Origin: Pomacea canaliculata
Lineage: Eukaryota > Mollusca > Gastropoda > Architaenioglossa > Ampullariidae
DNA length: 64,000 nucleotides
Direction: 5' to 3'
Assembly: GCF_003073045.1 (NCBI RefSeq)
Contig: NC_037603.1
Location: forward strand, 17,490,192 to 17,554,191
Part shown: positions 1 to 64,000 of the stretch, one piece after another
How positions within the stretch are numbered: position 1 is the stretch's first letter
Layout: every line of letters begins with the position of its first letter
Translations under genes and position numbers: made by a program
The notes under the pieces: model-generated
The model's input: the letters and a program-made list of their open reading frames with translations, nothing else
What the model was told of the DNA's origin: nothing
Databases searched by the model: none

Positions 1-3000
1 ATGTTCCTCGTTTTTAGGAGTCTCTTGAGTACCGAGTGCTGACTGCCATGTTCTGTTTTCCTGTCTGCTCCCGGTTGTTTCCTTCTTCATCATCTATCTG
101 TCTCAAACGCCATCTCGTGGCCATCTTGACTCCATCTTTGTTTGGCTTTGCGTTTTTCGTTTGTGGATTCTCTCATCTTCCCTGCAGCTGTTCACTCATT
201 CTGGTCTTGGACCATTTTCTTTGGTCTATTCTACCCGCTGCTTTATATTCTGGGTGTACGTGAGTCCGCAGAGTAAACAGACCTTCTGACCTCCTTGTCT
301 ACTGACTGCCTCACACTCCATTTTCTTTGCTGCCATTGTGTTGATGCCACTTTTGTGAGCCCTGAAAGCTGGATTACTATGTGTGATGTTTAAGTGATCC
401 TTCGTGCAAGGAAGAAAAAAAAAAGGTATCAACAATAAATTAAAATATCTTTTGTAAAAGCAAATGATTATTTTCATTTCGAGAGTTAATGACTGAGCTA
501 ATCAAAATGCTTCTTAATAATTCTTCTCTGATACCTTACTCAAATTTAATTTTAAACTGTAGGCTGCTAGGTACTACTAGAAAAAGTAGCAAGAAATCAG
601 GATGCACTATTCATCAACGATGTCTTTTAATAGTGAAACTGGATGCACCATGATTGTTTACTCAATATTTACTTGTTGTGGATATTTCCCGAAGGAGTTA
701 TAAGAACTACAAGAAAGCAAAATAAAGAAACAAACAAACAAAAGCACTCATGTCCATTCTTTTTATGCAACACCATCGTTGTGTTTTCTTAGAAACCAAA
801 GAGCCATTAAGGAAAGGGTAGACACTGACTTTGCACGTGTTCAAACTCGCAGAAGTCTTTGTTTCCATAGCAACAAATTCCAGCGGATTTTTTTTTTTTA
901 TTTTTTTATTTTTTATTTTTTTTTTTTTTTTTTTTTTTCTTGCTGCTAGTTCTAAATGCATCCTCTGCGCTTTACGAACTAGCGTGAACTGTTTCTTTGC
1001 CCACCTTTTAGTAATTAGGAGCACAAAAGATATGAGAAGAAATTTCTCCTGTTCGCCACTTCCGGTTGAGACCTTGCGAGGCACAAACACTGCATGGACA
1101 CCTTTTCTGCAAGTTGATGAAGTTCACAGTCTGTCCTGAATATTTCGCTCAGAGAGGAAAGCCATCTATTTCCAGAATGTTACTAAACTGATGCAAATGT
1201 GAACATGAACCCTGGTGCAAGAATTTACTCATAAAAACATTTGCTTGACAGCGTCACACAAACACGTGAGTGGCTCATCGTAACTACGGTCAAGCGATCA
1301 AATGAAGTTGGCATAGAAATCTTATACATGGAATATCAAACACTTTGGACAGGCTACAAAGGATCAGGCAGTAACATGGATCGTGTTCTACTGTTGTCCA
1401 CTGTCCTTGATGTGTTCGTTGTAGACTTGCCGAGATGAAGCGAGTGTTTTAACCTCTACACCACCGGACGCCCCAAACTCGAACGAGAATAAGAGTTAAA
1501 AATCAGAGTCAAAGGACAGAGGGCAATAGTTCAAATCTCCACTAAGATGAAATGGAAAAATAACTCTGTCTTCTCTCTAAACCATATTCCGCCATTGTTA
1601 GAGTTGATATCAATATAGATAGGACCCACACACACACACACACAAGAAAAACGTAATGATGTCTCAGCAGTATTATCCTGTATAATCCGTAGCAGTGCAG
1701 TATTTTTATATATTTAATATAAATTGGAGTAGCTTCTCCTTTGTCTTGATGTCATGCAATGGGATTTCTCTGTTAACAGCCACATCTTGATTTTCTAGAT
1801 GAGCAGTTTGGGTGTCCCCATCTCTTGCTGGGAGGTTGCACTTTGGCCTGAGCTCTGAGGGAGGGACAATCTGCATCTCGATGTTGTGACTGAATAAGAT
1901 TCCCTGGCACTTGAGCTGGTACTTGAGCTGGATTATCCGATTAGCATGCACTTAAAGACTAGGTGGTCAAATTCATTTGATAAGCAGTAACCCTCCACTA
2001 TTTTAAGCTTATTGTTCATCTTTAATGTCTGGGGGTCCCTCATATTCTTGTGAACAGCAAGGGGTCATTCGTGTTTAAAAAAAAAAAATCTAGCTTCCTC
2101 ATTAATGAGTGTGAAGGAAGTCTGGGAAGATTATCGCTTTTCATTTCATTTACTGCGGACCTACTAAAAAAATGTTACCTTTGGTGCGATCTCTTGTGTT
2201 TGAGGGTAATTTACAAACAATCCATATTAGTTGGAAAAGAAAAATCGCTAAAAGAAAATGATATATCAGAAATGTAGCTTACAGCGATGTGTATCGGTGT
2301 CTGGTGTATTTGTGTCTGGTGTGTGGCTACCTTTTGATTGCAGCCTGAGGCAGGTAACGGTCACTTGGTGCACTGGTGTTGTCATGATGGAAGCTCTTGT
2401 GTTTGTCTCATTATCACGCACCACTGAATTTTCCGCGAAGAGAATTGTCTGAATTGTTTCAAGAATCTGTGTCTTCTCCTATTTTTAAAGCTGATTTAAT
2501 TCAACGTAAGTTATTTTTAAAGGAGGTATATGTTTATTGTGGAAAAGAAGGAAAATCCTTCGCAATTTGTGTTTTCTACCTTCAAGGAGGTTTGTAAGGA
2601 AACACTGCTGTTTGATATGATATCATCATATGAAAATGTACACAAGACAAGTGTTTATGATTTAACGACAGTTGGTATTGCATACGAAACTAAAATTTCA
2701 AAGCCCTGCCATGCTCTTATGAAAACAAACTGAACTTTTAATTAAAAAATATTAATGTCGAAGTAATAGCTTAATTTTTAGGCTTTGTAACTTTTTACAT
2801 TTGTCAGTCAATTATTGTTGTTATTGTTGTTGTTGTTTGTAGTAGTAAAACATTAAGAAATATTTATTTTTCTGCTAAAATCAATTTTATTTCCTATCAT
2901 GTATTTATTTCCTAGCACGAACTTTTGCGGATGTTCGCTAAGTGCGCTGCGTTTTGAAAACATTTGTATGGGAGTGGACCCGAGGTCTGGGGCCATGTTT

Positions 3001-4450
3001 CTACCGACACCGCCCTCGCCCCTGTTATCGCTGTTTTCCTTGTAACCCAAGCCGCCAGTGTGAAGTGATCTCTCGGTCACATAAAGGTGGGTGGAGGGAC
3101 ATAAATCGGAAGGAAACTTGCCTCCCACCACTGGACTGAGCCCGTCTGTCACTTCACGTGCTACTCTCCGGCGCGCCTTGTGCCTTTGTTCTCGCTCCGC
3201 TCGGCACGGCCGCTGCGCTCTGTTTCACTCCACTGCGCTCGGCTACACTTGAGTAGCTCTGTAAGCCCTCAGTTTGCAGGTCTCGATGAATCCGATTTCG
3301 CGAGCTGGCTTCCGATGCAAGAGCCGATCGATCATAGCGGTGATTGGAACCGAGACTTGCACACCTTCCACACCCTGTCTTCTCCGACATGGTCAACCGT
3401 CCCCTCCTGTCACCATGGTCTGTAATTATGTCAATATGTCAAATACACATAACATGACACATGTAGCATCCATGTGTAAAGCAATCTGGCATATCAGATC
3501 GTACCACATGCGAGGTTAGATCGATCATTCAAAGATACAGGGTATTGCACACCGTTCCAGTTGACCTAAGAAATACAGACCAATAAAGTGAAAGTGTTTG
3601 GAAGATTTTACATCCCTTTCACCAAAAATTCCCTCTAGTTATAAATAAGTTCTGGATTTGTGGATGGAATAGATTGGAGAAGTACCACGACCCTGTCTAA
3701 AGCAGGTGTTCTCACACCAGGTCTACGTGATCCTGTCCAGAGGTGTGTTCTCACGCCAGGTCAGTAATTTCCGCCGCACTACTTCAAAGCTGTGATTCTA
3801 AATTGAACGTAAAACTAATCTTGAAGTCAATGATTCATAGAGCTATTGTGGCGATTTAATGGCTGCTTTTCTTATAGATATGTCGGATTTCCTGTTGGTT
3901 GCGGAGTAAGACGGTGCAACACAACAGTTAACGAAGCGAGCGGTGATGGCAATGACTTGCACTTGGCGACCCCTTCGCGTGCATTTAACGGCGGCACACT
4001 TCAAAGACCAATCTGGATTAAGCTTCTGGCATGTCAGTATTTTAGAGATGCAGCCACCTGTATTGTTTCTGGCCATGTCTTACATCTAGCCCTCGATGTA
4101 CGGCAGGAAACTGCAGTGCTGCAGGCGACGTGCGGCTGTCAGATGCGCGTCACGTGCAGCACGCACCACGCAACACGTGCCAAGGCGTACAGCAACTCAC
4201 GAACAGCTGCTCATGTGGAGACTGTTATGCACGAGAGTGATCGACGACATGGTTCTCATCATATTTTATCTGAATCCACGATGTGGTCACATTATTTGGT
4301 GTAATGTTTGTGTTGTTACATTGTTTGGTGTTAATATACGGGGTATCACGCCTCAACCTTGTGTTTGATGTAATATCCCGGCTGATATATTTCAGCTGCA
4401 GGCTCACCATCGGTGTGATAGAAGAGTATTTATGTAAAATAAGCGCTGTT
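1..4450. other. No supported gene; intergenic sequence
   Basis: I see no exon set, RNA gene or whole mobile element here. The stretch holds a T-rich run near 888-938, a short (CA)n near 1627-1645, a GC-richer patch near 2,970-3,420 that includes a 9-bp inverted repeat (GTGAAGTGA at about 3060, TCACTTCAC at about 3149), and an internally duplicated segment near 3,700-3,765 built on 'gtgttctcac'. One open frame on the minus strand (1,706-1,951, 81 aa) is entered separately as a weak candidate. Confidence 0.5.
1706..1951 (-). other. Unassigned 81-aa open frame
   Basis: This minus-strand frame starts with ATG and ends in TAA. Its product is hydrophilic and of mixed composition, with a segment QIVPPSELRPKCNLPARDGD in the middle and no membrane span. 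Composition is less biased than neighbouring frames, so it could be a small exon, but I do not recognise it and see no partner exon with matching splice phase. It may equally be chance. Confidence 0.15.
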
Positions 4451-4509
4451 ATGGGTGCTCATTGTGCTTAAAATAATATAATAACAAATTTATAATTTTA
4501 AAGCGCATG

Positions 4510-4680
4510 AACTAAGACAAAGATACATGGGCAGAAGTTTTTCTCTTACCATACCCCACTAACATGGAACCAACAACCTCGTCACTCTAATCCTCTTACT
4601 AAGTCCAAACTTGAGACGCATTTTTTTCAGAACAAAGACTTTATTGCGACCCTGTCCTGACCATGAGAGGACATAATGTG
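4510..4680 (+). mobile_element. 3' tail of a CR1/L2-like LINE (decayed fragment)
   Basis: Across two frames the sequence reads like the C-terminus of a CR1/L2-type LINE ORF2: a 'RSFS' start, then 'PLTWN', then 'SKLETHFFQNKDF' and a stop. In that family the end typically runs as '...RSFSYAGPLTWNSLP...FKSALKTHLF'. There is a frame change between 'RSFS' and 'PLTWN', so the piece is dead. Family assignment rests on this short motif only. Confidence 0.4.
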
Positions 4681-4773
4681 TGTCTGTGGTTACCTTGTGA
4701 ATGGTAGGTGTGTCTGTTGTAAACGTGATTTCTGCTACATGCGAGTACGGGTGTGTGGTTGTTAGTGATTCCG

Positions 4774-4870
4774 AATCTGAATGATATTACTTCTATAAAA
4801 CCATCTGAACAACTTATTATGAATCTGAATGTATATTATTTCTATAAAGCCCTCTGAACAACTTATTAGA
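4774..4870 (+). repeat. Two-copy direct tandem duplication (about 50 bp unit)
   Basis: The unit starting 'gaatctgaatg' and ending 'ctgaacaacttatta' occurs twice in a row, at about 4774 and 4822, with a few substitutions and small indels. It follows directly on the LINE tail at 4.5-4.7 kb and may be its duplicated 3' end. Confidence 0.65.
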
Positions 4871-4995
4871 AAAGCTTATTATTATTATATTATTATTGGC
4901 TAGACAGCTTTCTTAGTATCAGACATGGCACAAAAGAGCTCATCAGTGCGCTGTCACTTCTGTTTGTGCTGCCAGATGTTTATGACCTTTTGTCT

Positions 4996-5140
4996 TCACG
5001 CAGGACCGGCAGGAGCTTGTCTTGGAGCATGTAGTTTACCGTACAATAGGAAATCGACAGTAGGTTTGTACACAAACTGAGATTGTACGATGTATACAGC
5101 CATGAAGATGGATGTGAACAGACCTGAGACCAAACCGTAA
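4996..5140 (-). CDS. Last exon of an unidentified membrane protein (partial)
   Basis: On the minus strand a strong acceptor (a T-rich run then TTTCAG, just above 5140) opens a 145-nt exon read in the frame that needs two bases from the previous exon. It encodes 47 residues: YGLVSGLFTSIFMAVYIVQ, which looks like one transmembrane helix, then a polar tail (SQFVYKPTVDFLLYGKLHAP, followed by RQAPAGPA) and a TGA at 4996-4998. I do not recognise the family. No upstream exon could be assigned with confidence; a GTAAGT donor on the minus strand near 7,870 has a compatible phase but its coding side is unconvincing. The terminal exon itself is fairly persuasive because acceptor, frame and stop agree. 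Confidence 0.4.
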
Positions 5141-5169
5141 CTGAAACAAAAAAAATCACACACATTCAT

Positions 5170-8100
5170 ATCTGATCAACAAACCAGTCAAACCAGTACA
5201 CAGTTTATAGTCGAACGTCACAGGAAATAATATTGACATTATAATTATGTAAACCAGAAAAAAAAACCGTCCTGCTGTTTTACTATAGTGGAGTGGAAAA
5301 GGTTTTCAAAGACTGAAGAGCTCTGCAGAACGTGGTATACACCCAAACACGCTTAATATTCTCATTTATAAATCCAGGAATACATACTAACATACCAAAC
5401 GCTTGTTTAAACACATGCTACAGAAAGACTATGCACGATATCACACACACAAACACACGTTCAAGCATATGATACAGCTAAACAGCAGACAGCACACAAA
5501 GGGAGATAAGCCTGCACTCACTTTAATGACTTTGTGTTCTCCCTTGAAAATGACTTCCTGTGGCGATCAATGATCAAAGCTGGTTACATCAGCAGTTTCA
5601 CCGCCGATGCCTTTAGTCACGGAAGTTAATCGTTTCTACACGTCTCAGCGTAATTGCAAAAGCACACACACACACTCACACTCTCACACACACACACACG
5701 CGCGCGCACCAGCGCCAGTCGTCTTCCCCTGAATGTTCCTCACTCAAGTATGGGGCTAAAACAGGTGAGTAATGGCTGGGTTGTGAGGTGTACAGGCTAC
5801 AACCATCTTGCTGACCATGCACAGTCATCAGAAACTAGTACAGGCGGCACTCGCACAGTTCTGTACATAGCCTCACAATCACTCTTCATCTCTTCCAATC
5901 ATTGGAATGGTGTGATTGAAGACAGGAGGCAAAAAGGAGCAGAAGAAGAAGAAACAGCAGAAATGGAAGATGATAATAATGACGACAAAGACAACAGTGA
6001 AGATGGATGGTGATGCCTAAGGTCCACACCACGTACGAACACAAAATCACACGTACAGAAATATGCGAATTCTTTTTCACAAAGAAATACAGAGGACAAC
6101 ACGTGAGCTGTGTATTTGCGCGTGCATCCGTTACTGAGTAAGATTGAAGAGGCTGAATTTGGGGACAGAGAAAAAGAGTGACAAAAACAATTTTGTTGTG
6201 AGATTGAAATAAGAGTGCACTTGAATTAAATTAAAGCTGCTTCAGGAGACTTTGAAAGAGCGAAAACTGCTTCAAAATGTTGCCGTGCACTGGCTCTTTT
6301 TGGTATTTCCAACCACTCTGTCTTTTTTTGGTACCAGGACCCTCCTTGAGGTAGAATTCCTCCACAGTAAAATTGACGTAATCCGATCTGAAGACTTACT
6401 TACAACAAACTGATTGGTTCCTTATTTCTCCCCACAGGTCTCGGCCAAAAGATGCCAGAAACGGATGTAACTGACCTTTCTTGTTCCCTGTGAACACAGT
6501 TCATGTGTCTGTTAACGATGGAGTTTGGAGTCTGGAACTAACATCTACCACAACACCCGCACCCTACCGCCCCTCACCCTGCACTTTTCCTTCCATTGCT
6601 GCTTTTTTTGTCTGTGCAGCCTGTCATCTAAATGATCGTCACATTGTTCTATCAAAGTATTTTGAGCAGAATACTAACCTTTTTTCTGGAGTATGATTTT
6701 CATTTTTATTGAGTTTTATTCTCATCGCTCATTTTGAAGCCTACAACATTCTTGCCAAGCTATGTTGCAATGATCTGTGCAACAAGCAACGGGGGTTCCG
6801 CCTAGAATATTCTTGGCCATCAACACATACACCCGGTTAGCATCATACCGGGTATATGTATAAGCTGTCTAAAGGCCATACTCAGCATGCGACAAAAGCT
6901 GTCCAGACATCTCTGTTCAACTCAGTATGATACGATGGAGTAAGAAAGATAATACGATGGAGTCCCAAGAAAGAAAGTGAGAAATAGAGGAATGTGATTT
7001 CGACAGAAACCAACGTAAATTATTGTCGACAACCACGTTACATAATATGAGCAGAAAAACACACTACTATACCAGAAGGAAGGTCTATAACCGCCATTAG
7101 TTTTGGTGTCTAAATCAGCTTTTTTTATGACCCAAAATATGGAGGATACTAAAACAGTTTCTGTTTTCTAGACACCAAACAGACACACCTTTTCCTCTAG
7201 GATGTATACAGGTGTCCTCTATAATAAGGTAAACAGCAGAGTTACAGGCAGCGAACACAAACGATCCACACCTAACTAATTAACTGCCTCCTGAGTGAGG
7301 GATGCTGAGAGAAGGTGTCAAACCTTGCCTGCTCTAGGGGCGAGAGTTGGTGTTGATTGATTAGCTTCGCCGGAAATCATCGTCAGGGTCCGACTTGCGT
7401 CCGTGCCAGTCACAACACAACACTCATCGTGGTACAGCCAGCACGGAACGAAGACATCGATACAGATTTTGAAATAGTTCTGTAAGAAATATACATTAAT
7501 GCAGAATAGACATATCTGCCAATACAATTTTCATTTAATACATCCTAGAGCGAAGCCATTAGGCACTAACAGTGAGAACAAGTTTGTGAGGCCAGTCCTC
7601 GTAAATTAAAAGATAATTATTGTTGGTACTTTGAACGACAGTTGGTACAGTACTTAACTGATGTCACTGTGGTTGGTGTAGTTCATAACTGATGTCACTG
7701 GTGTAGTATTTGGTTCGTGTCACGATGATTTGGAGATGATGATGATGGATGATGATTGATGATTGATTGATGAGGATGATGAGGAGGAGAAGAAGGAGGA
7801 GAAGGAGGAGGAGATTTATTAACAGATCACCTTATAGATCACAAAGGCGGGCTCATCACATCGCTTTACTTACCTATGGAAGGAGTGCTCATCAGTCGTC
7901 TGTCCAATCTTGCAGACCACATGGCGCTGACACAAGCTGTCGCTTTGAAGACAACTAACTCTCTGCTTCAAAAGCGTGTTGGGTGGCCTAGTGTACTGGG
8001 ATCAAGGTGCGGCAGTCTCTTGAATCAGCTCCCATTACTTTTCTTTCTCCACCAACTCACCCCAACATTTTTGTCGGAGGTAAGGAATTAAGCTAGTATT

Positions 8101-8710
8101 CTTCTTCCTTTTTTCCATTTCGTTTGACAAAAAACAACAAACAAACAAGGAACATAATTGCGAACCGATTGAATTTTCACCATTAGCCACAATGTGACCG
8201 TCTGTTGCGAGAACAGAAACCAGGTCTGCCTGCAGAAAATGACAACAAGTGAGTCTAGTTAAAAGGCTAGTCTGAGTTAAATGTCAAACTGAAAACTTCG
8301 AAGATGTTCAGAGAACAGAGTCCTGTCCTCACCACCGTACAAGCGCATAGTCCTAACCCTTGGAATAAGGGTTATTTGTGTGTGTGTTTGTGTGTGTGTG
8401 TTTCTCTTTAATAACGTCCCCAAGAAAAAGAAAGCCTGCTTGCAAAAGGAAGATCGGTGCAGTAGACTGAGATACAAAAGCATCGGCAGGTCGCAGGCCA
8501 ATGATGGAAATGAGTGAAGTGTGCTCACTGGCAAGAGCGCCATTGAAGGAGGAAAGTGCGGCTTACTTTGGTGCTGCTCTGTGATTTGCTCGTCATGGGT
8601 GGGTCGTGATGCCATTAGAAGAGTAGGTCTACCCACAACTCTCCAGACAGACCCTCTCCATGGCTACGAGAGGCGTGTTGGTGTTGTCAAGTCCGGAAAA
8701 CTTTGGTTTC
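5170..8710. other. No supported gene; intergenic or intronic
   Basis: Short CA-rich stretches (about 5663-5705), a purine-rich GAAGAA run (about 5940-5990), and a GATGATGA/GAGGA low-complexity run (about 7735-7815) are seen. If the membrane-protein exon at 5.0 kb belongs to a longer gene, part of this could be its introns. Confidence 0.4.
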
Positions 8711-8712
8711 AT

Positions 8713-8927
<215 letters not shown>

Positions 8928-8929
8928 AT

Positions 8930-10230
8930 ATGCTGATCTGCCCGTGTGTGTGAACACACGTATGTCGATCTGCTGATCAGAGCTGTGACCTGAGATACAT
9001 GTCTCTTCAAGAGTATCGATCTTTCTGTTCCCGTTCTTGACCTTCTCATCTTTCTTCTTGTTTTTCTTACTTCACTCCCCAAGAACAACAGAAACCCTGA
9101 GGTGTTTCTCGATGTCAGAAGAAATAATACCAGGAATTCACAAAAAAGACACTGATCCTGAGTGGCTGTTGACTTCACGGTTGTAATAAAATTTATTATT
9201 CTGCAAATTAAATTGACAGAGTTTTTAAAAATTAGATTGTATAAATAAGATGTTTACTATGACGAGGGGAGAAGAGGAAGTAGGAAATATTTCTTTTTTC
9301 ATCTAGAGCAACTTTATGGCACAAATAATTGTAAACATGAACACTTGTCAGTGTCAATGGCAGGTTCATTTCAACTATAGTTTCTAGGGTTACACAGATA
9401 GTAATCAGCTGTAAGCGGAAATACCCAAAAACTGTTCCTCCATTCATTGAAGTTACATTGCAAACATTTTCATTGAATTATCTACCGAACACTTTCACTG
9501 AAGTGACATTGATAACACATTCATCCCGAGCCACATGCGCCTGTCAACAACTTTTGTTTCACTGTTCAACCGATATATTTTATTATAATCTGAATATTGT
9601 ACTCTTTGTAAATAGTACATTTAGCGTTATTATCTGTCATCTATTAATGTTACACTGGATTATTTCAGTTATATAAATATATACAGTCGATTAAGCAGTT
9701 GTATATATTATACATATACACTTATAATTGTATAAATGTTATGAGTGTATATATATACTTTTTATTTTACAGAACTGCTACAGACGAACAAGACACGAAC
9801 TACCCGGTGCTTCAGTGGGGCACTAATGATGGCTTCATACCAGTGAATGGAGAAGATAGTGGAAGTAACTTTAGATGAAAGAAACGGGGAAACCGTTATG
9901 TCACCTAGACTTATACATCAAGCTCTAGTCAGTGTATCACAGAAAGGATGGAGCACTTCTGTGGAGTCTGTCACCATACACGTGGATACGAACAGAGTTA
10001 CATTCAGAAGGAATTTCCAAGTACAGGTCTCGTTTTATGCACGTGAAATATTCACAGACAGCGTTTAGAGCATCAGCAGGCAGTGTTCACATCAGATATC
10101 GGAGTTTTTGTGAATGTTGTCTGTGTCATCTAGGTATCTGAGTCCTTTAAAAGTGAGTGATATTTCTCAGGTTCTTCTCTCACAACTGTCCACGGACTAG
10201 GGAATCTCTTCCAGCTGTTGTATTGCTCTT
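8930..10230. other. No supported gene; AT-rich intergenic sequence
   Basis: Nothing gene-like is supported. The segment at about 9,660-9,775 is very AT-rich with TATA steps. It lies downstream of the CARD gene on the minus strand and may include its 3' UTR. Confidence 0.4.
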
Positions 10231-10233
10231 GTC

Positions 10234-11666
10234 TCAGCTGTCCACGGACCAGGGAATCTGGTTCAACTGCGCCAGGCGGTAGCGCCCTATATTGGGGTCA
10301 GGCGCGGGGTCATACATGTCGCTGGCGCGGGCGCCGATGTCCTTCAGTCGTTTGTTGATGTCGTCGATGGCGTATTGCTTGCGGCGGACCTTCTGCTGAT
10401 CACGTGCGTTCTGTTCCAGCAGCTGCTTGATGGCCATCTCCTCCTGCCTCAGCACCTTCATGGCCTGCTCATTGTCCTGTAGCTGGGCAGTGAACACCTG
10501 TGGACAGACGTGTCCGTCAGCTCGTGCAGGGCTCGCGACGATACTGATAATGAGCAATACATTCTTTCTGACTTTCTACTGACAGTGAATGTGATAGGTG
10601 AGACATTCTGTGACAGGCTTACCAGACAATACCCGACATATGCTCACCAGACATGCTCATCTGACATTCGATACCCGGACACGTGCTCACCTGGCCGAGA
10701 CCGTACAGCGTCGACGGAATGTCTTCTTTTCGAGACACCACGTGCGTCTGCGCGCGCGGAGCCCTGGGTGCCCAGGTGTAAGCAGCATCGTCAGTCACGG
10801 CGTAGGGGGCGCTGGTCAGCGGATGCGATAAGAGAGTTCTGGGTACGACTGCCCCGCGTGGCGCCACGTCACGCTCTTCTCTCTGACGTAGGAGTTGACC
10901 CAGTGACACCACTGCCTTGTGACCTCGGACAGGAGAGTGCACGGTGCGTGTTGGGCGGGTGAGTCCCATATCGTCTGTAAACGAAGAACCTGAGTAGCTG
11001 GCAGTTCCAGGTCGGAGGTCAGCGACAGGAATGGCTTCAGTGTCCAGAATGAGATCGGCGAGGTACCGATGTCCTGTTTCTCTCAGGACGCCGATGAACT
11101 TGCGCAGTGAGTGAAGTCCCTGGTAGTCCATGCTTTCTAGCAGAAGTGGCACCTGCTTATACCCGGGGTATACCTACAATTACAAAACTTTATCAAATAT
11201 GATTTGAACACAGTTAGCTTCCTTCTGATCCCTCTTAGGCTAGTACAACATCGCCCTCTAAAGTTAATACTGCATAGCAAGGCAGTAGAGACTAAACTTT
11301 GTAATAATCTGTAATACTCCAGCTGCAAGTTTGTTTTCTTGTTTGTTCTGAGATGCTAGAGCAAAGTTCTTATTGGGGAAAAAAATGTAGATGCGTTTTG
11401 TTTTATCTGTTAATGACCTATCTTTTACTGTTTTGGAAAACTGTGGTTTTTGTTGGATTTTACTGTCGATACTGACTGAGGTGAGACATGGTGAGCAAGA
11501 AGAGACGGGCAATTACATTCAGACTCACTAGAATCTTGCGCCGAATAACATCAGTTATAAGTCCATTGGAGTGCAGTTTGTCCAGCACTGTTTTGGACAA
11601 GATAAGATGGCGTTTCAAGAAGTCCTCGTTTTTCTTCAAAATTTCTCGCACGATGCTTGCCTCCAT
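10234..11666 (-). CDS. CARD-domain protein with C-terminal coiled-coil-like region
   Basis: Three exons join in phase 0 on the minus strand: 11666-11529, 11173-10691 and 10497-10234, giving 294 aa. Exon 1 and the start of exon 2 make a full-length CARD: MEASIVREILKKNEDFLKRH, SKTVLDKLHSNGLITDVIRR, then QVPLLLESMDYQGLHSLRKF and VLRETGHRYLADLI, matching the six-helix pattern of caspase-2/CRADD-type CARDs including the 'LRETG' motif near the end. Residues about 95-207 are a low-complexity Ser/Arg/Pro-rich linker. The last exon (87 aa) is charged and probably helical (FTAQLQDNEQAMKVLRQEEM ... VRRKQYAIDDINKRLKDIGA). CARDs pair with other CARDs in apoptosis and innate immunity, so an adaptor role is inferred. 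The ATG at 11664-11666 follows an acceptor-like CCGACAG, so a 5' UTR exon is probable. It is not a caspase: no protease domain follows. Confidence 0.75.
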
Positions 11667-11699
11667 CTGTGTTGCCAGAGATCCAGTGGACCTGTCGGA

Positions 11700-14600
11700 G
11701 ATGGACTTTACCAAATTAGTTTAGTCGTTATACAGACTCGATCACTGGCAAAGTGACTTGTGTTTCTCCCACTGTCACGAGGTCGCTGACCCCGCAATCA
11801 GACCACACTGTAAAAGATATAATCGGTAAATTTGATAATTTGATTGAATTATGATATCACAATCTATAATGTTCAGTACGGTACGGTCTCTACGTGCATC
11901 TGGTGTTCACCAAACGGAGTAGAGTGTAAACAAGTCGTCCTTCTTTCTCCAGCTACGATCACCACGAAAGCATAATGCGAGACTTGGCCGAGGGTAATAT
12001 GCTGGTATTGAGTTTCTGTCACGTTATGTACTCACACCTGACAGCTTTCTTCCGTCGACTGTCAGGTCCTGTTCACTTCTACTAGGCGATGGCGTCTGCA
12101 CACACAAAAAGTAACGGCTGTCGGGAGCATGTGCCAAATGTTAGCTCTTTATTCATAAAGACGCTTCCAAGATAAATAAGTAGTACATTATCTATTTATC
12201 AGGTGCACACGCGCGCGCACACAAACACACACACACACAGGTCATGTATCGTGCTTCATGCTTTCAGCCGACAAACACCGTACACCGTTGAAGTTTGATG
12301 ACAACAACATTGGTTCAACATAAACAACATGGCTGACTCGCTAACCCAAAGCACTAAAGGGTATTGAGTTTAGAAAGACCCCAGGTCCCTCTCCCCCACG
12401 GGGTAACTCTAATCACTAGAGATCGCACCAAACCCATCTTTCATGCTTCAGCAGATTTCACTGTGAGAAGCAAATGACGCAGCACACAATAAAGATTGTT
12501 TACAAGTGACAACACACAATTATGAAACTGGACGACGGGTGGGCTGATGTTAGACTAGACGACTTTAAAAAAGAAAAAAACTGTCTCGACCCTGTCTAAC
12601 TCTTGCGACAGTAATTCATCTGTACATGGTAAAAGATCTTATTGGCTATAAAGATATAATGTACCACATCGACCTTATTATTCTACTTTGTTTTACAGAG
12701 GTAAATGCCTCAGATCGAGGCTAACACAGATTTCGATATGAGTTGTTAACATTAATAAGACAGTCGTCGCTTACTGTGTATATCAGACTGGAAAACAACT
12801 TTGGCCCTGCCTTGACACCACACTGTCCTGCTCGTCTACCAGAAAGATGGCCTCGTACAGTAGCCAAGAGCACAGTAGTCGTGTGGTGAGCTGACAGACA
12901 GCTCCGGTGTGTAGACAGGAATGTAAGAACTAACCGCGCCTACTGGTTCGAGCTTTGACCTGTTCCGCCTGTAACCCACTGAGACCTGTCACTCTAGACT
13001 ACATTACCCTGAAAGTGAAAGGTCTGTGAGATAGGTGCACGGTCCCTACACACACTATTCACTACATCCTTGATCTTTGAGAGAGTCTTTGTCAACGGCC
13101 CAGTGTCGGGTGGTACACGGCACTCAATCGCGTGCATGTTCGAAAAGCTCAATGAAAGGAGAAAATAAAATATATAAATAATTACGTCCTTGATTCTAAA
13201 TACTAGCAGTGCTGTTTGAGAAGACAGAACTTATTGCCCGGGAAAAACTGTTGAGTTAATGACATACACCCACAAAGCAGACATACAACTTGCCTTTAAT
13301 GGGGGCCTGTCTTTTCCACCCAAGACTATATCGTCCCAACCATGACAACATCCTCCCAAGTAAGATCACATGTCTTCCCAACACCGAAACTTGAATCTCC
13401 CAGGCCCAAAAGACTGGTCTGGGTGAGGTGATATTTCCTCTAGATATTTGTTGGGTTTTGTTGATCTCTTCTAAGCACACTAGTGTGGAGAGAGGAAAGG
13501 TGTGTACGCAGGTCAGTCCAGTACAATTGTGAATACAACACATGAAGATCTCACCTGACGACAGTGGTGTCGGTACCCCACTGTAGTAAGGTATGAAACA
13601 AGCTAAATGAATACCCGAACATCGACACCGGGGATTTCTTTCACACATTTCTCAACTACGATCGCGTAGACTCAATGTGCAAGAAAGTTAAAATACAAAT
13701 TTAAATAAATAGCACATCTTAAAGAGACCATCTATATTGTAACAATTATACAGGGGCACAGCAACAGACAGAAATAAAAGAAAAAAGAATTGAATATAAT
13801 GCGAGCCTCCAAATTTAAATTTTGAGAATATTTGTAAAAAAAATTGCGCCATTGTGAAATGTTCTCTGAATGTTGCCGAGCGGTCTCTTTTGTTTAGTAA
13901 ACAACTTATTGCATAATCAATTTGCATATGTATAGAGTTCGAACAACGTATGGCAACGCCAATAGCTACTTAATTAATTATTTCATCTGTAATCAATTCT
14001 TCTTTGGGCCTGAGACGATTCAGTTGTCGGTATTGGGACGATATGGTATACTTGGAATGATATTTATGGTGATGGTTGGGATGATTTGACTCAGGCGGTG
14101 GGGCGATAATTATGGTCTTGAGGCGAAATGACCAGTGACATTTAAGATTATGAGACTATGGAAAAGTTTACGTACATAGGTAGGAATTTAAGTTTGTGAT
14201 TGATATTGATGTTGCTGTTCCTCTCAGTGCGGAGCGATCTTCCATACAATGACAATCGTTGTCGCCATCGCTGATGGTTTTCATCTACAAGTAGTTCTTC
14301 CTGGCGTCCAGCAGCAGCCCTGGTCCAAGGATTTGAGTGTTCCCGGGTGTCACAATCGTCAAGCTCCCGTGCACGAGTCTGCCTGGCCATTTGTCGGAAG
14401 ATTGTTTTCCTGCCCTTTGATGGCCTCTGTTCACAAAGGCGGTGCTGCTTTCAGCGGGCGATTGTAATGGCGCCAAACACACATCAAACCCAATCAATAT
14501 TCAGCGTGGCAACAAGATCACACATAAACAACCGCCGCGCCTTGCTACGTATTGAAGCTGCTGACCTTTCACCTCATTCGTAACGGTCTGATCAAATAAC

Positions 14601-14760
14601 GTGTCATAGTTGTGCTTGTTGTGACAACAAAGACTATTCAGTCTGAGATGGTATCAATGTATTCACTATATTGTATAAGTGCTCCCCAGCCGTTAGACAT
14701 TAAATTCAAACTTGTCAGACTTGTTTTGAGGTGGACTGGGGGAGGGGGAGGCAGAGGCTA
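11700..14760. other. No supported gene
   Basis: The 5' part may hold the promoter and UTR of the CARD gene. A CA/CG run lies at about 12,208-12,240. A 130-aa minus-strand frame at 13,256-13,648 has Cys/Trp-rich, repetitive composition and no splice or family support. A 70-aa minus-strand frame at 14,285-14,497 is also unrecognised. Confidence 0.4.
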
Positions 14761-14762
14761 AG

Positions 14763-15115
14763 TGCTTGTCACTAAGTTGTCTTGTCACTAGCACAGTGAG
14801 GATCAGGTGTCTTGTCACTAACACAATGAGGATCAGGTGTCTTATCACTAACACAGTGAGGATCAGGTGTCTTGTCACTAACACAGTGAGGATCAGGTGT
14901 CTTGTCACTAACACAGTGAGGATCAGGTGTCTTGTCACTAAAACAGTGAGGATCAAGCGTCACATCACTGATACAGGGGGATCAGGTGTCTTGTCACTAA
15001 CACAGTAAGGATCAAGCGTCACGTCACTGATACAGTGGGGATCAAGTGACTTCTCACTACTAGGGTAAGGAACTTGTCACTAAGTGGGGATCAAATATCT
15101 TGGCACTAAAACATA
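14763..15115. repeat. 30-bp minisatellite, about 10-12 copies
   Basis: The unit GTGTCTTGTCACTAACACAG followed by TGAGGATCAG repeats head to tail. The central six copies are nearly identical and the flanking ones decay, with lengths drifting. Because 30 is divisible by three, it yields long open frames of 10-residue repeats on both strands (for instance ILTVLVTRHL on the minus strand), which are not genes. The spacing is strict and without unique spacers, so it is not a CRISPR array. Confidence 0.93.
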
Positions 15116-15952
15116 AGAATCGGGTGTCTTAGATTCAAACCGCTGTTCTTTTTATGTGGCACCAATTGGTTTTACCGCATAGTTGACATATTTATGTTAA
15201 ACATCTTCCCCTCTCTCTCACAAACAGCTTTATATAGAATGTCATCACTCATTCATTTCCTCCACCAGCACCGTCAAAAGATTTGATAGATTCAGCAGAA
15301 TTTCTTGAGCAATAAGCAAGTCAATTCTACATGGTACAATTAGTCCATTCTTTTATGTTGGCCATACAGTTTTTCCTCTGTCCACCTATAGGTGTTACAT
15401 GCCAAACCAGACAAGCATGGTTTATTAAGTTTCATAGCAGAAGATTCTAGTACAGAAGAACATTCTGGACAATGAATTGTAAGGTTATATTTAAGTGTAC
15501 TTTTAACCTACAAGTTGACAGAATATTCTCACCACTTATATTATTTATGTGTATACAAATATTCATTCATCTGTACACATATGTGCATAGGGTATGCATT
15601 GAAGTAAATATACATATGTACATATGAATAAACATGTATTGTACGTATCAATACACTTGCATTCTTTCTCAAATTCACATTAAATGAGACAGCTTATACA
15701 AGATGTTCCCCCGACCTACAGTTAGTTTAACTCCTGTGTCAGCTCTTGGATACTTGTTACAGTGTCTGCTGACTCCTCTCTTGTCAACGGTGTTATACAC
15801 CACCACAAACGCAGAAAACATATTACACCCCTAAAATATACATGTATAGACCACTGTTGTCAACTCGACTCTGCCATAAAAGTAAATGCAGAATGCAAGT
15901 GTGATGTAGATCCTGGTCATTATGATGAAAGTTAATGATCAAAAGATGTGAT

Positions 15953-17464
15953 TTAAAATGTAATGGCTGACATCAATGCCACCTTGCTCTCAATAATGTC
16001 CTTCAACCATTTTTCCCGAAAGCGTGACTGACCTGGTCTGAAAAATACACAGAAACAGAGATATTCCGATATAAACACTGTTGTAATCTATTTAGAAAGA
16101 CAGACTAATGTTTCATTTTTTTCATTGTGATGTTGCTGGAGGTACATGTACATTACTTTGGGCTCTTAAGGTATTCTACAAACGTTGGATTATTAAAATA
16201 GGCACACACATACAGACATACACCTACATTCTATATACACAAGCTGCAAACACATCAAGTTCAGTAAAAGACTTTACTCTCTCTCTTCTTACCACCCCCT
16301 CACATATATATAGGCATTCATACAAATGAAATATCAGCCACTTACTTGTGTACTAGCCTGTTTGTCTCAAACACATAAAGAACATCTACTGGGTAAGTCT
16401 GAAAATACAAAAGATGATACAGTACTAAATGCTGCTTATACCTCAGTTTAAATGATGCTCGATAAGCAATAAAAATCTTTTGATTTTGATTAAATGTTAG
16501 TGATGTATGTGATGCTATCCCAATGTTACTCCATATTGCAAGGTAATGTTCTTTTGCATAATACTTAATACTTTAGCAATATACTTAAGCACTTTCTAGA
16601 GTTATTGTGTGTGCCTGTGTGATAACATGCATTATAAATACATGTTTGCTTTCTCATGAAGCACAAATAAGAAATAGTATATATTTTACATCAAATCATA
16701 AAAATAACATTTGACTTCAGTGACCTAAAAAAGAGGAATATAAAAACTATTTGGCAGACACCTACCCTTGGTTTAATTGTAGAAACAACAAAGGTGAAAT
16801 ACACAGATGCTGTTGCTCGTGGTATAGGCTTCCGGCGAGTGGGTATGCTCCAGCGCACACGAAATCGGTAGCGATGATCAAAGGGAAAGATGTCCTCCCC
16901 AAGAAAGTCAATACAGTATTGCCAGCTATCTTCATATACCCAGGTCTAGGACAGAAAATATAACTTGCTACAAAAATATAAAATAGCATTATAACTAAAT
17001 TTCATATATTTAAGTAAATGGATCATTATATTTTAAATGGTGGATATACATTCACAATTTTATAAATCATAAGCCAATGTCAACAATTAGTGACCAATGT
17101 AAAGAAAATTCTTGATTCATCTGTATCATAAATTGTTAACATAGAGCTTAAAATATCAAATGAGTACCTTTATGAATTCATGAATCTTCTCTTCTGCCTT
17201 TTCCACAGAAAACTCCTGAATATTAAGCCATCCAATGTCCTTCATTTCAAAATTTTCATCTCGATATATGAAACTGCTTTCTGGGGAAATATGGCTTGAT
17301 CTGAGAGATTCGCATGTCTTTTCTCTCTCGGACATCTGCGTTTCCAAACGACGAAAAGCACTCGAAATGGTATCTTCAATCATATCCTTAGCATTTGCAA
17401 TTACACTGTCAATCAGAGCCTTTGCCTGGTCTGCACTGACATCTGTTTTTGGATCCTCATCCAT
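15953..17464 (-). CDS. Unrecognised 204-aa protein, four exons, divergent from CDC16
   Basis: Exons on the minus strand: 17464-17168, 16945-16766, 16398-16346 and 16037-15953 (TAA at 15953-15955); all borders are GT-AG and phases fit (0, 0, 2). The start MDEDPKTDVSADQAKALIDS sits 8 nt after a TTTCAG acceptor, so the 5' UTR is probably spliced. Residues 10-50 are helical and charged (ALIDSVIANAKDMIEDTISS). The conserved-looking core is in exon 2: TWVYEDSWQYCIDFLGEDIF then PFDHRYRFRVRWSIPTRRKP, rich in aromatic residues and alternating strands. The end is basic and helical (SRFREKWLKDIIESKVALMS). There is no signal peptide or membrane span. I do not recognise the family. It shares a short divergent promoter with CDC16, so co-expression is possible. 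Confidence 0.72.
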
Positions 17465-17472
17465 ATTGCAGC

Positions 17473-17867
17473 CTGAAATCAAAATTTGCTGTAACAAACA
17501 ATGCACGGGATATACAAACTTAATTTTGCAGTACTTTTGATATAAAGCACTCACGTGCAGCTATATACGTACCAGCTGCGGCTCAACATAATTTAATAAG
17601 GGACAATACTTCAACTGCGACTTGAAGGATTAACAACATTATGAAAAAGCAATAAATAGATTATGAACTTACACCTCAGCTCTTGACATTTAGTATTAGA
17701 TCGAATGATTAATGATGTTCACAAACACAGACTTAGTTATCAGTCGCCATTTTGTAAAGGGACTCGTTGCTATGATGATTCTGACCAATGACATTACTTA
17801 TTACAGCCTCAGTTGAGCAATACGCTTCCATTGGTCCATTTTGCTCACATGTATATTCAAAAACAAG
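17473..17867. promoter_or_regulatory. Bidirectional promoter between CDC16 and the unknown gene
   Basis: The two start codons lie about 400 bp apart and face away from each other. The interval has two CCAAT boxes in opposite orientation (CCAAT at 17785-17789; ATTGG at 17830-17834), as expected for NF-Y control of cell-cycle genes. YY1-like ATGGC cores occur at both ends: AAAATGGCGACTG on the minus strand near 17744-17756, and AAGATGGCAG over the CDC16 start codon. No TATA box is evident. Motif reading is by eye. Confidence 0.55.
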
Positions 17868-20800
17868 ATGGCAGAGGAAAGTGGTTGTAATGCTACTGAC
17901 GACCACGTAAAAACCAAATTACATCTTGATTGCTTACGAGAGAGGGTTCGCAACTATATTGACAAGGTTAACATCCTAAATTCGAGCAAATAGTTATTTT
18001 GTGTTATCATAAATTCCCTATTAGGAATCCTTTACCATAGCTATAGTTTCTTGTTAGTGCCTCTAAGTATTATGCTATTGTGCTTGTGGTACAAATAGCA
18101 CAAGTAGTGAGACCACTTTTTGGGGTGTTATATATTAAGTCGATTGCGACAGAATTTGTGTATTTAAAGAGGATGTGCAGAACACACACACACATATACG
18201 ATTGGTATGCTATCTGGGGAAGCGGATAGCCGAGTGATTAGAGAGCCTGTTATCGCGCTGGTTCAATTCTCGCGGGAATGGGTACCTGACTCCTCAGAGG
18301 GTTGGGGAAGGTAAGGCAGTGAGGTAGAGGAGATGGACACCAGCTGGCCTCGAGAAAAGCGAGGTCTCTAACACCTCACCCCCAAACGACCTGAAAAGGT
18401 TAGGGGATAACCTTTACTTTTACTTATGCTATTTTACACACACACACGCACTCCCTTTTTCATCGTTACTAGAGTGTCCATCTACTGTCTCATAATAAAC
18501 TGCTCAGTTCTGAAATAGAAACAGTTTATGTTTTGATGAAATTAACTTTTCTAGCATTCATTAACAAAAAATATGAACCTATAGAAATGTAAACTCAAAT
18601 TGACTTAATAATTAATAAGTATACATGCCAAACTTTTTGGATGGTGATAAGAGAAATCTGAATAAAGCCATTTAAGGTTGTTTTAAATTTGAGCAACTGT
18701 TGACATAACTGTATAAAAATTGAAGTTTTCTCTTGGCTGTTTTCAGCACCACTATGAATCGGCACTATTTTGGGCAGATAAGGTAGTGTCACTTTCAGGA
18801 GGTATGTGAATATACATGGTATCCTAGTTTTATGTTCAGAGAAGTTAAGCTTCTGCATGAAGAAAAATATCATTTAGAAACTTAACTTCTTTTCTTGTGT
18901 ATTTTTATTCCTTTGTTGTGTTTCACAGACTCTGAAAGGTCCATTTTTTTAATGCTGAAAAATATTGGCAAAATATGTCAAGTCTGTAAGTTACATCAGC
19001 TTATGTGCAATTTGTGAAATATCTGAAAGTAAACTATGTATTTTGCACCTGTAGTCAATACCTAACAGAGAATCTGTTCCATTGCATGAGCATGGAAAAG
19101 TTATTTTACACCACTCTACAATTATGCAGTTGTTCTTAATTAAAGTTAATGATAGTTATATCAGACAGTTTAACTTTATATATTTCTTAAACACGATCTT
19201 GATGGTTTAAAACATTATTGTGATCATGTATAGTTACATAGTTTTTCATTATTGCCAGGGCTTCTGCTTACGCAAAAAATTGCATACAGTACGCATTAAA
19301 AGTTCAGAGGACCCCTTCAATTGTCGTCAATGGGGTCCCATTCAAAGTTGGGCGAAGAACAGGGACCCCTTAAAAATCTGAAGAAGGGGTCCCTGGGACC
19401 CCAAAGAATTTAGCCTTAGCAGAAGCCCTGATTGCTGTCATAATGTTCTGTATCAAATGAAGTTTTCAGAGAATTATTTATAAAAGACTTGTTTTGCATG
19501 GCATTAGGTGTTTATTATTTTTCATTATTATCTCACTTAATAAAATTATATTTTTAAATAGATCTTCTAGTTTAAAAACAGATTTCATATGTGTCTGTGG
19601 GCAGGTGCTTTGGAGGACATGTACTGGTATGCCCAGACTTTGTATCACACAGGCCAGTTTCACAGAGCAGCCACATTATTGTGCAGTAGAAAATTAGATA
19701 AGGTGGGATTTTTTCTGGATCCTCAAGAATATCAGTTTGGCCTTTTATTATTAGTGATAGTAATTTCCTGTTCCTGGTTTTCAATCAATTGTCAAAATCA
19801 TAATGAAAAGGTGTTGCACACTTTATGATGTTCACTGCAGACATTTGTGTGTAGAGTACATGTAGCATAATATTTTATTAAGGTTGTTTTATTAGAACAT
19901 TTAGACAGCTAGCATCATGGTCAGCAGTATTCTACAAAATATGTCTCTGCATTTTCTTTATTGATTTTTCTTGCAAAGTTATTTTTTTCTTTAATGATAA
20001 TTCAATACTTCAGTATAGGGAAAGCTTAAAGGCCTGCTTCACAGATTACAGATATTTATTTATTGATCTGTATTTTCTCTTTTATAGCACTATGCTGCAT
20101 GCAGATATTTAGCAGCAAAATGTCATGTAAGTAGATATTTTTTAAGTACATATTGATTTTTCATCATTAACATCTCTAGTTCTATAGGTATATAGAGGTC
20201 TAGGTATCTTGTAAAAGCCCTTGAGCTTATCGAGGTTATACATAGACATCAAACTTGATCATAGAGCTTTCATTGCATAAGTTGTCTTCAGTAGAAAAGT
20301 CCAAAAATTGTTTAATTGTGTTTAAAGATTGTTTCTTTTTGATGATATTTTCACTGATTTATTTATAGTCAAACATTTATGACAGGTACCTGCATTACCT
20401 ACAAATAGAAAAATTTAGGCTAATTGTGTAGTTAAAATATGCTGAATGTCAGGGTAAAGATATGAAATACTGAAGGTTCTATAATGAATTTTAAACTTAA
20501 ACTTTAGTTTGAGTGCAGGGAGTGGCAGGAAGCGTTGAACATTCTTGACATGGCTGATACATCCCTGGCTCGTTCATCCATTCTCAATATGAGCATCAGC
20601 CAAAGCTTTGTAGACCAAGACAGTAGTCTTCCTGTTAAAGGGGTATGATTCTTATTTCTCTTTTTTACAATAATGATCTTCCAGTTTTCCTCTGGTGGAT
20701 TATTTCATACTGTGTTTGGCAAGTTCAGTTACATATTAGTTATTAAAATCTGCTACATTACAAGCACTTGTATTATACCCTTGCTTAGGGTATATTGGCT

Positions 20801-23800
20801 CCATCATAGGCTGTTGTAGTAAGTCACATACAACGATACATGCATTAGAATATTAAGATCATTACTAAGTAATATATTGAATACTATTTTCCAGATAAAT
20901 AGCTCAATCAGTCTACTGAGAGGGCGAATATATGAGGCCATGGACAATCGTGGTCTGGCAGCTGATTGTTTCCGAAGGGCACTGCAGCAGGATGTTTACT
21001 GCTTTGAGGCTTTGGATCTTCTTGTCAGTCATCATATGCTTACTGCACAAGAAGGTTAATCGATGCATTTCTTATATTCTCTTTGTACATTTTCTTTCTC
21101 TCATCATCTTTATTCTTCTCTTCTTGTTTTCTCTTGTGACAATCTCAATACAGTAAATAATCAAAAAAAAGATACTTTTGTCCAGTGTGTGTGTTTTTTC
21201 AAACAGGCACCTGGACATGTGTACAAGTGCATACACAGATGTTTGATACATCTCATATTCAAATGTAAGGTCTTCTGTGATTATGAAGATGTACTGCAGA
21301 AGAAATTGATGCATTAAGCATGCAGAAATGTGTATCAAGGTGAGGAGTGAGGAACCTTTTTTGTTCCAAGGGCCATTAGTATGTTTATAACATCTGCAGG
21401 CCATGCAAAATTGTCAACTTAAAAATTAGCTGTTATATTTCATCAAGCCTTAGTTTTGCCACAGCATAACTTTTGCAGCATATACACTCCAAGCCATCCT
21501 AGCTGTCCTCTGAGTCACCACAATACAGGCAAACAAGCCACATGCAGCATACAAGAAGTATATGTATCTTATCATGTTTTTTATGTGTCCTGTCTATCGC
21601 CCCCAAGGGCCCGGCTTCTAGTGCCGGGGGCGAACACCCAGCCTTTCTCTGGCTGGGTGACAAAGCTGGCCCACCCCTTTTCCTCAGGCTTTTCTTTTTC
21701 TTGCTTCATTGGCCCTTTCATCTCTATTCCTTTTCAAAGTAAACATCTCCCTCATATACTACAGTTTTACCTTTCCTTTCTTCTGACTTCACCGGTCCTT
21801 CTTCTGTTTTTCCTTCTCCCATTACATCTTTCTTCGAACATCATTTCCTGTCTGCGGCCTTCTTTAGGTCCCCTGCGTTTGCCGTGCAGGGCGACCCGTG
21901 TCGGGGGAGAATGGGATCCTGGAGGTTGAGGTCCCTGATGGGTTACGGCTCATCATACCAACACACCTCTTTGGCCCGGACTTCCCCTAGACGGGGGGTT
22001 GGTGTGGCCCACACCAATCAAGCTGCTGGTCGTGAATTGCCCTAGCTTTGCTAGAAGGCTGCGGCCGGGTCAATCTGGTCTTGCTTCTGGAAGGCCAGAG
22101 TATATTCCTTGTGTAGCCCTGGTGTGACCCTGCTGGAAATACCCAAGTGGTACCGCTCGTCGCATCCCTAGTTGGACTCCGTGTGGGTGGGGAGCACAAG
22201 GAACGAAACGTTAATCTTTTTATCATGGCCAAAAAATTATCTAACCTGGGGAAACGCATACGTGAAGATGATTCCTCTGATAGTGAGAGGAAGTGAGAGA
22301 AAGTATTGAGGGGCCTGGCCCCGTTTTTTGGTGGTAGAAGGCGCAGAGCAGGACCGACCTCTCGTCTCTATCACCTTTTGCCATAGCGAAAGGTTTTAAA
22401 AACATTTCCAACAATTTTTCTACTGTAAGACGTTTGCGCTCTGGACAATTCCTTGTTCAGTGCGCAAATAAAAAAGCTTCTGAAGCCCTACGCGATGGAC
22501 GGTAAACAGTTCGTCGATCGCCCCATAAAAGTTACATCACATCGATCCCTCAACTCTTCGAAAGGGGTCATTCGTTGCCCGGACCTTGCTGGATGACTGA
22601 GACTGACATCAGGTCAGAATTGGCATCTCAGGGGTCTCAGCAGTACAACGAGTCACACTAAAGAGGGGGAAATCTATTCCCACAAACACCTTATTTCTAA
22701 CCTTCTGTCTACCCAAAATACCCGACTTCATTGAAGTCGGGTACTTACGGGTAAAAGTTTCAATCTTCATTCCATCTCCCTTGCGCTGTTTCAACTGCCA
22801 GCGTTATGGTCATGGGGCAAGCTTCTGCAGGTCCCAGGCCCGCTGCTTTCGCTGCGGCGGTACCGGCCATGCGGCAGCTGATTGCTCTTCAAGCGCAAAA
22901 TGTGCAAACTGTGATGGAGCACACGTCGCATCATCTAAAGACTGCCCGAAGTGGAAGGAAGAGGCAGCCATTCAACGCGTACGTGCGGAATCAGGCGTTT
23001 CCTACGCTGAGGCTCGCCGTCGCGTAGTGGGTGGCTCCTCAGGAACACCATCTACTTCGAATTCCATATCTTATTCAGCAGCAGTCATAAAGCGACCTTC
23101 CACCTCTGTGTCCATACAGACTGACATGAATGGGTCTCCTCAGAAGGCCCTGTTCTATAACTCAATCTATGCCGCCTCCTCCTCCTCCTCCTCCTGCAAG
23201 TTGTGGTGGCGCCCAGTCAACACAGAAAACTCAAGCATCCCAAGCTACACAAGCATCACAGTCAAAGCCTTCCACCTCACCAAACCCAGAAACACCGCCA
23301 GACAGCAAACGCGCAATTCAAAACAACCAAAAAACAAGAATATCACACCACAGACAGACAAGAATACCAAACAAAACAAAAATCACCTGAAAAATCCACT
23401 ACACCCGGGACCACCACAGCAGCACCTATACCAGTTCTTAATCGCTTCACTCCTCTTGGCGAGCAGGGGATGGATATGGATGAGCGACGCTTAATGTCGC
23501 CTTCTCCTTCCGCCGTCCCTGCCCTCTCCTGGATCTTCTCCTTCAGTTACTATGGGGCGATCTACGTCCCTTCCTCACAGATAAACACATGTCTATAATC
23601 CTTCAATGGAACTGTCGAGGAATCCGAGCAAACTTTGAAGAACTCCGATGTCTAACATCTCGCTTTTCTCTTGATGTAATAGCTCTGCAAGAGACTCATC
23701 TTCTTCATACAAACTCTTTTTCCTTCAAAGGCTATCGAGTTCTACGTCAAGACTCACCAAATGACGTACCTTCAGGAGGGACTGCTCTTTTTATTCGTTC

Positions 23801-26800
23801 AAACCTTTTATATAGCCAGGTTCCACTCAATACTAATCTTCAAGCTGTTGCTGCCCGAGTTTCTCTGGGCAAAACTATCACTATATGCAGTCTTTATCTA
23901 CCTCCATCAGCTCGGATATCCCGACAGGACCTTGAGAGTCTTTTAACCCAACTTCCTACTCCCGTCCTTCTTTTGGGTGACTTTAATGGACACCACCCCA
24001 TGTGGGGCGGGGCCTCGACTGACACCAGAGGAGAGTTGTTGGGATCATTTTTTATGGAAAATGATCTCTGTATTCTGAATGACGGTTCAAACACCTTTTG
24101 CCGTCCACACAACAGCACAGAGTCAGCTATTGATTTGTCAGTGGTCAGCCCAGCACTTTTATTAGATTTTAACTGGGCTGTACATGATGACCTGTGTGGC
24201 AGCGATCATTTTCCCCTTGTTTTACATTTTACAAATGGTCTGGAGCGGACGATAACCTTCACAAAGGTGGTGGAATTTAACTAAGGCAGACTGGCTTGAA
24301 TTTCAGACCCTCTGCTCCACCCACCTTACCAGAAACCCGTTTTTTTAATATTGAGATTGAAGACATTAGAAAAGACCCGATGTTACACCCTGCTAAGTTT
24401 TCACTACAAGTTTAAATAAATTGCATCAGAAACGATTCCGGTACTAAGGCACCATAATAACGACCAAGGGTGCCTTGGTTTTCAGAGGAGTGTAGGGTAG
24501 CTCAGCGCGCGCGGAAAAAGCCCAGCCGTCTTGCCTTCCGTCAACCCACTCCTGAAAATGTAATAAATTTTAAACGTACCCGAGCTCATACCCGTTATAT
24601 TTTTAAACAGGCAAGGAAACTTGCGTGGCAGAGATTTGTGTCCTCATTATCCTCCCGTACCACTTCTCAAGCGGTGTGGGCGGCCATAAGGAAGATAAAG
24701 GGAGGATTTCAGGCTGAGTCAATAGGCCATCTGCGGGTTGGAGACTCTATTCTCACAGAGGTACAGGATGTCGCAAATTCCTTAGCATCCACCTTTGCTC
24801 ATAATTCTTCCTCTTCACACTACTCTTCAGATTTTCAACGCGTAAAATCTGTCCAAGAATCATCGGGTTGTGACTTTTCTTCAGACAACTCCGAAAAGTA
24901 CAACCTACCTTTTTCTCTTTCTGAACTACAACAGGCCCTTCAAAAGTGCAAGGATTCTGCACCGGGTCCTGACAATATTTCCTATCAGCTACTAAAACAT
25001 CTCCCACAGTCTTCTCTCCTTCTCCTTCTAGATATCTTCAACTTTATTTGGGTATCCGGCTGTTTTCCCCCCTCGTGGAGAGAGGCAGTAGTTATACCCA
25101 TTCCAAAACCTGGTAAGGATACCTCTGATCCAAATTCTTACCGCCCTATCGCTCTCACTAGTTGTCTATGTAAAACTCTAGAACGCATGGTAAATGCTCG
25201 CCTTACCTGGTACCTCGAATCTCAGAGTCTCCTCTCCAACCTGCAGTGTGGCTTCAGAAAACGCCGCAGCACCCTGGACCATTTGGTCCGTTTTGAAACC
25301 TTTGTCAGGGACGCTTTTGTCGGCAAAGAACATGTTCTAGGGTGTTTTTTGATTTAGAGAAGGCATACGATACTACCTGGAAGCGGGGTATTCTGTTAGA
25401 CCTCCATGCCCTGGGCTTCCGGGGTCGTATGCCACTCTTCATTGAGAATTTTCTTTCAAACCGCCATTTTCAAGTCAGAGTAGGGTCTATACTGTCTGAT
25501 CCTCAGGAACAGGAAATGGGCGTCCCTCAGGGCAGCATTCTTTCTCCAACTCTTTTCAACATCAAAATCGACTCAATCTTGAAATCAGTCTGTCCAGGTT
25601 TAGAGGCCTCTTTGTATGTAGATGACTTTGCTATCTGCATACGAGGCCGCTCCCTTCCATGCCTCGAACGCCGGCTTCAGCTGTGCGTAAATGCAGTACA
25701 AAAGTGGGTGACAGAAAACGGCTTCAATTTCTCTCCTACGAAGTCAGTATGCATCCACTTTTGCAAACTGAGAGGTATGTTTCCAAACCCTGTTATCACT
25801 GTCAAAGGCACGATACTCAAGGTGGTCCAAGAGGTTAAATTTCTTGGGGTCATCTTTGACCGTAAACTGTCTTTTCTACCTCATATCAAATCTCTACGCC
25901 TATCTTGTCAGAAAGCCTTGGACATTCTTAGAGTAGTTGGCCATGTCAGCTGGGGAGCGGATCGCACGGTTCTGCTACGTCTCTACCGTGCCCTGATCCG
26001 CTCAAAGCTAGACTACGGATCCATTATCTATGGCTCTGCTCAAGAGTCCTACCTTAAAATTCTTGATCCAATTCATCATCAAGGGCTCCGCATCTGTCTG
26101 GGTGCCTTTCGCACCACTCCTGTACAAAGTTTGTACGCAGAAGCTGGTGAGCCTCCACTTTCTCTCCGTCGTTTGAAACTCATGCTATCGTATGCCTGTC
26201 GCTTAAAATCCCATCCTGGGAATCCTGCGTATCGTGCTGTCTTCAGACCTCAGCGTGCTGCCCTGTATGCCATTCGTACCAAGGAGCAAAAGCCTCTTTC
26301 ACTCCGAGTAGCATCTCATCTTCAAGCTGCCGGAGTAGATATCAAGCAGGTAGAGCCTTTACCTCCACAAACAACTCCTCCTTGGACTCTTCCTGTTCCT
26401 GAGATTCGCTTTGATCTTACAACTTTCAAAAAAGGGGACACTAGTGACCCCATCTATCTTCAACACTTTCGTAAACTTATTTCTGATTATCCTCAATTCT
26501 GTTCAATCTATACAGATGGCTCCAAAATCCCAAGTGGTGGCCCAGTCGCTGCGGCTGCAGTTCCATCCTGCCAACCACAACGGGCTGCTTCAGTCCGATT
26601 GGCAGACGAAAGTTCTATCTTTACAGCAGAACTTTATGCTATCACACTTGCCTTGCAGCATGCTCACCGCTCTTCGGAGCACAACTTTCTGATAATCTCA
26701 GACTCTCTTTCTGCTCTCCAAGCTCTTATTTCAAATGAATCTGATCACCCCCTTGTGGTCAAGATTCATAAAATTCATGCAGCACTTATCGAACGAAACA

Positions 26801-29800
26801 AGGACATTGTCTTTATCTGGGCCCCTGGCCATTCTGGCATTCCAGGCAATGTTCGAGCAGACCAGGCTGCTAAGGCTGCATGTCAGTCCCCTGGTAAAAT
26901 ACAGTTCCTTATTTCATCTGACTGTAAAACTGTACTTACAACCTACATACTGACTTTATGGCAAAACCTCTGGAACCCCTCTGTCAGAATAAATTATTCG
27001 CCACTCTTCCCTGTCTTTCTGACCGCCCACCTTTGTGCCATACCACAAGGCGGGAGGAGGTAGTCCTAACAAGACTAAAGACAGGACACACATACGCCAC
27101 GCAAGGATACCTCTTGCGAGGGGAACAACCACCAGGTTGTCCCTGGTGTGGGGGACATCTTGACGTAGTACACTTTCTCATGAACTGTCCGGGGCTTCAG
27201 ACCATTCGTCAAAAATTTTATACAGTGGATTCATTGTATGTTTTATTTAGGTCCATCCCATCGGCAGCTATTTTTGGTTTTTTAAAAAGAATAAGACTTT
27301 TACACCAAATCTAAGTCTAATATATCTTATGTAATTTCTGTTTTGTTGGCGGCCTTTTTGGGCTCCACCACCCATTTTACACCATATTTGTTTCTTTAAC
27401 ATCTAGTTAACTTATTACCGTGGTCTGATTTTAAGTTAAATAACTGGAGAAAATTTACCCTGAAACTTTTAAACATAAAAACTTTTTTTGCCATGATATA
27501 GCCTTGGTTGCTGGCATGGCATAAAACACCAATAAACAAACAAGTGTCCTGTCTATCCTGTTGCTGACATTCCTTGCGTGTCCCTCAAAATTTGTTATTA
27601 TGATTCACTTGATATAAATTTATGCATGATGAAGAAAGCTAGATTTATTAAAATTTCAAGTCCTGCCTGATGTTGCCTTGACAAGACCAGACCAAATGAT
27701 TTCGTGGGCCATATGTGTTCTGCAGTCTGGAAGTTCCCCACCTCTGCTTTAAATGATGTTTGTTTGCCATATGTAATTTAATCTTTTGTTTCAGAAATGG
27801 ACCTGCTGAATTCTCTTCCATTGACAGTGTGCTGTGGTGAAGAAGAAATGGAGCTAGTCAGATTTTTGTATGAAAACAGGCTTAAAAAGGTCAGTTTTCA
27901 TAGCTGGAGTTCATCTTATCAAGTGTAATTGATTGCTTTTCATTAAATCTTAACACTAGTGTATAAGAGAGAGAGTGTGTAAGTGTGTGAAAGAGAAGTA
28001 GAGAGCATATGCAGCAGCACATGCATTTGCATGCAGATGTGTGTGTGTGAAGGTGTGTCTAGGAAGTAGGGTGTGTGTGCCACACGCATGAATGTAAGGA
28101 AAGGAATTTTCTTCCTCTATTTCATTTCCATGTTTTTTTCTTTCTTTTTATATTGGGACAAATACAAGTGCCTGTAAGTGTGTGAATAGTTTTTAAAAAT
28201 GTATGAATCTCTTGTCTGGGAGCAGTTTTTGATGATGTGGATGGCTAAATGGCTCAGCAGCTTGTATTTTACTTTATAGCTCTTAGGTGTGGAGAATGTA
28301 TTTGTCATAGGAAAGTAGTGAGTTTATATTTCATCTGTGCAGTACAATAAACCAGGCAAGCAAGAGGTGCCAGAAAGTCTAAGTTTACTCAAGAACAATA
28401 TGGATGTGGTGGTGAATCTAGCAGAGAGGAATTATTACAACTGTGATTTCCAGGAATGTTTTCAAATAACCAGCAGGTGAGCAGAGAAGAGTATGTGGAG
28501 AGTTGACTAATAGTTAAGACATCACTCAGATCATCCTCTTTCTGAAAGGTTATTTTCCATTGAATCTGAGTGTCTTGTTCTCCTGATGTGTTTATTGTTC
28601 GTGAGACAGAGAGAATGTAACACTTGATATTTCAGATACTTGCGATATTTATGATCTTTGTTATGCATGCAATATGTTTGTTAGTTCAACTATAATTACT
28701 GTGTAAAAAAAGACCAGTAGCTTTGATTACACACTTCTTCTACAGCATTTTCATATTTTGTAAAAATGTTATTCCCTTACTTTATTCAAAAATGGACACC
28801 AAAATCAGGAGGCTAAAGGTTCAAAGTAAATTCCTTAGATCCTTTACATTGTTTGTGTGCATGATGCTGTGTGTTGATCGAGACTAATGGTGAACTGCTT
28901 TCTTAATTTGCTGTTCACATTAGGCTTGTGTTTAGCTACTCCCATATTGTTGATATGGGTATTTTGATGGAACATATATTAAAGTATATTAAAAATATGG
29001 TTATTTACATGAAAATACAGAATATCTGAACATATGTTAATACACTGGAATACTATTTAATATAATAATGATAAAAGCGTGGTTCTATTCCAGCGTTCTT
29101 AGCAAAGATCCATACCACAGTCAATGTCTTCCACTTCATATAGCAGCTTTAGTAGAGCTAAAGAAATCCAATGGTGAGTTATAAAAGTGATAACTAATTC
29201 TAAAATTTAATATGGTTTTGCATATTTACTTGTAAGATTTGTGCATCAAACAGTAGACAATATGTAAAGTGTTCCTGAATTGCCACTATTTAATCTACAA
29301 ACAAGATATAACAGACAGAACATATCTCTTTTGGAAGTTTAGACTATTTTGTAAATGAGGACAGGTATAGCAGAAACCATTCTCTTAATCCTTGTAGTTG
29401 TTGAGTTTTCTAACATAATAATAATAAATGCAAAATTTGTTAAGCGCATACTCACACTCCTAAGGTGCATGCTGTTAGCACTTAAAGGCCGAAGTTTTGT
29501 GTCCGGAGGAAAGACAGTGGTATCGCCCGTGCGAGGGAAGGTAGGAGTACACGCGGTGCTGACTATTTGTGTCCAGTCGTCTCAAATTACTACTGTACCT
29601 GGACAAAGGCGGGGTAGAGATCAGAGGCACCGCCGAGTGGCCTGGCCATAACACGTCTCCCTCACCCGACCATTGTACTTGCCGCAGGGTCTGAGCGATG
29701 AGGCGAAACGGCTTCTATGTGAACCTACTGTCACTGGCTCTAATTCCTAGCAATGCAATGTCTTTCTGAGCTGAGTACTTGGTGTTGGCGGTTAGAAAGC

Positions 29801-32800
29801 TGAAGTGAAACGGTTTCCAACTGAACAGAAATGAACTGAAAGTATTAAGGTGGGACACCTACTCCAATGAGTGAAATATTTGTTTTGAATATATATTTAA
29901 ATGCTTTATATCCCAGAGTGTTAAAATACCATATTTGTAGTACATGGATAGTGTTTTTGGAAGCTACAATGAAAATTTTGATTTTAATCAACATTTTTCG
30001 TTAAAAACGTACAAGTATTTCAAAATTGCATACACACAATACCATATGTCATATACCAAAACTTTAGGTGTTTTTATAAACTAGAAACAGTGATCTAAAG
30101 GATATCCAATTAACTTTTTGTTATCTCAAGAGGTTTAGGAGATACAACCAGTCAAACATGGTACCCACCAGTAGACTCGGCCATTGGATTTTTTTTCCTC
30201 TTCAAATGCTAATTTCAGTCAAAGTAATGTTTCTACCAGGAAATCCATAAGCTATCCTTGAGTTTATACATTTCTAAATAAAACTGCAAAATTTGGATGT
30301 TGTAGCACAAGCCTATCTTGAGATATAGTTTATTTTTTATTTAAGCCGCTGCATCAAAACGGAAATAAGAAAAATTCCGGTTTAAAGATTGAAAATGAAT
30401 ATATCTAATATAAGATTATTTTTGAAAAATATATTTCTGAGTTTATATGCTACACTTGGCATCCTACTATGTAATTTAAGTCTATCCTAGTATCCCAGGA
30501 CTATATATTAATCTTTAACAGCTTTCTTGTTCAGAAACCATAAGCTTTTTTGTTCCTCTTATTGCTTTCTCACTGTCTGGGTTTCAGGTATAGCCTTATA
30601 ATCTGCTTGTCTGTGTTAGATTAAGCACCATTATACTTAAGAGTCCATGCACATTTGCTTATTTATTTTAGTGGTTTGTCGTTCATCATTACAATATTAA
30701 TATGAGGTTAATATTTTGTCTTTACCGCATAGTAAAATTTATTGAAACTTCCACCATTTACCTGATAGGGACGCTACTGTTTTCAGTTCTATGTAATCGT
30801 GGCCAAATGGTTATAGGCAGCAAATGTCCATCGGAAAACTTTAATAGTTCGTTCTGTCACTAAACAGTTTGCGGGAAAAAGCTCCAGAAATGTTTATTAT
30901 ATCGCATAACAAGTGCACTCATTGTGCGAGGAAGTGTGTGTGTGTGTGTGGGGGGGGGTAACGCAGGAACAAATAAAAGCATTTGTAGACTCGCTAAATA
31001 AAATTTACAGGATGCCGCATTTCTAATCAAAACCTTTGAAAATCTAAAATTTCCTACATATAAAAGATGTTACTATCGGAATTTTGTTAAATGTCAGGGA
31101 CGGTCGTTACTTGCACATCATCGCGATGTCATTTCGGCACGTGCTATTTCCCGAAACTTGTGTTATTTTGCTGTGTAGTCGCTGTATTTCGCTTGTTCAA
31201 CTCCAAAGAATGTTTCTCACGCCAAGATTTCTTTTTCTCACTCATAAATTAAATGACATTTATTAAAATTGTGCGTCAATCCCAACTGAACTGGACTGAA
31301 TCAAAAATGTCAGCCATTTTGTTGACGACGGAAGTTTTCATTGCTAGGACCAAGAACCAATCGGATCACGTCGTTTCAAATTTTGTACCGGAAACTACAA
31401 TGTAAGCCAATGGCAGTGAACAATACGAAAAAGAGTGACATCATTTAGTTAAAAATAGCTTAGAAACTATTTTTACCATAGGCCTTTTACTTGTATAGTG
31501 AGCTAGGGGAGAGAATGCCGGTTCAAACGGTATACAACATGTCGGCTTTCGCGGGATCGAAATATGCGTAACCAAGGCTCAAAAAAGAGCAATTTTCGGT
31601 ATCAGCACGAGGTTTGGAAACAAAATCGGTAAGGGTAGGTGTTAAAAACTATTTTATTAAGCATCAAAACACACATTTTTAAACAAAAACACCTCGGAAT
31701 CTGTTTTATTATATGTCAAAGTACGCAAATCTGGTGTTAGCTGAAAATAGACCACGGCACCCAAAAATCGATATTTTACCGAGCCGCGTCCCACCTTAAA
31801 TATTATTATCCCCTCTTATGAGAAAAGAAAGATGTAAGGAAAGACAGTATGTTCAGATAGAAGCCGTTTCGCCTCACTTTTCTTAGACCCTACATCAAGT
31901 ACTAGTCGGCTGAGAAAGGCGTTTTATTGCTAAATATAGTTTGCAACTGAAACTCGTTTAATTTATTTACACAGTTTCAAACACCTTCGATCCCCCTTCA
32001 TCTCATGATTTACGTAACATTCAGAATCCACTGAAAGTCACTGAGCTGAGGCGCCAGGTCTTGCAGAGGTTCGCTTTTCTACCTTGTGCCAGTTTTTTTT
32101 TTATCCCAACTTTTATACTTTTAGCAACATGCCACCTCTCGTTGATGTTTCTTACAACTCTAGTTCTCACTAACTTATTAATTGCCAGGTTACGGTCGAG
32201 AACTTCCTCTTGAATGATGGCATCTGAGGCATTCATACTTTCATACATCCTCTCGCACCCACCACGTGGTGCTCCTGGGTGCACATGTCATCCTCCGTTA
32301 GGACAACCAAAGATGATCAGCACATGTCCCCCATTTTTGAAATCTTCACTTTGAGCCAAGAGGTGCACGAGACTGAATGTGTATGCACGTGACCTACAAT
32401 GTTATTCACCTTGTCGTACTCACCAACAGACAAACATGGACCGTGGGGCCGCTGTTGTAGATGGTGGATGGACTCTGTGTTACAGGTGTGAATTGTTGCC
32501 TATTTGTAAAGGTACGAACATTGCACTCAAAACAGATGTATTTTATGTCAGTCACCAGGGAAAAATATTGAATATTATCATCCCTTATGAGTGAAGAAAG
32601 ATATAGAGAGATATAAACAGATAGACGAAAGCATTCAAAATAAAGTTTTAAAATGCGGTTGTCTTTGTGTTTGTGTCATTTCCGCTGTTCATCTCTTTCT
32701 CCCTTATTTTTATTTGATGGAGAATACATTCAATTGTCGGTCCTAACCCTGACAGTATGTTCAGTTGCAAACCGTTTCACTCCAGCTTTCTAACTGCCAA

Positions 32801-35800
32801 CACCAGTACTCGGCTGAGAAACACGTTTTATGGCTCGGTTTATCGCTTGCGATCTCCACCCTGCCTCGGGCCAGGGTAGCAATTAGGGAAGACTGACCGC
32901 TGGTACTGACCCCGTGTACTCCTACCTTCCCTCGCACGGGCGAAACCATTTGAAAACACGCCCATTTCGACTTCGGCCTTTAAGAACAAGAATGAAACAC
33001 GGTCAGCATACGAGGGACAGGAAAACAAGCAAGTGACATATGAACTATAAAAGAATAAACAACCATACTAAACAAAGAATAAAATAAAATACAGAAAACA
33101 CAAATAGGAACCAAATAACAAGAACAAGAGCTGAGAATAACATGATATTACAAAAGAATGGTGTGAAAAAGGACTAGCATTATGGGAAAGGTTGTAAGGA
33201 GGAATGTTTACGGAAGAAGTGCATTTTCAGTATTTAAGTTTAAAGGATTCAATAGTGGGTAGGTGGCAAATATGGAAAGGGAGAGAGTTCCATTGTTTCG
33301 CTACACAATAACCCCAAATCCTGTGGCCATATGTTGTTGTTTTGGCCAGGAAGAGTAAGGAGACAATCATCTTCATTTTCCTAATATGTTACCACTTTTG
33401 CTTGCAGCTCTTTTTTACCTAGGCCACAAGTTGATTGACTTTTACCCCAATAAACCAGTGAGTTTTCCATCTTTCCATTAGATTTACAATTATAAAATGA
33501 ATTAATTTTAGTAAACTAAATTATAAAATTTCTTATTTATATGTTGGTCACATTCATATGCATAATTTTTTTATTTTATCAAAACCATTGTCTACATATA
33601 TTGTTCCATTGCCATTCAGGTGTCATGGTTTGCAGTCGGATGTTATTACTTGCTCACCAAAAATTATGAACCAGCCAGACGCTACTTAAGGTAATACTCA
33701 GACAATAAACCTCAGGATAAATTTCATGAATCAGACTTTTTCATCGCAGGCCTAATGTGGGAAATGGTACATGAGATTTTTGTTCAGTTTATAAAAGTGT
33801 GGTAGGTTTTTTTTATTTTGCAGCCGTCTTGGGGAATAGTGTTATATAAAATCTTTAATGATTATTATTTATTGTTACTGAAACAAAGTTGTTTTCCATA
33901 TAAATATTAAAATCTGCTTTCAAGACATTTAAAAGTTCTAATGAAAGTCCATGGAATTGTAAAAGATATAGCATAGATTCCTGAAAAAGTTAGACATAAT
34001 GCATTTGTACACAGTATGCATGTGTGCAAATTCCCATGTCTACGTGCATACACTAAGAATCTCCAACAGCAATAGCTTTATAAATATTGGCATTGGTATT
34101 TATTTTATTTATGTTCTTTGTTTTATGAGACTTATTGTATTTGTTTATTTATGACATAGCAATGGGTATTTTATAAGAAGATATTGAAGGTCTCAGTATG
34201 ACAGAAAATATTATGTTTTTTAATTTTGGCTTTATTATACATGTATAATTTTCTATGATGCATTTTTACATTGTAAATGTTTATATACATTTTCTGAATA
34301 CCGTTATCTAGCATTACAATGCAAGTTATCTAAAACTTGGGATAACAAGTGCTCATTTTTCATTCTGAAGCAAAGCAACAAGCCTAGAGAAAACGTTTGG
34401 ACCAGCATGGCTGGCATATGGACATTCATTTGCTGCTGACAATGAACATGATCAAGCCATGGCAGCTTACTTCACTGCATCTCAGATTATGAAGGGGTGA
34501 GCCATGGGGACTCAGAGGGTAGCAGAAAATAAAAGTGCAAGATTTATTTAAGACTCAGTTACATGATGGTGACGATGATAATGATGAAATACTGATGACA
34601 CATCAGTCATATCACCCATTCCATCATTGAGATGTAAAGATTTCCAGGCAACGTTTTACTCTTTATAATGTCTAGGTGCATTTGTTCTATGTTTGCATTT
34701 ATTTCAATGATATTTTTTAATGTCTTTTTCCAATAGTTTTTGCTGATGTTTGAATTTTAAACTTTCAGAGAAATGTAATAAGATCTACTTTCATTTGAAG
34801 CCATAATGAACAGTTATAGGGGAGGAAGCTATTTCTGTTAAAAACTTCTGTTACAAAATTGTTTAATTCCTTGTGCCTTAACTTTGCTGTTGATTGCATT
34901 TGGCCTTTGTAAAATATATTGCACTGTCTGCAGGTGTCACTTACCTGTTCTCTACATAGGTTTGGAATATGGTCTTACCAGTAATGCCAAATTAGCAGAG
35001 CGGTTCTTCAGTCTTGCCAAAAGCATTGCACCTGATGACCCTTTTGTTTTACATGAAATGGGTGTCATTGCCTTCCAGAACCAGGAGTGAGTTTTGTCTT
35101 TGATTTAGTGTCCTTGTTAACAATACTGTTCATTTTCAGTTTATCATTAGGGTTTATATCAAATTTAATATGCAGAGAAGTTTTGCTTATATTTTGGACT
35201 AGATGATTATAAAAATTTCTGTAGAATTCTCTAGAATTCCATGTGTAATTATTTCTATGATTGTATCCAGAGTTCTTGATTTAATTTGGAATGACCCAGT
35301 GTTGGTCTGATCGTTTAAATGTCTTATAAGTGTGCTTAAATTTACATATAAATGTACTTAAATTCCAAGTATTTTCTTCTCATCCTTTTAATGTGCTTGT
35401 ATTTTAATTACTGTGACATTAACTGTTTGTCAGCTGGCATGAGGCTGAGAGATACTTCAAAGAAGCTCTGAATCGTGTACAAAGTGTACCATACCAGAAC
35501 ATGCCAGACAAGTGGGAGGCACTGCTGAACAACTTGGGGCATGTTGCACGTAAACTCAAGTAATTTTTTTTATTTTCCTTCAGCTTTAAGTCAGATGTTA
35601 GGTGCATGTGACATGCAGTTTCTAAACTGCATTTAAACTTTGTATTTAGAAAATAATCTAAACCTTTTATGCATGGTTGCCTAAGTGTTATGCTTAACCA
35701 TGACTTGCTGCTGTGAACGTTGCTATCATAGACACTGCTTGAGGTATCACTTATCTTCCTGTTATCTCACTGGCTGCTCTTGGAGAATTGTGCCTGATGC

Positions 35801-37632
35801 TGTCACATCTGTGTTAGGGAGATATATATTTAGATATAATAAGGACATTGTCATTTTCTTGCTGCACCTCTCCAGTTATTGAACAGTTTCATACTATATA
35901 TATACTATATATACTATATATGTGGACAGACACTTCTTTGGGGGAAACAATACTTTTACTTTCTGTGCCTTTCTTGTGTGTGCCTATGTGAGCATGCACA
36001 TAAAATGTTTAGGTAGTAACATACTTTACAATAAAAGTTTTTTTTAAAAATTGAATAAAAATCATCTCTGACGTTAAGGTTATTCGTTTTATTTGCAGAA
36101 AACATCATGGTTATACTATTTTAATGGCAATAGACCAAATATTGAAATTTCTAGATTGCCTCAGCAAAGAATTTTTCCTGTAAGAAGAACATTATGACAG
36201 CTCTGTAGATAATTATTATACATACATCTTGTTACAGTACAAATTTGATCCTTTACCCAGTGCTATTTTGGAACCTTTGTCTGATGCTACAAGTTCGCTC
36301 AACATTCTCTTGCTTTTCTGCAAGCCTTCCAGTGATGTTCAGGCTTATACCTCAAGCAGTTATTTTCTAAGCACTAACTCCTCAATTATAGACAGTGATA
36401 CTATGGTGTAATCTGATTAATAGTAATTGGGAGCAATGTTTTTCAATAGTAATCAAAAGTTTACATTTATCCTGACATGGGTGTGTAGAAAAAAGATTTA
36501 GTATCGCATACATAATTTGATAATCCCTAATGGAGTCTCATGAAGAGGGAAATGTTATTATGTGAGTTCAGGTGTGATGAAAGGTTGTGTCTGTAATGCT
36601 TCAATGAATGTGATAAAAGATTAGTTTCTTTGTGTGATTTCAGAAAGTATGATGAAGCACTGGAATATCACAGACAGGCAGAACTTCTGTTACCTCAGAA
36701 TCCCTCCACTTATGCTGCCATTGCTTATGTGCATTCATTAACAGGAGACAATGAACAGGCTGTGGATTATTTCCACAAGGTAATTTTTAAACATTTAACT
36801 TTATGTAAAAAAAAAATATTCTCAGTAGAGTACAGATAATTAGCTGCATGCTTATCATTTAGGCAGATGCTTGTTAAGATTTTGATTCATTTTAACAATT
36901 ATTAAAAGCTTAATAGTAAGGATGCTTGTATAGAGTGGAATCCCAGCGTGTGACCAGACGTTCCACGCTTTGCATATCTTGGCTAAGTTTAAGGAATAGA
37001 AGTTAATGAGGAGAAAAGGCTTTCAGAAAAGTTAGCATTCTTACTCTCTCTTACAACACACAGAGACATTAAGAGGAGTAGGAAATTAAAGTCCTAAATG
37101 GGATTTCGTTCTGAATAACCAACAAGATCTCAAAGTGCTTGTAAATCTTCAGGCTCTAGGACTTCGCAGAGAGGATGCATTTTCCACTACAATGCTGGGG
37201 AGTGTTATTGAAGCCCTAATGGTAGAGGTGACGCCTTGTGGTGAGCTTTGTTTCTCCTGTCAGATTTTGTCATAGAGATATAGCCATGGCTGCATTCTAG
37301 ATTCCGTTAGGATGGAAAACTTTTTTATTAAATCCTCATGTATTGCAGAGATTATAACTGTTTACTGTGATCCAGTTACCTTTTCTAGACTGCACAGTTT
37401 ATTAGTCTTATAACTTTAAACTGTTTCCATAATCTAGAATTTTTACATATTAACGTTGGCTCCTGCAGACTTTCCAGATGAAGATTCTGAAGCATTTGGT
37501 TCAACCAAGCTGCCGCTACCACCATTACCACTACAGAGAGGTTTTGTGGACCTTGACAGCCAGTCTTGCCTTGTCTCACCAAGCGATCGCTCCTCTAGCA
37601 TGGCTATAGAAGAGGTTGAAATGGATGACTGA
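17868..37632 (+). CDS. CDC16: CDC16 / APC6, TPR subunit of the anaphase-promoting complex
   Basis: Seventeen GT-AG exons: 17868-17966, 18747-18801, 19605-19702, 20088-20126, 20508-20642, 20895-21054, 27795-27889, 28343-28476, 29094-29173, 33408-33457, 33620-33690, 34371-34496, 34934-35086, 35434-35559, 36644-36779, 37153-37240, 37469-37632. All phases close and the sum is 1,809 nt, 602 aa (human about 620). Landmarks match animal CDC16 in order: HYESALFWADKV, RKLDK + HYAACRYLAAKCH, ISLLRGRIYEAMDN, DVYCFEALDLLVSHHMLTAQ, FGPAWLAYGHSFA, YIGLEYGLTSNAKLAERFFS, LLNNLGHVARKLK, YDEALEYHRQAELLLPQN. The C-terminal half is a TPR array. APC6 is a structural arm of the APC/C ubiquitin ligase, which marks cyclins and securin for destruction in mitosis. 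The tail after ALGLRRED is shorter and unlike human but keeps an acidic end (EEVEMDD). No damage is seen. Introns 6 and 9 are swollen by mobile elements. Confidence 0.96.
18206..18432 (+). mobile_element. tRNA-derived SINE in CDC16 intron 1
   Basis: A pol III promoter pair is visible: an A-box-like GATAGCCGAGTGATTAGAGA at about 18225 and a B-box-like GGTTCAATTCTCGCGGG at about 18260. The body runs on to a tail of CTTTACTTTTACTT. It is bounded by an exact 8-bp direct repeat, TATGCTAT, at 18206-18213 and 18425-18432, taken as the target-site duplication. The A-to-B distance and lack of a closing acceptor stem argue against a working tRNA gene. Confidence 0.8.
19256..19430. mobile_element. MITE with 5-bp target duplication in CDC16 intron 2
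   Basis: This 175-bp element starts CAGGGCTTCTGCTTA and ends with the inverted form (TTAGCAGAAGCCCTG), about 15 bp of terminal inverted repeat with one mismatch. Both ends are flanked by ATTGC (19251-19255 and 19431-19435). The interior holds further G/C-run palindromes (GGACCCC / GGGGTCC). There is no open frame, so it is non-autonomous. I cannot name the superfamily from a 5-bp duplication alone. Confidence 0.85.
22225..23598 (+). pseudogene. LINE ORF1, gag-like nucleic-acid-binding protein (broken)
   Basis: A start (MAKKLSNLGKRIREDDSSDS) at 22225 runs only about 22 codons before a stop. Coding resemblance resumes in other frames (GFKNISNNFSTVRRLRSGQF; later TLFLTFCLPKIPDFIEVG). From 22,781 an intact 237-aa frame holds three zinc knuckles in a row: CFNCQRYGHGASFC, CFRCGGTGHAAADC and CANCDGAHVASSKDC, then WKEEAAIQRVRAESGVSYAE. 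A later frame carries NRFTPLGEQGMDMDERR, typical of the end of such ORF1 products. At least three frame changes or stops separate the parts, so no whole ORF1 product is expected. In this family ORF1 coats the element RNA. Confidence 0.8.
23589..27314 (+). pseudogene. LINE ORF2: endonuclease, reverse transcriptase, RNase H (broken)
   Basis: It starts MSIILQWNCRGIRANFEELR (23589) with APE-type endonuclease signatures LQETH, LLLGDFNGHHPMW and SDHFPL up to about 24,265, where the frame shifts (the reading continues as WNLTKADWLEFQTLC in another frame). The reverse transcriptase spans about 24,470-26,200: APGPDN, PIPKPGKD, NSYRPIALTS, GFRKRRSTLDH, then after a frame change at 25,345-25,357 FDLEKAYDTTW, MGVPQGSILSPTLFN and the catalytic YVDD. 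RNase H lies at about 26,500-26,900 (IYTDGSK, SIFTAELYAI, ISDSLSALQ, WAPGHSGIPGN). Beyond a further frame change near 26,960-27,060 a zinc-finger-like GCPWCGGHLDVVHFLMNC ends the product. About four breaks are seen; the RT-RNase H frame of 573 aa remains open. Confidence 0.92.
29481..32984. mobile_element. Foldback-type element with long terminal inverted repeats (CDC16 intron 9)
   Basis: The left end CTTAAAGGCCGAAGT at 29481 is matched inverted at the right end (ACTTCGGCCTTTAAG, ending 32984). Similarity of the arms continues inward over about 250-350 bp in patches: CCGTGCGAGGGAAGGTAGGA against its inverse at about 32920-32940, and GTTGGCGGTTAGAAAGCTG against its inverse near 32790. The right half also carries a second, direct partial copy of the arm at about 31,806-31,950 beside 32,570-32,850. 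No transposase frame is seen. Exact termini and target duplication are uncertain. Confidence 0.7.
29849..31795. mobile_element. TTAA-flanked DNA element nested in the foldback element
   Basis: The ends GGTGGGACAC and GCGTCCCACC form a short terminal inverted repeat directly bordered by TTAA on both sides (29845-29848 and 31796-31799). Removing this 1,947-bp piece rejoins outer-element sequence that matches its other copy near 32,570, so it inserted into the foldback element. TTAA duplication is the mark of piggyBac and Kolobok. The interior is AT-rich with no frame longer than 60 aa, so the element is non-autonomous. Confidence 0.7.
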
Positions 37633-37720
37633 TGTTTGATGCTTCCTGAAGTGAGAACCTTTGACTGTTGGTGGTTACCCTCAAGTGTTCCTATCAAGAT
37701 ACACTTCCATCATTGCAGAT

Positions 37721-37726
37721 ATTAAA
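37721..37726 (+). terminator. Possible CDC16 polyadenylation signal
   Basis: ATTAAA lies 89 nt past the CDC16 stop codon. It is a common variant signal, but other sites further on are possible. Confidence 0.3.
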
Positions 37727-38529
37727 GGAAACCACATGTTAAAAGTGAACAATAAGCACCATTGTTCAAGTAACAAGACTATGGTCTAAAACTGCCGGTG
37801 TTGTCACACTTACTGCCTGTAATCATGAATATGTTGAACATGGAGATGGTGTTTTTGAACTTTAAGTGATATTTCTGTTGCTACTCTCTACACAAGCACT
37901 TGACACTCTCACATTATGCTGCTTCATGTCTACAAGTCCACTGTTATCGCTGCATTTATTGGGGTGCTTGTGTAAGGGTGTGGTCACCAGTGAACATTTT
38001 GGAAACTTCTCTCCTTCATCAACCTTTCAAGACTTTTAGACTTTATAACAGTTGTGTGTTCATGACATGGTCGCAAGTGTACATAAATATCTGAATTGTT
38101 GCTACAAGCAGGATGTAACTGCATAAACAAAGTCTTCCTGTTACTTTCTTGTCACCTGTAACTGATGGTGGTGTTACCTGATAAAACTGTGATGGATTGT
38201 AGATAATGTTTATTCCGCTACACTTAGTACATGCTGCCAACCTAACGTTTCTTTAGTCTGCTTGTACTGCTTCTCCACCTGCTCTGCTGTCCACCCATAT
38301 AATTGTCCTAGAAGCATGCTAGTAAATTTATGCTCATTCATGCACCCTGAACACTCTTCCTATATGACACAAATATCTTAATGCTTAAATAAGTTGCCAG
38401 ACAAGACTTGAGCTTTAAAGAACGGAAAGTCTGATTGTTTTGTTAGCCTGGTTGTTTACTGCCCAGAAACCAGTCATGTCCTTAGAGCCTGGAGAGGCTC
38501 GGCCATTGTTTCAAGATTCTGTTGTGGTT

Positions 38530-38690
38530 TGCCTGGCACTGCACTTGAACCGGATACAGTTCTCCGTATCTCTTTAACAGGTTAAAAGTATATATATATA
38601 TGAAAGGTCCGTCCTCTCTCTTCCATTTTCTCTCTCATTCGTTCTTTTTTCATTTCTATTATTTTTCTCTGGTTTTTCTTTGATCTCGAC
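38530..38690 (-). pseudogene. Decayed copy of MAO exon 13 edge plus flanking intron
   Basis: Plus-strand sequence here (GGATACAGTTCTCCGTATCTC, then TTAACAGGTTAAAAGTATAT, then GAAAGGTCCGTCC) lines up with the start of MAO copy A exon 13 and the end of its upstream intron at about 40,395-40,560 (CCCGTATCTCCCTGCCAGG, then TGAAAAGTATAT, then CAAAGGTCCGTCC). Similarity continues through a pyrimidine-rich tract. The exon part is heavily decayed and carries no usable frame. It has the same orientation as the two MAO genes and lies beyond the 3' end of copy A, so it is probably the remnant of an additional array member. Confidence 0.6.
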
Positions 38691-38916
38691 CTAGGAGTCC
38701 ACAAAGACCCTGCTTTTATTCTGAAAATGTGTTCTTCACGGTGCGTCATTCAGTTGTGTATCGGTTAAATTCCACATCTCGTCTGTATAATTCACAACCG
38801 TCGTGTTCTGGATTATAGAGAACATTGGACATCACAAAGCCCATTCACTCGCATGTGATATATTTAGACTGCAACAAATGTGTGACACAAAGAGGCAAGT
38901 AAATTCAAAAAATACA

Positions 38917-38922
38917 TTTATT
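38917..38922 (-). terminator. Possible poly(A) signal of MAO copy A
   Basis: AATAAA on the minus strand, about 490-600 nt past the alternative stop codons of MAO copy A. No stronger candidate lies between. Confidence 0.3.
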
Positions 38923-39099
38923 TACAGTATTTACACAATAAGAATCCCTCAATAACCCCAGGACATTACTTTTACACCGGTTTACACTAGTCCTCTCTTC
39001 TACATCACAAAATGATCACCAGCAGCCTAGTCAGGAAATACACAACCCTTAATCTATTGAACTTACTAGGGGTTAGGGATAAGCACCAAGTCTGTGACG

Positions 39100-39330
39100 C
39101 TTTGCGAAAGCTGCCATCTAGCAGAACCAGGAGCTTTACCACAGCCAGCTGTCTCTTATACTCACAGAGTATATACAGATGTAGGTTTTTATGTTGATGT
39201 GCGAGACCTGCCATTCAGCAGAACTAGAAGTGTTCACGACAGATTCTTTTACACACAGGTGTTTGTGTGTGTGTAAAAACTGCCATCGAACAGAATTAGG
39301 AGTCTTTATGACAACAAGCTTTCGCAACCG
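39100..39330 (-). repeat. Three spaced copies of a roughly 25-30 bp motif in the MAO copy A 3' UTR
   Basis: On the plus strand the motif reads CTGCCATCTAGCAGAACCAG (about 39110), CTGCCATTCAGCAGAACTAG (about 39209) and CTGCCATCGAACAGAATTAG (about 39281), each followed by GAG- or AAG-type sequence. The copies are 70-100 bp apart with unlike spacers. They fall in the predicted 3' UTR of copy A in antisense orientation as written. Confidence 0.6.
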
Positions 39331-39412
39331 CTTTGTAAAGTAGTAGATGAGGTCTTCTTGGTTCTTTGACGCCCCGTTCCTCCACTGTTTGTGCTAATGT
39401 GGTGTCCGCCGG

Positions 39413-42400
39413 CTAAAGGCGAGGTTTGAACGCCCTCCACATGAGACCAGCGGCAGCGGCGCCACTCAGCAGAGACATGCGCAGAAAGGAAGGAAGAGAC
39501 GGCGCTTGTTTTTCGAGCAGGCTCAGCTCCAGAGGTTTCCCTTGACCTCCTTCAAGAACACCATCCCAAAAACAGAAAGAAAACACATGAGCTTCTACAG
39601 GCATAGAATCGAATACAGCATCTAAGAACAGAGCGTCTAAGTCTTCACCAGTGATGGCGGCTTGAGTCCGAGTGTACATATCATATAACTGTGTTGATTA
39701 TAAGAACAAATGACAGATAAATAAAAGGAAAGCAAAGATAGGCGGAGAGAAAAGTGTCGAGAAGGTATATGTTAAATGTGAGAAAGGATCCTCTCAACAA
39801 CGAACAGACTAGGAGAACATCCCTGTGATAGGAAGCAAAGCAGAAGAGAAGACACCAGCTACATGCAATGAGTGACTACCTCATCCTCTGGCTCGTCTTG
39901 CCAGATGTCGCTGGCATCCACCAGCCCCTTCTCGTGCAGGATCTGCACGTGCAACAAGAGACAAGTCACAACTGAGCAAGATCTGTCTACAACGAGATAA
40001 AGATATTGCCTTGCTTCATTCGCTTACAGAAGCACACAAATCTCATCTGAGAGCGTTCAGAATCATTTCAACCTGTACGGTACACTCACCAAATGCATTT
40101 AGCACTATTGTAAGCAGCGGCGCTCAGTGCCAGGTAAGTAAAAGAGGAATTTCCTGAGGCCATCTACCAACGATTAAAATGTTCATCATAGACTAGCACG
40201 TGCGTTAAATTTTGGAAAGCCAAATTATCAATTAAAAAAATTGTTCTTCTCATGCTCTAGGGTAAAAAAAAAACAAACAAAAAACACAAAAACAAGAAAG
40301 CGCTTTACCTCCCTTGCTGCGCGCTCTCCGGCCTGAATGGCGCCCTCCATGTAGCCCGTCCATTGGCTGGCCGTCTCTGTCCCTGCCCAGTGCACGCGCC
40401 CTACAGGTGCCCGTATCTCCCTGCCAGGTGAAAAGTATATCAAAGGTCCGTCCACCTCTCTGTCGCTTCTCCCCTCTTTCACCCTTTTCTCATCTTTATT
40501 ATTTTCCACAGTTTTTCTTTCATCTGAATTAATTGTGGTAAGTCTCACTAAGAAGCTAGGTCTGAGCTTTTGAATTAAAATACATTAAAATTCATCTTAT
40601 TGCATGAAGTGAATAGTCAAAGAGCTAACTAAAATTTATGCGAAGGAAAATCCGGGTAACTATAGATCGAACAAGAGCGAATAAGCGAGGTAAGGCTCAC
40701 TCGCCAAAAGTAGTTAGAAGCCCTGGTGGCATCATGACAGTGTAGCAGCCCCCTGACCACTCATCCGCAGCCCAGTTCTTCTCTTCATAGTGGACCGGCT
40801 GTAAACAGTCATGGTTAATTAAATTCATAGTGGATTTTATGGACTGAATAGTCCATGTCCCATTTGTAGTCTGATATTCCATATTTGTGTCCTTTAACTC
40901 AATTGGCCATTTATATTCATGGCATTGTCCATCTTTGTCTCTCTCCGTAGGGTATAGACAGGGAGGAGACTGTTTCTGCGGCTCTCTCTCTCACACACAC
41001 CACACTTTCTCTGTTACTTACATGCAGAGCATCGTCTGTCTGGAAGACCTTTGCATATAGTTTACATATCCGTCTCTTTCTTTCTTCCACACTCAGTTCG
41101 CAGAAGGTTCGGGCTCGGTCCGAAAGAACAAAGCTGCAAAGAGAAAGGTAGATTTTTTGAGACATCATGAAACAGAGGTGCTATACCTACCGGATGCTTA
41201 GACAAGATCAACAGGCTACAATGGCGAGGATATGTTCTACAAGACATTATGAGAAAAAGGAGAACTGTTCAATGCAGTATAAAGACACCGACAATATTAC
41301 TGAAAAGTTACGATATACAAATATACAATATTACTGACAAATTACAATAGTTAAAAGGCGTCCTGATATCGGTTTCGTGTCTAGGTCCACTCTTTAAGAA
41401 AACAGTTTTGTTTTCTGTTGCTTGGTTAGCTGAAGGGCATTAAGGGGCAAGTCTGACATACCCCACGAGGGCCGGGTGCGAGCCGTCATGCAACACGTGG
41501 TCATACGTGCTGGCTACCAGGCCTTCGTCGTCATCAATGGCCGCAGCCCCGGACATGCCTGCACATCAGTAAGGTCACGGGTCAGCGTGCTGACAGTATG
41601 TGATGGCAATACTTGTGAATAGAACTGACTGTATGAATAGATATGATGGACACTTTAGAGCTGACCATATGTTAGGAGAGCTGATAGTATGAGTGGTTGG
41701 CGCTTATAGTCTGGAACTGACAATGGGTGTGAGAATTGCCGACAGAATGAGCAGCTTGCTTCAACTTGTTACTAGAACTATCTAGAAAATAAGCTCTCAA
41801 TCTCGACTCAGTGATACAAAGAAAACTATTTTACAATTACCGAGTTACCGAGAAGTCTCTGAGAACGATCACCATGTGCCCTCTGACCCAGAAGAGCGTC
41901 TTGCAGTTTTAGTGACTTAGAGAACACCTACCCTTGTGTCTCCAGAATGGTGTTTTGTAGTAGTGAAAGGTTTTGATGACGGAGCCCATAGGAAGTCGCT
42001 GCAGCATCTGATTTCTCCGAGCCGGAAGTGGCGGTGACCACGTGATCCGAGTCTGCAGGGGCGGCGCTAGCGCCACGATACAGTGAGAGGCCTGGACAAG
42101 CAACCCATGTCCGTTAAGATCACACGGCAGTGTGGTGACGAGAAGACTAGCAATAATCATTAAAGTTATCGTGTTTACAGGCAGGCATCAACCTAGAGAA
42201 GCCCTAGTTGCTGTCAGGCTCATCTCAGACAAATACACTAAACAAGAAAATGTACAAACAGAATACTTGCGAACCGATACTTTCACACTGTTCAGTTACC
42301 AAAGTCACATTTAATGTCACGTGATTCCACAGATTGTCTCACCTGATACACATTTCCACAGGTGTCGTACACACTCACACCACCAGACGTCTGCTCGATT

Positions 42401-43565
42401 TTGCACACCGGTCGGTTGAGAAGAACTTTGTCTGAGAAAAATAGAGAAGAAAAACATCGTATGTTAATGGGTCTAGCAATATTCTTCGTTACAATTCACT
42501 GATATTTATGCCTTCTCTGTTTGTATGACAATGTGGTTTGTTTGTACTTATCATTACCTTACTTACCTAATCCAATCTTTTTCATCAGCCCCTCGCTTAT
42601 TTGTTGCGTCCCGCCGATCAATTTCCTCTCCTGCGAAACGCGAATTTCGAAACTAAGGAATATCCATCTAAAGCCATTAATTTTTTTTAAACTTTCCTGA
42701 TTTTTTTTTTTTTACTTTTTGAAAACAAGGATTCTAGCAAAATTATTGCTCAAAGAGAAGTTAGTGTTAAGCTGAACAGACCTTAGTATTAAGTTAATAA
42801 CTGACTGACTGAGTGAGTGAGTGAGTGAGTGGGTGAGTGAGTGAGTGACTGACTGACTGACTGACTGATGTGGGTGAGAGACAAAAGGCAGGGTATGAGT
42901 GGATATTTGATGAAGTAAGATTAGATGTATGAAACCCATCAGCAAACCGCGGGCTAGTAAGTAACCCGGGAGGTAAAGTCAACTAAAAGGCGGGTGGGCG
43001 TGCCAACTCCACCCCTCGCACCTGAGCCCCGTGTGCTGTGCCGTTCATCATCAGCGGCCCTCCAGCAGACGCCAGATACCACAGCAACCACAGCAACGAC
43101 ACTTCGTACGCCTCTGAGGTGACGTTGACGTTGACAAACTCTCGCATGGCTTCCATGGCGCCTCTAGACAAACCACAAGCTTTCGAAATAAACATCATGG
43201 CTCGTCTTCTATTGTCATCAGGCAAGTAGTTCAAATGTACGTACACACCTGAATATAACACACCTGTTGAATATGATTTTTTTTCAAAGCAAATGCCGCA
43301 AAACATTGTATAGACCAGGTACTAAAGAAAAAAGAAGGATTTGTGGACGAGTTCTTCACATATCCCAAAGTTCCACGCGCGTGCGTGAGTGACCGTGTGT
43401 GCTCGCGAGGTTGTGTGTGTGCGTGTACCTGTTAATGCCAACCGATATTAGTTCTAGTATCTACTTACTTAGTCCACACGTGTTGATCAAGAAACTGCTG
43501 TACTGTCATGGTGTCCCATTCTTTGGCACGCCGTGCGGTCCATGGAGCCTGCACTGGGACCTAAG

Positions 43566-43628
<63 letters not shown>

Positions 43629-44451
43629 TTGAAAACGTTCTTGTCTTAAAAAAACTCTTTGTCTTAGGTATCAGAGTTAAAAATCTGGCGGTCACTTATT
43701 CTCCTACTTTGGCCTCAACATTTGGAATGCCTTACCTGTCTCCCCGTATAGTCTAGGCTGGAAACTTATCTCTGTCTAACTACCTATGATATCCTGCCTA
43801 TCGCCTGACTGTTCCTTTTCCCGCATTCTTCATCGCCGCACTCCTTCACACCCTTGGCAGTCCAGTGTTGTACACAACATGATATTTTCACAATGACAAG
43901 GATAGTATTCACCATGATAATTGCACAATCCATAGACCTCCGGACCCTAAAGAACAGACCTACTTTATCGGGATGGAATTTTCTAGTGGTCCGAGACGTT
44001 CTGTGACAACAGTCCCACAGAAGTGTTCAGACATGACCTCTATACACAGAGTCCAGACGAAGTATGGAGACCTGACCTCTCTACACATGCTGTCCAACAG
44101 CCGGACGACATTGTTGAGGTCCAGCCAGGACAGGAAGCCCCCGGTGGGTGGGAAAAGTCCATCTTGGTAGCGTTTCTTGATCCCATGCTGTGGACAGAAG
44201 AAACAAACTTTCTTTCAAATATGTTAGGGTTTGGTAAATCACCTATCTGTTCCTTCTTCACTGCTAACTCAGTCACCCAGACAGCAAAGACTGAGAGATT
44301 GGACGACTCGGGTCTTAAAGACTCCAACTCATTACCCAGGGTACTACATCACGTCACTGACTGCACGTCCTCTCCACCCGCAATCAGATGGTGAAGCCTA
44401 TGTCGAGCATAACCAAATGTCGCCAATTAAATTTCTTTACAATAACGTCTT

Positions 44452-44515
<64 letters not shown>

Positions 44516-46292
44516 TTTCTCTTGCACAACCGATTGTAAACTTTCGCTCTGTCTATATCACGTCACTATTACCCACACAGGACGACACACATGTAAACTT
44601 TCAGATCCTTACTTACACCTGACGTCACCTGTTACATACCCTGACCACGTACCTGGCGATACACAATCAGATCCTGCTCGTCGTACGTGCGGTACGTCTT
44701 CACGCCGAACTCGCGCGCCAGGCGCAGCAGGCGATTCTGGGTAGGCCCGACGTAAGCAGCTCCCAAATCCAGGTATCCTACCTTGTCGTTCTGAATAGTC
44801 AAACATTAGAACATAGACACATTGCACGTGTAGAGGAATTGCAAACTAGGCTCTGTGAAAAAAACTTTTTATAGCAAACAGACAAACGGACAAATGGTAG
44901 TATGCAATGTTATGGTATGCACGCACGCACAAGCACGGAGGGAGAGAGAAGCAATATATACATGCCTCGGGGAAGGGGGGAGCTACTGGGGACCCAGTGA
45001 GAAGGGGACCGGCAGTGGGGTCGCCTAGTAACAGGATGGGGGTGCCTGTCCATAAAATACCTCTTGATTTCAGTTCAGTTCAGAGCGTGATAAGAGGTGG
45101 TGTCGTTTTGTACCAGCCTTTTCTTGCCATGTGTGATCTCATTGACCCATTCATTTATCTTTTCTTACACAAACGTGAATACAGGTAACTGTTTTTAAGT
45201 TTGGGTATTGGAAGTGAAGCCAGATATCCACCTATCTATTCATAGCTGACCGAGCAGCACTTAGTCCCAATAGAGTCGCACTGTTAGGAGAAAGAACATG
45301 TCCCCCACCGCTCACCTCAATGACAACCTGCTCAGTGCACTTTACGATACAAAAATGGAAGAATGAGAGATTTATAACAGCCTACAGACACATGCAGCTA
45401 AAGCCCCGTGTTATCAGGTGAACAAGAAACAGCGAAGGACAAGTACACTTCTCCACCCCGTCACTCCTCTTATTTTAAAAGATAGACATCGAAATGACTA
45501 CACATGTGATCACGTGACCAAGAAAATATCAGTAAGTGTATTAACCTACGATAAGACTGGAAACTTAATCTTAGGGTAGACCTTATCTGACTTGCCACAG
45601 GTGCGAAATTCCATAATTTATTTTAAAAACTTGGCAGGAAAGGGAGCGACAAGAAACAATTCTGAGGCCAACTGATTAGAAGTGGAGAGAATACCTACAC
45701 GTAACGTGTAAGTCCGACCTCCGACCCTGTCGCGTGCCTCCAGCACCAGGACGCTCTGGCCTTGCTCCGCCAGCACGCGCGCTGCAGACAGACCTGCAAA
45801 CAAGAAACTGTTCTGTACCATATACATCCGTCTGTACGAGCCGAGCTACTCGCTGATGATGAGAGAAACAAGCCTAACATGAATATGACGACCCTCTAGT
45901 GATTATTGTAATATTATTTCATTATATGACAATGGAGAGTCATTTGATGGCTATAAACGACTATTTGATAGCAAAAATTCTTTTTCAATAATACATGATG
46001 GTAATTAAACTTCATTAACGTTACCGAGTGCGATAGTTTAATGACTGGTGAAAGGTGATGATCATATGATGACCGGTGTTGATGACGGTGTTGGCCTCCT
46101 CTACATTCATGGTCCCGGATGAACTGTCATATCACTTACTTGAGTCCAACTGTGGTTATACCACAACCTTCGACATTTAGGTTTGTGGACAGCAGTTTGT
46201 GTTGTTGTCTCGAGCAAAACAAAACAAAGGTTGAGATGGAGCCTCTTACCGCTAAGCCCAGCCCCCACTACAACCACGTCCAGCGCCTCCAT
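39413..46292 (-). CDS. Monoamine-oxidase-like flavin amine oxidase, copy A
   Basis: Fifteen exons on the minus strand: 46292-46250, 45793-45699, 44790-44653, 44187-44077, 43560-43469, 43163-43022, 42630-42567, 42431-42343, 42091-41932, 41558-41462, 41133-41022, 40798-40701, 40420-40309, 39942-39880, 39549-39413. Exons 1-14 join without a break into 472 aa. The product matches animal MAO-A/B: FAD-binding [53 protein letters not shown]; Lys in GSVIK (about residue 298), covalent-FAD Cys399 in SGGCYT with Tyr400, AGTETA and Tyr437 of the aromatic cage. MAO deaminates amines such as serotonin and dopamine on the outer mitochondrial membrane. Oddity: the last exon is one base short; with its only good acceptor it reads EVKGNLWS then stop (39523-39525), while the usual anchor tail ([20 protein letters not shown]) stays open in the next frame to 39413. 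Confidence 0.9.
43565..43627. repeat. (AATC)n microsatellite abutting the MAO-A exon 5 acceptor
   Basis: About 15 perfect AATC units. On the gene strand they read (GATT)n and end a few bases before the CTTAG acceptor of exon 5 (exon starts at 43560), so the microsatellite takes the place of the normal pyrimidine tract and branch-site region. Confidence 0.95.
43650..43930 (+). mobile_element. Possible LINE ORF2 tail fragment in MAO-A intron 4
   Basis: Plus-strand frames give [13 protein letters not shown] and then, in another frame, [13 protein letters not shown]. This resembles the C-terminal 'SYFGPTVWNSLP...LKTHLF' signature of CR1-like elements. It is short and frame-broken, and is antisense to the MAO gene. 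Confidence 0.35.
44452..44514. repeat. (AAC)n microsatellite in MAO-A intron 3
   Basis: About 21 AAC units in an unbroken run between exons 3 and 4 of copy A. Confidence 0.95.
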
Positions 46293-46299
46293 CAGTCGA

Positions 46300-49200
46300 G
46301 TCGTTGAGCCCCTTGGTCACGTGAATGGTTTCTCTCTGTCACTTTTCCACTTTGCACCACTGGCTCGCCTAGTCTGACCCTGAGAGATATCGAGGACAAA
46401 AGGCAGGTGGTTTTTTTCCAAACACTTTGGCGGGTCAGGTGGGGGAATCTGCTGGGGACTAGTCCAGGTCGCTACTTATATCAGGCAGACAGGCTCGCGA
46501 GCGCGCGGTCACACAGGCCCGCATACACGCAGACGCGCACACACTATCAGAATCAACAAGATAAATATGTTGTTTGTTTGATAAGAAAGAAATGTGACCA
46601 AGACTCTTACAGGCTTGCGAGATGTAACGGCTACATAAACTGCTATTTATAGCCATTCACGTCATGTCTACCCAGACTAATTATACATTTCTATGCTACA
46701 GGAGTAATGTTCTCACGGTCCGTAACAAATTATTTGATGTACACTCCATATGCAGGACATTCCATCATGCTATCATCCTTGATTCAGCAATAAATAAGAA
46801 CAGTAGTTAATGTGCATATGAATGTTAGTAAGATGTTACATGACTAAGTCTATAAATATTGTAAACAAGGACAACACAGGTTGTGGAATCAGAACACATT
46901 AGTCACTTCTACACAGTGTTGTCCAATGTAAAGAATGTAAGCTTTCATTGTAAGCAGCTAAGCGACTATGCTCAGTATATCAACTATTTAGTAGTCTCAA
47001 TATTCATTTCCTTATTAATTTTAATTAAAAGTTGATTTTAAAAAACACGTGGCACACTTCTTTACTTAGCAGCTAGCTTAATAAATAAACTTTACCAAAA
47101 GGAGAAATACAAGGATATAAACGAAAGAATTAGGATTTGATCATCTTAAATTATAAATATAATTATAGAAAAAATCGTAAAATTTAGAATGGATGCACAG
47201 GGTTCGCTTGTGAACCTTGTGTTGATTTATCTCATTTTGAGTTTCATCTTCACTTCATAGCAGCAATGTCATCTGATAGCAACAGTACAAAATTATGTGT
47301 GTGTTCATAATTCCTGAGAACTGAAAATATAAAGCGATGGCCACTACCCTGACCAGGTGGTCCACCTGCTGAAAGATGGTAATAATTGTAGGTGGTTTGA
47401 TCACATCGAGTACATAGTCTTGTGACTAAAACTCTGTCTTCTGACATCAGATACTTACTAATATTTTGGTGTCTATATCAGAGGGTAATGCTTTTGTGTA
47501 ATTACAGTATTGTAATTAAAATATTTGTGATCTATTAATCTCTTCAAAATTCGAGCTGAACCAGATGTCTGAAACTTTTTGAAGGGTTAACACTAAGGCA
47601 GTTCAATTTTACATAGGTCAAAGTTCGCATAAAGAAACGCTACAAAATACCTGACATTGTTTTTGTCTTGTCATCTGCTGGACAGGTTGCTAGCTTTCAA
47701 TATAATCGTAATTTTTACTAAATTTCTAGTATAAATAAGAACTCGTGATGATCAATTACTTATGTCAAACAAATGCTATCATCACACAGGCTATCATCGC
47801 CCCATTGTGACAAGTTATGGACATGATGACAATGTCAAAGTTCACACGGATGTAGTCCAACAACTCCAAATGACAGATTGGTTAGTAATTGTCATTGCTA
47901 AGGCAGCAAGTCTGTAACCATGGTTTATTATGAGCCTCATATGTAACAGGATGTAGCCCAACACACAGGCTACATAAGTATTTCTGTCTCTTATCTCAGC
48001 TTTCATCAAGTAGGACAGTGCGACCTTTCACATTTCGGTAACGTTGGCATCACTGCGCTCGTTAGTTTGTCAGCACGCCCTCGGGGCACTACAGGAGTGT
48101 GGACACTCCCAGCTTAGTGCCAGACACTTTACACCCGGGGTGTGTAGCAGGACAAGATACATAGTTCTGCGAGTATGTTTATTATGTTGTGCACAACACA
48201 ATGTGTCTATATAGGGGTGTGTCCACGGGTAGACGTTAAGAAGTTCTTGGAGAAGGTCTATTAGTACAAGAAATGTCTTTTGGCAAATCTTAGTACAAGA
48301 TACATAGTTCTGTATGTCTATCGGTGCAAGTTTTTGTCTGACTAATGCCAGAGCTTATCTGACGAAATTGTGCGCGCAGACAAACACACATATTGAGATA
48401 AAGACATAAACCTATACATTCTCTCTCTCTCTGGAAATATGGGGAAATGTAGACACACAGATACATGGGGGAAAGATGCAAACAGGTATGTGGAGAACAG
48501 AAATACAGATATATAGGGACGGATGCACACAAGGACACTGTGGACAAGCTTTTATTATAAAACATTTCCTTCATTCGGTATCTTGGTATCATTCCTTGTG
48601 CGTCTGAGACGGTTTCTGTCGTCCTTGTGCTCTATGGGAAAGATAAGAAATATGTAAGGTGAAAAGAAGAAAGTGTGTTTGTGTGTGTGTGTGGTTTGTA
48701 GGGTTGCGTCGTCTGTCACTGTGTGTTCCTTGCCCTGACAACAAGTCGTGTACACAATCTGCATAAAGACAAGGCGCACAATTTATCTCTTTCTTTGCTC
48801 CATCGCAAAAGATTGTCGATGTGTATGCGTGTGTGTGTGTGTATGCATGCTGTGTATGTGTGTGTATGCTCTGTGTGTGTGTGCACGCGCGCTTGTGTGT
48901 ATTTAGAAAAGAAATGGGGTATGCAAAGACACGAAGACAGGTCTGTCATTTTCTACAGATGATTGTCCAAGAAACCTGTATTCATGGTGAATAGCATTTG
49001 ACTGCCCTAGATAATGTCATAATAGAGGATACCAGAGATTCATCCCCGCATACGCTCTGCATTGTGAGTGGCTTACCGTGTCTAGTAATGGCATTTACAC
49101 TGGAGTCCCAAACGTTTCATACACTGCCTGTTGCTTTTCCTGATAAATCAAATCAACCATAAGTTGACTGGCCAGGGAAAAAAATTTCCAGACAAGCTCA

Positions 49201-50770
49201 GGTGAACCTTGAAGTCGTGATGCTGTATGGGTGCTTGACTACTGTTTGACTACACCACAGGACTTGATAGTAAGACATGATATTGTAGAATTTTGTTTTC
49301 ATAGTTTTTTTTTTTTTTAAAGATGCCTGCTTACTTCTCGGACAACCTTAGTCCTAAATATTTTGAAAGTCTATTTTAGTCTCTTGTTTGTCTTATGATG
49401 AAGTCTACATGTTGCTCTGCAGAGGTTGTTAGATAATGATGTAATAGTAGTAATGTTAGTAGAATCAGTTTATTTTTACAACATTTATCCGAGCTTTTGT
49501 CATCATCATGATCATTTAACAGCAGTACAACAACTATTCTCAGCAACATCAAACTATCATCACCACCAGCCACAACCTTAAACTTTTCTGTCTTCTTCAA
49601 TCAAGGAGGACAGACAAGTGAAACTTCTGACTTCTCATCCTCTCAGGGAGTCACTCTATCATGTCCCTTGGCCAAATCGGGACACAAAGGGATTTTTAAC
49701 AAACACGAATATGTCTTTGTCAGCAATACATTCGCTTGTCTCTTCTGTCTCGCTTGTATGGTTCACTGTTCTTAAACTTGGTGGCGGGTTAGGCCCGTTA
49801 GGCTCATTTCTGCTTAGATTCTTTTCTAAAGCTGCTGATTGTTTCTCTACCAGCAATAAATTTAATTTGTACTAATTGCACAATTTTTGTTTGCTATAAA
49901 AATTTCAACGTTTAGCTACTCCGAGCTTTAAAAAAGGTTTTGAAACCAGTGTCGGACCTGCTGAAGATCCTGGGCAACACGAGCCTGCTCAGGCCTTCAT
50001 CAGGATACAGCCTAGTGTCTGCATTGCCTAGCAACACCATCCTGCACCAGATAACAAACTTGCATCACAAGGAAGCTCACATCATTTGTTATAAATAGAC
50101 TAAGGTGGTTTATTCTGATCAAGGAACAAAAACTTTAGGGTTAGCAGTCGGTCGACATTTTTCATTTTTTCACTCATTTGTCTTTGGACGACAGCTGTAG
50201 ACACTGTAGACACTGTAGACAGACAGCTGCACCGCCTCTCGAGGTGAAGATGTGATACAAAGGAAAACTCACTCATCACAAAGTTCACAAATATCAGTAC
50301 AACTGTCATGGCTGTAACGATATATTGTTCATGACACTTGGGTCACTTCATGGACATACCATGGCTTTCACGATCTTTCATGGATTCTTACAGCCACCAA
50401 CACCGCACCACCACCGATTACTACACTCTTATCATAAAGTCCCATTGAAGTTTGCTCTACAGGCCTTTGTGCCGCCATCACACAATGGTTGTTGATTATC
50501 TTCTAGCAGATGCATGATATTTTTAAAATAAATGAACATAGAAGCAGCTTTAAAAATGCAACTCTGATAGTACTTGATGTCTCTGTCTCTCTTCTTCACA
50601 TGGACTAAAGTCTGTAGAGTGATTCTGTCTCGCACTTGATGTCTCCCTCCAGTTGGCATCGTCTCCATGGCGGCGGCAGCAATGGCGGCTTTCTCTACAC
50701 GTGATCTCTGTAGTGCAGGAACAGGAAGCAGTAGTTCGCCTTCACTCAAGCCTGCGTGCAGTTCACTCAG
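46300..50770. other. Interval between the two MAO genes; no supported gene
   Basis: This holds the 5' flank of copy A and the 3' flank of copy B. I see a CT/GA run (about 48,420-48,432), (TG)-rich stretches (48,675-48,695 and 48,828-48,900), and unassigned short frames: 65 aa on the minus strand at 47,250-47,447, overlapping 85- and 65-aa frames at 49,618-49,875, and 105 aa at 50,432-50,749 just past the stop of copy B, which is likely 3' UTR. None has splice or family support. Confidence 0.4.
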
Positions 50771-50777
50771 ATGGAAG

Positions 50778-53700
50778 TCAGTGACGTAGGAATGTCCACA
50801 AAATGCCGGTTGTGACCGCAGAGGTCACCACGACAATGCTCAGGAATGCCGGAAGTGACGGAGCTAGTTTTTCGAGCCGCGACAGCTCCATTGGTTGAGC
50901 TCTCACGTCCTTGAAATGAATAACAAAACAATCAATAGTTTGATATACAGGGGTGTATAGAATGAAAGAAAAATGGAAAGGAAAAAAAAAAAGAAAAAAG
51001 AAGGCAACAAAAATATACGCACGTGCATGGAAATAACGTACACACACACACGATATCTCTCACTCACACTCACACTCACACTCACACTCACACTCACACT
51101 CACACACACAGCTAAAGAAACATGTGCGGGAAGACAACCCCAAGCTACCAACAACAGCAACTACCTCGTCCTCCTGCTCGTCTTGCCAGATGTCGCTGGC
51201 AGCCACCAGCCCCTTCTCGTGCAGGATCTGCACGTGCAACAAGACGGACGACATATTAGTACAAACTGTGTCTTCACCTGGAAGGCTGGCATCGACATTT
51301 TGTAAATTAGAGATTGTTCCGCTAGTTGTTGGAGCATGTCGATCCCTCGTGACCACTGAACACAACGTGTAATATAACCTATACAATGGGAACATAATGT
51401 GAATGCTCAGAATCTTGAAGTAAAATTGTCGGTGTTTGTTTGTTTATTTTTTTCTGATTACAGATACGCAAGAGTTCAGACAATAAGCAGGTGGCATGAA
51501 AAACAAAACCACTAAAACACATTGCTACAACTGTATGTTTACTACTCTAAGGGTAGCCTCATGTCAGACCCCAGACAATCCCATGTAAACTTGAGTATCT
51601 CTGTCTTATCGGTGGATGGGAGGGGCTGTCCTTGCCCTTCTACCACTACTTGTAATGTCTCTAGTGGAATACACTTGCCTGTAAGAATAGTTGCAGTATA
51701 CCAACTTGATTTATAGTTGTGTTCCGGTGGGAAAAGGTTTGTGTTTGTTTTTTTTTTATTTCAACCTGTCATTTCCATTTCTGAAAGTGTCAAGCTGAAC
51801 AACGCAGGTATGTGGTCAGGCAACGTTTGGAAACTGCTAAACACCTGAGGGTATTTTTTTATCTATCTCTGACCTCACCTTGTCTTAAATCGCCGGAAGT
51901 ATGGCCCCAGACAGCAAAGTTCCCAATTCGAAAGCATTAGACGGTTATCTATCCAATCACATGTGGCAGTGAGATTGTCAGATGTCAAAGATACTAAATT
52001 TATTCAATAATTAACATTGAGGACAACAAAAATGTAACTTTCCTGAACTAAGTCATTTCAGTTTTATAGAAAAAAAAATTGACTTCGTTCTCTAAAGGGA
52101 GGGGAAAAAAGGAACGAGAAGCTGCTTTACCTCCCTTGCTGCGCGCTCTCCGGCCTGAATGGCGCCCTCCATGTAGCCCGTCCATTGGCTGGCCGTCTCT
52201 GTCCCAGCCCAGTGCACGCGCCCTACAGGTGCCCGTATCTCCCTGTCAAGGTCGGATAAAAAAGATGGACGGTTAGCTTTTTATCATTCCATGTTTTTCG
52301 CGCAGATTTAAGCCTTTGTGGAATGGTATACCAAACCTTAGCGGCGAACTTGTAAATACAGACATCCCTCCAGTCAACTGTAGCTGTAACTTTCTACTGA
52401 TGAAAAGCCAGATCCTGTAAACCTGTCGGTTGATGATAGTAAAAAAATCCAAAATCTAATGCTTTTTGCACGCGCATGTTATTGTATGTAAATAATGAGC
52501 TTGGTAACCGTAGAAGGCAAGTAGCGAGGTGCGTATGTCGCTGGGCAGGACACTACAAACGTAGAGCTCGAGTCATCTGCCAGACATGAGTACATCAGCC
52601 AGCTTTGCAGAAAAGATTGAAGAGTTCGCAAAAATCGTTTCCTCTTACTAATTGTTTGCTCAAACAAAGAGGGCGGTCCGGTGGCGCAACGGTTAGCACC
52701 TGTCATATACAGTGATGATTGGGTGTCCTGGGTTCAGCTCTTGTCTCGGACACGTTGGTTTTTTTTTTCTCCTGTGTGTGGCATCTGTTTACCGGGATAT
52801 AGCCTTAGTTTCTGGCTCGGCGTCTCCACCTTCCTTGCTCAAACAAACAATTAACATGCGAGGAACTCAAAGCATCCAGGATGTCCTGATGTAGCCGTGC
52901 GACCTGCACGGGAAAGGTGAAGGCCGCTTCACTAAGGTGAGGAAGTGACATCAAGGTCGTGGCTGTGGTCTCACTCATCATCAGAGTATGATGACAGGGG
53001 GAGGTAACTGACGGTACTTTACAGGATGTGATGGTACTTTTACCATGCAATGTAGAGATAGCTCGAGTGCGCGACTGTTAGTACAGAATAAATAGATATC
53101 AGTATCACGTGCAGGAGGAACCTGCTCCACATTTCGTGCTTGAAATGCGAGACCATCGAATATAAATACGAAAGAAATACACTGGTAGACTACGATTATT
53201 TTGCTTAATACCGGAAGCAGGAAAGCTTCACTCACTCGCCGAAGATGGTTAGAAGCCCTGGCGGCATCATAACAGTGTAGCAGCCCCCTGACCATTCGTC
53301 CGCAGCCCAGTTCTTCTCTTCATAGTGGACCGGCTGTAAACAGTCATGTCATGTTTACTGACACATTGTGGATAGGCTGTGGATAGTGCATGTCAGGTTT
53401 ACTAACACTCAAACCTATCTTCTTGTCTGACTCCCGCACGCAAACCAACTGACCGCATCCCCACCACCACCACCACCATCATTATCACCACCACCACACA
53501 ACCACCATCACCTCCACCACCACCACATACAGAGAGAGAGAAAGAGATTTACTCAGGTTTACTTACTTCAAGCGCCTCCTCTGACTGGAAGACCTTAGCA
53601 TAAAGTTCACATATCTGTCTCTTCCTCTCCTCCACCCTCATGTCACCACAAGCGCGCGCACGGTCCGCGAGCACGAAGCTGCACAGAGACGGTGAGAAGT

Positions 53701-56700
53701 CGCACCAGTGGTCTACAAACATCCAACTTCTACAGTCCTCTACACCATGTCCACGTAGTCATAGTCTTCTACGGTTCAACGGTTATCTACATACGTCGAC
53801 CAGTTGTCTTCTTGGTGGTCAACAAACATGATTCAGTAACCCACATGGTGATCTACAAACATCGCGCAATGGTGTAGATAGTGATCCATCAACATCATGG
53901 TCTTCTACATGGTGATCCATCAACATCTTAGTCTTCTACATGGTGATCCATCAACATCATGGTCTTCTACATGGTGATCCATCAACATCAATCAGTGTCC
54001 TGTGTGATGCATCTTAGACATTTATATGATGATCCACAACATCATCCAGTCATCTAAATGATAATCCAGAAACATCACAGCAATCTACAAGCTGTACTAG
54101 CAGCTGCTCGATGACAAAAGCATCTGTGATAGACTGTAAAACACTGACGATGAAATGTGTAAAATAATTTAATTGATGTTAATGTAGGAGGTGCAGACAG
54201 AAGACGATGGTCAGGGTGACTGTTGTGGTATAGAGAAAGCAGTAGAAGTGTGGTAGATGTCCTTTCCTAGAGACAGCAATCCGTTCACCTACCCCATGAG
54301 TGCGGGATGCGAGCCGTCGTGTTGCACGTGGTCCAGTGTGATGGACACCAGCTCTTCCTCATCATAAATAAAGGCTGAGCCACACAGACCTGCGACAAAC
54401 CGGAAGTGTGAGTTTAGTTGGAAAGTAATTAGCAAATAAATAAACTTACATATGAAAGAGAATTGAATATTTTGCAGATAATTCGATATATTATGTCGAC
54501 ATCATGAACAGTAGTGTTTGTTGCTCGGCGTCCAACCTGGAGATTAAAAAAAAATGAAGGTGGTAGCTTATTTCCTGAGACATTCACTGTCTCCTTGTGT
54601 CTCTGAAACAGCATTTTGTAGTAGACCAAGGTTTTCATGACAGCTCGAGTACCTACCTTTGTGTCTCCAAAACGGTGTCTTGTAGTAGACGAAGGTTTTG
54701 ATGACGGAACCCATGGGAAGGCGCTGCAGCATCTGGTTTCTGCGAGCCGGAAGTGATGGCAACCACGTGATCCGAGTCTGCAGAGGCGGCGCTAGCGCCA
54801 CAATACAGTGAGAGGCCTGTAGAAACTGAAACTGTTGATTACTTTGACAACATGTGGCGTGCAGCTGTAGTGTAATTATCTGATGGGAGACAGACTAGGA
54901 TGGAGACTATGGTCAGTGATGACACACTCAAGGGAGACTATCGTCAGAGGATGACACACTCAAGGGAGACTATCGTCAGTGATGGCACACTCAATGGAGA
55001 CTATCGTCAGTGATGACACACTCAAGGGAGACTATCGCCATGGAATGACACACTCAAGGGAGATTATTATCAGTGAGTGACAATTATGTTATGGTGATAT
55101 AATTAGCACACTGACAGACACTGACCTGATACTCGTGACCTCCCATGTCGTATATACTGACACCTGTACCTTTCTGTTCGATCTTACACACTTGGGTGCT
55201 CAAAAGAACTTTTTCTGAAAAAGCAGACAAAAGCGAAATTATATTTCTATCAAGGTAAAAAATAAATTAGACAGAGAGCTCGTACGACACACATAAATAT
55301 TATTAGATAACGAACATGTCTGTCGCATGCGAGATGACAGTAATTCAACCGTTGCCTTCACCTAAATCTGTCATGGCCATAGCCTTGTACTCCATGGAAA
55401 CTATCTATGAAGATAAAATATTAGTCTGATTAACAAATGCAATTAATTTGGGGCCCGGTAAGTCTGTGTATTTTGGTAGCTGCGGGCATTCTTATTACAC
55501 CTGTAGTTTGAGGGCTTCCAGACGTGAACTATGCAAATATAATACAACTTTGACCTGCTGAGGTCACAAGCAGATAAGAAAGTTGACCTTGATTTGCACT
55601 TTTATTTACTACATGGAGAGTATGAAATACAGTTGTGGAGAATGTCGGTGGTCTAATCGTGTTGTCGGTGTCGTTGTGAAGCGACAGCTCTACATTCAGC
55701 TCAAGTGGATTGTGCACTAACATATAAACTGAACCATAAACTGAAACTGTTAATATGAACAAATATACTAGAAGCTGGTTCTATCCATCTCGTACTCTCT
55801 CTTTCCACTCTCCTGATATTTTCTATCTCTACTCTTATCTCTCTCTCTCCCTGCGTGTAGAGTGAATGTGAGTGAAGAATGAAATGAGATTTAGACTGAC
55901 ATGTAAAATGTTTTGATTGCCATGAATAAAAGTGTGTTTGCTTAGCTTGGAAAAATAAACATCTAAGTTGACAAACATCACGTGATACACTGAGAGGCGC
56001 TGCAGGTATCCTGCTGTCTCTGGGAAGAACATGCATCCATTGAAAGTTTCTCAAATGTTTATAACTTTGATTTCTGAAGCCATCTCACTGCACCTTTCTT
56101 ACATATGTCCCTCAACTTTCTTACTTTCACTTTTCGGGTTTCTCACCTGTTCCTCTCGACTGTCTTACCTTTGCCGATCGTTTGAACAAGACCTTCACTG
56201 ATCTGCTGCGAACCCCCGATGAACTTTCTCTCCTGCAAAGATTTGAAATGGTAATCTCATATTATTCTATCTGGAGCTTCTTTGCATCCCCATCTTTCAC
56301 CGAATCTTGGTTCGGCTTTTCTTTAATTTTGGGGCAGCCACAAAGTGTGTAAACTTGAGCATACAGGATTCTGTCATCCATCCCTCTTTTCCCTAAGTCT
56401 TCCTCCTCCATAAGTCTCGTGTGTTGCTTATTGTTATGTTCCATTACTCACAAGTCTACCTCTTGAGTAATTCAAGTTTTCGTCACAACCATCCCTGTAC
56501 ACACCATTAAATTTTAGTCACAAGCATGACTCCCTCCTTCACATCTTTATATCACATAAACCCCCTTACTAAATTTTACACATCATAATGGCTTTTGTGA
56601 CACGAAACTTCATCTTCTTACTTCTCATTTCGCAATGAACACCGTTAACATCCACCCGTATATGTTCTTTAAAAAAAAAAATTTGTATTGAGCATTGTAG

Positions 56701-59338
56701 TTTAGAGGATTTATTGCAGTGTCATCAGCACCCAACACAACCCATTACACTGCGACAAGAAACCTTGTGTTACCTGTCCTCCATTGGAGGTTGCGAAAAT
56801 CCTGAGCGGTCCTCCAGCCGACGCCAGGTACCACAGGAACCACAGCAACGACACCTCGTGCGGCTCGGACGTGACGTTGACGTTGACGTAAGCTTTCATC
56901 GTCTCTAAGGCGCTTCTGGTTCATCGCAATGAGAGCGATGTCATGGTGGAGAGGCGACCACAGACAGAAAGTAAACTGTTATTCAGTGTTATTATATACG
57001 GAAATAGATTGTGTCTGTGTACCTGTCTGTTTGTTTTCAAGTCTGATTTATATGTGTGTGTGAGAGAGAGAGAGAGAATCACTGTAACTGTCACTGTATC
57101 TGCCTGTGTGTGTGTGTGTTTATGTTTATGTATATATGTACGTAGATGTGTAGATATTCGTATATGTGATCACCGACTACGAAATGAGTAGCCCAGGGCA
57201 GTTTCGTAGTAAAGGCCCAAAAGGTCAATTAGGGTCAACTTTGTCTCGTTGGACTTGCACATTACAAACCTTTATAACTTACTCAGTCTTAGGAGAACAT
57301 AAATATGTTTACCGTGTCCACAGGTGAGCATCCAGGAACTGTTGCACAGTCATCGTGTCCCATTCTCTTGCTCGCGGGCTTTCCACGGAGCCTGCACAGG
57401 CACCTGAGACAAAGAGTACATCTTTATAATGTCACGTGCTTACCTTAACCGCACTTAGTACATAAAGCTTTATAGTAAGTGTCACGGCTTACCTTTTGCA
57501 CTTAGTACATACTTCCCCTTTTCATACCTGGCCCACACTTTGTCATGCTCCATGTCTGCCATACTCTCTATCGCACAAATGACATTTGCTTTACCTTCAT
57601 GCTTTGCTCATCTTCAGTTTCTCTTACAATGGAAAAGAGTCAACTTTTAAATGCTTATCCAAAAACAAACCGTAACCCTAGTTATCCACCCGAAACTAAG
57701 ATCGAGGACCGACCTCTCTACACATGCTGTCCAGCAGCCGCACCATGTTGTTGAGGTCCAGCCAGGACAGGAAGCTGCCTGTGGGCGGGAAGATGCCATC
57801 CTTGTACCGCTTACTGACTCCATTCTGTGGACAAACATAGTCTCACCATTGTTATGTGAAATGTTCGTCCTTTCCTATCTCCTTTTCTGTCTCTATCTTC
57901 TCCGTTCTTTCTCTCTCTTTTTTTTTCAATGGGTACCCCACGAAATCACCAAGAGATAACGAAAGTTCAAACGCGGCATCAAAATCTGACGAAATTTGAG
58001 CTTGTTGATTTTTATTTATAGCCATTGAAATGAATTTGACTACAGTGATGTAAGGTACCAGTCACTTATACTCTGTCCATCGGAGAAAGGTCATTTTAGG
58101 TAGAAGAGATTTTTGGAGAAGGCTTTGGTTAAAGAAGCAGGTTTGGGTGGGTTAACGTACCCGGCGACAGACTACGTCCTCCCTCTCGTGCGTGCAGTAC
58201 GTCTTCACGCCGTACTCGCGCGCCAGGCGCAGTAACCGGTTCTGGGTAGGTCCCACGTACCCAGCTCCCAAATCCAAATGTCCTACCTTCTCGTTCTAGA
58301 CAGGTGAAGTAAATAAGTGAGAATATGTAATAGGTGGGATGTCTATAATAATTTTCTTTGTAATAAGTGCATTTTGTGTGTAATAGGTTCTTGTTGTCTG
58401 TAATAAATATACTTCTGTCAATAAGTGCAATCAGTGTTGTCTGTAATAAGCGCACTCTGAATATTTCATCAAAATGATGCAAGACAATAAACACCTCAGT
58501 AGTGTTTATGCATCGTGCAGTGTGTATGTATATACATATCCTATTTACTTAATGTTGACAGTACTATGCTATGTAATTTAGAACAAGATTGATTTATAAT
58601 AACAGCTTATGATAATCCCTTAACTTCTTGGCGATTTGTCTATTTATTATTTATTTTTTTAGTTGCCAGCCTTGAGGAGAAGAAAACAAGCGTTCACCCA
58701 CATGTATTGTGTAGGTCCGACCTCCGACCCTGTCACGTGCCTCCAGCACCAGGACGCTTTGACCTTGTTCTACAAGCACGCGCGGCAGACAGACCTGTAA
58801 ACAAAGACTGGATTCACACAGCAATAACAAAACACTATGTTCTTATTCTTAAAACGAGAAATAAAATGGATGTATGTCTTTTGTTCTTTTGGGCATTAAG
58901 ATAATGTGAGCAAAGGGAGCTCATCATGACGATGACAAGAACCGAAGGAAACAAGTCATGTACATAATACAAAACTGTATATAACTGTAGATATGTGTGT
59001 GATTATACAACTAGCGACATTCAACGAAGTAAATACACTTTAATGAAACTTTCTACTATTTTCAATTCACAGAGAAGTTTGAAACTTTTATACGGGTGTA
59101 ATAAGTGCAAACACACACACACACCAAGCGGCTTTTTCCACTTCATAGGAAACAGGAAAGTGGAAATAAGTAATACTTCAATAAAGAAAGCAATCCTAGT
59201 GCCTGATATTTTGCTTTCTTAATATCTGAATCATCCTGTCAACGTTAATATGTAATCTGTGGGGATGTGTGACTATCTCTCACCGCTGAGCCCAGCTCCC
59301 ACAATGACCACATCAACGGTTGTCTGCTCTTTGCTCAT
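50778..59338 (-). CDS. Monoamine-oxidase-like flavin amine oxidase, copy B (frame broken in two exons)
   Basis: The same 15-exon plan as copy A: 59338-59284, 58794-58702, 58295-58161, 57824-57714, 57403-57313, 56915-56774, 56232-56169, 55214-55126, 54816-54657, 54389-54293, 53678-53567, 53333-53236, 52242-52131, 51227-51165, 50909-50778. All splice sites are GT-AG. Key parts are kept: start [39 protein letters not shown], Lys in GSVIK, the Cys in [22 protein letters not shown], and an intact C-terminal anchor ([20 protein letters not shown]). Exon 2 is 2 nt shorter and exon 5 is 1 nt shorter than in copy A, each putting the reading out of frame; exon 3 is one codon shorter, which is harmless. 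Either this is a young pseudogene or the sequence carries indel errors. Coding quality elsewhere argues for recent or false breaks. If active it would be an outer-mitochondrial-membrane amine oxidase. Confidence 0.85.
51058..51112. repeat. (CACTCA)n microsatellite in MAO-B intron 14
   Basis: About eight units of CACTCA followed by CACACACA, between exon 14 and the anchor exon of copy B. Confidence 0.9.
52656..52847 (+). mobile_element. tRNA-derived SINE in MAO-B intron 12
   Basis: An A-box-like GTGGCGCAACGGTTAGCACC at about 52,680 and a B-box-like GGGTTCAGCTCTTGTC at about 52,732 are followed by a T-run and an unrelated tail. The element is bounded by an exact 13-bp direct repeat, TTGCTCAAACAAA (52656-52668 and 52835-52847). 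The body differs from the SINE at 18.2 kb, so this is a second family or a distant subfamily. Confidence 0.8.
53456..53530. repeat. CCA/CCACCAT low-complexity run in MAO-B intron 11
   Basis: Imperfect CCA triplets with TCATTATCA interruptions next to exon 11. Confidence 0.85.
53880..53995. repeat. 31-bp tandem repeat in MAO-B intron 10
   Basis: About four copies of GATCCATCAACATCATGGTC + TTCTACATGGT, with more diverged copies spreading over 53,700-54,080 (GTGGTCTACAAACATC and similar). Confidence 0.88.
54589..54645 (-). pseudogene. Tandem duplicate of the 3' end of MAO-B exon 9 (pseudo-exon)
   Basis: The segment encodes [17 protein letters not shown] on the minus strand, against [17 protein letters not shown] at the end of exon 9, which lies only about 12 nt upstream in gene direction (donor at 54656). 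It is a tandem duplication of roughly 60-70 nt across the exon-intron border. The second copy has lost its donor (AAGGAGAC where exon 9 has AAAGGTAG), so splicing most likely still uses the first. Confidence 0.8.
54900..55080. repeat. Roughly 31-bp tandem repeat in MAO-B intron 8
   Basis: Five to six copies of GGGAGACTATCGTCAGTGAT + GACACACTCAA, several nearly identical, with variants such as CGCCATGGA. A second minisatellite of similar period lies about 1 kb away in intron 10. Confidence 0.9.
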
Positions 59339-59689
59339 GGTGGTCCGTTAACGATGATGGCGAGGATCAAAGTTCTTTTCCCTGTGTAATGGACGGCTGG
59401 TTGTCTAGAAACTCTCTCTGTCTTGACCTGAAAGCAGCTTGGTCATGTTATATTGTTTCCAGTGGTCATTCACTATTATCTACACATCTACAGACAGGAG
59501 TGCAGCACACACAAGAAAATGTCATTTCTAAATTTATTCCGTATTCTGGTCACCTCGGGGCACTGATTCAAGTACTGTGTCTTTGATGTCTTTTGAAAAT
59601 TAATTTATTAATTCTTTTTAATTCGTGTGAGTTTTTTTCGACCAACTTTTTCTCCTTGGTGACCATGGACGTGTATTTAGTTCGTGTTG

Positions 59690-59850
59690 GCGACAGTCTC
59701 TGCAGCTGGTGACACCAACAGGGGACAAGGTTCACAGACTGGCTTGCACGTGCATGGTCAGTGTCCGTCACAAACTGTCGGAGGTCGGACCTACACAATA
59801 TACGTGGTGAACATTCTGTTTTGTTTTCTTCGTCTGACAACTAAAATTTA
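59690..59850 (+). pseudogene. Inverted fossil of MAO exon 2 and its downstream intron
   Basis: On the plus strand GTCGGAGGTCGGACCTACAC + AATATACGTGGTGAAC matches the minus-strand end of copy B exon 2 and its donor (GTCGGAGGTCGGACCTACAC + AATACATGTGGGTGAAC, about 58,690-58,725). Likeness continues into the intron (GTTTTCTTCGTCTGACAACT against GTTTTCTTCTCCTCAAGGCT + GGCAACT). The exon's 5' half is strongly decayed. It is closer to copy B than copy A and lies about 350 bp beyond the start of copy B, in opposite orientation. Confidence 0.7.
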
Positions 59851-59859
59851 AATAGTTTG

Positions 59860-62800
59860 TAGGTTGACAAAGATTGGGGGTGTGTCCCTACTCTCGTCAC
59901 CTAAAATAATCTAAACCAACCAAGTAATCGACACAAATCATGCAACATTCATTTCATTATTGGGTAAGCGGTGCTGTGCAATATTGAAGCACATTTACTG
60001 TGTGGAATTATGACAACCATTATTCAATGTCGTTACCCGCAACACGACACAGCTACAAGCATATCACAGGCGCAAGGAAACGAGAAATTGCTGTGCAGCT
60101 CTAGTGGCAGTGACAGACATGTCTCCCTTCGGCTTGAGGACTCACCGAGACATAACCCTATTATCTCCATCATCCTCCGAACTGCTGTGACCGCTTGGGT
60201 GATAAAAAAAAAAAACCGGTCCGTAAACAGCCAGATGCTGGAGGGTGGGGTGGGGAGCGACGAAGGAAAATAACCTTTAAACTTATCTCCCTTGAACTGG
60301 AACCATCAAACAGATAAATTGCGGAGCTGATAACCGTTCCATTCACAAGCCTTCTCTGTCCAGCCCGCGCAAACAAAATACTTGCAGCCGTGAATTTAGC
60401 ATACAAACTGTAAAAACAGGGTTTGTGTTACTAGCTAATGTGGGTCTCCATTTTATGTTTAGCCGGGTGGGAATGGCTGCCCGCTGAGAGATGCATCAGG
60501 TGTCTGGGGGATGTCGGTGTTGAGAGACAAAACGCTGAGGTCTGTGAAGTAGATGCTGAGATGTATGAAGGCAGGGAGAAATGTCTGCTGCTGATACTGA
60601 TAAAATTATCGGAAAAAACGGAGTGCAACTCACCTCACCACCTAGCGCCGATGCAGCGAAATGCCAGAGACGTGTCGGGTGCCAGTGACGTGCTTGTGAC
60701 GTCCTTGTCAGTGACGCGCCCTGGACAGCGAGTGGCTCACCCTGACCATTTGAGACGACGAGGGCAAGGGGGGTTGCCGGTGATGTTCGTCGTAGCCTGC
60801 TGCTGCCAATGGCTGTGCGTCGTCTGTAGTGCGCATGCGCGCCAGAAGAATCTAGTCCCGCGCGGAGGGGTTGGATCGATGGTGCGAAGTGATTTCCATG
60901 CTGACGTGGCCATGTGGAAGGTGTCATCCTCTTGGGCCCCAGCTGGCCGGTCAAAACAGGTCGATGGAGAAGCTGATGTGTCTGGCTGAGGTTTGTGAGG
61001 AGAGGAGGGATGGGATGGTGCAGGACACGGTTTCCGGAGAAAGACTTCAGCAATAACCGTGTGATGGCGACATGGACTCGCCATGCAGTCTTCGCGAGTG
61101 CAAATTATTTGCAGTTTATCTCTTCTCTTTCTCACTCCCTTTATCTATCTGTCCAGCCCTTCCTCATCAATGCAGTTGGTACTCACTCCACTCACTCATT
61201 CACTCTGCAAGTAGTCACGTGACTCTTTGACACATTGTAACAACAAATGACATCAGTAAAGAGGGTTTGGAAGAGCCTGTGTGAATGTTTGTTTGAATGT
61301 TGCATGTCTTGGGTTCTTCCATTCTTCTGTCTGCAACGTAGTGTTCACAGTGTGTGAACATGTTGCAGACCTGCCCGTGTCTGTTTTGCAGACTAAACAC
61401 AGAGACGAGAGAAACATGAGGCAAACATAAAGGGTCTCGCCAAAAAATAAACATCGCATTTGTTTGAATTACAACTTTACATCTCTTGTTATAAATTATC
61501 AATTGTTGAGAGATTTGCAATATTGTTTGTCTTTTCCACAGATACATACATCCCATTTCAGCCGGCTAAGTCGTAGTTGACCCTCTCAGAAACAAGACTC
61601 AACCTGTTGATCGAACCACCCGATTCATTTGACCTCGTCTGTCCATCCAGCGTCCAGTTTCATCCACCCGGTTAATGAGCGTGATGAGAGTTCATCTTCA
61701 TCCATGAATCAAAGTAGCCACAGACATGTATGTGCCTACAAGACGAGTCCAACAGTCCACTCAGTCACAGATATGAATTACTGTCATCAGGCAGTCTTGC
61801 AATGTTACATTAAGATGCTTGTGGGGGGAGGGACAAACTCCATGGTGACAGAGAGACGCCCACACACGCACATGGAGAGAAAGGAGGGAAGGTGTGAGTG
61901 CAGCTACACACACAACATGTACTGCTTTCAGTGTTAGACGACACCCCAATGCATAACCAGAAGCTAAACTCATTGAAAAGTTACTCACCTGGTTATAACA
62001 ATCACAAGAAATGATGTGATATTCAGAATAAGATCAACTTTATAATCAGACTAAATACTGACTGACTAGTATGATACAACAGTAACACGTACACACACAC
62101 ACAAAGAGATATATGAACTATTTTTAATTTGTGTGTCTGACCTTCATGATATTTGTTTCTGTTTTAGCGGTTCAGGAGTCTGAATATGGGCAAAAAAGTA
62201 ATTTGATATGTATTATATTTCACTCAAAGATGTTTTGAACAAACTCTTAGACATACAAATATTTTTAAGTCTTCTGAAACCTAATGTAAACATATCGTGG
62301 CTTTATAAACACATTTGTAAAATGTCCCTGTCATTAAGTATCATAATTTCCAACTGCGAGACAAAAGGTTGAGTCACGATCCTCAAACAAAATGAGTTCA
62401 GTACTTGCTGAACACCAGGACCCGGGTGCCGAATGTTTGGTGTCAGGAAAGGCGTACACCCGTGTTTTAAACCCTTCACACCGCTGGCAGGTCTGCTGGC
62501 CGGCCTCACACACCCCTGGCTGGCAGGCCTGCCAAACCACTGAGCCTGTTGGAGGTAATACAAGCAGTCAGCACCTGTTCGTGTCCCAACATGCGACGTG
62601 AAGACGAATTATCGCGCCCCGCGCTGTGACGTAGTCAGACGTGATTTTCTATCACTCGTCACGTAGTGCAAAGTCTGATAGACAGAACTCTAGTCGTGTG
62701 ATGGTGTGTGATCCCATGTGTGCCAGGCTGCTTGTCTTCGCATGACACTGCGTGAAGATCGCAGTCACAATAAGCCGAGGGTGGGACGGGTACCTACCTC

Positions 62801-64000
62801 TCCCCTCCATAAACTTTTCGCCCTCATTGAAGTGCTACCCCGAGGACTGGCAGGGAGCGACATACTACCTCCAGGGTTGGCAGGACAGCGAGCGAGAGAG
62901 AACAAGACTTCCTGCTCCGCTTTCTCGCCCACAGCCACAAGAGTTAACGAGAGTTGTTATTGTCTACCTTGGGTGCACGCTCGGGTGGGACGCCGTAACT
63001 TAGCGACGGTTGAAATCCAAGAGGTCAACTGTTTGTGGTGTCTCCTTCAAGCACGTCTGTCTTTTTCCGATGGGATATTTGTGTGGACAGTAAACGGAGC
63101 TCCACTGGATAAGGTCTGTCATTTGTCAAGTTTATTACTGTTTATTGCGTTGTCGTGTAGTCACTAGGCGCAGCCATCTCAGGTGTAGTTGTCGCTGTCG
63201 TCAGCAGTTGTTACCTTTGTCCACACTGCCATCCTTCACTACATGGACGTCAGCGTGGTGCTACTACAACTTCTAAAGTCTATGTTTCTTCCACTGCCGC
63301 ATCTCGCAAGTTCTGAAAATATTTGAAATAAGAGTTGAGTGTTGAGATTTGAAGAGAATATTTAGATGCTCCACCCGTGTCGTTTGGGAACCGGGTAGCG
63401 GGGGTGACACAGGTTAGGCCGTGGGGGAGAGGGCGGGACTGATGCCTCGATGTGCAAAGCTGCTTGTCACTACTTTCAGCATGTCATGCCAGCTTGAGCC
63501 TTAGTGTCAGTCGTTAGGACACTTGTGACAAACTGTCCGGCTCAGAATAGTGTAACATGACAGTAACAACAGCACGAAAAACATAACAATCAATAGTTTG
63601 AATGTCTTCAGGGTTCCTGTGCACAATCATTATTAAGAAAAATGAGTTGTGGAACTGTGGAATTATGATGTCTATTGTTCATATTATATACAGTGACTTA
63701 CATTAGCGGCAATTAATTAGAGTCTGCCTTAATCTACAGCATAAAGCAGTTTGTACCATTTTACACAGTATTTGTTTTCTGTACTTTTCTTCCATAATGT
63801 AAAGAGACAGCGAGTGTAGTGTAAGGGACACTTATTACACAGTGTAGAATAGTTTGTTTGTAGTCACCCATGCGTGACACAGGGCAGACATTCCTTTGGG
63901 ATGCTGCGGCTTTGACGATCTGATGGTCAGGTCCCTGCTGGTGTAACTTGATGAAGATTCATGTCACTGGTAGAGAAACTTGACGAAACTTTAGTTGGCT
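59860..64000. other. No supported gene
   Basis: A GC-richer stretch at about 60.43-61.08 kb carries overlapping open frames of 183 aa (+) and 185 aa (-) whose products are Arg/Ser/His-rich and unlike any family I know; open frames in antiparallel register are expected from GC-rich DNA. Other frames at 62.3-63.2 kb are similar. No RNA gene, LTR or large repeat was seen. Confidence 0.4.

Follow-up and report, generated by a model that had tools for sequence, protein, structure and literature searches.

Monoamine oxidase (MAO) degrades serotonin- and dopamine-like signals, and vertebrates carry MAO A and MAO B as adjacent duplicates of 15 exons each. In the snail studied here, serotonin and dopamine are needed for feeding, locomotion and reproduction. 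Paralogues that resemble each other exon by exon have been described in the Fc-gamma receptor cluster, where homology between two paralogues is confined to some exons and exon-wise trees pointed to gene conversion, according to the part of that report drawn on here (PMC6563257). A literature search by title and abstract found no molluscan MAO duplication, and we do not claim that none is in print.

We analysed a window of 64,000 nt from Pomacea canaliculata (NC_037603.1, 17,490,192 to 17,554,191), and all coordinates are positions in it. The initial annotation had placed here a tandem pair of MAO-like genes with 15 exons each, both on the minus strand, and this is borne out by splice-site models, with exon borders placed by hand in both genes, and by a domain match. 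Copy A runs from 46292 to 39413 and copy B from 59338 to 50778, and GT...AG borders could be placed at 14/14 introns in copies A and B. The exons are listed below, each from the splice-site model, with any further evidence in brackets.

46250..46292, minus strand, copy A exon 1: start codon, beginning of the GxGxxG FAD motif; donor GTAAGA
45699..45793, minus strand, copy A exon 2 (self-comparison)
44653..44790, minus strand, copy A exon 3 (self-comparison)
44077..44187, minus strand, copy A exon 4 (self-comparison)
43469..43560, minus strand, copy A exon 5 (self-comparison)
43022..43163, minus strand, copy A exon 6: carries Asn, the first residue of the substrate gate (MAO-chain alignment)
42567..42630, minus strand, copy A exon 7
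42343..42431, minus strand, copy A exon 8 (self-comparison)
41932..42091, minus strand, copy A exon 9: conserved Lys (self-comparison, MAO-chain alignment)
41462..41558, minus strand, copy A exon 10: carries Ser, the second residue of the gate (self-comparison, MAO-chain alignment)
41022..41133, minus strand, copy A exon 11 (self-comparison)
40701..40798, minus strand, copy A exon 12: SGGCY with the presumed covalent-FAD Cys; 90/98 identical to copy B
40309..40420, minus strand, copy A exon 13: agrees with copy B at 111/112 positions (genome search)
39880..39942, minus strand, copy A exon 14: agrees with copy B at 59/63 positions
39413..39549, minus strand, copy A exon 15: encodes the C-terminal tail; the acceptor before 39549 puts it out of frame

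59284..59338, minus strand, copy B exon 1
58702..58794, minus strand, copy B exon 2: lacks 2 bp relative to copy A, frame broken
58161..58295, minus strand, copy B exon 3
57714..57824, minus strand, copy B exon 4
57313..57403, minus strand, copy B exon 5: lacks 1 bp relative to copy A, frame broken
56774..56915, minus strand, copy B exon 6: gate residue Phe, shared with the MAO-A chain (MAO-chain alignment)
56169..56232, minus strand, copy B exon 7
55126..55214, minus strand, copy B exon 8
54657..54816, minus strand, copy B exon 9
54293..54389, minus strand, copy B exon 10: gate residue Ile, shared with the MAO-A chain (MAO-chain alignment)
53567..53678, minus strand, copy B exon 11
53236..53333, minus strand, copy B exon 12: SGGCY
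52131..52242, minus strand, copy B exon 13 (genome search)
51165..51227, minus strand, copy B exon 14
50778..50909, minus strand, copy B exon 15: C-terminal tail in frame, hydrophobic by eye

Exons 1-14 of copy A hold the Amino_oxidase domain PF01593 at full length (1-443 of 443, E 3.7e-77) and match the MAO-B chain with E 7e-159, MAO-B and MAO-A being the best solved relatives; exons 6-15 of copy B, taken alone, have MAO-A as their best match (E 4e-118). The SGGCY flavin site is present in both copies, where it aligns, together with VIK and GYMEG, with the MAO-A and MAO-B chains, and the active-site Lys and two aromatic-cage Tyr are kept in both. We take the Cys of SGGCY to be the covalent-flavin Cys, and the Lys of VIK and the Tyr of SGGCY and GYMEG to be the active-site Lys and the aromatic cage. 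Both copies are putative amine-oxidising enzymes of MAO type that would act at the outer mitochondrial membrane. None of the best 25 of 62 NCBIfam families scored above its cut-off. At the substrate gate, copy B has Phe and Ile, as does the MAO-A chain, and copy A has Asn and Ser. In the comparison with the MAO-A and MAO-B chains the relative count was 17 vs 6, or 16 vs 6 (P 0.052) with one gate site left out, a site at which we take the MAO-B chain used to be mutant. The two copies would appear to differ in substrate use.

A protein search of the whole genome, in which 40 candidates were scored, gave 26 matches; 23 of these fall within this locus, and none of the rest is a close MAO copy. Two candidates were rejected. 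On C14, at 16.78 Mb, one stretch gave a single N-terminal match (45%, about 50 residues) and another gave none with E below 1; this candidate is taken as probably a different flavin enzyme. On C1, at 22.860 and 22.873 Mb, lie two distantly MAO-like genes in tandem; they were not accepted as part of the array, NGGCF replacing SGGCY in one of the stretches.

The likeness between the two genes is a mosaic of exons. Self-comparison gave 20 matches, 13 of which pair copy A with copy B, and all 13 are centred on exons; exon 13 is nearly identical between the copies although its introns do not align. Fourfold sites show the patchy tracts of low synonymous divergence that interlocus gene conversion requires: the copies differ at 4/42 sites in exons 12-14 and at 71/162 in the remaining exons (Fisher P 2.3e-5), with exon 15 read in copy B's frame (copy A's broken frame gives 68/157 and the same conclusion). 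As exons 12-14 were chosen after the identities had been seen, it is fairer to judge by permuting over all exons; heterogeneity as great arose in 0/10000 permutations, and the longest identical run was equalled in 101/10000. Fourfold sites per exon are few (5-27). Just upstream of exons 12 and 14 the last 15 bases of the intron are the same in both copies (15/15 at each), whereas the 12 other acceptors share 5-11 of 15, and this argues for a DNA template rather than spliced mRNA. Upstream of exon 13 the flank is 7/15 identical, with no tract past the exon. Across the 15 exons, amino-acid and fourfold differences rise and fall together (Spearman 0.63, P 0.011), as would be expected if conversion needs similarity. 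However, the link to protein conservation is weakened by exons 3, 8 and 6, which are fairly alike at fourfold sites (4/20, 2/6 and 7/20 differing) and unlike in protein (12/44, 11/29 and 16/47 residues differing).

Comparing two sequences, with neither outgroup DNA nor trees, we infer that gene conversion was the probable cause of this mosaic. The account that we favour, and consider rather probable as a whole, combines an old tandem MAO duplication, exon-limited conversion at the DNA level and a few ordinary micro-duplicated pieces. A 15-exon MAO gene would have been duplicated in tandem long ago, and the introns would then have diverged past alignment. The exons most conserved in protein (12-14 above all, then 9 and 2) may have stayed similar and so kept exchanging sequence, short conversion events homogenising them, while the substrate-cavity exons 6, 7, 8, 10 and 11 would have drifted apart. 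Copy B would have retained an MAO-A-like gate, and copy A carries a different residue at both gate sites. A more ambitious version, in which conversion re-supplies the catalytic and flavin exons (12-14, 9 and 2) of a modular enzyme as introns and gate exons 6 and 10 diverge, leaving one MAO-A-type enzyme and one of new specificity, seems to us rather doubtful.

The two copies had been called near-complete, and 15 exons could indeed be modelled in each, but frame breaks qualify the description. As assembled, copy B has frame-breaking gaps relative to copy A in exon 2 (2 bp) and exon 5 (1 bp), and copy A has one frame break in exon 15. The latter could be bypassed through a nearby in-frame AG acceptor (first exon base 39526), from which alone the hydrophobic C-terminal tail of copy A, judged by eye, is in frame. 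In both copies this tail is a candidate membrane anchor. The N-terminal FAD-binding region is intact in copy A and broken in copy B exon 2, where 0/7 in-frame splice alternatives leave it whole. Because of these breaks in the assembled sequence, the divergence of copy B may not be that of a working enzyme.

Assembly and polishing might have introduced an artefact: errors in the long reads, together with polishing of one copy by short reads belonging to the other, would then account for the frame breaks and perhaps also for the exons that are nearly identical. We take this possibility seriously, though we hold it to be less than likely. Outside the breaks the frames are open and conserved in both copies, which would be odd for long-dead genes. 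What is probably this same genome was assembled from PacBio reads of a highly heterozygous animal and polished by Pilon with Illumina reads, as far as the part of the report used here describes it (PMC6129957). The report, however, also gives a 652-fold depth for the Illumina reads and a recovery of 98.0% of core genes (PMC6129957). Moreover, polishing alters single bases and small indels, and would be unlikely to rewrite an exon at many positions within unique introns.

We regard it as unlikely that third positions in exons 12-14 are instead held, with no exchange, by an RNA or DNA signal such as splicing or an overlapping transcript. Exon 13 differs at 1/21 fourfold sites between unalignable flanks, as such constraint would allow, and introns could be replaced piecemeal. 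Yet codon constraint does not predict the identical intron bases upstream of exons 12 and 14, although a splicing signal might, and no Rfam family reached its gathering score anywhere in the window. Two points count against conversion: constraint on the RNA or DNA sequence could also give low synonymous divergence in these exons, and exon 13, at 112 bp, is short as a conversion tract.

Around the genes the initial annotation had also seen three exon fossils, and self-comparison confirms real matches at all three places:

38555..38686, minus strand, piece 1: duplicated locally from 40402-40525, with copy A intron 12 and 19 bp of its exon 13 (97/134 identical)
54595..54641, minus strand, piece 2: tandem duplicate, at a 64-bp offset, of copy B exon 9 at its 3' end (39/47 identical)
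59777..59846, plus strand, piece 3: duplicated in inverted orientation from 58657-58728, where copy B exon 2 ends (27 bp) and intron 2 starts (60/73 identical)

Their scores are 64.4, 50.0 and 64.4 bits, where the best of 1000 dinucleotide shuffles gave 33.7, 31.0 and 34.6 (0/1000 reaching each), and every piece lies less than 2 kb from its source. The first had been described as a piece of exon 13 with intron; both are present, but the exon share is just 19 bp (40402-40420), the rest being copy A intron 12, and the best copy B match covers only 18 bp (15/18). The second is a tandem copy of exon 9 as described, yet its aligned 47 bp come wholly from within copy B exon 9 and hold no intron; its margin is slight (39/47 to copy B vs 38/49 to copy A). 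The inverted exon 2 piece with intron stands as described, with 27 bp of exon 2 and 45 bp of intron 2; it lies 5' of copy B exon 1 and matches 73 bp of copy B vs 20 bp of copy A exon 2. Pieces 1 and 3 clearly fit the gene next to them best. Since two of the three hold intron and the third, at its 64-bp offset, adjoins its source exon, an origin from DNA rather than mRNA is upheld. DNA searches of the genome, which miss diverged copies (the one with 38500-38720 missed its own 72% source), found for 38500-38720 itself and one 43-bp match on C6 (88%), for 59700-59900 itself and the copy B source, for the source stretch 40400-40600 itself only, and for exon 13 copies A and B only. With the query and one place each, the searches with pieces 1 and 3 gave no evidence of a transposable-element origin, an explanation we rejected.

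We suggest that the pieces at 38.5, 54.6 and 59.8 kb would be ordinary local micro-duplications, direct and inverted, that caught exon edges by chance, and they are presumably without function. They show just the usual DNA turnover in the snail. The suggestion that they bear on amine signalling found no support; such signalling would be affected more by the breaks in frame and by the divergence of the gate exons.

The initial proposal, a hot spot at which MAO exons were gained and lost time and again, is in our view very improbable. Three exon-bearing pieces in 22 kb, all significant, speak for it, but each holds only 19-47 bp of exon, and the genome has no additional close MAO match by protein search. 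Nor does exon debris clearly exceed the background of local duplication: because four duplication clusters in the 22-kb MAO region compare with 21 in 20 control stretches of 10 kb (200 kb), giving a Poisson P of about 0.2 for at least four clusters and 0.08 for at least five, repeated gain and loss is not supported. The control count took in all local duplications without regard to exon overlap, in evenly placed rather than random stretches, one holding 100 N; cutting these at 10 kb loses straddling pairs and biases toward an excess in the MAO region, which was counted by eye and left uncut. A complexity filter of 0.5 dropped 53843-53990 (0.34) and kept 54.9 kb (0.50). The earlier observation is largely right, and its interpretation is overstated. 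Least probable of all is that a reverse-transcribed spliced copy overwrote exons 12-14 of the other gene: these exons adjoin, are all alike, have tracts that end near exon edges and have downstream flanks (5-7 of 10, then 12-17 of 50 identical) no more alike than those of other exons, but a spliced template cannot carry identity that reaches 15 bp into introns 11 and 13 on the acceptor side, and none of the 26 genome-wide protein matches is a close intronless copy.

The exon mosaic, with near-identical exons between unalignable introns, is more interesting than the duplicated scraps. If real, it is a compact natural case of exchange limited to exons that must match and spared where the enzymes differ, and it offers a testable pair of snail MAO genes with different gate residues. 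The processes at the locus (tandem duplication, conversion and micro-duplication) are already known. The pieces resemble other local micro-duplications in size (47-134 bp), distance from source (64 bp to 1.9 kb), occurrence in both orientations and similar rate in controls, and differ in overlapping exon edges, hence their being noticed. As in the Fc-gamma receptor cluster, homology is exon-restricted, although the snail case rests on two sequences and no trees. With vertebrate MAO-A and MAO-B, the snail copies share a whole-length match, SGGCY, the conserved Lys and two active-site Tyr, and 15 exons. The snail and vertebrate duplications are presumed independent. In contrast to the vertebrate genes, the snail pair is duplicated head to tail with exon-limited identity between its copies, one of which has the MAO-A-type Phe/Ile gate and the other Asn/Ser.

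Two tandem MAO-like (monoamine oxidase) genes, copy A and copy B, were modelled on the minus strand, each with 15 exons whose GT...AG borders were placed by hand (46292-39413 and 59338-50778, respectively). Copy A exons 1-14 encode a full-length flavin amine oxidase and copy B exons 6-15 likewise a flavin amine oxidase, with MAO-B and MAO-A as the nearest solved structures, confirming the identity and coordinates proposed in the initial annotation. Both carry the SGGCY flavin site, the active-site Lys and the two aromatic-cage Tyr. When 36-62 kb was compared with itself, 13 of 20 matches (E up to 1e-3) were minus-strand exon pairs between the copies, and seven were local duplications or repeats. 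A whole-genome protein search with copy A (24 contigs, 440,159,624 bases; 40 candidates scored) returned 26 matches, 23 of them at this locus, whose window spans C14:17490192-17554191. One at 37.23 Mb of contig C1 is another amine oxidase (26% identity), and a distant MAO-like tandem pair lies at 22.860 and 22.873 Mb of C1 (L038 and L039); L039 has NGGCF in place of SGGCY. The tail of L038 is hydrophobic by eye.

The two copies form a mosaic. Exons 1 and 15 apart, identity is lowest in exons 8 (66%) and 7 (67%) and highest in exons 12 (92%), 13 (99%) and 14 (94%); exons 1 and 15, of unequal length, are 55-56% identical. With exon 15 taken in the frame of copy B, the copies differ at 75 of 204 fourfold sites over all exons; exons 12-14 contribute only 4 differences at 42 such sites (Fisher 2.3e-5). 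Because exons 12-14 were chosen after the identities had been seen, permutation across all exons is the fairer test, and none of 10,000 permutations reached the observed heterogeneity. Protein and fourfold differences per exon are correlated (Spearman 0.63), which fits gene conversion, although exons 3, 6 and 8 follow the correlation poorly. Conversion between the copies would act on DNA and be stopped by diverged introns. The main remaining rival is constraint on synonymous sites, which would itself keep exons 12-14 alike. Conversion templated by mRNA is disfavoured, since identity extends into the introns before exons 12 and 14 (15/15 bases identical at each, with some additional excess of 21/45 and 22/45, versus 10-18 at 12 other acceptors) while the remaining flanks cannot be aligned past the splice sites; this pattern favours conversion at the DNA level.

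Both copies contain frame breaks. Copy B exons 2 and 5 are shorter than those of copy A by 2 bp and 1 bp, respectively, giving an early stop as assembled, with stops in frame between these exons; seven alternative splice combinations regain the frame and change the FAD region. In copy A, reading exon 15 from its obvious acceptor breaks the frame. An AG acceptor lying 23 bp inside the exon (first base 39526) would restore it at the price of about 8 residues ahead of the C-terminal tail, and another at 39688 would do so with an insertion. Outside the breaks, both copies look maintained. At sites in exons 6-14 where the MAO-A and MAO-B chains agree, 125 residues are kept in both copies, 17 are changed in A alone and 6 in B alone (16 versus 6 without one doubtful gate site, P 0.052). 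Because the more broken copy B appears, if anything, to be the better conserved protein, we suggest that these breaks arose recently, are polymorphic or are errors. Illumina polishing is described for the published assembly (PMC6129957), and therefore we stop short of declaring them errors.

The exons carrying the two substrate-gate residues are among those diverged in protein (16/47 residues differ in exon 6 and 12/31 in exon 10). The two gate residues are Phe/Ile in MAO-A and Ile/Tyr in MAO-B. Copy B aligns with the MAO-A chain 2z5x in having Phe (exon 6) and Ile (exon 10), and copy A has Asn and Ser at the aligned sites. Given these differences, it is plausible that the substrate ranges of the copies differ, provided that copy B makes protein at all.

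Three small duplicated pieces lie in or near the genes:
38555-38686, 19 bp of exon 13, the remainder copy A intron 12
54595-54641, 47 bp of exon 9, without intron
59777-59846, inverted, 27 bp of exon 2 and 45 bp of intron 2

The initial annotation had reported matches at these positions; self-comparison recovered all three, with none of 1000 shuffles reaching each score. Every piece best resembles the neighbouring MAO copy, by a narrow margin for exon 9 (39/47 to B, 38/49 to A). The identical search on 20 control stretches, 10 kb long and spread over five contigs, found 21 duplication clusters (0-4 per stretch). The MAO region holds four in 22 kb, at 38.5, 54.6, 54.9 and 58.7/59.8 kb; the Poisson probability is about 0.2, falling to 0.08 when a low-complexity match at 53.8 kb is counted too. 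Three of the four overlap exons, the control comparison being one of cluster counts. On this evidence the pieces are ordinary local duplications, and these counts leave unsupported the earlier proposal that MAO parts were repeatedly gained and lost.

Direct repeats at offsets of about 63, 94 and 125 bp occupy 54900-55082 in copy B intron 8. Direct and inverted repeats of ~90 bp lie within 29645-32835 (at 29.6-29.8, 31.8-31.9 and 32.8 kb) and were reported without a match to either MAO gene. A plus-strand non-LTR retrotransposon (22607-27314) carries a zinc-knuckle ORF and endonuclease, reverse transcriptase and RNase H domains in several frames. A minus-strand open frame of 184 aa (10619-11173) resembles a CARD-type domain, judged by eye, and had no Pfam match at E 0.01. 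Open frames on the two strands run through a long GT/CA microsatellite (8700-8950), which they translate as Val-Cys and Thr-His repeats.

The locus is a tandem pair of MAO genes whose homogenisation is limited to certain exons and whose frame breaks are puzzling, and we regard it as a new example of known processes.
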